The notes under the pieces were generated by a model, which was given only the letters and a program-made list of their open reading frames with translations, searched no databases and had not been told where the DNA came from. A program made the position numbers and the translations under genes. A stretch of DNA of 34,725 nucleotides, taken from IMG/VR virus record IMGVR_UViG_3300049791_000085, positions 1 to 34,725 of that record. One strand, written 5' to 3'. Below, piece after piece: positions 1 through 34,725 of the stretch (positions are counted from its first letter, which is position 1; every line of letters begins with the position of its first letter). The stretch is from a virus.

Positions 1-319
1 CATCATCACAAATTACCTCTGATTTCACGATTGCCCACACCCATCGACCATCCTGTTTTTGCTTATGGGATATGTAGTTTTTGTCTTTCATGACCTTCGC
101 AATGCGCATAGCCTCCCGTCTCTCCACCCCGATAATTTGAGCGAACCAAGCGTAGGAAAAGGTGGGGGATACTTTAGGGTTTGGATTGGACTCCATCTGC
201 TCGATAAGGGTGTACAGTCGTAGGTGATTAGCATTTAGATCTTGGTCAAACATAATGTAATAAGGGATGCACGATTTATAGCCATACTCACGAATTGTTT
301 GGCAGTCATGTTTAAACAT
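1..319 (-). CDS. Helix-turn-helix replication-type protein, 3' end missing
   Basis: Reading leftward from ATG at 319, the frame is open to the window edge, giving about 106 residues with no stop. The ATG is preceded by AAGGAA at a suitable distance. The protein starts MFKHDCQTIREYG and contains a segment (IIGVERREAMRIAKVMKDKN) that looks like a winged-helix DNA-binding unit: recognition-type helix, then a basic strand/wing (HKQKQDGRWVW). Phage replication initiators and plasmid Rep-like proteins often begin this way, and the 198-aa protein at 18409-19005 has a comparable N-terminal layout. It is the last readable gene of the leftward Cro-led operon, a usual place for a replication protein. 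The role in replication is inferred. The C-terminal half, which would tell replication protein from plain regulator, lies outside the window. Confidence 0.7.
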   Translation of the reverse strand, partial: MFKHDCQTIREYGYKSCIPYYIMFDQDLNANHLRLYTLIEQMESNPNPKVSPTFSYAWFAQIIGVERREAMRIAKVMKDKNYISHKQKQDGRWVWAIVKSEVICDD

Positions 320-365
320 GGTAATATTCCTTTGTGTTTGTGGGTTAGTGGCCCGTTAGGATGTT

Positions 366-408
366 CCAGACAAGTGTCTAGCAAGTCTGGGTAAGGGCTG
401 GATGCCCT
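366..408. promoter_or_regulatory. Two consecutive hairpins with an AGACA-AG-TGTCT dyad, upstream of the HTH gene
   Basis: Between the broken small gene and the helix-turn-helix gene lie two perfect stems: CCAGAC (366-371) with GTCTGG (385-390), and AGGGC (394-398) with GCCCT (404-408). Inside the first, a compact dyad AGACA-AG-TGTCT (368-379) offers an alternative fold. The dyad shares ACAAGTGT with the elements at 1948 and 32956/32975. No T-run follows on either strand, so a simple intrinsic terminator is unlikely. It may be a leader structure or an operator for the leftward transcript. Confidence 0.4.
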
Positions 409-411
409 AAT

Positions 412-601
412 TTAATCTTTTATCCATTTTTCTTTTTCATCATCATATCTGTATCCCAGATATTCTTCCATAAGCCAATAAACAATAGGTGACTTATACG
501 CAGTCTTTAGGGGCCAAAAGACCAATAGATATTTTCTCTCTTCTAAGAAATTCAGATATAATTAGCATATGCACTAACGTCTGTTCATTTGTAATATTCA
601 T
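412..601 (-). pseudogene. Small unknown gene, apparently frameshifted
   Basis: An ATG at 601 follows a good site (GGAG, then tatagc) and opens MNITNEQTLVHMLIISEF. This frame stops after about 33 codons. The neighbouring frame then reads EERKYLLVFWPLKTAYKSP, continues with YWLMEEYLGYRYDDEKEK, and ends at TAA at 412-414. That C-terminal stretch has a plausible protein composition, is rich in aromatic and charged residues, and has no good start of its own: an in-frame TAA lies upstream and there is no ATG before the conserved-looking part. The simplest reading is one gene of about 60 residues split by a one-base change near 545-550. Alternatives are a sequencing error, or a real 33-residue protein with unrelated downstream sequence. 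No function is recognised. Confidence 0.4.
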
Positions 602-648
602 GCTATACTCCTAAAGTTGTTGATACAAAGATCCACATACTTCCTTGT

Positions 649-690
649 AAAAAAAAATCCCGTTATGTTCATCCATTCATGGCGGGATTT
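649..690 (-). terminator. Intrinsic terminator after the 59-aa gene
   Basis: Read on the minus strand, AAATCCCG (690-683) pairs with CGGGATTT (662-655), separated by a 20-base loop, and is followed by a run of T (opposite A649-657). The hairpin overlaps the stop codon of the 59-aa gene. The long loop makes it moderate in strength, so some transcripts could read through into the genes further left. Confidence 0.6.
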
Positions 691-856
691 CCAAATCAGA
701 AATCAGCTCTTCAATCCAGCTTTCAACCACCTGAACCTCGATGCTACTAAAGCAAACAAGGCTAGTCACATTACGCTCACGCTGATAGACAGAGTCTGCC
801 ACGCGCTCCAATAAGTTAATGGCTTTAGCCCGTATACCATCCTGGTCCAGGTTCAT
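677..856 (-). CDS. Small hypothetical protein (59 aa)
   Basis: ATG at 856 is preceded by AAAAGGAG with seven bases between, a near-ideal ribosome binding site. The product starts MNLDQDGIRAKAINLLERVA and ends EELISDLEIPP. It is acidic and mostly helical by eye, with no signal peptide or membrane segment. No known family is recognised. It sits in the leftward early operon downstream of the 84-aa gene, and a terminator hairpin overlaps its stop codon. The open frame on the opposite strand here (617-814) lacks a ribosome binding site and is taken as a shadow. Confidence 0.65.
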   Translation of the reverse strand: MNLDQDGIRAKAINLLERVADSVYQRERNVTSLVCFSSIEVQVVESWIEELISDLEIPP

Positions 857-872
857 AAATAACTCCTTTTAA

Positions 873-1127
873 TCATTCGAGTTTACCCCATTTCTCCAAA
901 TCTTCTTTGAGACGAGAAAAGGCCTCTGGACGAGTTTTTCCCCATATATCATTTTTTTTGTGAATTCCGAAATGACAGACGATTGTATCATCATCAATAA
1001 TTTGTGTTATGACATCATGAACAAGCTCAACTTTTCCAGGAACTAATCCCCATGCAGTATGGTTACCGATTGCTGAGGCCTTAAACCACCAAACTTCATC
1101 CCCAATCTTATAGTCATCATCTTTCAT
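873..1127 (-). CDS. Hypothetical protein (84 aa) of the leftward early operon
   Basis: The start was placed at ATG 1127 rather than the preceding TTG at 1130, because GGAGGAG lies eight bases upstream and the ATG overlaps the previous stop (TGATG). The protein begins MKDDDYKIGDEVWWFKAS and contains IGDEVWWF and ELVHDVITQIIDDDTIVCH, a pattern of short strands suggesting a small beta-barrel (SH3-like or KOW-like). The C-terminus is a charged helix. Translational coupling to the 69-aa gene suggests related roles. Function is unknown. Confidence 0.65.
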   Translation of the reverse strand: MKDDDYKIGDEVWWFKASAIGNHTAWGLVPGKVELVHDVITQIIDDDTIVCHFGIHKKNDIWGKTRPEAFSRLKEDLEKWGKLE

Positions 1128-1336
1128 CAATGAATCTCCTCCAGATCATTCATAGCCTTCTCAATATCAGGAGCAAGTCGCTTGTTAATATAATTATGAA
1201 GGCACCATGAAGTCCAGATAGCTCCTGCTTTCATAGTAGGATCGTTTCGATTGAGCGCCGCCAACAGACCTTCAAGAAACTTGATATGGGCCTTTAAGCA
1301 CTTCTTTGCATCTATTATTGTTTGATCTTCTTTCAT
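1127..1336 (-). CDS. Hypothetical protein (69 aa) of the leftward early operon
   Basis: It starts MKEDQTIIDAKKCLKAHIKF behind GGAG, with the ribosome binding site inside the end of the 26-aa membrane-peptide gene. It is mostly helical and charged, ending in EKAMNDLEEIH. There is no recognisable domain, signal or membrane segment. It overlaps its downstream neighbour by a TGATG junction, so the genes from cro to the 84-aa gene form one tightly packed cotranscribed group. It may be a host-takeover or regulatory protein, as is common in such positions, but nothing in the sequence specifies the target. Confidence 0.65.
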   Translation of the reverse strand: MKEDQTIIDAKKCLKAHIKFLEGLLAALNRNDPTMKAGAIWTSWCLHNYINKRLAPDIEKAMNDLEEIH

Positions 1337-1417
1337 TTAATGACTCCAAAATTCAAGCAAAACGAGAAAGGTAATATAGATGGATAACAAGAGCATAAAA
1401 AAAATATTATTATTCAT
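1337..1417 (-). CDS. 26-residue single-span membrane peptide
   Basis: This short frame fills the otherwise empty gap between two operon genes. Its ATG overlaps the upstream stop codon (ATGA at 1414-1417), the upstream coding end supplies GGGGAAG just before it, and its TAA ends directly before the next ATG, with that gene's GGAG inside it. The peptide is MNNNIFFMLLLSIYITFLVL followed by LEFWSH: a short polar N-terminus and about 18 hydrophobic residues, enough for one membrane span. The tight fit at both ends argues for real translation. Function is unknown. Candidates include a membrane-acting early peptide (host modulation or exclusion) rather than the late holin, given its position next to cro. 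Confidence 0.55.
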   Translation of the reverse strand: MNNNIFFMLLLSIYITFLVLLEFWSH

Positions 1418-1734
1418 TCTTCCCCGCATAATATAGATTTAAGCTGCTCTTTCGCATATCCAAGCCTGTGAGTACCATTCTTGCTGGCTATGCAATCTTT
1501 CCACTTTAAATACCAGTCTCCAATCTCATAGCAAATAAAGTCTTTTTGCTCAGGCGTAAAACTATTAACTATTAATTGATAATTTTCATACATCTTTTGT
1601 AACTCAGGAAACTCTGCCTCTAAAGAAATTATATTCTGCTTCAATTCATCAATTTGTTTTTCAGATTCCCCGACCAGCGAAATACAGAGAAGCTTCTTCG
1701 TTGCTTTATACCAATCAAACAATGAGCTGTTCAT
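1414..1734 (-). CDS. Hypothetical protein (106 aa) directly after cro
   Basis: The frame extends three codons further upstream to 1743, but ATG 1734 gives the typical ATGA overlap with the cro stop (1731-1734) and is preferred. The protein starts MNSSLFDWYKATKKLLCISL and then has a heptad-like stretch (about residues 22-50, QIDELKQNIISLEAEFPEL) predicted to be coiled coil, followed by a tryptophan-rich part (EIGDWYLKWKDCIASKNG). No family is recognised. Being translationally coupled to cro, it probably acts early, perhaps in regulation or host takeover. This is inference from position only. Confidence 0.65.
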   Translation of the reverse strand: MNSSLFDWYKATKKLLCISLVGESEKQIDELKQNIISLEAEFPELQKMYENYQLIVNSFTPEQKDFICYEIGDWYLKWKDCIASKNGTHRLGYAKEQLKSILCGEE

Positions 1735-1907
1735 TTTGTCCATTCCGTCTTCAATTTTCCACCCGTAATCCTCTCAATCTTATATTGAGCATCCTCTGGA
1801 ACTCTACCCCATTTAAGCCAGTTACCCAGAGTGTTGCCCGACATCCCGGTAACCTTTCTAAAGTTATACTGGCTTCTATAATAAGTCTTAACGTCTTCTG
1901 GCGTCAT
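1731..1907 (-). CDS. cro: P22-type Cro-like repressor
   Basis: This is a 58-residue protein behind GGAGAG. It starts MTPEDVKTYYRSQYN. The segment FRKVTGMSGNTLGNWLKWGR fits the helix-turn-helix of P22 Cro-like proteins (pattern: helix, GMS turn, recognition helix with NTLGNW). It is followed by the family's VPEDAQYKIERITGGKLK, comparable to the IPEKDAYRLEIVTAGALKY layout known for P22 Cro. Length matches the family (about 60 aa). It heads the leftward operon, and the 127-base gap to the divergent recombination operon holds a promoter and dyads it could bind. In related phages Cro lies opposite a CI gene. Here no CI gene is present on the other side, which is unusual. The family call is from memory of motif layout, not a search. 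Confidence 0.8.
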   Translation of the reverse strand: MTPEDVKTYYRSQYNFRKVTGMSGNTLGNWLKWGRVPEDAQYKIERITGGKLKTEWTK

Positions 1908-1947
1908 ATTTCTCTCCTCTATTTATTTAAAGTAAAAATATATTATC

Positions 1948-2006
1948 ACAAGTGTTGACTTATAACAATGATTGACATAAGATTGCTTTACGTCATTACC
2001 GACGTA
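1948..2006 (+). promoter_or_regulatory. Early promoter and operators for the recombination operon
   Basis: TTGACT (1955-1960) and TAAGAT (1978-1983) are separated by 17 bases, a good sigma70-like promoter pointing toward 2035. An ACAAGTGT element (1948-1955) overlaps the -35 box, in the same register as at the second early promoter near 32963. Just past the -10 box, around the expected start of transcription, a perfect dyad TACGTC-attacc-GACGTA (1989-2006) looks like a repressor operator. GAAGAGG before ATG 2035 is the ribosome binding site. The same gap must also hold the leftward promoter for cro, for which I see only weak boxes (GATAAT as -10, no clear -35). Confidence 0.65.
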
Positions 2007-2034
2007 GACTATTAACTAGTGAAGAGGTATTAAA

Positions 2035-2454
2035 ATGCAAAAGTACGACCCAACATCAGAGCAGGAAGAGTGTTTCCGAGGAAGTGTTAAAGAGCTTGAG
2101 AAAGTTATCAAGCAGCTGGCCGCTCTTTCGCTTCGTAAAGAGGAGCTGACAGAAATCATTATCGGTTCACTTGACCATCAGCACGAGGGCCAGAAGACCT
2201 ACGAATACGGCACATGGAAAATAGAGGTTAAGACTCCTTACGTATACTCACTTAACAAGAAGTTATACGAATCCTGTGCAATAAGCTTGCCGGACCATTT
2301 TAATCCGATAAAAGAATCAAAATCCTATTCCATAGACAAAAGATTGTGCGAGCAATATCTGATTGATGCTCCAGACGAGGTTAGAGAACAGCTGATTGAG
2401 CTTATTGAAAAGCGCCCCGGTAAGGCCACCATATCCCTTAAGGAGCGAGTATAA
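2035..2454 (+). CDS. Hypothetical protein (139 aa), first gene of the recombination operon
   Basis: ATG follows GAAGAGG. The protein starts MQKYDPTSEQEECFRGSVKE, is helical in its first 50 residues, and has a central strand region (YEYGTWKIEVKTPYVYSLN) and a C-terminus EKRPGKATISLKERV. Proteins of this size and layout occur in many phages directly before Sak4-like ATPases, but I do not recognise a named domain. The stop overlaps the next start (TAATG), so it is coupled to the ATPase. A part in recombination or replication is likely from context, with no visible catalytic motif. Confidence 0.65.
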   Translation: MQKYDPTSEQEECFRGSVKELEKVIKQLAALSLRKEELTEIIIGSLDHQHEGQKTYEYGTWKIEVKTPYVYSLNKKLYESCAISLPDHFNPIKESKSYSIDKRLCEQYLIDAPDEVREQLIELIEKRPGKATISLKERV

Positions 2455-3119
2455 TGTCAAATACTGTATTGGTCATAGGGCAGTCAGGGAGCGGCAAATC
2501 AACATCGCTTCGTAATTTAAACCCGGTATCCACGTTTATTATTAACATATTGGATAAGCCTCTTCCTTTTCGTGGCTTTAAGAAAAACTACAAACTGGTC
2601 ACCAAAGAAAACCCGACCGGCAACTACTTCTCAGCCAGTGACTGGTCACATGTGGTGCGATGCATTGACATGGTTGACAAGACTCGCCCTGATATTACAA
2701 CGCTCGTTATTGATGACTGGCAGTATATATTAGCCTATGAGTTTATGAGGCGCGTCAGTGAGAAAGGTTTTGAGAAGTTTAGTGAGCTTGCGGTGCATGG
2801 TTGGAGCACAATTAATGCCTGCCTTGGCACAAGACCGTCTCTCACCAACTTCATTCTTTCTCATAGCGACATGGATAATACGGGTCGAGCAAAATGCAAA
2901 ACCATTGGTAAGTTACTGGATGAAAAAATAACCATTGAAGGTCTATTCACTACCGTCTTGCATTCCAGAGTAGTGGATGGTGAATATATGTTTCAAACAC
3001 AATCTGACAATGATTATTTGGCCAAAAGCCCAATGAGTATGTTCGAAGATTTCCTTATCCCTAACGATTTGGTTATGGTTAAGGCTGCTGTTGAAAATTA
3101 CTTTAACGAAGAGGAATAA
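2454..3119 (+). CDS. Sak4-like phage recombination ATPase
   Basis: The N-terminus carries a P-loop, GQSGSGKST (residues 9-17), and a Walker B-like strand TTLVIDDWQ with D87-D88. The length of 221 aa and the direct linkage to an SSB-like protein and a nuclease match the RecA-like Sak4 group of phage single-strand annealing/recombination ATPases. An AAA_24-type nucleotide-binding protein is the broader alternative. It would bind ATP and load on single-stranded DNA coated by the downstream SSB-like protein during recombination-dependent replication. GGAG lies before the start, within the previous coding end. The P-loop is certain. The Sak4 assignment is inferred from size, motif spacing and neighbours. 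Confidence 0.75.
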   Translation: MSNTVLVIGQSGSGKSTSLRNLNPVSTFIINILDKPLPFRGFKKNYKLVTKENPTGNYFSASDWSHVVRCIDMVDKTRPDITTLVIDDWQYILAYEFMRRVSEKGFEKFSELAVHGWSTINACLGTRPSLTNFILSHSDMDNTGRAKCKTIGKLLDEKITIEGLFTTVLHSRVVDGEYMFQTQSDNDYLAKSPMSMFEDFLIPNDLVMVKAAVENYFNEEE

Positions 3120-3123
3120 TAAA

Positions 3124-3708
3124 ATGACAGATTTTTGGAGCAGTGAACTTGGCGAAGTAACCGGTAACGCAAATGATGCCTTTGCCAAAACCTTCACCCA
3201 AATACCAGACGGGACCATGGCTTTAGCTAAAATAGAAAGCTTCGGCAACATGGAATACAACGGCAACAAGTTCCTTGTTATAAGTTGGCTGCTAACGGAT
3301 GGTGACTTCAAGGGTCAAAAGGTTGAGCAAAAGCTTAAAGTATTCGGTGACCCTGCTTCCAAGGATTCCGCTAAAGCACGACATCGTGCATTGAATATGT
3401 TGAAGCTTATTTATCAGCTTTATTCGGTTAAGCCAAAACATGCTGGAGACCCAACAGACCAGGATTTAGCTGTATTCGTTGGTAAAGAGTCCGGAATCAA
3501 AATTCGTGAAACTGAGCCTAACGATCAGGGTCGTCAATACAACTGGGTTGCCGAAGTCCACGAGAAGAAGGGGTTTAAGTGTGAAACAGGGGTAAGCGTT
3601 GTGGTTACTCATACAAACTCTAACTTTGGGCAGGGAACGATGGATAGCGCTTTTAGCAGACAGGCCAATCTTCCAGATGTTGCCCACGATGATGGGATAC
3701 CGTTCTAA
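3124..3708 (+). CDS. SSB-like single-strand DNA-binding protein (DUF669-type)
   Basis: The start is placed at ATG 3124 (MTDFWSSELGEV), preceded by GAGGAATAATAAA. The longer frame from 3091 overlaps the ATPase gene and adds a low-complexity basic stretch. The 194-residue protein has an N-terminal beta-rich part (IPDGTMALAKIESFGNMEY, KVEQKLKVFGDP) fitting an OB-fold-type DUF669 protein. It ends DVAHDDGIPF, an acidic tail with a terminal proline-phenylalanine like the C-terminal tip of bacterial SSB (DDDIPF), which recruits repair and replication proteins. It sits between the recombination ATPase and the nuclease, its expected partners. DUF669 membership is from memory of the family pattern. Confidence 0.75.
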   Translation: MTDFWSSELGEVTGNANDAFAKTFTQIPDGTMALAKIESFGNMEYNGNKFLVISWLLTDGDFKGQKVEQKLKVFGDPASKDSAKARHRALNMLKLIYQLYSVKPKHAGDPTDQDLAVFVGKESGIKIRETEPNDQGRQYNWVAEVHEKKGFKCETGVSVVVTHTNSNFGQGTMDSAFSRQANLPDVAHDDGIPF

Positions 3709-3884
3709 TGTTCTCTATTTTAATCTTATTCGCCCTGTCATTTGATAGGGCTCCATGTTGCGATTCGTGCGCCACTGATAGAGCACAGGACCAAATGGCC
3801 ATGGAACGTGAAGAAGAAAATTACAAAAAAGGCCTTTCGATAATGGAAGCTGGAAAGATTATAGAAGGGGAAGGAAGGTTTTAA
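3708..3884 (+). CDS. Small hypothetical protein (58 aa) with hydrophobic N-terminus
   Basis: This frame fills the 176-base gap between the SSB-like gene and the nuclease gene. Its ATG overlaps the upstream stop (TAATG) and its TAA directly precedes the nuclease ATG. It starts MFSILILFALSFDRAPCCDS, so the first dozen residues are hydrophobic. The remainder is charged and helical (MAMEREEENYKKGLSIMEAG) with Cys17, Cys18 and Cys21. It could be a short membrane-tethered or secreted peptide. The ribosome binding site (GATGGGA) is only fair. No family recognised. Tight packing on both sides is the main evidence. Confidence 0.5.
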   Translation: MFSILILFALSFDRAPCCDSCATDRAQDQMAMEREEENYKKGLSIMEAGKIIEGEGRF

Positions 3885-4541
3885 ATGACAAGAAATACGC
3901 TTTCGAAACTAATAGAAGCTTCACAGCAACATGTTGAAGATGAGCCAAGAAATTACATTGGAGCCAGCAGCATTGGCTCCGATTGTCTTCGCAAGATATG
4001 GTATGAGTTTAAGGGGATGGAAGCCGAAGCTGTCCCTACTAGAATGCGAAGGACGTGGGACATTGGCAAGCAACTTGAAAAATTAATTAGGGATTGGTTG
4101 AAAAATACAGGAATATTTGTAAGTGATTGGGATGTGGGATTTACATATAAAGATGAAGTAATGCCTTATTTTCAAGGTCATATTGATGGGACAATTCAAA
4201 TTGGTATAGATGAATATATACTTGAAATAAAAACAGCCAAAGATTCAAGTTTTAAAATATTCGAAAAGAAAGGTGTTAAAGAATGGAATTCACAATACTA
4301 CGCCCAAATACAGGCCTACATGGGAATGTCCGGAATACATAGCGCATATATACTAGTACTAAATAAGGATAATAGTGATATTTCCGATGAATTAGTGGAG
4401 TTTGATGCTTATTTCTATGGAAAACTGAAAGAGAAGGCTGCAATGATTTATAACGCGCATGTTGAGCCTCCCAGAATAAACGGTTCACCACTTTGGTTCC
4501 AGTGCAAGACATGTAAATACAATAAGGTATGTCATAAATGA
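3885..4541 (+). CDS. Cas4/RecB-type nuclease with Fe-S cysteines
   Basis: This 218-aa protein carries the PD-(D/E)XK core of RecB/Cas4-like exonucleases: GHIDG (H99, D101), then LEIKT (E114, K116), then QIQAYM (Q141) as the QhXXY-type motif. Four cysteines match the Cas4/AddB iron-sulfur arrangement: C34 near the N-terminus (GSDCLRKIWYEF) and C207-x2-C210-x5-C216 at the extreme C-terminus. It probably degrades double-stranded DNA ends to give single strands for the SSB-like and Sak4-like proteins, replacing lambda Exo. The preceding AAGGAAGG provides the ribosome binding site. No cas genes are nearby, so a role in CRISPR adaptation is not supported. The nuclease call is strong. The polarity of digestion cannot be read. 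Confidence 0.85.
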   Translation: MTRNTLSKLIEASQQHVEDEPRNYIGASSIGSDCLRKIWYEFKGMEAEAVPTRMRRTWDIGKQLEKLIRDWLKNTGIFVSDWDVGFTYKDEVMPYFQGHIDGTIQIGIDEYILEIKTAKDSSFKIFEKKGVKEWNSQYYAQIQAYMGMSGIHSAYILVLNKDNSDISDELVEFDAYFYGKLKEKAAMIYNAHVEPPRINGSPLWFQCKTCKYNKVCHK

Positions 4542-4780
4542 AATCAAAATTAATGGAAATAGAAGAGCAAAATTACATAATAACAATATATCAAAGTACA
4601 ACTATAAGAAAAGGAAGTCCATGCCTCAATATTTTTACTTTCACAATTCACGATGAAGATAATAATTTAATAGAAGAAGATGATGACGTTAAAACATCAT
4701 ATTTGTCTCTTAATAGCTGCAAGAAAGAAGCGATTGATAGAGTAAATGAAATTTCCAGCGCAAATTCTTTTAGTATGTAA
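4538..4780 (+). CDS. Hypothetical protein (80 aa)
   Basis: It overlaps the nuclease stop by ATGA, which suggests coupled translation. The product starts MKSKLMEIEEQNYIITIYQS and has alternating strand-like segments (NYIITIYQSTTI, CLNIFTFTIHDEDNN) and an acidic loop (EEDDDVKTSY). No signal, membrane span or known motif is seen. Its place between the nuclease and the helicase suggests an accessory role in DNA metabolism, but that is context only. Confidence 0.6.
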   Translation: MKSKLMEIEEQNYIITIYQSTTIRKGSPCLNIFTFTIHDEDNNLIEEDDDVKTSYLSLNSCKKEAIDRVNEISSANSFSM

Positions 4781-4802
4781 AATTGAGGATTAAATTAAAA
4801 CC

Positions 4803-5027
4803 ATGAATAGGATTGAGCAGATGAAGTGGTACAGCGTTAAAAAATATAAACCATATGCTATTGGAGTAGAATACATAATAAGAAATGATTTTGGGGTTTT
4901 CATCGCAAGGCCTGTTCAAATGGAATATTTTTATAGCTGGGTTGATGAGGCGCGGCGATTATTTCATGAGACCGCTCTTCCCACTCATTTCTGCATTCCA
5001 GATCCAATAGAAATAGAAGAGGATTAA
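4803..5027 (+). CDS. Hypothetical protein (74 aa), possibly DUF551-like
   Basis: It starts MNRIEQMKWYSVKKYKPYAI and ends PTHFCIPDPIEIEED. The WYSVKKYKP...VEYIIRNDFG pattern and the closing THFCIPDP recall short phage proteins of the DUF551 kind (WIsV..., then ThWmplP), a family of unknown function. The resemblance is only approximate. GAGG lies about 13 bases before the chosen ATG, so the internal ATG seven codons later is an alternative start. It sits directly before the helicase gene, whose start also follows a distant GAGGATTAAAT stretch. Confidence 0.6.
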   Translation: MNRIEQMKWYSVKKYKPYAIGVEYIIRNDFGVFIARPVQMEYFYSWVDEARRLFHETALPTHFCIPDPIEIEED

Positions 5028-5036
5028 ATATTACTT

Positions 5037-6743
5037 ATGAAGCATTTGAGGCCATACCAACAACAAGCAGTAAACGATTGCTGGGAGGCCCTAAAGCTCG
5101 ATGACGATCCAGTATTGCTAATGGCAAGTGTAGGCGCAGGCAAAAGCCTGATGTTGGCGAATATCCTGCTAACCATGCAACAAGCAGGTAAACGCGCCCT
5201 ATGCCTCGTAAACAACGCAGAACTCGTAAGAAACAATTGCGCAACGTTTATAGATGAAGGAGGCCAAGCATCCATATATTGTGCAGCCCTTGAATCAAAA
5301 GATACTTCGTGCCCAATAGTGTTTGGGACCCCTCAATCGATACTTAACGGAATAAATAAAAATGAAGAAATTGGAAAAATTCGATTCAATCTTATCGTTG
5401 TGGATGAGGCTCATGCTATTAATTATCTTAATAGTAGGACTTGCTTTATGCGCATTCTACGGCATTACAAACAAGAATATTCAGGAATGCGATTGCTGGG
5501 AGCAACTGGAACAAACTTTAGATTCAAAGGAACTTCCATAGTCGGCCCTGAATGCCTATTTAAATCCCAAGTTGGTAACATAACCACAGAGCAATTAATT
5601 AAAGATAAATATCTGATTGAACCTTTATTTAAAATCGACCAAAATCTGGTTCTCGACTTTTCCAAAGTGAAGATTAAACAAAATGGCCAGTTTGATCAAA
5701 AACAATTAGAGCTCGTAATAGAGCAAAGCGCACGATTAACAGAACTTATATGCAAACAAGTGGTTCATATTATTGGCTCTCAAAACAGAAGGGGTGTTTT
5801 CTTTTTTGCAACTACCAAAAAGCATGCCTTTGAAATATTAAGTCATTTACCAGCAGAAGAATCTGCAATCATTTTAGGAGAGACGCCACAAGATGAACGA
5901 ACAGAAATCCTGGAAAAAGCACGTTGCGGACAAATTAAATATCTTGTTAATATTGCTATTATTAGCGTTGGCGTTGATATCCCTGCCTACGACACTATCG
6001 CCTACCTACGGCCCACAGAGAGCCTTGTATTGCTTGTCCAGACCATGGGAAGAGTCTTGCGATTATCTCCGCAAACGCAAAAAAATGACGCACTTGTCCT
6101 CGACTTCGCAGGAAACATCGACAGACACCGGGACTGGGACAATCCACTATTATTGGAAGCCTTAAAACAAACGGTTGACCGGGATAGGCCTCTTGTCATC
6201 CTTTGTCCCGCCTGCCAAACCATGAACACGGAGCACGCAAGACGCTGTATAGGATTAGACGAAGCAGAGGCCCGCTGCCCATATTACTTTGAATTTAAAG
6301 AATGCTATAACGAAGAATGCGGCGTTAAAAATGATATCGCTTCACGTCTATGCCGAGAATGCGGCAGCGAAATGATTGACCCTAATCAAAAACTTTCTAT
6401 GGCGCGCCTCCAAAATAACGTCTTTGAGGTCAATGTTATCGAAGCCAGGTATGGTATATCAGGAACACAAAATGGATTCAGAGTTAACTGCGCCTATAAA
6501 TGCCAAGACAAAGCAGGACATATTGGATCGGTTTTCGAACATTTCTCTCCAGTAAGCGATAAGTCACTAAGGTTATTTTATGGTCAATTCGTGAAAAAAC
6601 ATTGTCCAGATGCAAATAAATGGTATATTCATTTAAGGGATAGAACAAAGGTTGAGGAAATGCTGCAAATAGCGCAAACACCTTTGTCACTTCTAATAGC
6701 AAAAGAACAGGATGGATCGAAGATTAAGAAAAAAGTTTTCTAA
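5037..6743 (+). CDS. SF2 DEAD/DEAH-box helicase with zinc-binding C-terminal region
   Basis: This 568-residue protein shows the full SF2 motif set: Q-like N-terminus LRPYQQQAV, Walker A SVGAGKS (31-37), DEAH box VVDEAHA (121-127), motif III GATGTN (155-160), SVGVDIP (310-316) and motif VI QTMGRVLR (335-342). After the helicase core come clustered cysteines (CPAC at 390-393, C404, C414, C423, C428, C439, C442) that look like two zinc ribbons, and then a small C-terminal domain. It resembles the type III restriction-subunit/RecG-like helicases that phages use for replication fork opening or recombination. It is the largest gene of the operon. ATP-driven DNA translocation is secure from motifs. 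The exact pathway step is not. Confidence 0.85.
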   Translation: MKHLRPYQQQAVNDCWEALKLDDDPVLLMASVGAGKSLMLANILLTMQQAGKRALCLVNNAELVRNNCATFIDEGGQASIYCAALESKDTSCPIVFGTPQSILNGINKNEEIGKIRFNLIVVDEAHAINYLNSRTCFMRILRHYKQEYSGMRLLGATGTNFRFKGTSIVGPECLFKSQVGNITTEQLIKDKYLIEPLFKIDQNLVLDFSKVKIKQNGQFDQKQLELVIEQSARLTELICKQVVHIIGSQNRRGVFFFATTKKHAFEILSHLPAEESAIILGETPQDERTEILEKARCGQIKYLVNIAIISVGVDIPAYDTIAYLRPTESLVLLVQTMGRVLRLSPQTQKNDALVLDFAGNIDRHRDWDNPLLLEALKQTVDRDRPLVILCPACQTMNTEHARRCIGLDEAEARCPYYFEFKECYNEECGVKNDIASRLCRECGSEMIDPNQKLSMARLQNNVFEVNVIEARYGISGTQNGFRVNCAYKCQDKAGHIGSVFEHFSPVSDKSLRLFYGQFVKKHCPDANKWYIHLRDRTKVEEMLQIAQTPLSLLIAKEQDGSKIKKKVF

Positions 6744-6760
6744 ACGTGCAAAGGACCAGC

Positions 6761-6970
6761 ATGCTAAAAGATTACATTACCGTTAAATGTTATGACGAAA
6801 TTCACGAGCTTGAAAAACTATATCAGTTTTTAGATGGCGCACATCACGCCTGCGAAGACGAAACTATAAGCTCGACATTTCTTCTAGCTTGCCATAAGAT
6901 ACAAGAAATTATCAATGCGATTAATTTAAAAGAATCTCCCCTCACTGGTGAAATATGCAATAGAGCGTAA
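6761..6970 (+). CDS. Hypothetical protein (69 aa), end of the recombination operon
   Basis: A GTG at 6746 opens the frame, but AAAGGA lies five bases before ATG 6761, so the shorter form MLKDYITVKCYDEIHELEKL is preferred. The protein is helical with several histidines and cysteines (HHACEDE, LLACHK) and no known domain. It is the last plus-strand gene before the convergent lysis cluster. Function is unknown. Confidence 0.6.
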   Translation: MLKDYITVKCYDEIHELEKLYQFLDGAHHACEDETISSTFLLACHKIQEIINAINLKESPLTGEICNRA

Positions 6971-6974
6971 CCAT

Positions 6975-7061
6975 TAAGTCTAGTTATATTGATAATCAGA
7001 CTTATGCATGTTTTAGTACAATCTCAATATCAAAATGCACATAAATACATACAATATGTAT
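6975..7061. terminator. Two AT-rich inverted repeats between convergent operons
   Basis: The 116-base gap between the plus-strand recombination operon and the minus-strand lysis cluster holds TAAGTCT (6975-6981) paired with AGACTTA (6998-7004), and ATACATA (7045-7051) paired with TATGTAT (7055-7061). Neither is GC-rich nor followed by a clear T-run, so they are weak candidates for a bidirectional transcription end. Confidence 0.35.
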
Positions 7062-7086
7062 ACTATTATCTCTGCCACAAATTCGA

Positions 7087-7500
7087 TCAACATATTGGTC
7101 CAGAATGCATCATATTCTTCTGAATAAATTTATCTCTTTCAGAAATATAATTTTCCAAATAGCTTAATATAGAAACTTTAGCTTCCTCAAAACCCCAAAC
7201 AAAGGAGACTTCGTATCCGCGCATCATTTTTCGCCACGCAAAATCTTTTTGCTCTGCGGTTGGTTGATTTTTTCCCACTTTAAGCTCGAGCCAAAGGCCG
7301 TATTTTCCATTTGCGGGAAGTGCAAGGAAGAAATCAAGTACGCCTTTTTTTACGCCCATGCGTTTTAACGTTCTTCCTTGCATAACAGAGCATTTTCGCT
7401 CATTAGCAAAATGATGAAAGTCTTCTTCTAAATCCGGAAATTCATGATTAAACCAATTGATAATATTTATATGGTCTATTTGTTCTGCCTGAAGGCTCAT
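7087..7500 (-). CDS. VRR-NUC domain nuclease
   Basis: This 137-aa protein shows the VRR-NUC version of the PD-(D/E)XK fold: MGVKKGVLDFF (D56), then LWLELKVGKN (E72, K74), then QPTAEQKDFA (Q79, T81, Q84). Members are small structure-specific endonucleases (Holliday-junction or flap cutters), often as stand-alone phage proteins. GGAAAG precedes its ATG, and the stop of the lysozyme gene lies next to the start (TAAATG), so it is cotranscribed at the very end of the late operon. That suggests late use, such as resolving branched DNA before packaging, rather than early replication. This timing is inferred from position. Confidence 0.85.
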   Translation of the reverse strand: MSLQAEQIDHINIINWFNHEFPDLEEDFHHFANERKCSVMQGRTLKRMGVKKGVLDFFLALPANGKYGLWLELKVGKNQPTAEQKDFAWRKMMRGYEVSFVWGFEEAKVSILSYLENYISERDKFIQKNMMHSGPIC

Positions 7501-7905
7501 TTACTTTCCTTGTCTTATCATAAGGGCTATATCCTTAGCCCTTTCTCCAACTTGGGCGGCCCATTCGCTGTTCAGTGCCTCCAGGGCTGCGGTGGTATAG
7601 TCCTGAACAGTTAGGGCCATAATCATTTTTTTGAAGCCCAATAATTTGGAAATTCCAATATTAAAGCACATGTTTATTAGTGCGGCCTGAACATTGGATG
7701 GTTGTATTACATACCATGAAAATTTTCTAAGCTCGTCTTCGCATCTATCGAAATCATTTTCGAACATGAACTCAGCTTCTTCAGGCGTAATTCCATTGTC
7801 TTCAAGATTTCTTCCGTATCCTATCGTTGTCTTTCCTGTAGTATCTTCATAGGGGTGCAATTTCAAACCTTCACATTTTTTTATCCATGCTTTTAAATTC
7901 GTCAT
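7501..7905 (-). CDS. T4-type lysozyme (endolysin, GH24)
   Basis: The start was set at ATG 7905 (MTNLKAWIKKCEGLKLHPYE). The open frame extends to 7992 but the extra part is an out-of-frame copy of the upstream gene. The catalytic triad is in T4-lysozyme spacing: E12, D21 (E-x8-D) and T27 (D-x5-T), in CEGLKLHPYEDTT and GKTTIGYGRN. At 134 residues it is a minimal GH24 enzyme that cleaves the glycan chains of peptidoglycan. There is no signal peptide or SAR anchor, so export would need a holin. No holin gene lies next to it. The start overlaps the end of the DUF1353-like gene by 35 bases. Confidence 0.9.
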   Translation of the reverse strand: MTNLKAWIKKCEGLKLHPYEDTTGKTTIGYGRNLEDNGITPEEAEFMFENDFDRCEDELRKFSWYVIQPSNVQAALINMCFNIGISKLLGFKKMIMALTVQDYTTAALEALNSEWAAQVGERAKDIALMIRQGK

Positions 7906-8329
7906 CGCAATAGTCCTCGTTGTAGAACTTCCATCCAAATAAACGCACTGCATAGTACATAATGCATGCGCGAAATGGTGAGATCCCATCATTTAACAGC
8001 ATATGATAAAAAATCAAATCCGTTTGTTTTCGATTATAGTCACAGGTCATTTTATAAAACCAGTCATGAACTATAGCCGGTCTAATCAATGAAGAATGCG
8101 CCGGAGACATGATTGGCCAAGCTATTTTAGGAATAGACGCCAAATCAGTTTTAAATCCTTTAGGAATAGAGAAAGATCGGCTATCAATGACAAAATGGAT
8201 ATCATTGCATGTTTTATATTCATAGTTTTTGTAAGGCTTAATACAAACTTCAGACAAAAAACTTGTGTGGATGGAAGTTGCCTTGCATCCACACAGAAAG
8301 ACCATTGGTAAAAACCAATGAATTCTCAT
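7871..8329 (-). CDS. DUF1353-like protein with lipoprotein signal
   Basis: This 152-aa protein starts MRIHWFLPMVFLCGCKATSI: a short basic start, a hydrophobic stretch and LCGC as a likely lipobox (Cys15 as the acylated residue). The body matches DUF1353 from phages: FKTDLASIPKIAWPIM, then AIVHDWFYKM, then a conserved-looking MYYAVRLFGWKFY end. The family is common next to lysis genes and is of unknown function. A lipid-anchored form would sit in the periplasm, facing the peptidoglycan that the adjacent lysozyme cuts. It may assist lysis or DNA entry. The lipobox is a visual call. Confidence 0.8.
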   Translation of the reverse strand: MRIHWFLPMVFLCGCKATSIHTSFLSEVCIKPYKNYEYKTCNDIHFVIDSRSFSIPKGFKTDLASIPKIAWPIMSPAHSSLIRPAIVHDWFYKMTCDYNRKQTDLIFYHMLLNDGISPFRACIMYYAVRLFGWKFYNEDYCDDEFKSMDKKM

Positions 8330-8334
8330 TAAAA

Positions 8335-9507
8335 TTATACAGTAGGAATAACTTTATACCAAAGATGTACTACCCATGTACCATCACCTGTAGTGAATGC
8401 ACCTGTCAAGTTACTCAAGTACAATCCTTTGTTTACGGTTGTGGTAAATGGTGAAATAGCTACGGTATTACCAGAAACACCAGTAAACTGGAATGCAGTA
8501 CTAGCAGCTGCAAAAAAATCAGCAGCAGCTTCAGTATTGGATGCAGCAACGCCTGCGCCATGAGTAGTTGCATCATATTGTAAACCAACAACGCCTCCTG
8601 CTGCATACGCCGCAGAAACGAAAGTCATAGACAATATGGCACGTTCAAGCACGATTAATGTATTTGCACCACCGGCTGCTAACAATAGTTTAGGAGCTGC
8701 GTACATACCATTAAATTCCGCCGCCGTTACTGCAACTGCTACGTATTTAAGAACTAAGGGTGAAATCATGGAACTTAATACTTTGTTAGCCCCAATTGCG
8801 GTTACACCTGCATTGGATACAGTAACGTCTCCAGATAAAGCTACAGAGGTTGCAACACCGCCTGCTGAACCTACCAAAACGTTACCAGAAGCCAAAGTGG
8901 CTAACTTTGAGTAATCAATGGCCGCAGCTGCATTCACGTCTGTATTAATAATAACGCCAGCAGATATTGCTGTTACACCAGTATTTGATATAACTACATC
9001 GCCTGTCATTGCGACTGAGGTTGGTACATTTCCGGCGCTTCCAACAAGAACATTACCAGATGTCAATGCTGCCAATTTGCTATAGGAAATAGCGGCGGAA
9101 GCATTGATGTCAGCATTTACAATTACACCAGCAACTATAGAAGTAACACCGGCATTGGTTATAGCTATGTCGCCTGACATCGCAACCCCTGTGGCGACAT
9201 TCGATACATTACCAACGAATATGTCACCGCTTTGTAATGTATCAGACAATCCACCGCTTGGTGCCAACGCATCAAAAGTTAAGTTAATCCCGTCATAAGT
9301 GAAGAAACCAATTTGTGCTGGTGAATAATAAATCAATACCATGTCAGTTGCTGACCATTCAAATTCACCGTTTTGCAACGCTTCAATTTCATCTGCCTGC
9401 GATGTAATGTATCCAGTTGTAGTAATAGTAGTTAAATCATCATCACAAACGATTGTAACAATGTTTGGATCGCCATCAAAATTACGTGCAATTGCTGTAA
9501 TGCTCAT
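8335..9507 (-). CDS. Tail-fibre/receptor-binding protein with 57-residue repeats
   Basis: ATG follows AAGGAG. The 390-aa protein has an N-terminal part (1-80) closely similar to that of the 299-aa protein at 10313-11212, both holding GDPNIV, GYI.SQ and YSP.Q.GFF. Residues 93 to about 240 consist of 2.6 tandem repeats of 57 residues (SGNVLVGSAG...GDVVISNTGVTAI...AAIDYSKLATLA). The C-terminal part (about 245-390) is unique and alanine-rich, and would carry the specificity. This arrangement of a common anchor, a beta-repeat shaft and a variable head is typical of phage fibres. It is the last of the structural gene series before lysis. No enzymatic motif is seen. Confidence 0.75.
   Translation of the reverse strand: MSITAIARNFDGDPNIVTIVCDDDLTTITTTGYITSQADEIEALQNGEFEWSATDMVLIYYSPAQIGFFTYDGINLTFDALAPSGGLSDTLQSGDIFVGNVSNVATGVAMSGDIAITNAGVTSIVAGVIVNADINASAAISYSKLAALTSGNVLVGSAGNVPTSVAMTGDVVISNTGVTAISAGVIINTDVNAAAAIDYSKLATLASGNVLVGSAGGVATSVALSGDVTVSNAGVTAIGANKVLSSMISPLVLKYVAVAVTAAEFNGMYAAPKLLLAAGGANTLIVLERAILSMTFVSAAYAAGGVVGLQYDATTHGAGVAASNTEAAADFFAAASTAFQFTGVSGNTVAISPFTTTVNKGLYLSNLTGAFTTGDGTWVVHLWYKVIPTV
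8790..9231 (-). repeat. In-frame tandem repeats, 171-bp unit (about 2.6 copies)
   Basis: The repeats lie inside the 390-aa fibre gene. Copy 1 covers residues 93-149, copy 2 residues 150-206, and the partial copy 3 runs from residue 207 to about 240. Shared blocks are GNVLVGSAG.V.TSVA, GDV.ISN.GVT.I and AAI.YSKLA.L. The DNA copies differ at many third positions, so the duplication is not recent. Confidence 0.75.
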
Positions 9508-9542
9508 TTACAAATCTCCTTATAAATTAAGTTAACAAAAAA

Positions 9543-9740
9543 CTATTTAAGTTTTCTGCGTCGTATCCTGTCAAGATGATCTACACCTAAATATCCAACA
9601 CCTTCTGCTGCTGCATCAGTTCGCACACCATAACGGTCTGCATTTTTAGCCCGGTCTATCATAACATCAGCACATGCATATCCGGTTTTACTATCATCTC
9701 GAATTTCAATTGGTTTTCGAGGAGTTTCATCATAAGCCAT
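9543..9740 (-). CDS. Small hypothetical protein (65 aa)
   Basis: AAGGAG precedes the ATG by a suitable distance. The product starts MAYDETPRKPIEIRDDSKTG, is highly charged, and ends DHLDRIRRRKLK with a basic tail. There is no membrane span or known motif. It sits between fibre genes in the late operon together with two other small basic proteins, so a virion-associated or assembly role is possible but unproven. Confidence 0.6.
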   Translation of the reverse strand: MAYDETPRKPIEIRDDSKTGYACADVMIDRAKNADRYGVRTDAAAEGVGYLGVDHLDRIRRRKLK

Positions 9741-9751
9741 GTCTTGCTCCT

Positions 9752-9859
9752 TTAATATTTACAATCTTTATCCATTTTCTTTTTAACATCTTTCTTAGTA
9801 TCTTTTGGCGCTTTGGAACTCATGGGCTTTTCAACCATTTTCTTAACAGGCTTCTTCAT
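9752..9859 (-). CDS. Lysine-rich 35-residue peptide
   Basis: The ATG overlaps the stop of the upstream 74-aa gene (ATGA at 9856-9859) and GAGGAAGC in that gene's end can serve as ribosome binding site. The peptide MKKPVKKMVEKPMSSKAPKD continues TKKDVKKKMDKDCKY: about one third lysine, no hydrophobic core. Such extremely basic peptides can bind DNA or neutralise it in the capsid. Nothing specific is recognised. The coupled start and the stop placed just before the next gene support it. Confidence 0.45.
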   Translation of the reverse strand: MKKPVKKMVEKPMSSKAPKDTKKDVKKKMDKDCKY

Positions 9860-10080
9860 TTTTTGCTTCCTCGTTCTCCACCATCAAGTATCCTGTTGGC
9901 TTTAGCATCAATTTTAGCTTTCGATGAAGAAGAAAGCTTCCCTTTGTTTTCCATCTGTGTAGCACGAGCCTTAGCATTTTTGGCGTGTGCTTTGTCAGAC
10001 ATAGGATATTTTTCACTACCCGGTAATCCAAATTCACTCTTGGATAATTTGTTCCTCTGCGTTGTGCTCAATTTCGACAT
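9856..10080 (-). CDS. Small basic phage protein (74 aa) with FGLPG...KYP motif
   Basis: The frame is open to 10104, but AAGGAGG lies six bases before ATG 10080, which is therefore chosen (MSKLSTTQRNKLSKSEFGLP). The central segment FGLPGSEKYPMSDKAHAKNA, followed by KARA, resembles a short conserved pattern (F.LP..rkYPi.d..HA.nAlaR) found in many small phage proteins of unknown function. The C-terminus is basic (GGERGSKK). It overlaps the upstream coiled-coil gene by 47 bases and is coupled to the lysine-rich peptide downstream. Confidence 0.65.
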   Translation of the reverse strand: MSKLSTTQRNKLSKSEFGLPGSEKYPMSDKAHAKNAKARATQMENKGKLSSSSKAKIDAKANRILDGGERGSKK

Positions 10081-10261
10081 CAGGCGCCTCCTTTTTGGCT
10101 TCATTCAGCAAGTATGTAATTTCATTTAAATGACCGCTTATAGTATGCATATTTATTGTAGCCTGTTGCAACTGATTCGATAGATTTGTTGCTTTATCTG
10201 AAGCCTCCTGAAGCTGCTGCTTTAAATATTCCGCTCTTTTAGTCAAACTATCAATACTCAT
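10034..10261 (-). CDS. Coiled-coil hypothetical protein (75 aa)
   Basis: The protein starts MSIDSLTKRAEYLKQQLQEA. Residues 5-57 form near-continuous heptads (LKQQLQEASDKATNLSNQL and QATINMHTISGHLNEITYLL), then an acidic tail (EAPDVEIEHNAEEQIIQE). It is a typical small trimeric or dimeric coiled coil. Lying among fibre genes, it could be a fibre assembly chaperone or connector. GGAG lies 10 bases before the ATG. There is no further evidence for function. Confidence 0.6.
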   Translation of the reverse strand: MSIDSLTKRAEYLKQQLQEASDKATNLSNQLQQATINMHTISGHLNEITYLLNEAKKEAPDVEIEHNAEEQIIQE

Positions 10262-10312
10262 TTTATAAAAACTCCTTTAGATTAAAAAATCTGTATTTAT
10301 CTTTTAATTTAT

Positions 10313-11212
10313 TCAGCCAAATTCATATACTATTACAGAGCCATCCCCTCCTGCACCACCAGCTCTGGATACCGTGGTTGCGGAAGCACCGCTTCCACCT
10401 GCGCCTCCTGAAATCCCTATATCTCCCGCGGTTCCACCGTCGTTGGTTCGCCCCTGTCCGCCACCACCATTGTAACCGGGGGCGCCATTTCCTGAAGAAT
10501 ACTGTCCAAGAACGCTCATTCCCGGAGCGCCAGATGCTCCATGGAAAAAAATACTTGCTACTGATGAGCCACCAACTCCTCCAGCTACAAATTGAGCCGC
10601 CACGTTTGTGGCACCAGTCGCCCCTTTTCCTGCGGCTCCTCCTAAAGCATAAACACCTGCAAAAGAGTTGAAATTTGAATCCCCACCATCGGTTCCGTCA
10701 TTGGCACCCGCAGCACCTCCAGCCCCTCCAGCTCCGACGGTATAAGGATAAGTGGGATCGGGTGCATCAATTAATCTCATCCCAAATCCTCCGGCGCCTC
10801 CGCCTCCCGCACCCGCAAAGGTAGCACCGCCGCCAAGTGCTGCCCCACCTCCGCCCCCGGCTCCCGCTACTGTAACCAATATGGAATTCACTCCGGATGG
10901 AAGAATATAGGTACCCGATTCCGCAGAGATAAAATACTGTATGCTCTTTAATCCTCCTTCGGCTAGCGACAATCTTACAAAAGTATTTGTTTCTATATCT
11001 CTTACAAAAAAACCGGTTTGATCAGGAGAATAATGAATAAGCATTATGTCGGTTTCAGTCCACTGAAAGGATCCGTTAATAATCGCATTTATTGCTTCAT
11101 CCTGAGAATCTATATAACCATCAGCAGTAATAGTTGCCAGATTATCCGTTGTTATTATGGCGACAATATTAGGATCTCCGACAAAATATCTATCAATCGA
11201 TGTTATAGGCAT
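10313..11212 (-). CDS. Glycine-rich receptor-binding/adhesin-type tail protein
   Basis: The first about 85 of 299 residues are a paralogue of the N-terminus of the 390-aa fibre (MPITSIDRYFVGDPNIV..., LIHYSPDQTGFF), presumably the anchor to the virion. From about residue 112 to the end the protein is dominated by glycine runs (GAGGGGGAALGGGATFAGAG, GAGGAGGAAGANDGTDGG, GGAGGSGASATTVSRAGGAG) separated by short variable stretches. This recalls the polyglycine-sandwich adhesins at the tips of T-even long tail fibres (gp38-type), where loops between glycine strands bind the receptor. It ends GSVIVYEFG. That homology is suggested only by composition. Proline is scarce, which argues against a collagen-like helix. 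Confidence 0.65.
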   Translation of the reverse strand: MPITSIDRYFVGDPNIVAIITTDNLATITADGYIDSQDEAINAIINGSFQWTETDIMLIHYSPDQTGFFVRDIETNTFVRLSLAEGGLKSIQYFISAESGTYILPSGVNSILVTVAGAGGGGGAALGGGATFAGAGGGGAGGFGMRLIDAPDPTYPYTVGAGGAGGAAGANDGTDGGDSNFNSFAGVYALGGAAGKGATGATNVAAQFVAGGVGGSSVASIFFHGASGAPGMSVLGQYSSGNGAPGYNGGGGQGRTNDGGTAGDIGISGGAGGSGASATTVSRAGGAGGDGSVIVYEFG

Positions 11213-11236
11213 AATTTATAGTCCTTAAGGATATTT

Positions 11237-12142
11237 CTAACACACATGATAACAAATTAAAACAGTCCCATTTAATGCTGTTGCCACTGTTAAATTGTAA
11301 ATAGTTAATGTCGCACTTCCTGAGCCAGGAACACATTTAAAATTAATATTTTGAGTTGTATTAGTGCCGCCAATAATAGTAAGAAAAATAGCCGAAGTTG
11401 AAGTAATGGCTGTATTGGTCCAGGTAATCGCATAGTTACCGGCACCGGCCGTAGTTAAAGATGAGGTGGTAATAACTCCTGCGTTTCCGCTAGCAGTAAC
11501 GGCGTTTGCAGCTTCAGTTCCGTTAACCTTGGCGACTACCAACTGAGCCACTGTAAAGTCTGTATCAGGGAATGTAACAGCTCTGGTAGCGCTTGTATTT
11601 GCAAAGGTAAAGTTAGTTGTATGTTGCTGCGTTGTTCCGTTAAGTATGCTTAATGGGACTGTAAGGGCCGCAGAAGCAATTTGGCAAAGCCCGGTTCCTT
11701 TCATGGTAAATAACATACCGATATTGGTATCGGTGCCTAGTGGTTCAATGTAAGGGGAAAGCAAAGTTCCACGGTTCACAATCCGAAGATAGTTTACAGC
11801 TGAGGCTACAATACCAAATGTTAGAACATTATTATCGCTTGTATCAGTTATAGTTGGGTTTTTTATTGTAGGACTTGTGCCAAAAACACTTAATCCAGTT
11901 CCAGTCTTATCAGATAATGCAGCCAGTAAATTCGCACTGGAAGGCGTCGCAAGCCAAGTTGCAATTCCGCTTGCCAAACCAGATATTCCTGTACTTACAG
12001 GCAAACCTGTGCAGGCTGATAATGTTCCACTAGTAGGCGTTCCTAAAATAGGAGAAACCAGAGTTGGCGTATTTGCGCCTACAAATGTACCCGTACCAGT
12101 GCTCCCGCTTAAAGGGGTATTAATGATATTATTTGTGGCCAC
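11237..12142 (-). CDS. Tail-fibre-like protein (301 aa), GTG start
   Basis: The start is GTG at 12142, with AAGGAG six bases upstream. The N-terminus (PLSGSTGTGTFVGANTP, TLVSPILGTPTSG) is nearly the same as that of the next gene upstream, a motif known from many phage fibre proteins. Residues about 103-201 are clearly related to residues 146-243 of the 397-aa protein at 13072 (LTF...SPYIEPLGTD, NFTFANTSATRAVTFPDTD). The C-terminal 90 residues are threonine/alanine-rich beta-type sequence ending CYHVC. Low charge and high T/S/G/A content fit an extracellular fibre. Adjacent genes are mosaic relatives. Confidence 0.7.
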   Translation of the reverse strand: MATNNIINTPLSGSTGTGTFVGANTPTLVSPILGTPTSGTLSACTGLPVSTGISGLASGIATWLATPSSANLLAALSDKTGTGLSVFGTSPTIKNPTITDTSDNNVLTFGIVASAVNYLRIVNRGTLLSPYIEPLGTDTNIGMLFTMKGTGLCQIASAALTVPLSILNGTTQQHTTNFTFANTSATRAVTFPDTDFTVAQLVVAKVNGTEAANAVTASGNAGVITTSSLTTAGAGNYAITWTNTAITSTSAIFLTIIGGTNTTQNINFKCVPGSGSATLTIYNLTVATALNGTVLICYHVC

Positions 12143-12151
12143 AACTTCTCC

Positions 12152-13060
12152 TTATGCAACAGTTAATCCAGCAGATAATACATAATCAACAGACCATGTT
12201 GTATTAGCCACAAGACCGGAAACAGCTACAGTATCGTATTGATTTGCTGAAGTCAGGCTTCCAGCAGAGCTCGTTACAGAGGAGCCAAGTCTTATTGTAG
12301 TTGCTGTACCTGCTGCCAAAATCCATCCAGCAGCACCAAGTCCCTTTATGATAACAACATCGCCAATGGCAAATGTAGTAGGAAGGGTTATTGTTGTCTG
12401 GCCTGCATTAGCTACTATATAGCGTGTATTTATTGCAGCTGTTTGAGTGGTCCCTGCAATACTAGCCGTTGTAGTTCCGCCACCAATCGCGTTAATGGTA
12501 ATGGATGCCGCACCATTCGTAATTGATACACCAGTACCTGCTGTTAAAGTTGCGGCCGAAGGGGTTGCTCCAGTAGATCCAATGATAAGTTGCCCATTGG
12601 TCATTGTGGCCGACCACACAGGGACTCCTGTTGAGTTAGTGACTAAATGAGCGGAATTTGCCGTGGCTAATGCTGCCATGACATTGGCAGAACTTGCATA
12701 AAGCAATGTGCTTACGGCATTTGTTAATGGATAGGTCGTTGTTGACCATTGTGGTGTCGTACTAGCTCCAGATAATAACAACTGCTGGGCTGTAGCAGTT
12801 CCTGACAATATGGCTCCTGCTGTACTGGAGCTATAAAATATTCCGCCATTCGAAGCCGTCAAATTCGCACTGGTACCTCCGTTTGCCAAGAGAACCTGCC
12901 CAGACACAGCTGAAGCTGGATATCCTGTACAATTAGTTAAAACACCACTTGTTGGCGTACCTAAGAGAGGGCTTACCAAGGTAGGTGTATTCGCACCAAC
13001 AAATGTTCCTGTCCCTGTTGAGCCTGATAGCCCTACGTTTACCTGGTTACCTGTAGCCAT
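12152..13060 (-). CDS. Tail-fibre-like protein (302 aa) with shared C-terminal module
   Basis: GAGGATATAACA before ATG 13060 sets the start (MATGNQVNVGLSGSTGTG). The frame runs on to 13117 only through the overlapping upstream gene. It has the same fibre N-terminal motif as the 301-aa protein. The body is repetitive G/T/S/A-rich sequence (LLANGGTSANLTASNGG, LIIGSTGATPSAATLTAG). The last about 100 residues form a module (TITLPTTFAIGDVVIIKGLG, then AAGWILAAG, then SAGLTVA) shared with the 397-aa protein and with the needle-like protein at 22336-22791. It is probably a fibre subunit or its tip. Confidence 0.7.
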   Translation of the reverse strand: MATGNQVNVGLSGSTGTGTFVGANTPTLVSPLLGTPTSGVLTNCTGYPASAVSGQVLLANGGTSANLTASNGGIFYSSSTAGAILSGTATAQQLLLSGASTTPQWSTTTYPLTNAVSTLLYASSANVMAALATANSAHLVTNSTGVPVWSATMTNGQLIIGSTGATPSAATLTAGTGVSITNGAASITINAIGGGTTTASIAGTTQTAAINTRYIVANAGQTTITLPTTFAIGDVVIIKGLGAAGWILAAGTATTIRLGSSVTSSAGSLTSANQYDTVAVSGLVANTTWSVDYVLSAGLTVA

Positions 13061-13071
13061 TGTTATATCCT

Positions 13072-14265
13072 CTAGCTTATCGTTAATCCCGCGGAATTCG
13101 TAGAGCGAACTCTCCATGTCGTATTTGCAACAATACAGGTTACATAAATATTATCGCTTGCAGCATCACTTGTTAAACTTCCACCAGAAGAAGTTGTTTG
13201 CGAACCAATTTTTATAGTTTGACCAGCATTTGCAGTAACTATCCAGCCACCAGCACCAAGCCCCTCTACTGCAATCACATCTCCAACAGCAGCGGTTGCA
13301 GGCAAAGTAAAAGTTAATGCGCCTGCGCTATTTGCTACATAGCCATTATCTATAACGGCAGGATTAACAGAAACGGCGGTTGTAGACCATGACATTCCGC
13401 TCGTTGATGAGGCAATAGTAATAGAACCGGCGGCATTTGTTATTGATATTCCAGCGCCAGCTGTTAATGCAGCGGAGGTAAATGTAGTTCCATTTCCAAT
13501 AGGTACAAACCCGTTGGTTGGCAAATCTGCGATTGGGCTTAAAAAGCATAGCGTTCCATCAGCATCTGGAAAAGTAACTACACGTGCAATAAAGGTGTTT
13601 GCAAAAACAAAATCAGTTATATGATTGTAAGCTGTTCCTGTAAAAATACGCAAAGGGAAGGTGGTTGATGCGCTTGCTAATCTTACAGCTCCAAGACCTT
13701 TCGACTGCAATCCCGCATCAACATCGGCAGCAATTCCATCTGATTCAAAGGCGGGTGTATTCGTAGTGCTGTTATTTACTGCTAGCCAGCTAGTAGCGGC
13801 TGCCTTCACCATAAATGTGAGCATTTTATTTCCGTTGTGATCCAGTATCGCGTCATCGGAATTAAATTGCACGGAATTAAATTGCACAGCGCTTGTTTGA
13901 GCTATGTCTTGAGGTGTAGTCAATGTAACAGCACCCGTTTGAAGACTACCGCTTGTTCCGTTAGCCAAAACCTGATTCGCTGTGCCTATAATGCCGACTA
14001 CATCCGCAGAATCTACAAGCTGAACCCACCCGGGAAATACAGGGCTATAATATTCATAACTTAGCAGGGTGGTATTGAAGCGCAGCCTAAAATACATTGT
14101 GGCAGCAACCGCAGGTCTATCGGCAGTTGTGCCTGGCGGAAGATTAGGGAAGGTCGTAAAGCTTGTGTTTATAGTGCTAGTAGCGTCAAGCCCAACTATG
14201 ACCTCATCAGGATTTAAATCGCCACCACTTACAAATTCGCTAAACTTAATGGTTTCAATAGTCAT
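13072..14265 (-). CDS. Tail-fibre-like protein (397 aa) with shared modules
   Basis: AAGGA seven bases before ATG 14265 fixes the start (MTIETIKFSEFVSGGDLNPD). The N-terminal 90 residues include VIVGLDATSTINTSFTTFPN and a beta-rich VFPGWVQLVDS stretch that looks like an attachment domain. The middle (146-243) is shared with the 301-aa protein and the final 100 residues (TFTLPATAAVGDVIAVEGLG, AGGWIV, SAGLTIS) with two other proteins of this phage. In typical phages such an N-terminal part connects the fibre to the tail or another adaptor. Low charge and S/T/A/G richness agree with an extracellular fibre. Confidence 0.7.
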   Translation of the reverse strand: MTIETIKFSEFVSGGDLNPDEVIVGLDATSTINTSFTTFPNLPPGTTADRPAVAATMYFRLRFNTTLLSYEYYSPVFPGWVQLVDSADVVGIIGTANQVLANGTSGSLQTGAVTLTTPQDIAQTSAVQFNSVQFNSDDAILDHNGNKMLTFMVKAAATSWLAVNNSTTNTPAFESDGIAADVDAGLQSKGLGAVRLASASTTFPLRIFTGTAYNHITDFVFANTFIARVVTFPDADGTLCFLSPIADLPTNGFVPIGNGTTFTSAALTAGAGISITNAAGSITIASSTSGMSWSTTAVSVNPAVIDNGYVANSAGALTFTLPATAAVGDVIAVEGLGAGGWIVTANAGQTIKIGSQTTSSGGSLTSDAASDNIYVTCIVANTTWRVRSTNSAGLTIS

Positions 14266-14287
14266 CACAGCATCCTTGTGATTGGTG

Positions 14288-14623
14288 TTAGCCCTGCAAC
14301 TGTCTTAATGAAACCCCGATATATGCTGCCGTGTCTGGTGTTATGAAGTGTATCACATCACCACCTTTCACATATCGCTTCTTTGGACGAAACTCATTGT
14401 ATTGCTGAGTCCCAACAGTGCCACCAGCAGGGATGACAGGTGTGGAATTCAAACAAATAAATACGTTGGCTGTGCAAATATATTCAAAGTAGGCCTGATA
14501 TTGCATTGTTGCCGTACCGGGAACTGTAAAGGTTTCTTCAACATTAGTCCCGCAGGCTACCTGTACCGCGGTGTCACTAAAAGGCATCGTTTCAATGTAA
14601 TTGGCATTATACGCTATTGTCAT
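14288..14623 (-). CDS. Hypothetical structural protein (111 aa)
   Basis: AAGGATACAAA precedes the ATG. The protein starts MTIAYNANYIETMPFSDTAV and has regular beta strands (EETFTVPGTATMQYQAYFEY, VFICLNSTPVIPAGGTV) and a basic loop RPKKRYVKGGDV, ending AAYIGVSLRQLQG. It looks like a small single-domain beta sandwich, such as a capsid decoration or tail/fibre connector subunit. No family recognised. Its place between the 702-aa appendage and the fibre genes supports a virion role. Confidence 0.65.
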   Translation of the reverse strand: MTIAYNANYIETMPFSDTAVQVACGTNVEETFTVPGTATMQYQAYFEYICTANVFICLNSTPVIPAGGTVGTQQYNEFRPKKRYVKGGDVIHFITPDTAAYIGVSLRQLQG

Positions 14624-14632
14624 TTTGTATCC

Positions 14633-16741
14633 TTATGGATGAACTATTCCAATTTGTGAGTTTAAAACGTAATGAAATCTTATATAACCACTAGCACCAA
14701 CACCGACTGAAGCTGCTGTAGAAAGAATATGAGTTCCTGTTCCAGAATTGGGATCGTAGGTAACATTTTGCATACCTGTTGTAGTTTTTGTCCAGTTTAC
14801 GGCGAATGCAACATTTGAAGAGGACGCGGCTAAACTTGCTGTAGTTATTACTGCAACAACAGAATCAACGGTGCCTGCTGCGTTATAAACCGCAATAGTT
14901 GAATTCGCGAATGCTTTTGGATTTCGAAACTGCAAATCAAAAGCGGAATTAATAAGGCTTGCACTTAATCCGCTTGCAAATGTTGACATAGATGCAAGAA
15001 ACATGCCAACAGTACTGGCCGTCCCTGGTAACACATAAGGTTCGTAAGAGGTTTCCAGATAATATTCGCAACGTTTCAAAGTTTCATCAAAAGTCAACAC
15101 AGTGCTGTCCATAGCTGTATCATTGCACACAAGAGATACTCTTTCAAACCTGATGGAATCTGGTGTTCCGGTGCTTACCATGGAATCTATAGTGTACAGT
15201 AATATTGCGAACTGCATGCTGTCATTGTCGGCAGCTGGCATCTGCATGCCTTCAAACAAAATCGTGTTGCTACCATTTGTTAAGCTATAAGAGGGGTCGT
15301 TAACAGGGGCGACTGCTGTCCAACCTGCTGCAAATACAGGAGAGCCGCTGGCAGCCCAAGAAGCAACAGGCTCCGTTTGAGTCATCGTAGGGGCCGCGGT
15401 TGATCGATAGATTAAGCGCATTTTCATATGCAATGCTGCACTATTTTGTTTTACCGTGGTAATTTTTACCAAACTGGAAAGCTTTCGACCCCAGAATGGT
15501 CTTGCCGTCTGTGGAGCTACGTATTGTAGCATTGCAAATTGATTCGTTGCCGTTTTGGCTGCCACCTTATAAGCATAATTTTGTGCAGCTGTTCCACGAG
15601 ATGTAGTTATATGATTTCCAGTTGCAGAAGCCACGTAGGCTTGCTGAATCATTACGGTCTGGTCAGCGGTATAACCGAAGCTTGCAAAGTCCGTAGAGGC
15701 GATTGTATAACCTTTCCATGGGTTTAATGCGAAGTCCCAGCCGCTCAATATGCTTTCTTTGGGCTGATACAGGATGCTGTTAATGTAATTATGAAATGTA
15801 TGGTCAATTTGTCTGTCGATAGAATCCTGCTCGAAAGCTGGCTCTGAATCATCTTCTGTATCTTGAGCTATAAGCTGGATACTGGTTACAAAAATGTCGG
15901 TTGTAGGAGGTAATGTCAGTCGATATTCGATATAAGCATCAGGTGGCGCTTGGGTATTGGCGGTGTCGCCAAGTTCACCGTGATCAGTAAATTCTGTCCA
16001 TGTGCTATTCACCGCAGTAGTATGCAATACCACCGCTAACAAATTCCCTAGCGAATCATAAAGGCTTGCATCAATTGACTGAGGAAGTCCTTCTACCCTT
16101 GCAGTAATTGAAGAAGATACATTCTTATTAGCCCACAACATACCGTTTTGCTGAAATCTCTGCCTAAGGTATGCAGAATCCCATCCGCTTAATGTCATAC
16201 GAAGCGCATAAGGAGCGTTAGTAGGATTTGTTGTGGCTGAGTCTAATGGAACTTTGGTAATTGTTCCCGTACCAGAGCCTGCCAATATTAGTGTCCAGCC
16301 CGGTCCAATATCAACTCCTGTAGGCGCTGATGTAAATGTATAGGGGGATGCAAAGTTAATAATAGAAAATTGCGGATTGGTAATTTGATTACCTGTAGCA
16401 AAAGCATCATTTTCTATTGGCGTGTTTCCACCCCCAGCAACCATATAATCATTGACTTCATAGATTAGCGGGTCCGCTTGCGTATCTCCCTGCCTGAACT
16501 CAAGACGATAAACTTTATCTACTTCGAAGAATATATCAATTGGCAGAGTGCCATTTGCAAGGAACTGTATTGGCTGAGTCCATGGAACTGTCAGGTTTGG
16601 ATAATGGTACACGGTTGCTGGCATGTAGGGAAAGATGTTTTCAAGAACGAAAAGATAAAACGAATCGTCAAAGCTATTAGCCTGAAGATCTACCTCATAC
16701 CATATCGGATTAAAACCACGAACCCCTAACACTGTCGCCAT
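14633..16741 (-). CDS. Large tail appendage protein (702 aa)
   Basis: GGGAG lies six to eight bases before the ATG. The N-terminus (MATVLGVRGFNPIWYEVDLQ, then FDDSFYLFVLENIFPYMPAT) includes a beta-type segment like the N-terminal head-binding or baseplate-facing domains of tail spikes (GTLPIDIFFEVDKVYRLEFR). Long, low-charge beta-rich regions follow, with two or three carbohydrate-binding-like stretches (PGWTLILAGSGTGTITKVP, VALRMTLSGW-like ends) and a C-terminal threonine/serine-rich domain (GTHILSTAASVGVGASGYIR). It is probably the main fibre or spike, adjacent to the smaller fibre genes. No glycosidase active site can be pointed to. Confidence 0.65.
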   Translation of the reverse strand: MATVLGVRGFNPIWYEVDLQANSFDDSFYLFVLENIFPYMPATVYHYPNLTVPWTQPIQFLANGTLPIDIFFEVDKVYRLEFRQGDTQADPLIYEVNDYMVAGGGNTPIENDAFATGNQITNPQFSIINFASPYTFTSAPTGVDIGPGWTLILAGSGTGTITKVPLDSATTNPTNAPYALRMTLSGWDSAYLRQRFQQNGMLWANKNVSSSITARVEGLPQSIDASLYDSLGNLLAVVLHTTAVNSTWTEFTDHGELGDTANTQAPPDAYIEYRLTLPPTTDIFVTSIQLIAQDTEDDSEPAFEQDSIDRQIDHTFHNYINSILYQPKESILSGWDFALNPWKGYTIASTDFASFGYTADQTVMIQQAYVASATGNHITTSRGTAAQNYAYKVAAKTATNQFAMLQYVAPQTARPFWGRKLSSLVKITTVKQNSAALHMKMRLIYRSTAAPTMTQTEPVASWAASGSPVFAAGWTAVAPVNDPSYSLTNGSNTILFEGMQMPAADNDSMQFAILLYTIDSMVSTGTPDSIRFERVSLVCNDTAMDSTVLTFDETLKRCEYYLETSYEPYVLPGTASTVGMFLASMSTFASGLSASLINSAFDLQFRNPKAFANSTIAVYNAAGTVDSVVAVITTASLAASSSNVAFAVNWTKTTTGMQNVTYDPNSGTGTHILSTAASVGVGASGYIRFHYVLNSQIGIVHP

Positions 16742-16819
16742 ACAACACTCCCTGTGTAGCTTATTGGTTTATATTAGCACGACCTTTATTTTTTTACTAA
16801 GGTTGGACTAATTAGTTGT

Positions 16820-16963
16820 TCATTTCTTCTTTCTTTTTTCACCGGCTTCCGAATAAGCTATAGCTACTGCTTGCTTCTGTGGTTTTCCAGCGTCCATTTC
16901 TCTGCGTATGTTCTCTGAAAATCCTGAACGTGTTCGTGCTTTAGCTCCCTTTACTAATGGCAT
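16820..16963 (-). CDS. Small basic phage protein (47 aa), PKQAVAIAYSEAG type
   Basis: Missed by length cut-offs, this gene has AAGGAG before ATG 16963 and encodes MPLVKGAKARTRSGFSENIR, then REMDAGKPQKQAVAIAYSEA and GEKRKKK. Short proteins with the same GKPQKQAVAIAY core and basic ends are very common in phage and prophage structural clusters, where their role is unknown. The stop lies 78 bases before the start of the 702-aa gene. Confidence 0.75.
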   Translation of the reverse strand: MPLVKGAKARTRSGFSENIRREMDAGKPQKQAVAIAYSEAGEKRKKK

Positions 16964-16982
16964 CTCATTCTCCTTATAAAAT

Positions 16983-17017
16983 TAATGCTTGTTTTCAAAC
17001 AAACAGCATCTTACCAT
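16983..17017 (+). promoter_or_regulatory. Promoter for the 70-aa membrane protein
   Basis: TTGTTT (16989-16994), 17 bases, then TACCAT (17012-17017) sits 28 bases before ATG 17046. The -35 box is embedded in TAATGCTTGTTTT (16983-16995), an exact 13-mer copy of the one at 17539-17551, which serves the other plus-strand membrane gene with the same box spacing. Confidence 0.5.
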
Positions 17018-17045
17018 TATTGACACATTACGTAAGGATGCAATT

Positions 17046-17258
17046 ATGACAACACCTGATGAAGTTACAGAAGTTTTAGTAGAAAATGAAGCGCCAGTTG
17101 TAGAAGAGTTCAATATTCAGAAAGAATTTATTAAGCTTGATAACCGAGTTAAGTCTTCTTCTGAGGCCTTGAGCTCTAAAATTGATACTGGATTCATGGT
17201 TATGGCTGTAATGCTTGTGTGTTGCATGCTTGTTTCTATTGGCGTTCATTATTTTTAA
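17046..17258 (+). CDS. C-terminally membrane-anchored small protein (70 aa)
   Basis: ATG 17046 follows AAGGATG. The longer frame from 16989 has no such site. The protein starts MTTPDEVTEVLVENEAPVVE, has an acidic region, then a helical segment (IQKEFIKLDNRVKSSSEALS), and ends with about 20 hydrophobic residues (GFMVMAVMLVCCMLVSIGVH, YF), so it would be tail-anchored with the N-terminus in the cytoplasm. The same layout, and the same promoter type, appear in the 87-aa gene 340 bases downstream. It is a lone plus-strand gene among minus-strand late genes, which points to a moron-type gene or membrane regulator of lysis. No sequence family recognised. Confidence 0.65.
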   Translation: MTTPDEVTEVLVENEAPVVEEFNIQKEFIKLDNRVKSSSEALSSKIDTGFMVMAVMLVCCMLVSIGVHYF

Positions 17259-17297
17259 GCAACTAAGGAGTCAGGTAAATTAACTCCCCACTGTTTA

Positions 17298-17450
17298 TTA
17301 CCAGTATTTAATTAATTCGTGTATGAAATAAATGCATCCCGTAGCCAGAATCGCAATCAGGCACAAGCTCATTACTGCACGAATAGCTATCCTGCCTGTT
17401 ATCAATAACCTGTCCAACCTTCTATGACTCATATATTCTTCTTCTGTCAT
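17298..17450 (-). CDS. Small membrane protein (50 aa), holin candidate
   Basis: This short minus-strand gene has AAGGA before ATG 17450. It encodes MTEEEYMSHRRLDRLLITGR followed by a hydrophobic span of about 20 residues (AVMSLCLIAILATGCIYFI) and HELIKYW. One membrane segment, charged ends and small size are compatible with a small holin or pinholin, but also with other phage membrane peptides. The lysozyme gene is far away (7501), so there is no classical lysis cassette. Function is a guess from topology. Confidence 0.5.
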   Translation of the reverse strand: MTEEEYMSHRRLDRLLITGRIAIRAVMSLCLIAILATGCIYFIHELIKYW

Positions 17451-17538
17451 TTTTTTCCTTATCTAAAAATATTGAAGATACATGAATGAAGATGATAGTG
17501 CAAAATTGCTAATCTTCATACGCGGATACACAGCCCAC

Positions 17539-17573
17539 TAATGCTTGTTTTATGCTCATTCTTGTATTACAAT
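17539..17573 (+). promoter_or_regulatory. Promoter for the 87-aa membrane protein
   Basis: TTGTTT (17545-17550), 17 bases, TACAAT (17568-17573), located 27 bases before ATG 17601. The sequence TAATGCTTGTTTT (17539-17551) matches the region at 16983-16995 exactly. Confidence 0.55.
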
Positions 17574-17600
17574 AGTTGGCATATGAATAAGGGATAAATA

Positions 17601-17864
17601 ATGTCAAAAGATAGCGAAGTAATTAATATACGTGACTTCATGGATCATGAAACCAGGATATCTTTGGTTGAGAATGCGATTCTTCATATCGCCAATGACA
17701 TGGCTGAAATTAAATCAGAAATTAAGGAATTGAAATCCGAAATTTCCGTATTAAGAAAGGAAGGATTGACATGCTTTAAATGGGCTGTCAATGCTATTTT
17801 AGGATTGTATGGGATCGCAGTCACTGCACTTATAGCATTAGTTGTTAAGCTTGTTTGGGGTTAA
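17601..17864 (+). CDS. Coiled-coil membrane protein (87 aa), XhlA-like layout
   Basis: AAGGGA precedes ATG 17601. The protein has an N-terminal helical part (MSKDSEVINIRDFMDHETRI), a heptad-rich coiled coil (MAEIKSEIKELKSEISVLRK) and a C-terminal membrane span (AILGLYGIAVTALIALVVKL) ending VWG. This arrangement is that of XhlA/haemolysin-accessory and similar phage membrane proteins, some of which take part in lysis. The resemblance is structural only. It shares promoter type and layout with the 70-aa protein. Possible roles are holin-related, lysis control or superinfection exclusion. Confidence 0.7.
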   Translation: MSKDSEVINIRDFMDHETRISLVENAILHIANDMAEIKSEIKELKSEISVLRKEGLTCFKWAVNAILGLYGIAVTALIALVVKLVWG

Positions 17865-17880
17865 TTATGTTTTTTGAAAT

Positions 17881-18378
17881 TTAATGAATAACATCTGATT
17901 GTTTTATTGTAGATTTATATTCTGGTAAAGGGGTCGTTGATTTTGTAACATAATCAGGGAACGTCTCTTCAAATCCTTCTGGCGTTTCCCATCCACCCCT
18001 ATTAAAAATAGCTAACACATAATTTATTGCGTGACTTAAGTCTTTAATTTTATCAAGATGTTCGTTTATGTATTCAGCTCCGAAACATAATTCATGAATT
18101 TCTCTTTTTGTAGCATTCAATTTCTTCTTTTTTAATCTCTCGCACATATTTACAATCACGTCTTTATCCAGATGCTTTCGAAAGTACATCTCAGCTGGAA
18201 GAATAGTATCTGGCGAAGCAATCCCAATAGTTGTTAACCAGTCAGATAAATCTAAATGCTCAAGGCCATGGTCACTCTCAACCATATGTCCTCGCGCCCA
18301 CTCTATCAAATTAATTCTTGCTTCTTTGCTTGTACTAAATCCGCATAATTTTAATGCCTCTTTGATTAAATCTTCCAT
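17881..18378 (-). CDS. Hypothetical protein (165 aa)
   Basis: GAGGGG lies just before ATG 18378 (MEDLIKEALKLCGFSTSKEA), so the five-codon longer frame from 18390 is not preferred. The protein is mostly helical, with a mid section LKKKKLNATKREIHELCFGA that is strongly basic and a C-terminal proline/threonine-rich tail (VTKSTTPLPEYKSTIK). Tryptophan-containing stretches (NLIEWARGHM, LSDWLTTIGI) give it a defined core, but no family is recognised. It follows the helix-turn-helix gene in the same direction, 30 bases apart, so the two are probably one unit. Confidence 0.6.
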   Translation of the reverse strand: MEDLIKEALKLCGFSTSKEARINLIEWARGHMVESDHGLEHLDLSDWLTTIGIASPDTILPAEMYFRKHLDKDVIVNMCERLKKKKLNATKREIHELCFGAEYINEHLDKIKDLSHAINYVLAIFNRGGWETPEGFEETFPDYVTKSTTPLPEYKSTIKQSDVIH

Positions 18379-18408
18379 ATTTCCCCTCACATGGTAAATA
18401 AATGCGCA

Positions 18409-19005
18409 TTATATCATTTCAGTGTTTTTATTCAATGCAAACCATTCTTTTACGTATAAAAGCTTTTCCGGGATAGCCAAGCGATTATTTTTAAAATATT
18501 CGTAATCTTGATAATGTTCTTGGGAAGGGGTTTTAATTAAAGCCTTTTTACATTCTTTTCTTTCTATACAAACAATCTCTTCTTTATAAGGGCCCTGATT
18601 ATCCAGCGCTGGATTAGCCGGCGCCGGGTTTCTAGGCGCTGGATGGTCCACAACCTGATTTTCAGGCGCTGGGGAAAGGTACAGATAAAAAACATCTTCC
18701 ATGAAAACCCCTTTATCCGTGCGGGTTTTCTTTCTCTTCAAAACCCCGATCAAACATAAATCATTCAGGCATTTCCGAACCTTGTCTCTGCCAACATTTA
18801 CAAAATGAGAATTAATTTCCTCTACATTTATCTTCCAGTTAGCAGGTTTTGAAGAAAGATAAACATAAATTGCCAAGCAATCAGTATCGGTGATGGATTG
18901 TATGGTTTTTGTGAAGAGTGTGGTGACGCCTCCGTCAACCTCATTGAACTTACCTTTGAATTTTTGAATACGTGGAATTTTATAGGTTGCGTCTTTTGTG
19001 CTCAT
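18409..19005 (-). CDS. Helix-turn-helix replication-type protein with proline linker
   Basis: The N-terminal about 110 residues hold a winged-helix-type region (DTDCLAIYVYLSSKPANWKI, then GRDKVRKCLNDLCLIGVLKR, then KKTRTDKGVF), as in phage O-like or plasmid replication initiators. A proline/alanine/asparagine repeat linker follows (about residues 111-138, HPAPRNPAPANPALDNQGP), and a helical C-terminal part (about 140-198). The layout matches lambda O-like proteins, which bind origin repeats and recruit a helicase loader. No helicase or loader lies next to it, so a regulator is the alternative. The ribosome binding site is weak (GGGATAATT). It differs from the protein at 1-319, so the phage has two such proteins. 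Confidence 0.6.
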   Translation of the reverse strand: MSTKDATYKIPRIQKFKGKFNEVDGGVTTLFTKTIQSITDTDCLAIYVYLSSKPANWKINVEEINSHFVNVGRDKVRKCLNDLCLIGVLKRKKTRTDKGVFMEDVFYLYLSPAPENQVVDHPAPRNPAPANPALDNQGPYKEEIVCIERKECKKALIKTPSQEHYQDYEYFKNNRLAIPEKLLYVKEWFALNKNTEMI

Positions 19006-19040
19006 TTGATAGAATTATCCCGTGATGTTGTGTTGATATT

Positions 19041-19078
19041 AAAAGCCGGGTCAAAGGGTTGACGCCCTGCCGGCTTTT
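19041..19078. terminator. Strong bidirectional hairpin terminator
   Basis: AAAAGCCGG (19041-19049) pairs perfectly with CCGGCTTTT (19070-19078), and inside the loop AGGG and CCCT can extend the fold. T-runs lie at the 3' foot in both directions (TTTTGCTTTT on the plus strand). It separates the ejection-protein block from the helix-turn-helix gene and would end the leftward virion transcript or insulate the two units. Confidence 0.7.
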
Positions 19079-19118
19079 GCTTTTCTGGATTGTACTTTAC
19101 AAACTCTTAGGTGTAATT

Positions 19119-19193
19119 ATGTTCTTTGTTTTTTTTGTAATCGGATGGATATTGGTTTCCCCAATAGTTGACAGCTATTTGAACAAGTCATAA
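19119..19193 (+). CDS. Possible 24-residue membrane peptide
   Basis: A short frame with ATG 19119 after TTAGGTG encodes MFFVFFVIGWILVSPIVDSY, LNKS. A single hydrophobic span would insert into the membrane. It overlaps the end of the opposite ejection-type gene by 19 bases. The ribosome binding site is weak and there is no clear promoter, so it may be chance, but it lies in the same mixed region as other plus-strand membrane genes. Confidence 0.25.
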   Translation: MFFVFFVIGWILVSPIVDSYLNKS

Positions 19194-20569
19194 AGTCCTT
19201 TCCCAGCTAATCCTATAGCGCTGCCGCCCGCTCCTTTGAGAAATATGCTATTAAGTGACTTTAACGCCTTTTCCTTTTCCAGGATTCCTTGGGAATGCTT
19301 TGCTACCTCAGGATGCTTAGCCAAAAACCTTTTCATGGGAACGGAGTTCTCATCAAATAAATTCTCAGGATTCTTTGGAACCTTGCGTAGCTCAGGATGA
19401 ACCAGCTTGCCAATCCCCTTTGGTAGATTCTTGTGATAATAAGTGTCCTTCAGTTCAGCAAACACTTTCTTTCCTTGTTTTAGTACATGCGCAATATCAG
19501 CATGGCCTTCCGTAATCAGGTGTTTTTCCAGGTCGTCATTAATCTTGTCTCGCAGATCCAGTATCTCTTCACCTTGATTCTCAAGCGCTAAATCTTGAGA
19601 TTCAGAACCTTTTGTTCCTTTCTTCCATAAATGGCTTTGTAGTTCATGAACAGCCTCATAATCTCCGCTTCGAGCAGCATCAATAAGCTTCCTGTTAGCT
19701 CGTGTCTTACCAAGAATTTCATGGGCTTGATTTATATAGTCTTCATTAACCGGTATCTTAATATCTCGCTTGCCAATAGCAGACCTTACCTGGCCATAAA
19801 GTTCATCAGCCGTATTCTGGAGCACGTCATGAGGCTTTTGTGCCGCAGCAACCAATGCCTCAGGCGTAGACTTACTTGTAAGTCCACGCATAAACTCAGG
19901 TAGCTTCTCTCCCGTTTTCTGACCAATCTTTCCTGCAAGTTTCCCAGCCCCACCTAAAGCAAGAGCTCCAGCGGCACCTAAAGCCCTGTCAGTTTTGTCA
20001 CCCGGAGTAGCAATCGCACCAGCACCACCAAGCGCTAATGGGGCCTGCAATGCCCCCGGAACACCCGCTAACGCCGCGCCACCTTTAAGCCCCTGCATAA
20101 TCTTACCAAACAATCCGCCTCCTCCAAGGAGCTCTGCGGCCATTTGAGCAGACTTTTGACCCGTACCATGGGCTTGCGGGAGAAGTCCTCGCAAATCAGG
20201 GCTATTAGCTAAATTCTGCGTGAATTCAGATGGAATTAATCCTGCTGCTCCTCGGATTGGAATTGAAGCTCCTTGTAAAGCCCCCCCGGCAATCGCAGGA
20301 ATGTAATCGGTGACATTGCTAACGCCACGAGCCGCTGATTCAAGCATAGGAGATTTTTGTGTTGGGGTAAGCTTCAATATGGCATCACGCAACCAGTCAG
20401 GCATGTTAGGGTGCTGTTTGGATATGCCTTGTTTGGCCATCTCCATGACATGGGACTGGTCTTCGGGAGAAAGGTCTTCAAAGTCAGGCATTGCAGAAGA
20501 TTTCGCTTTAGGTTGTTCATCAAGCAAATCTATGCCTTCCGCCCCATCATCCAATAAGTCTATGCCCAT
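19175..20569 (-). CDS. DNA ejection-type protein (464 aa)
   Basis: GGAG seven bases before an ATG that overlaps the upstream stop (TAATG) fixes the start. The protein has a duplicated acidic start (GIDLLDDGAEGIDLLDEQP), hydrophobic glycine/alanine-rich segments around residues 90-220 (AIAGGALQGASIPIRGAAGL, GGAALAGVPGALQAPLALGG) able to enter a membrane, then a helical, charged C-terminal half ending SAIGLAGKGLYDLFK. This composition and the place after the needle-like gene match the internal ejection proteins of P22-like phages (gp7, gp20, gp16), which leave the capsid with the DNA and help it cross the cell envelope. Which of the three it corresponds to is unclear. Confidence 0.65.
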   Translation of the reverse strand: MGIDLLDDGAEGIDLLDEQPKAKSSAMPDFEDLSPEDQSHVMEMAKQGISKQHPNMPDWLRDAILKLTPTQKSPMLESAARGVSNVTDYIPAIAGGALQGASIPIRGAAGLIPSEFTQNLANSPDLRGLLPQAHGTGQKSAQMAAELLGGGGLFGKIMQGLKGGAALAGVPGALQAPLALGGAGAIATPGDKTDRALGAAGALALGGAGKLAGKIGQKTGEKLPEFMRGLTSKSTPEALVAAAQKPHDVLQNTADELYGQVRSAIGKRDIKIPVNEDYINQAHEILGKTRANRKLIDAARSGDYEAVHELQSHLWKKGTKGSESQDLALENQGEEILDLRDKINDDLEKHLITEGHADIAHVLKQGKKVFAELKDTYYHKNLPKGIGKLVHPELRKVPKNPENLFDENSVPMKRFLAKHPEVAKHSQGILEKEKALKSLNSIFLKGAGGSAIGLAGKGLYDLFK

Positions 20570-21693
20570 TATTGCACTCCTTGTCTGGCTCTGGCATTCA
20601 GCTGGTCAATTACTTCTTCTTCGCTTATACCTCGTTTTTTAGCCGTAGCCTTAATGTTAGCAATCGTATAGTTTGGATTAATCTGAAGCAGCGCTGGTTC
20701 CATCTGCTTTAAGAAATCTTCAGTAGTGTTAGCGCTCAACTCCCGCTCAATCTTCTTTTCAGGCTTATTAGAGCCATCTTTAGGCGACGCATAGAAGTTT
20801 CCGGTCTTCTTATCAAAGTCTAGCTTCAAAGGCGAAGTCCCCGCATTTGCAAAGGTCTGAAGCTCTTGCTCTGTAATTTGCTTTAGCTGATTAAACTGCT
20901 GAAGCGCGACCTCAGGGTTTTTGGACCAATGACTCGGATTGGTAAGCTGGTCTATCTTGTCAGTAGCGGAAGGCTGAATAGAATCACCCCAGAACTGACG
21001 TAGTTGCTTGGATAGGGTCTTGGCACTCGTCAATGCTTTTTGATATTCCATAAATTCAGGAGGGGCGTTGCCTACACCTGCTTTTATAGAATCTACACCA
21101 TATTTAAAATTACCCTGAGGGCCTGAATATTGAACCAAAGCTTCTGGATTGATCGAATCCATGGTGATTTTAACGTTCTGAGCATAAGGAATTTTGTTGC
21201 GAATAGCGGCGTCCGTAGTCTTCTTGCCTAAGGCTTGATTAAACACCCGAGCCTCATCTTCAGGAAGAGGGCGACCTTGTTGTCCGGGCACTGATTGCTG
21301 TCCAAAACCTGGTCTACTTGATAAGCCTCCATTAAGAACGCCTTGGCCACGAGACGCCGCTATCAGCTTTTCCTCAGGAGTTGCTGCCCTATAAGGAGCT
21401 AAGCTGCTAAGGTTCTGGCGATAATCCATCAGAGACTGCCGACCAGAAAGCGCCATCTCATGCGCTCTCTTGGCTTCAATATAGCGCGGGTCTTGTTCTC
21501 CATATTGGTTTCTCATCATCTCAACATGCAATGCATTTGCTACATCCCCGGAAGGATGGGGCGTGTTCATGTATTCATGCTGCTGCGCAAGACGCTTACG
21601 CTCAAGCATATTCTTCATCAAGTTATCAGGAGCATGAAACCCTTTAAGAAAAGAATCAAACGCATCGCCCTGCGGTAACGGTATTCCTGCCAT
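20569..21693 (-). CDS. Putative ejection/internal virion protein (374 aa)
   Basis: GGAGG lies nine bases before ATG (MAGIPLPQGDAFDSFLKGFH). The protein is helical, rich in glutamine and charged residues (NMLERKRLAQQHEYMNTPHP), with a middle of GQQSVPGQQGRPLPEDEARV and a C-terminus AKKRGISEEEVIDQLNARAR. No membrane segment is evident. Its place between two glycine/alanine-rich putative ejection proteins, with overlapping stop/start junctions, suggests it is the second ejection protein. No similarity to a named family can be claimed by eye. Confidence 0.55.
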   Translation of the reverse strand: MAGIPLPQGDAFDSFLKGFHAPDNLMKNMLERKRLAQQHEYMNTPHPSGDVANALHVEMMRNQYGEQDPRYIEAKRAHEMALSGRQSLMDYRQNLSSLAPYRAATPEEKLIAASRGQGVLNGGLSSRPGFGQQSVPGQQGRPLPEDEARVFNQALGKKTTDAAIRNKIPYAQNVKITMDSINPEALVQYSGPQGNFKYGVDSIKAGVGNAPPEFMEYQKALTSAKTLSKQLRQFWGDSIQPSATDKIDQLTNPSHWSKNPEVALQQFNQLKQITEQELQTFANAGTSPLKLDFDKKTGNFYASPKDGSNKPEKKIERELSANTTEDFLKQMEPALLQINPNYTIANIKATAKKRGISEEEVIDQLNARARQGVQ

Positions 21694-21695
21694 GA

Positions 21696-22319
21696 TTAGC
21701 TACCTCCTGTAGACCACACACCACGGCCATAACCGCCTTTACCAAAACCACCAGTCAACCAGTCTGTAGCCAGACCTGTCGCAGCTCCGACGCCTTTGCC
21801 AAACATGTTAGCAGGCGCCTGATACTGTCCGAAAGCCATCTGGGCTGACCTGTCGCCCTGATTCATAGCGTTTTGAGACTGCTGACCAGCGGCTTGTGCT
21901 CCAGTTCCATACACACCCTGAGATATTCCAGCGCCGGCCATATATTTCTGCATCAAGTCATTAAGGTAATTCTGTCTATCTTGTGCCGCAATCCCGGTAG
22001 TGCCAGCTTGAATGGCATTGACAGCAGTATTGGAACCCATCAAGCCCATAGAGCTTGCTGCATCCAAGCCATGCTGTTGGGCAAGTCCCTCCATGTTTTT
22101 GGCAGCTTCCGACTCTTTGTAACCGGACGCCCACTTGTCCTGCAATGCCTGAGGGTCTTTCAAACTATTAATATAATCTTGCAAAGTTTGTTGCTGGCCT
22201 TGTCCAAACTGGTTATAAGGCTTCTGGTAATTCTGAGCCTGCTCATAATATTTATCATATTGTTTTTGAGCCTTCTTGTAGCCGCCACCCGGATTCATAA
22301 AATTCGATAACCAACTCAT
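21696..22319 (-). CDS. Ejection/DNA-transfer-like protein (207 aa)
   Basis: GGAG precedes ATG 22319. The protein starts MSWLSNFMNPGGGYKKAQKQ, then glutamine/tyrosine-rich helices (YEQAQNYQKPYNQFGQGQQQ), then an alanine/glycine-rich, weakly hydrophobic part (AVNAIQAGTTGIAAQDRQNY, GVGAATGLATDWLTGGFG) and a glycine tail. The layout, including the SWLSN.MNPGGGYKKAQ-type opening, occurs in many podovirus proteins annotated as DNA transfer or injection protein. Position right after the needle-like gene matches P22 gp14/gp7. Role is inferred from order and composition. Confidence 0.65.
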   Translation of the reverse strand: MSWLSNFMNPGGGYKKAQKQYDKYYEQAQNYQKPYNQFGQGQQQTLQDYINSLKDPQALQDKWASGYKESEAAKNMEGLAQQHGLDAASSMGLMGSNTAVNAIQAGTTGIAAQDRQNYLNDLMQKYMAGAGISQGVYGTGAQAAGQQSQNAMNQGDRSAQMAFGQYQAPANMFGKGVGAATGLATDWLTGGFGKGGYGRGVWSTGGS

Positions 22320-22335
22320 AGCATAATCTCCTTAT

Positions 22336-22791
22336 TCAAACTATTACAAATCCTGTGGTGCGCCCACTGAAAGTCACCCAGGTAGTATTTTCCTCGACGC
22401 AAACAATCTCAATGCAATCGTAACGACTCGATGATGCCACGCTAACCGCTGCTGAAGCGCCTGTATCCGCATCCTTGATAGTCTGGCCAGATCCTACCAG
22501 AATAATCCAGCCTCCAGCCCCAAATCCTGCGATAGTGACACGATTACCTACTGACGCTGTATCTGGTAGCTGAAAGGTAGTTAACGCAACGTTGGTGGGT
22601 ATATAGGACGAATTAATCTCAACGGCCTGCGTAATATCAGTGACCGTAGTCTGGGAAAGAATAGCACCCTGAATATCATTCAAATCCTCATTCAAGGTAT
22701 CAACCAGAACCCATATCCATTGTAGTAATTGCATATCGAAGTCTGAGTTGATAATGGGGGCCGAATCAATTCTGTCCAGAAATAAGGTCAT
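22336..22791 (-). CDS. Tail-needle-like protein (151 aa)
   Basis: In P22-like genomes the gene after gp10 encodes the tail needle gp26, and this protein fills that slot. It starts MTLFLDRIDSAPIINSDFDM, with helix QLLQWIWVLVDTLNEDLNDI (residues 21-40) that could trimerise, then a C-terminal beta module (about 60-151: TTFQLPDTASVGNRVTIAGF, GAGGWIILVGSGQTIK, ENTTWVTFSG). It is much shorter than P22 gp26 (233 residues), so most of the coiled-coil shaft would be missing. The same C-terminal module ends two fibre proteins of this phage. SD GGAGG lies inside the preceding coding end (TAATG junction). The needle identity is inferred. Confidence 0.55.
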   Translation of the reverse strand: MTLFLDRIDSAPIINSDFDMQLLQWIWVLVDTLNEDLNDIQGAILSQTTVTDITQAVEINSSYIPTNVALTTFQLPDTASVGNRVTIAGFGAGGWIILVGSGQTIKDADTGASAAVSVASSSRYDCIEIVCVEENTTWVTFSGRTTGFVIV

Positions 22792-24608
22792 TAGTTTCCA
22801 CCTCCGCTGACACGTGAAGTGTTTCTAACGCCACCCAATATAACAATAGGGGCTGAACTCACGCATACAAGCCTGTAGCAACGATTTCGACTGCAACCCA
22901 GCTCATACCAGCGCATACGCCATCGGTAAGCGCCTAGCGGACTAAATTCTCGCACATCGGCATAGAGGAAAGTTTCGCCGCCGTCATCACTATAATAAAG
23001 CTCAATGTGAGGTTTAAAAAGAGCGCAATAATGATTGTCGTCAAAAGTGGGTGTGTTTGTGCCTTCCTGAATGAGGAATTTATCATCTTCCGAAAGCATG
23101 AAAACAGGAACATCTGGCGTACTTTCTTCGCCAACAATGAAAACCGTATTGAGAAACGGCGTGCAGTTCGCGTAAAACGTCTTAGTTCCAAAAACAAAGT
23201 CAATTTCGACATAATCTTCCTTGAATTCCGCATAATCTGGTAAAAATATTTGCTGTGTAACAAGCTCATAACGCATGGGATACTTTAAAAATGCATCCGT
23301 GGCCTGATGATTAAGTTGCGCAGGATTTATAGTTTCATTATGATAAATATTACCAGCCATTTGATAGAGTGCCGGATCCTTCTGCACGGTAACCAAATGG
23401 GCATTATTAAAATATACATGCTTTTCTATTCTATTTCGCTCGCCATTGAGTTCGATTAGCCTGCCCCATTTTTTGGTCTCGAAGTTAAACTCGATGGAAT
23501 TGGCGTCATCATTTATATCCAAATCCCCAAAGTCTACATATTCACCAGCGGCAGCCCTGTAAAATATAGTATTCTCATATTGATACAAAAATCCTTCAAC
23601 TTTATTACCAAGCCACGGGCTAATCCTGTCAGCGTGCGTTGAATCTTCCAGGAGAACATTAATAGCTTGAGAGGATATATCCTGAGGCGCCTGACCGTTA
23701 GACATCATGAAAGAAACAAGGCCATTACTGTTTTTAGCAAGCCATACCATCATGCCAAAGTCAACAGAAAGGCTATTAGGATCTGAAATGCCAAAATCAA
23801 AGTTATAGGAAGTGTTTAGTTTCCATGGGAATTCACGTGTAACGCCTGCAACAGTAAGTTGCGTTATGATGTTTGCCCATACGTCAGTGCTAAAGTCACA
23901 CATGATGTAGAGTTGATTATGCAGCACTGCAAATTGCCCAATAACCCCGGTTGCTCTGGCATTCAGGGCAGCACCTGGGCTTCCGATTGTAAAATATGTG
24001 CTAGCTGAACCAGATAAATTTGATGTAGACAAATAAAAGTCAGGTGTATCAGCAACACTAACAACAAACCTGTTACCAAATGAGGCCACATATAAAGGCT
24101 TGCCACCAGTTGTGGATCCTCCTGGAGCATTGCCATCAGTAACCAATTCGGCGCTTACAGTTCCTGCGTTCTCCGTGATTACATAAATATTCGTCCTGTC
24201 GGTAAACATGTTCTTTATCGTCGTGCCCACCGCAAGCGTTGCAAACCATATAGGTTGACCTAGTGCCGTACTAATTGGGACGCCAAGCGATGTATTTAAA
24301 GTATGACGATTATAATTGCGGTCAAAATAATAGACAGATGTACCGTCAAATACATACAAATAGTTTATAGACTTATAGATTGCACGAGGCTCATCATTAA
24401 AAATCAAAATATTTTGATCCTGAAAACTAACATGCTGACGACCCATGGAAGGGTAGAGCGCTTGTGGTTTCTTACCAGACTCACACTGAATACCATACCA
24501 GTTAGCGCAGTCCATGGCGCCAAATTGCTTGAACCGTTGCTGATCGTAATAGCAGAATATCGGCAGCTCTTCTATCTTGTCCCCAAACTCATTCTTTGAC
24601 ATTGCCAT
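22791..24608 (-). CDS. P22 gp10-like tail accessory protein
   Basis: ATG 24608 overlaps the upstream stop (TGATG) and is preferred to the GTG further up at 24632. The 605-aa protein fits the gp10 family of P22-like phages (packaged-DNA stabilisation protein, tail hub): N-terminal DCANWYGIQCESGKKPQALY, beta-propeller-type repeats (YLYVFDGTSVYYFDRNYNR and similar), and the family C-terminus HIELYYSDDGGETFLYADVR, then FSPLGAYRWRMRWYELGCSR. gp10 is the second factor that closes the portal channel after packaging and carries the tail. It is longer than P22 gp10 (472 aa). Order with the gp4-like gene upstream agrees. Confidence 0.8.
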   Translation of the reverse strand: MAMSKNEFGDKIEELPIFCYYDQQRFKQFGAMDCANWYGIQCESGKKPQALYPSMGRQHVSFQDQNILIFNDEPRAIYKSINYLYVFDGTSVYYFDRNYNRHTLNTSLGVPISTALGQPIWFATLAVGTTIKNMFTDRTNIYVITENAGTVSAELVTDGNAPGGSTTGGKPLYVASFGNRFVVSVADTPDFYLSTSNLSGSASTYFTIGSPGAALNARATGVIGQFAVLHNQLYIMCDFSTDVWANIITQLTVAGVTREFPWKLNTSYNFDFGISDPNSLSVDFGMMVWLAKNSNGLVSFMMSNGQAPQDISSQAINVLLEDSTHADRISPWLGNKVEGFLYQYENTIFYRAAAGEYVDFGDLDINDDANSIEFNFETKKWGRLIELNGERNRIEKHVYFNNAHLVTVQKDPALYQMAGNIYHNETINPAQLNHQATDAFLKYPMRYELVTQQIFLPDYAEFKEDYVEIDFVFGTKTFYANCTPFLNTVFIVGEESTPDVPVFMLSEDDKFLIQEGTNTPTFDDNHYCALFKPHIELYYSDDGGETFLYADVREFSPLGAYRWRMRWYELGCSRNRCYRLVCVSSAPIVILGGVRNTSRVSGGGN

Positions 24609-25549
24609 CAAATGCCTGCCCGGACGCGCCACGCCCCGTTCAGAAGTGACTGCTCATCGCCAGCAATAGATAAATTAACCTCTGACGCGGCCTCCATGTC
24701 ATCTTTTAATTCCCTGTACTCCATCTCCAGATCCGGAGTCCATACAGAACCTCTACCTTTGAATTTGGAGACATATTTAGCAACCGCATATAAGAAATAC
24801 AACTCAAAATATAAAGGCAGCCCCTCCAGCGAATCATTGGATGTCATAATAGATTTTTGAAACTTGCCTCGCGCAAAGAAATCAAAGAACTGGCTTGGAG
24901 CAGGATAGAGCTGCGCCCGAACAAAGGTTGTTTCCGGGAAAGTAATAATAAAGCGAGGCAAGCCCTGCAAAGGCTCATATTTCCACGCAGCCAGGAACTC
25001 ATCGCGACTCTTTATAATCAGAGGGTAGGTTACGCCGCTTAACTGTAGCCATGCATTATCAAGGTTTGCAAGCCTGCCTTGCTTGATATAAACCACATTT
25101 GGCAGACTGCTGTCGTGCGTGAAATACACAGCCGACGAACCGCTTATCGTAGCATTCGCAGTCATCGTAATAAGATTACCAAGAATTGACTGGATAGTGG
25201 TTGCCGCAGGAATTCCTGCACCGGTTACCAAATCTCCCACAAAATATAATGAGCTATTAACTACGGTAAATGATGAAGAAAGTGCCGTGAGTGTCACAAT
25301 TTCTTTTATAGTTGTAGTGGTTGAATAATCAACATCTGTGAAATATATTTCATTTTTTGGAACGTTAATGGAATCAGTTACTGTTTGGGCTATAGTCAGC
25401 ATCAATCCTGAGCTGGCATAGTTACTTAAAATCTGATTCATCACCCGTATGGCAAGCTTCTCATCGTCACCATGCAAGGGAACGGTCGGATTACTCGCAT
25501 TGATTAAGCGATACATCTGATAAATAAATTCCCTTACGGTAGATGCCAT
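24608..25549 (-). CDS. P22 gp4-like tail accessory protein with inserted domain
   Basis: The N-terminal 80 residues (MASTVREFIYQMYRLINASN, then GDDEKLAIRVMNQILSNYAS) and the C-terminal part (PLYFELYFLYAVAKYVSKFK) match the gp4 family, the first protein that binds the portal after packaging. P22 gp4 has 166 residues; this one has 313. The extra length includes residues about 81-145, a valine/threonine-rich beta segment (FVGDLVTGAGIPAATTIQSI) resembling repeats in fibre-like proteins, inserted in the gp4 fold. The gp10 gene follows with overlapping codons. gp4 of P22 also has muramidase activity; no catalytic residues can be confirmed here. Confidence 0.7.
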   Translation of the reverse strand: MASTVREFIYQMYRLINASNPTVPLHGDDEKLAIRVMNQILSNYASSGLMLTIAQTVTDSINVPKNEIYFTDVDYSTTTTIKEIVTLTALSSSFTVVNSSLYFVGDLVTGAGIPAATTIQSILGNLITMTANATISGSSAVYFTHDSSLPNVVYIKQGRLANLDNAWLQLSGVTYPLIIKSRDEFLAAWKYEPLQGLPRFIITFPETTFVRAQLYPAPSQFFDFFARGKFQKSIMTSNDSLEGLPLYFELYFLYAVAKYVSKFKGRGSVWTPDLEMEYRELKDDMEAASEVNLSIAGDEQSLLNGAWRVRAGI

Positions 25550-25827
25550 TATTTTCTCGCTTTAGGTAGAAAATCTTCGTCTTTCTTTTTGCCGGAAATC
25601 TTGTCTTTTTTCATAGCCTCTCGCTCAACCTTAATATCGGGAGCGATGGAAACTACACAGGCCTTCGCATCTTCTTTAGATGCAAACCACGTGCCAGATT
25701 CCATATGTGATTCGAATTCTTCCCATGATTCAACAATCTTTTGTGAACCATTTGGAGCATAAATGTTTGTTCTGAAACCTTCTTTAGGCACAATTCTACC
25801 CAGATACATTGCTGGAATTCCATCCAT
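25549..25827 (-). CDS. Small hypothetical virion-cluster protein (92 aa)
   Basis: AAGGAG lies six bases before ATG 25827 (MDGIPAMYLGRIVPKEGFRT). The preceding ATG (25830) and the longer frame to 25938 lack spacing or a site. The protein is a compact, mixed fold with a charged C-terminal tail (MKKDKISGKKKDEDFLPKAR). It lies just downstream of the coat terminator and before the gp4-like gene (TAATG), where P22-like phages may have a small head-completion or unknown gene. Function is unknown. Confidence 0.6.
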   Translation of the reverse strand: MDGIPAMYLGRIVPKEGFRTNIYAPNGSQKIVESWEEFESHMESGTWFASKEDAKACVVSIAPDIKVEREAMKKDKISGKKKDEDFLPKARK

Positions 25828-25840
25828 CATAGACTCCTTA

Positions 25841-25872
25841 AAAACAGGTCGGCAACAATTGGTCGCCGACCT
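25841..25872 (-). terminator. Strong terminator directly after the coat gene
   Basis: On the minus strand AGGTCGGC (25872-25865) pairs perfectly with GCCGACCT (25853-25846) and is followed by G and TTTTT (opposite 25841-25845). It lies eight bases after the coat stop. The run of T and the GC-rich stem make it a clear intrinsic terminator. Confidence 0.85.
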
Positions 25873-25879
25873 AATCAAC

Positions 25880-27118
25880 TTATGAGCAAATACGTACAGC
25901 AAACTCAGGATTGATTGCAACTCCGCATATAACGTCAATACGGTCTAACTGTTCGTAGTTACGGATATCAGCACCAAGAGAATAAGTCATTGCTAACTTA
26001 TACAGGTCCGAATATCTGGTAACTGCTTCAACCCCACCACGCAATTCCTTGATAGGAGGAGCTGCAAACACAATGGCTTGCGTATGATAGGCAATGGAGA
26101 CATTATGGTCGTCGCGAAGTAACATTTGTGCGCCGTTTGGAATGGCAGCACTAATGTTCTGTCGGGCACCAGAAGTTACGATAGTTGGGTTAACTGGAAT
26201 GGTTGCAGTACCACCACCACTTGCGATAACCGTATCAGTAACTACAAACTGCGCACGCTGCTCAAGCGCGTCATATGTCAATGGATTGACCATGAATACG
26301 CCATCCGCATCAGAAACTTCGATAATATCACCAATGTTAAACGCAACTACAGAAGGCACAAGACCTGTTACAATAATGGAATTTCCGTCTGTAATCGGTC
26401 CGTTTGTGACAATACCTGCAAGCTTAAATCCGGCAGGAGGCGAACCACCAGCTTCACCAGCACCAGCTATTTGCCTTGACAGGAAGTTGGTCTTGAAGAA
26501 GTCAAATCCACTTAAATGACCCACAAAGCCGTCTATCAAAGCGCCTGTATTAACTGTGTCATTGAAAGTATTAAACAAGTCATTAGACAAGTTAGCCGCT
26601 ATACGTGGACCAACACCTGCATAGCGTTTGCCATCTTCAGGTATTGCAAGCTCAGTCATATAGGCATCAGCGGTCAAGATTGTATTGAAGTCTACAGGAA
26701 CACCAGGTGTACCAACTGCTTGATAAGTTTGGGTCTGGAATTCAGAAGCAATAAACTTCTCAACAAGGTTAGCCAATCGTTTAGCCCGTGGAGCATTAGC
26801 CATCTCTAAATATGGTTCATCACGCGCACGATCGAATGTCAGATTAAAACCCGTGTATTCAATCATTGTGCGGAATTGCTTGGTAATACTTAAAGGACGG
26901 ATAATCTGTACGCGTGCTTCAGCAGTAGCTGATGCGCCTTCGCCTGCCAGGTATCGCTCTTCCAAACGATAATCAATGGTTTGACCGGTTGCGAATTTTA
27001 AGTTCTTGAAATCAGCTTCAAGATTACGGTTAGCGGTTCTTGCAAAAGATAATGAGTTCCAAAAGCGTACGAATACGTCGTCAAGGACGTACTGAGTTTC
27101 TCTAAAGACGTTAGACAT
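25880..27118 (-). CDS. Major capsid (coat) protein, P22-like
   Basis: GGAG precedes ATG 27118 (MSNVFRETQYVLDDVFVRFW). The longer frame to 27184 adds a hydrophobic run with no ribosome site. The 412 residues, the position between scaffold and tail genes, and the general layout (N-terminal helices, the E-loop-type stretch KFATGQTIDYRLEERYLAGE, then a long beta-rich domain) fit the HK97-fold coat of the P22 class (gp5, 430 aa). The region GEAGGSPPAGFKLAGIVTNG near the middle could be the inserted I-domain of that class. It has its own promoter and terminator. Fold and identity are inferred from order, length and sequence character, not a search. Confidence 0.8.
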   Translation of the reverse strand: MSNVFRETQYVLDDVFVRFWNSLSFARTANRNLEADFKNLKFATGQTIDYRLEERYLAGEGASATAEARVQIIRPLSITKQFRTMIEYTGFNLTFDRARDEPYLEMANAPRAKRLANLVEKFIASEFQTQTYQAVGTPGVPVDFNTILTADAYMTELAIPEDGKRYAGVGPRIAANLSNDLFNTFNDTVNTGALIDGFVGHLSGFDFFKTNFLSRQIAGAGEAGGSPPAGFKLAGIVTNGPITDGNSIIVTGLVPSVVAFNIGDIIEVSDADGVFMVNPLTYDALEQRAQFVVTDTVIASGGGTATIPVNPTIVTSGARQNISAAIPNGAQMLLRDDHNVSIAYHTQAIVFAAPPIKELRGGVEAVTRYSDLYKLAMTYSLGADIRNYEQLDRIDVICGVAINPEFAVRICS

Positions 27119-27252
27119 TTCTGTTCTCCATGAACAAATTAATAATAAATGCATTCGCAGGATTGCGAGTGCGCTCACTTTCATTTGCTCGACGGAAGCA
27201 GTATTTACGCGTCTTTATTGTGGGTGATGGGATCCCTTACTCATCAATTTCA

Positions 27253-27281
27253 ATCATAGTTTGGCTTGCAATAATTGTCAA
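27253..27281 (-). promoter_or_regulatory. Strong promoter for the coat gene, inside an inverted repeat
   Basis: Reading leftward: TTGACA (27281-27276), 17 bases, TATGAT (27258-27253), about 135 bases before the coat ATG. A dyad ATAGTTTG/CAAACTAT (27256-27263 with 27279-27286) spans the -10 to -35 region and could be an operator or a hairpin in a longer transcript. It is one of the best sigma70-type promoters in the window. Confidence 0.7.
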
Positions 27282-27289
27282 ACTATAGT

Positions 27290-27343
27290 AAAAGGCTTTG
27301 TGCCTAGCTTGCTGTCAGCGGCGAAAAGGTGTCTTATCACACC
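27290..27343 (-). terminator. Weak tandem terminators after the scaffold gene
   Basis: On the minus strand GGTGT-gataag-ACACC is followed by TTTT (27343-27324), and 19 bases further AGGC-acaaa-GCCT is followed by TTTT (27305-27290). Both stems are short (4-5 pairs). They may reduce read-through of the portal-scaffold transcript before the coat promoter takes over. Confidence 0.4.
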
Positions 27344-27356
27344 ACGGCACACTAAA

Positions 27357-28259
27357 TTATCTTCTGCCACTCGGTCTACCTTTCATTCTTTGCAACTTCC
27401 TTGCATCCGATTTAGCTATCAAGTCTTCAATCGTACTTTCTGCCTTCTTCTTAGATACTGGTGATTGTGCGTCTTCATTGGTTCTTCCTAAAGGACGAGG
27501 TGCTTTCGTTGTTGGTTTATTGCGTCTCATACGCTCTTCAAGCTTTCCCATTTCAGTCATCTGGGCGTAAGGGTCTCGTAGTTTGGATATGCGCTCAAGT
27601 TCTTGAGGATTGCGTTTGGCAGCAGCGTAGAGGAAGGCTGCCGGGTCGCTCATTGCCCGTGTTGCAAGCGTCATAGGATTTGTGATTTCACATGGAAGGG
27701 CGCGAATTACATCCTGAAAGTCACTGAAGTTAGCCATTCCTGTTATTAATTTTGATTCAAACTCTTGCTGCACCTCATGCTCTTGCTGTCGATTTCGCGC
27801 CTCATCCTGCTCTCGACCCATCGAGTTTACAGTTTGCTTCACAAAACTTGCTAATTGCTGTTGCCAATCACCAGCCGCATCCGGGTTGTACTCGAAGTCG
27901 CCTGCTGCCTGCTGAATCTGTTGGCTTGCGCCTCGCTCAGCTAATTGTGCGCGAAGAGAATCAATCTCGGCCTGATGCTTGCGGTTCATGCTCTCTGCTT
28001 GTTTCTTAAGCCTGTCGCGGATAACTTCGTTTTCAGGTTCTTTCTCGTTTCCATACTCGTCTGTATCACGCAAAGGCTTCGTTTCTACTTCCTGGCTATC
28101 TTCTTGTGCCTCTGGCTCATGCTCCTCGCTTTCAGGCGCCTCTTCTGGCTCAAGCTCTTCAATTTCCTCGGGCTCGTCGCTGTACTGGTGCTCAGGAGTC
28201 TGTGGCTGCGATGCATTGCCGCCACTTAATAATAGTTCATCAATGCTGCTTGTGCTCAT
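27357..28259 (-). CDS. Scaffold protein (P22 gp8-like)
   Basis: At 300 residues it almost equals P22 gp8 (303). It starts MSTSSIDELLLSGGNASQPQ, has a very acidic N-terminal third (DEPEEIEELEPEEAPESEEH), long helical middle (KQAESMNRKHQAEIDSLRAQ), and a basic C-terminal end (ARKLQRMKGRPSGRR) where gp8 has its coat-binding helix-turn-helix. Gene order portal-scaffold-coat is the expected one. Scaffold assembles the procapsid and leaves before DNA entry. Assignment rests on order, size and charge layout, and is secure as a type. Confidence 0.8.
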   Translation of the reverse strand: MSTSSIDELLLSGGNASQPQTPEHQYSDEPEEIEELEPEEAPESEEHEPEAQEDSQEVETKPLRDTDEYGNEKEPENEVIRDRLKKQAESMNRKHQAEIDSLRAQLAERGASQQIQQAAGDFEYNPDAAGDWQQQLASFVKQTVNSMGREQDEARNRQQEHEVQQEFESKLITGMANFSDFQDVIRALPCEITNPMTLATRAMSDPAAFLYAAAKRNPQELERISKLRDPYAQMTEMGKLEERMRRNKPTTKAPRPLGRTNEDAQSPVSKKKAESTIEDLIAKSDARKLQRMKGRPSGRR

Positions 28260-28282
28260 TCCTTTACCTCTCCATCTTTAGC

Positions 28283-30634
28283 TTATTGAATCTTGTGCGT
28301 TAAAATCTTAACCAGGTTATTGGCGTGCGATATGGATGCATCGCTTTCTGTTCTTTGAGTCTCTGCCAGATACCGCATTTTCCCTTCTTCTATTTCTCCC
28401 ATTACTGAAATCTCTTCGGCCTGTAATTTCTGATGCTCAATTTCAAGCTCGACCTGCATTTGCTGGGCCTTAAGAGCCAATTCTTGTTTCTTAATCTCAA
28501 GGGTTTGCATCTTGAATTGCTCTTCCATTTGCATTTGTTGAGCCTGCATTTGCATTTGTTGTTCTTCAGGAGAGGGGCCTTGTTGTTGCGGCATCTTGCC
28601 AGTCTTTCCAGCTTCGATGATTTCACGAGGCACGCGAGTTTTAAGCCTGTTCTTAATCTCAATGGTGTTAGCCAGAGGCAGGTTATCAGCGTAAAGATCG
28701 GCGATAAGGTTAAAGGATGTTGGATCTGCTTGCAGGACTTCACGCAAGGATTGGAGCGCCTCTTGTTTCTGACCTTCGAAGCTTGGTCCCGGTTTAAGTC
28801 TTACTTCATATGTTCCTTTACGTATATCGTTATGCACTTGCTCCCCATATTCGTCGGCTTGCTTGTTCACAGTTATGTTCTTCATGCCTTCATCTGGCGT
28901 CATCAGGGCAAGTACGCGCTCCGTATCGTAGACGCGCGGAATCATTTCGTTAACGATTGCTCCACCTGTTGCAATAGCTCTGTTAATTGAATTAAAGAAG
29001 ACATAGGTTGTGTAACTTCCTTGACGGGTTCTTGCATCAATTGCTTTACCACTTGCCTCATCTCCATTGTTTCCCATTCGAGCTGGATATAAGCCAGTAG
29101 AAGTATACAAGTCCTCAATTGCCAGCTGGTATTGCTGAAAGAGCGATGCTGATAGCTCAGGTGGCCTGACCTGCTCAGGCTTGATTCCGGAAGGTGATTC
29201 ATCATAAGCCAGCATTCCTTGTGTATTATTAGGGTCACGCCAGTTTCTTTGGGTATCAAGACTTGCAACATTCTTCTTGCTACCTATCCATTGATCGTAT
29301 CTGGATATCTTAAGGATATAGGCAGATTGGGTTCTAAGATAATTAATATAGCGCTGCGTGTCCTTGGCATCCCCAAAGAAAGAGCGGCATATCTGCTTGC
29401 CAGTTTTATCATAGAAACTATTGTTATCAACGAAGACCAAAGGCAACTGCTCGGACGGAAATTCCGTCTTGTCCAGTTCATAGTCTCCTGCAAACTTATA
29501 ATGCCAAATCTTATGCTTCTTAGCAGGGCGCTCATCTTCTATCCTGACCATTTCCCCGTCTTGCCATAAGGTCATAAGGCTTTGGTCTTCGCTAAACTCC
29601 ATATCTACTTCAGCGACTTGAGGACCGTTAGCAACATCCATGCCATTTTGTTGCGGGAGAATATCCTGATTACCCCCCATGCCAAATCCATTGCTGCCTT
29701 CTGGTGATGGCATTTGGCCTTCCATGGTTGGCTGCCCAGGTATCTGCACTTCTGGAGAACCTTGTGGCATACCCTGAGGCTGCCCCATGAGCATTTGTTC
29801 AAGCTCCATCATGCGGTTTTTTTCGTTTATTTCCCGAGACGACTCAACGAGCTCGTCCATTTCTTCCTGATTCAGGATATTTCCATTAGATAGTTTATAG
29901 AGCGTATCTTTCTCAAATTTACGGACAAAATGATCTATAATCGTTATGGCTTCGCTGTCTGACCAACTGAATGGATCTTCAGTTTCGTTTGGCTCGACAG
30001 CGAGAGCCACCTCTTCCTCGGTTGCAGCAATACCGCCTTTTCCTATCTTCTCTTCAATATCGCGGCCATACAGGTCACGGAACTTGGCTCGGGACATGCG
30101 TGAAACATAACCACAAATTGTTCCATCAGTTTTATTAACGCTTTCTGCACCGACATCCCAATAGCATCGCGTTGCATCCTTAAAGTGATGATAGGTTATG
30201 TCAAGGTCAAAAGACTTGGCATGCGAATAGTCGGTTGCCACACAAAAGGCTCCAAAGCCACCAATGGCAGCCTGACCCGCTGCAACTTGATAGACGGTCG
30301 CTGTATTGTTGCTAAACATAATATCTTTTATTATGAGCTCTCGAAGGTGCGCTACCTCCTCATCACAGTTAGTCATGGGCACTACTTGCAACTGAGGGGT
30401 ATTTTGCTGCTGTTCACCCAAGAGCGAATTGGACATGGTAGCAAGCTTATTGGATGACAAAGGAACCTTGCGGAAGGTCTTAATCATGTCGTCTTCTTCA
30501 TCATCAGTCCACTGTTGACCCAAGACAAAGGTGTGCATTTCATGATACTGGTCAATGTTAAACTTAAAGTACCCGCGCCATTTCTCACACGCTATACGGG
30601 CTTTCTTTGCCATCTTTTCATTGTGTCTAGCCAT
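28283..30634 (-). CDS. Portal protein, P22 gp1 type
   Basis: The 783-residue protein has the P22-portal-type body (WRGYFKFNIDQYHEMHTFVL near the start, later MFSNNTATVYQVAAGQAAIG and RCYWDVGAESVNKTDG). P22 gp1 has 725 residues. An inserted proline/glycine/methionine/glutamine-rich stretch (about 285-335) forms an extra loop. The C-terminal about 110 residues are glutamine/methionine-rich and helical (QQMQMQAQQMQMEEQFKMQT), as expected for the barrel coiled coil of P22 portal that reaches into the capsid. It would form a twelve-subunit ring at the DNA entry vertex and hold the terminase and the gp4-like tail factor. AAGGATT lies before the ATG. Confidence 0.85.
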   Translation of the reverse strand: MARHNEKMAKKARIACEKWRGYFKFNIDQYHEMHTFVLGQQWTDDEEDDMIKTFRKVPLSSNKLATMSNSLLGEQQQNTPQLQVVPMTNCDEEVAHLRELIIKDIMFSNNTATVYQVAAGQAAIGGFGAFCVATDYSHAKSFDLDITYHHFKDATRCYWDVGAESVNKTDGTICGYVSRMSRAKFRDLYGRDIEEKIGKGGIAATEEEVALAVEPNETEDPFSWSDSEAITIIDHFVRKFEKDTLYKLSNGNILNQEEMDELVESSREINEKNRMMELEQMLMGQPQGMPQGSPEVQIPGQPTMEGQMPSPEGSNGFGMGGNQDILPQQNGMDVANGPQVAEVDMEFSEDQSLMTLWQDGEMVRIEDERPAKKHKIWHYKFAGDYELDKTEFPSEQLPLVFVDNNSFYDKTGKQICRSFFGDAKDTQRYINYLRTQSAYILKISRYDQWIGSKKNVASLDTQRNWRDPNNTQGMLAYDESPSGIKPEQVRPPELSASLFQQYQLAIEDLYTSTGLYPARMGNNGDEASGKAIDARTRQGSYTTYVFFNSINRAIATGGAIVNEMIPRVYDTERVLALMTPDEGMKNITVNKQADEYGEQVHNDIRKGTYEVRLKPGPSFEGQKQEALQSLREVLQADPTSFNLIADLYADNLPLANTIEIKNRLKTRVPREIIEAGKTGKMPQQQGPSPEEQQMQMQAQQMQMEEQFKMQTLEIKKQELALKAQQMQVELEIEHQKLQAEEISVMGEIEEGKMRYLAETQRTESDASISHANNLVKILTHKIQ

Positions 30635-30677
30635 GTTGCAATCCTTTGTTATTAGTTTTGTATGTACAATCCGTGCT

Positions 30678-32201
30678 CTAAATTAGTCTACCAGCCATTC
30701 TATCTGGTAATCGGTTCACAACATAACCACCTTCCTGAACGTATTCGCCACCATAAAAGGTAAGCATCAATGCGTCAGATGTATCTGGTGAAAGTAGCCC
30801 ACGCTTCTTGGCATCTTCCTTGCTTTCTATTTGTAACCTGTCGCTGGAGTCGTATTTATAACCAAGCCCCGTTAAATCTGTTTGTAGCTCATCACTATCT
30901 GGTATCTCTACCGGCATTTCTTGTGTTAACCAGTCTCGCATCCAGTCCCATAGCTCGGCGCGCAGGTTTTTGTACTTATCAGGCTCTGAAGCTTTGCGTG
31001 CCACATTTACGCCCTCTACAACATCAGTGTAACCTAACTCATGCAATCTATCGACAACGCCTGCTCCAATTCCTATTGAGTCAATGCATACTCTTTTTGG
31101 ATTTTCTTTCTCTATCATGCGCTTAATGATGCCAGCTAGCTCCATTGTGTCAATGTTATAATGCGTCTCAAGGCCGAAAGCGCGCCTCCCCATGCGACGA
31201 ATTATTGCCGTTCGGTCATCACCTTTTCTTGCCGGATCAATGCCTATCACAAGACTTGTTTGACTGTCAACCTTGGTCACTCGCGCTTTCTTAATATGAT
31301 CGACAATGATAAATGTATCGGTTATAGAGGAGAGAAATGCCTCGTCATCAGTGAAAGGATATTCTTGCCTGAACTTACGACACTTCTGTTCGTAGTCACC
31401 CTTGAAGTCCTGAAGCTTTATGCGCCTCCAGTTCAAGTGACCAAGCTTAAGCCCATTGTCTTTAAATTGTTCGAGCCATTCTTTTTCATCTTCTTGCGGC
31501 ACAAACATCGCATCTTCTATGCAGTATTCATCCTGCCAATACCACGGCACAAATATTGCTTGATAGCGGGACTTGCCATTCTTTGCTTCCTGCCAATCCT
31601 GATAGAAATCATTATCTATGCCGTTTGCCGTCGATTCCTTTATGACTTCTGTGTCTGCCATCTCCGCTACGGTCTGAAGCAATCCGAGGCTGATTCTAGC
31701 GGCATCTTTGTAGAAGGCGTACTCTGACAAGTGAAGATATTGATTGGTCATGGAGCGGCCTATTTCAGCGCTACCGGCAGTCCCTACCCGATATCCTGAG
31801 CCAAGTCCGTTGTACATTAAGGTGTTATCATTCTTTTTGTCTGGCTGAGGGAACAATCCTGCTTCAAGGTTCTCCGAGTACCTCTTTGTCATCTCAAATA
31901 TGGCGCGTGTTGCATCAGACAAATGAGTAAGAATGAAGGCTTTCTTGCCTTTCTTAGTGACAATCTTGTGAAAGTATCGTGCTTGAACGTAGGTTGAGAC
32001 GCCTTGTTGACGCCCTTTGAGTATTAAGGCTCGTATCTTGCCTGTTGCCAGATACTGGGCTTCGAGACGCTCATGGATGTATTGCTGGGCTCGATTGAAC
32101 TCGAAGTTTCGTTCGGCACCGGATTTGTCATGGATTACTAGGAAGTTTTTAGCGAAGAGAGGAAGGGACTTTAAGACACGTATTAACTTGTCCTCTGACA
32201 T
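30678..32201 (-). CDS. Terminase large subunit
   Basis: The 507-aa packaging motor/nuclease shows a Walker A variant GRQQGVST (63-70), a Walker B-type QYLHLSEYAF with E160 as the catalytic carboxylate, and the C-terminal RNase H-like nuclease with IGIDPARKGDD (D322 first metal residue), CIDSIGIGAG and SPDTSDALML as the later acidic motifs. Such a domain makes it a headful-type large subunit, as in P22 (gp2). It cuts concatemers and drives DNA into the capsid using ATP. Small terminase precedes and portal follows, the classical order. Confidence 0.92.
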   Translation of the reverse strand: MSEDKLIRVLKSLPLFAKNFLVIHDKSGAERNFEFNRAQQYIHERLEAQYLATGKIRALILKGRQQGVSTYVQARYFHKIVTKKGKKAFILTHLSDATRAIFEMTKRYSENLEAGLFPQPDKKNDNTLMYNGLGSGYRVGTAGSAEIGRSMTNQYLHLSEYAFYKDAARISLGLLQTVAEMADTEVIKESTANGIDNDFYQDWQEAKNGKSRYQAIFVPWYWQDEYCIEDAMFVPQEDEKEWLEQFKDNGLKLGHLNWRRIKLQDFKGDYEQKCRKFRQEYPFTDDEAFLSSITDTFIIVDHIKKARVTKVDSQTSLVIGIDPARKGDDRTAIIRRMGRRAFGLETHYNIDTMELAGIIKRMIEKENPKRVCIDSIGIGAGVVDRLHELGYTDVVEGVNVARKASEPDKYKNLRAELWDWMRDWLTQEMPVEIPDSDELQTDLTGLGYKYDSSDRLQIESKEDAKKRGLLSPDTSDALMLTFYGGEYVQEGGYVVNRLPDRMAGRLI

Positions 32202-32214
32202 TTAGGAACATCCT

Positions 32215-32574
32215 TCATTCAACAAGCCTATCAAGCAATTTCTCGACAATAGTGTCATTAACTGATTTAGGTTCTTTGTCTTCCTGATAGTCAGCTCGGA
32301 AACGGTTTTTCATTGAAAATATCCATGGAGCGGAGGAAAACTTTTCGTAATTACCGACAATGCCGTTTTCGCCCATGTCTTCCCAGTATGCTTGACATGC
32401 TTGCATGCCTTGGTCTAAAGCAACCTTGAATTCAGGGTGGGCGTCTCTCCAGTCATATAATGACTGACGAGAAACGCTTAATGCAGCACAAACGGCAGCT
32501 AAACTCTTCCCTTTAGAGAGGATTTCGGCTGCCGTATCACAAAATTCAGGCCTGTATTTGTTAGGAATACCCAT
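32215..32574 (-). CDS. Terminase small subunit
   Basis: The 119-aa protein has a helix-turn-helix N-terminus (AAEILSKGKSLAAVCAALSV, SRQSLYDWRD) typical of small terminase/Terminase_5-type DNA recognition, and a C-terminal charged helix (VNDTIVEKLLDRLVE). It lies immediately before the large subunit and would recognise the packaging start site and stimulate the motor. ATG has GGAAT upstream. Role assigned by position and HTH. Confidence 0.8.
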   Translation of the reverse strand: MGIPNKYRPEFCDTAAEILSKGKSLAAVCAALSVSRQSLYDWRDAHPEFKVALDQGMQACQAYWEDMGENGIVGNYEKFSSAPWIFSMKNRFRADYQEDKEPKSVNDTIVEKLLDRLVE

Positions 32575-32596
32575 GGTAATTCCTTATAGTGTAAAA

Positions 32597-32788
32597 CTAT
32601 GGACCAGCTTGTTCATTACGTTTTTCACCACGCATTTCACCGCCAGCTTCGCCGGGCTCGCAATATTTAGGCTGCATCTTATTTTGCTGCTCAACACGAC
32701 GACCATATTCAGATGATACGCCATTATAATGGGTATTTCCCTCAGCGCCATCTTCAGAAGTGTAATCTTTCACGCCTGTATTGCTCAT
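32597..32788 (-). CDS. Small hypothetical protein (63 aa) at the head of the late operon
   Basis: GGAG precedes ATG 32788 by nine bases. The protein MSNTGVKDYTSEDGAEGNTH is polar, with acidic and glycine-rich patches and a C-terminus GGEMRGEKRNEQAGP, and looks disordered. No family recognised. It is the first gene of the leftward late block, whose promoter would lie in the 231-base gap to its right (only a weak TTGTGG-N17-TATCGT candidate seen). Confidence 0.6.
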   Translation of the reverse strand: MSNTGVKDYTSEDGAEGNTHYNGVSSEYGRRVEQQNKMQPKYCEPGEAGGEMRGEKRNEQAGP

Positions 32789-32837
32789 TGTAATTACTCC
32801 GTTAATTAATTATTTATAACGATAGCACATAAATTAC

Positions 32838-32846
32838 TTATCCACA
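32838..32846 (+). promoter_or_regulatory. Perfect DnaA-box consensus
   Basis: TTATCCACA, the consensus DnaA-binding box, stands alone in an AT-rich 231-base gap between divergent operons. A single box is no proof of an origin, but it may mark host DnaA binding. No second box was noticed near it. Confidence 0.45.
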
Positions 32847-32911
32847 AAATCTGTTGGTAACCCAGTGCATAAAACCATAAAACCATATATATAGCAACGG
32901 TTAAGTATCAG

Positions 32912-32942
32912 AAAATATATTAGCCCATTACGAATATATTTT
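32912..32942. repeat. AT-rich inverted repeat in the late/early divergent gap
   Basis: AAAATATAT (32912-32920) pairs with ATATATTTT (32934-32942) around a 13-base loop. It lies just upstream of the 33 kb early promoter. Without GC pairs it is probably an easily melted or protein-binding site rather than a terminator. Confidence 0.45.
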
Positions 32943-32950
32943 TATCATTC

Positions 32951-32991
32951 ACATAACAAGTGTTGACATACATAACAAGTGTTGCTATAGT
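32951..32991 (+). promoter_or_regulatory. Strong early promoter with a duplicated AACAAGTGTT operator
   Basis: TTGACA (32963-32968), 17 bases, TATAGT (32986-32991) is a near-consensus sigma70 promoter. The 15-mer ACATAACAAGTGTTG occurs twice, at 32951-32965 and 32970-32984, 19 bases apart. One copy overlaps the -35 box, the other fills the spacer. Each holds AACA-AG-TGTT, a small dyad with a 2-base centre. The element before the recombination operon (1948-1955) shares ACAAGTGTTGAC in the same register to its -35 box. Confidence 0.75.
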
Positions 32992-33019
32992 TTAGATGTC
33001 AAAACAAAAGGAGCTAAAA

Positions 33020-33277
33020 ATGAAAACAATAAACGATATAACAATGTACGACCTGATGTCCGATGACTTGACTGTCTGGATAAAAAGAAATGAAAAGTTT
33101 GGTTTTGATTTGGAAATAGAAAATTACGGCGGGGAAGTGCTGGTAGACGAGAAGGGCATCAACCCATTAGCCATGGAAAGCTACGCCGACATGTGTAGAC
33201 GCTTCGTCCACTTTTACGACAAATTGAAAGCTATAACAGAGAAAGAGGTTAACGATAGCATAGGAGGTGAGGCATGA
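33020..33277 (+). CDS. Hypothetical early protein (85 aa)
   Basis: AGGAG lies five to six bases before ATG 33020, so the eight-codon longer frame from 32996 is not used. The protein starts MKTINDITMYDLMSDDLTVW, is acidic and mixed alpha/beta (FGFDLEIENYGGEVLVDEKG), and ends EKEVNDSIGGEA. No known domain. It is expressed first from the strong early promoter, so a host-takeover or anti-host function is plausible without direct evidence. Confidence 0.65.
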   Translation: MKTINDITMYDLMSDDLTVWIKRNEKFGFDLEIENYGGEVLVDEKGINPLAMESYADMCRRFVHFYDKLKAITEKEVNDSIGGEA

Positions 33278-33489
33278 GTGTGAGCGAAGACTACGGCAAT
33301 TATACAATAGACGTTTATGAGTCAAGCTACATTGATATGCAAGGAATGAATTGCGAAGGATGGACTTACAGGATGCAAAACAAAAACTCGGGATATCTTT
33401 ATGAGCTTAATGACTGGCATGATTCTCCAATAAAAGCATTGGATGCCGCAAAACAAAAAATTAGAATCTTAAACAATGGGAGCAAATAA
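33274..33489 (+). CDS. Hypothetical early protein (71 aa)
   Basis: It is coupled to the previous gene by ATGA and has AGGAGGTGAGGC before the start. The protein MSVSEDYGNYTIDVYESSYI has a strand-rich first half (GWTYRMQNKNSGYLYELNDW) and a helical end (PIKALDAAKQKIRILNNGSK). Small, soluble, no recognisable family. It resembles other short phage proteins with one beta sheet and one helix, but that is a fold impression only. Confidence 0.65.
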   Translation: MSVSEDYGNYTIDVYESSYIDMQGMNCEGWTYRMQNKNSGYLYELNDWHDSPIKALDAAKQKIRILNNGSK

Positions 33490-33490
33490 C

Positions 33491-33625
33491 ATGATTAAGA
33501 AACTTAAATGCTTACTAAAAGGCCACCAGTTCATAATGAACTACCAGGATACTTACCGCTGCTTCAGGCCGATTTCAAATCCACAATGCACACATTGCAG
33601 GAAATCTAAAATATCTTGTCGCTAA
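33491..33625 (+). CDS. Small cysteine-containing protein (44 aa), perhaps DUF1660-like
   Basis: GGGAG precedes ATG 33491. It encodes [20 protein letters not shown], then [20 protein letters not shown] and ISCR. The start [12 protein letters not shown]24 and the paired cysteines CTHC resemble the small zinc-binding phage proteins of the DUF1660 group. It ends inside the convergent cold-shock gene by 20 bases. A real gene is supported by the binding site and by coupling to the operon, but the family label is tentative. Confidence 0.5.
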
Positions 33626-33818
33626 CAAGTTGTACTTTAGTAGCAATCGCGCCCTTGGGTGACTGGCCTGCTTCAAAGCTAACCTTGTCACCTTCGTTAA
33701 GGCTCTTAAAGCCTTCACGCTGTATCTCACGAAAATGAATAAAATAATCTTTACCACCTGACTCCAGAAACCCAAAACCTTTCTGGTCATTAAACCATTT
33801 GACTTTTCCCTCTTGCAT
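33606..33818 (-). CDS. Cold-shock domain protein (CspA family)
   Basis: The 70-residue protein [20 protein letters not shown] is a complete cold-shock domain with RNP1 (KGFGFLE), RNP2-like DYFIHF and the usual EGDKVSF strand. It binds single-stranded RNA or DNA as an RNA chaperone. AAAGGATGGG lies before the ATG. In RNP2 the family's common VFVH is DYFIH here, a conservative change. It is carried on the minus strand with the two genes to its right and may help translate phage mRNA or lift host stress blocks. Confidence 0.9.
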
Positions 33819-33916
33819 ATCTAGCCCATCCTTTATCTTAAAATCGAATTCTACCCACTAAATTTGCTCATAGCAACGATATCTCTAAAAATCTATGTCA
33901 TGGTAGCGGGTTATCA

Positions 33917-34141
33917 CTAATTCCACTCATATCGCTCTGTAGAGCCTTTGGCGTAATCCGGCATCCCGGCATCAACCCAAACCTTAACCCCTGTCTCCAG
34001 AGTGGCTGTGTCAATCAGACCATTAACCATATCGTGTTTGTCCTCAGTGCTCAATAGCCTCGTACTGATAAGTGCTGGTGATACACCTAAGCGCATCCCG
34101 ATTCTAAACAGCTTGCTCTTGCATTCTTGTGGTGTTGGCAT
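33917..34141 (-). CDS. Hypothetical protein (74 aa)
   Basis: It starts MPTPQECKSKLFRIGMRLGV and ends AKGSTERYEWN. It is helical, with LGVSPALISTRLLSTEDKHD resembling a helix-turn-helix or a short repeat. It overlaps the 3' end of the gene upstream by 38 bases. No function recognised. It could be a small regulator of the leftward operon. Confidence 0.6.
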   Translation of the reverse strand: MPTPQECKSKLFRIGMRLGVSPALISTRLLSTEDKHDMVNGLIDTATLETGVKVWVDAGMPDYAKGSTERYEWN

Positions 34142-34612
34142 TTAAAAATCCTTTTAACATGTCAGCGAGTTTATTTGCGCCATTACCTGCGCGCTCCACA
34201 ATGTTTTCTTGTTTCATGGTCGCCATCTTCTGCGCATGGAGCAGGTCCTGTGCTTCTTCTTGTAATCTCAGTCTAGTAGTTTCTTGTTCTGCTTTTATCT
34301 TTTGTGTCTCAACATCAACAAATCCACGTGCCATGAAAGGCTCGTTCAAATCAATATGCTTTCCAAGTATGACTTTTAGTCCGGCTATTCGCTGAAATTT
34401 ACCGATATCATTTTTCTGATTCTCTATGTGATGCTGGCAATGCTTCAGAAAGAGCGGGTCGCTTCTTTTATCTCGAGCTATACGAAAGGCCAGAAGTTCG
34501 GCTTCTTGTTTAGGGGTAAAAAAACTACTAATGAGATCTGGAATTACAGTAGTAGTAGTTTTTTCTTTATAGTTATTAATCTTATTAGTATTTAGGGTGT
34601 CATTTGACGCCA
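34104..34612 (-). CDS. Hypothetical protein, 5' end cut by the contig end
   Basis: The frame runs leftward from the artefact border. The nominal GTG start (34611-34613) uses the first base of a C homopolymer and has no ribosome site, and no ATG follows until deep inside the protein, so the true N-terminus is probably missing. The visible part includes FTPKQEAELLAFRIARDKRS, a coiled-coil stretch (QKIKAEQETTRLRLQEEAQD) and a C-terminus ANTTRMQEQAV. No family recognised. It precedes the 74-aa gene in the same direction. Confidence 0.5.

Positions 34613-34725
<113 letters not shown>

Follow-up and report, generated by a model that had tools for sequence, protein, structure and literature searches.

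A conserved tandem-pseudoknot leader RNA in the coat transcription unit of uncultured P22-related phages

In tailed phages, the amount and timing of coat protein relative to scaffold and portal are understood in few systems. The window analysed here, a stretch of viral DNA of 34,725 nucleotides, raises the question of how a coat gene is set apart from its neighbours and what the RNA in front of it contributes. The initial annotation took the gene for an insulated transcription unit with an ordinary leader. The coat unit as an observation is confirmed and that interpretation is partly supported; the leader RNA emerges as the important object, and a switching mechanism for it is moderately supported.

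The coat transcription unit

The major head protein encoded in the window is of the P22 type, as it matches phrog_283 and shares 26-28% identity with annotated P22 coat proteins. Its start was placed at 27118, and the longer ORF start at 27184 was not taken. The features of the locus are collected in Table 1. Elsewhere in the window, a recombination/replication block occupies 2454-6743 (+), encoding a Sak4-like annealing protein, a Cas4-domain exonuclease and a DNA helicase.

Table 1. Features at the coat locus of the window (positions are those of the window)
Feature	Position	Strand	Description and basis
Intrinsic terminator after coat	25840..25873	-	12-bp stem 25873-25845, -20.2 kcal/mol, z -6.0, then TTTTT
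Major head (coat) protein gene	25880..27118	-	phrog_283, E 2.3e-37; relatives annotated as P22 coat protein
Shine-Dalgarno GGAG (27129-27126), loop and edge of hairpin GTTC/GAAC	27123..27135	-	sequence
Alternative helix (candidate)	27132..27190	-	fold; own-versus-foreign co-evolution; switch prediction
Pseudoknot 2 (PK2)	27186..27213	-	S1 GACG/CGTC, loop CGTAAATAC, S2 TGCTT/GAGCA; descriptor, covariation, R1 covariance model
Pseudoknot 1 (PK1)	27222..27246	-	S1 TGATG/CATCA, loop AGTAA, S2 GGG/CCC; descriptor, covariation, R1 covariance model
8-bp inverted repeat spanning the coat promoter	27245..27289		ATAGTTTG/CAAACTAT; sequence
Sigma70-type promoter	27253..27281	-	TTGACA-N17-TATGAT; 11/12 consensus; -35/-10 kept in relatives, in register with PK1
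Weak hairpin with TTT	27290..27305	-	AGGC-ACAAA-GCCT; sequence; surrounding fold z -0.6
Weak hairpin with TTTT	27324..27343	-	GGTGT-GATAAG-ACACC; sequence; surrounding fold z -1.8
Scaffolding protein gene	27357..28259	-	phrog_8865 head scaffolding protein, E 1.5e-13

For comparison, 80 IMG/VR loci with 81-92% coat identity (the close relatives), a further 77 or so at greater distance and loci found by pattern were taken together; without the control phages and a single locus that bears an intron, they yield 143 distinct coat leaders. The promoter proposed for the coat gene is present in the window, and its consensus matches are the joint best within 20000-34725. Because promoter-like sites as a class stay at chance level (25 found, 26.8 +/- 5.9 in shuffles), the evidence for this promoter is comparative. 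The TTGACA box is perfect in 49 of 75 close leaders, distant relatives keep a CATAAT-like -10 box, and the first pair of a pseudoknot in the leader (PK1, described below) lies 5-6 nt past the -10 box in 74 of 111 leaders. From this register the RNA should start at the pseudoknot; in the window, PK1 begins at the first transcribed base predicted from the promoter position (about 27247-27246, minus strand).

The dyad reported around the promoter does exist, with arms of 8 bp, but it is not conserved: arms of at least 8 bp occur in only 8 of 111 relatives. The dyad is for this reason probably incidental, and it was rejected as an operator. Eleven leaders (L002, L005, L009, L015, L030, L041, L060, L107, L110, L118 and L145) have paired ACCGAATTCGG palindromes immediately ahead of the -35 box, where other relatives carry long inverted repeats of unrelated sequence. 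A second promoter, TTGACA-N17-TATAGT, also matches the consensus at 11 of 12 positions and carries TG ahead of its -10 box; located at 32963-32991 (+) of the window, directly before rightward ORFs at 32996, it is likely an early promoter.

The distance from scaffold stop to coat start ranges from 149 to 2591 nt in the relatives and reaches 5747 nt in one of them (L007); the shortest gap has the length of promoter plus leader. This gap looks like an insertion hot spot, with inserted sequence in many relatives, and L181 has two tRNA genes there (2386-2533). Members of the int-alpA RNA family (RF02996) are encoded shortly before the coat promoter, on the other strand, at L040:4562-4629 and L203:2715-2782 (minus strand). 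In L202, a Group I catalytic intron (2741-2954; Rfam RF00028, E 5e-20) is found just upstream of the coat-coding match and apparently interrupts the 5' end of the coat gene.

At the other end of the unit, a hairpin with a stem of at least 8 bp follows the coat stop in 82% of relatives, compared with 10% of shuffles. Its position is conserved, and a U-tract (at least five T in eight) accompanies it in a minority, 38 of 138. The window terminator is as strong as had been described, although it begins about 6 nt past the stop and not eight. Hairpins are also present where weak terminators had been placed upstream of the promoter, but their stems of 4-5 bp fall under the threshold of the terminator scan and the surrounding folds are unremarkable. 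Since terminator-like sites occur after coat in only 33% of relatives (4% in shuffles) and upstream of the promoter in only 13% (2% in shuffles), read-through in both directions is likely.

The notion of an insulated unit thus holds for separateness and fails for complete insulation. These comparisons give good support to a transcription unit of its own for coat, because the promoter is conserved and keeps a fixed register to the leader, a hairpin after coat is common, and the gap between scaffold and coat often holds inserted sequence. As to the early expression that had been suggested for coat, no evidence supports it.

Tandem pseudoknots in the coat leader

From promoter to start codon, the coat leader of about 128 nt is a conserved structured RNA composed of two tandem H-type pseudoknots, both of the pattern S1 - HGUA - (0-12 nt) - S2 - NYC - S1' - (0-1 nt) - S2'. 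The stretch that had been read as an ordinary leader is, by this comparison, the conserved part of the locus, and it is probably regulatory. It could still be argued that promoter and terminators are the whole story, given that promoter and terminator are real and conserved in position. We consider this very improbable, as it does not account for 128 nt of covarying RNA, which is still present in relatives whose coat identity is as low as about 67%.

The structure was searched for with a descriptor in which GUA and the two stems are obligatory. Two non-overlapping pseudoknots were found in 111 of the 143 distinct leaders, leaving 32 without them by this descriptor, and in 0 of 1430 dinucleotide shuffles, a type of statistic that is inflated by relatedness among the leaders. 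When the S1 strand is replaced by a foreign one, the strict fold is restored in 2-3% of cases, compared with 75-80% with the own strand; a first version of this swap, anchored on MAFFT and with wobble pairs allowed, had given a weak result, and the strict version was used. Since the descriptor fixes GUA, a separate alignment of 87 close leaders was made without it as a check. GTA is kept there in 83 leaders for PK1 and in 86 for PK2, and the top covarying column pairs against a tree-based null are the S1 pairs of PK1 (E 0.013) and PK2 (E 0.025). Covariation is strong in both stems: in alignment A1 (58 descriptor-chosen leaders, MAFFT, no structure used in aligning), the score is 0.465, whereas sliding the partners yields 0.118 at most and none of 500 shuffles attains the observed value, with the same inflation by relatedness. 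The 5' leader therefore holds a conserved, covarying, aptamer-like domain of the kind by which a regulated leader is recognised. By eye, the leaders of L168 and L196 have three tandem pseudoknots; in L196 the GUA signature seems lost while pairing is kept.

Inverted repeats can be protein sites in DNA as well, and the window promoter itself carries one. However, the stem sequences vary freely while their pairing is kept, with 58 different S2 strands in PK1, and the fold does not arise in the shuffles. DNA-level operators or chance repeats in place of RNA structure are strongly disfavoured by this pattern, and we give them next to no credence.

Three pattern scans, blind to the coat gene, were carried out over 2.9 million viral contigs. 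All distinct matches of the PK1 pattern (33/33) and of the GGCG form of PK2 (32/32) lie directly before a coat gene; the matches of the GACG form that have no coat gene are either contig ends or chance occurrences, most of which fall within coding sequence. Of 137 tandems in the 4.7 Mb of fetched loci (a redundant set, scanned on both strands), 133 are at coat, the remainder comprising one coat leader cut by a contig end and three that look like chance. The R1 covariance model has a single significant site in the window (27247-27185, E 2e-13) and one significant match each in 19 of 20 related records. It finds no other bearers among 277 genomes searched as relatives of the single bacterial assembly in which such a phage is present.

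No family of Rfam 15 matches the leader element at gathering or permissive thresholds, blastn against deposited phages yields no match, and no description of a tandem pseudoknot before a phage coat gene was found in the full text of open-licence papers. By the tests available here, the leader RNA is a new structured RNA family. Such a leader is absent in the cultured or deposited relatives VvAW1, 41E34.2, CV-1-33 and ctfPj964 (26-28% coat identity), where coat closely follows the upstream gene. Its absence in these phages suggests that the leader arose within the present clade of uncultured P22-related phages.

Pairing around the Shine-Dalgarno sequence

The hairpin GTTC/GAAC that carries the Shine-Dalgarno sequence (SD) pairs in 63% of cases with its own strand and in 23% when strands are swapped. 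A predicted alternative helix that encloses this hairpin joins GAGCAAAT, made up of the PK2 S2' strand with the bases that follow, to ATTTGTTC, which immediately precedes the SD. The energy models ignore pseudoknots, and the folded state of PK2 was mimicked by holding PK2 out of the pairing. In such pseudoknot-free folding, the probability that the SD is unpaired is 0.20 for the free leader, 0.55 with PK2 masked, 0.195 with PK1 masked and 0.49 with PK2 shuffled (p 5e-16). For the window leader, masking of PK2 raises it from 0.07 to 0.75.

Whether own strands pair better than foreign ones was assessed by duplex-energy swaps, since scoring the P3 extension by complementarity alone failed to separate own (80%) from swapped (50%) strands. 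The PK2 3' half has a duplex energy of -8.9 with its own tail and -7.1 with foreign tails (p 1.5e-14), a preference that is absent for PK1 and for the PK2 5' half. At the level of sequence comparison, then, the PK2 3' half co-evolves with the strand before the SD. An own-specific signal is absent (p 0.7) for L2-S1', the PK2 segment whose predicted partner is the SD, and weak (p 0.004) for the S2' strand taken by itself, so that PK2 and the alternative helix may not exclude each other fully; a short S2 and the A/U part of that helix could coexist.

We propose, as a moderately probable reading of these data, that coat is made from its own promoter as a short mRNA, and that the tandem-pseudoknot leader is a translational switch which is ON when PK2 is folded. 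A host-sigma70-type promoter would produce a short coat transcript that opens with the first base pair of the tandem-pseudoknot RNA. Each pseudoknot is formed by an S1 hairpin whose loop pairs with the bases directly 3' (S2), with the conserved HGUA and C on the loop side of S1. PK2 may compete with the pairing between its own 3' strand and the pre-SD strand, by which the SD would be drawn into a helix. The ribosome site would accordingly be open, and coat made, while PK2 is folded, and closed while PK2 is open. PK1 would cap the 5' end, with a probable further role in supporting PK2 or as the other half of a binding site, and the hairpin after coat would cut, or protect, the 3' end, so that coat is made in excess over its neighbours. 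Candidate triggers are coat or scaffold protein, a small molecule, an ion, or no more than the folding of the RNA as it is transcribed. The restriction of the element to sites before coat makes an assembly-pathway protein plausible. Structure, covariation, promoter register, coat-only location and the co-evolution of the PK2 3' half with the pre-SD strand come directly from the comparison, and from them we infer, with moderate confidence, a switch that works in cells, its direction and its trigger.

With a protein as trigger, this switch would be an autogenous translational operator in which the pseudoknots are bound by coat or scaffold protein, so that translation of coat is repressed (or permitted) and supply is matched to assembly. 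The strict tie of the element to the coat gene alone agrees with such control, as does the tandem repetition, reminiscent of dimer-binding sites, of a small conserved signature in the loops, and phages offer precedents in the T4 gene 32 leader pseudoknot, the MS2 coat operator and P22 scaffold autoregulation. However, the window coat and scaffold match head-protein families only, and we know of no RNA binding by P22-type coat, so that an autogenous operator seems possible but doubtful. A new riboswitch-like class may be entertained tentatively, in which tandem pseudoknot receptors sense a ligand (assembly protein, metabolite or ion) and switch translation of the capsid gene. If this is true, the shell protein would be made only when assembly or host state allows.

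The main rival to a translational switch is a role of the tandem pseudoknots in shielding the 5' end. They would block 5'-end-dependent decay (RppH/RNase E, or RNase J where present), the 3' hairpin would protect the other end, the coat mRNA would be long-lived, and the overlap with the SD would be incidental. The fixed register between promoter and PK1 leaves no room for an unpaired 5' tail, the pseudoknots come in two to three tandem copies, and the hairpin after coat is conserved mostly without a U-tract, all of which is consistent with protection. Yet the co-evolution of the PK2 3' half with the pre-SD strand is then left unexplained, as are the conserved loop bases HGUA and C, since a plain 5' stem would do. 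We regard shielding as a rather unlikely explanation of the leader, although it could act alongside the switch.

Cis antitermination would use the same RNA at a different step, with the nascent leader binding RNA polymerase, like put RNA of phage HK022, so as to pass the hairpin after coat and read the tail genes. Indeed, a structural-gene transcript begins with this leader, whose structured elements are in tandem, and a hairpin lies directly past the first gene. But the element lies close to where translation starts and changes in concert with the SD strand, most hairpins after coat have no U-tract and would not need antitermination, and no second copy is found elsewhere in the searched genomes; we consider this mechanism improbable.

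Whichever role the leader plays, a large clade of uncultured P22-related short-tailed phages carries a strictly coat-linked, covarying RNA that has a fixed promoter register and no counterpart in Rfam 15. At about 130 nt, it offers a compact target for studies of capsid dosage control, mRNA protection and RNA switching, for which neither phage nor host is needed.

Likeness to known systems

The leader of T4 gene 32 contains one 5' pseudoknot, a translational operator that binds the single-strand DNA-binding protein. The coat leader is likewise a phage mRNA leader with a pseudoknot at its 5' end, for which control of translation is proposed here, and it has two pseudoknots in place of the one in T4. 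The H-type pseudoknot aptamers, such as preQ1-I and SAM-II, are compact, their folding is linked to SD access, and some classes occur in tandem copies. Unlike the classical H-type aptamers with their longer L3, the coat leader has an L3 of 0-1 nt and would control a capsid gene; the riboswitch models of Rfam have no match to it.

We know of no tandem pseudoknots in the leader of T7 gene 10. As a transcription unit, this gene has the promoter phi10 before the capsid gene and one leaky terminator, Tphi, directly after it (PMC5592923). The coat unit described here is built in the same way, with a promoter directly before coat, whose hexamers and register are conserved, and a terminator directly after, a 12-bp stem and T5 in the window. 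The two differ in that the T7 promoter is of the phage RNA polymerase type, whereas the coat promoter is of the sigma70 type.

In dianthovirus xrRNA, a hairpin and a pseudoknot, supported by covariation, are placed so as to face a 5'-3' nuclease (PMC6299227). The coat leader shares with it the combination of hairpin and pseudoknot with covariation, whereas the xrRNA has a P1/P2 ring and belongs to another genome type.

The STAXI motif (Rfam RF01728) is a pseudoknot in two to three tandem copies, located near SSB, topoisomerase, antirestriction and integrase genes of Enterobacteriales and often carrying UUCG tetraloops (PMC2864571). Its model has no match in the window at E <= 10 and none in the other loci. 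Unlike STAXI, the coat leader element was found by pattern only before phage coat genes, and UUCG appears in a pseudoknot loop in 2 of 111 coat leaders. Both are nevertheless tandem pseudoknots in two to three copies, the third copy of the coat leader being seen by eye, and STAXI is the nearest described architecture to the coat leader.
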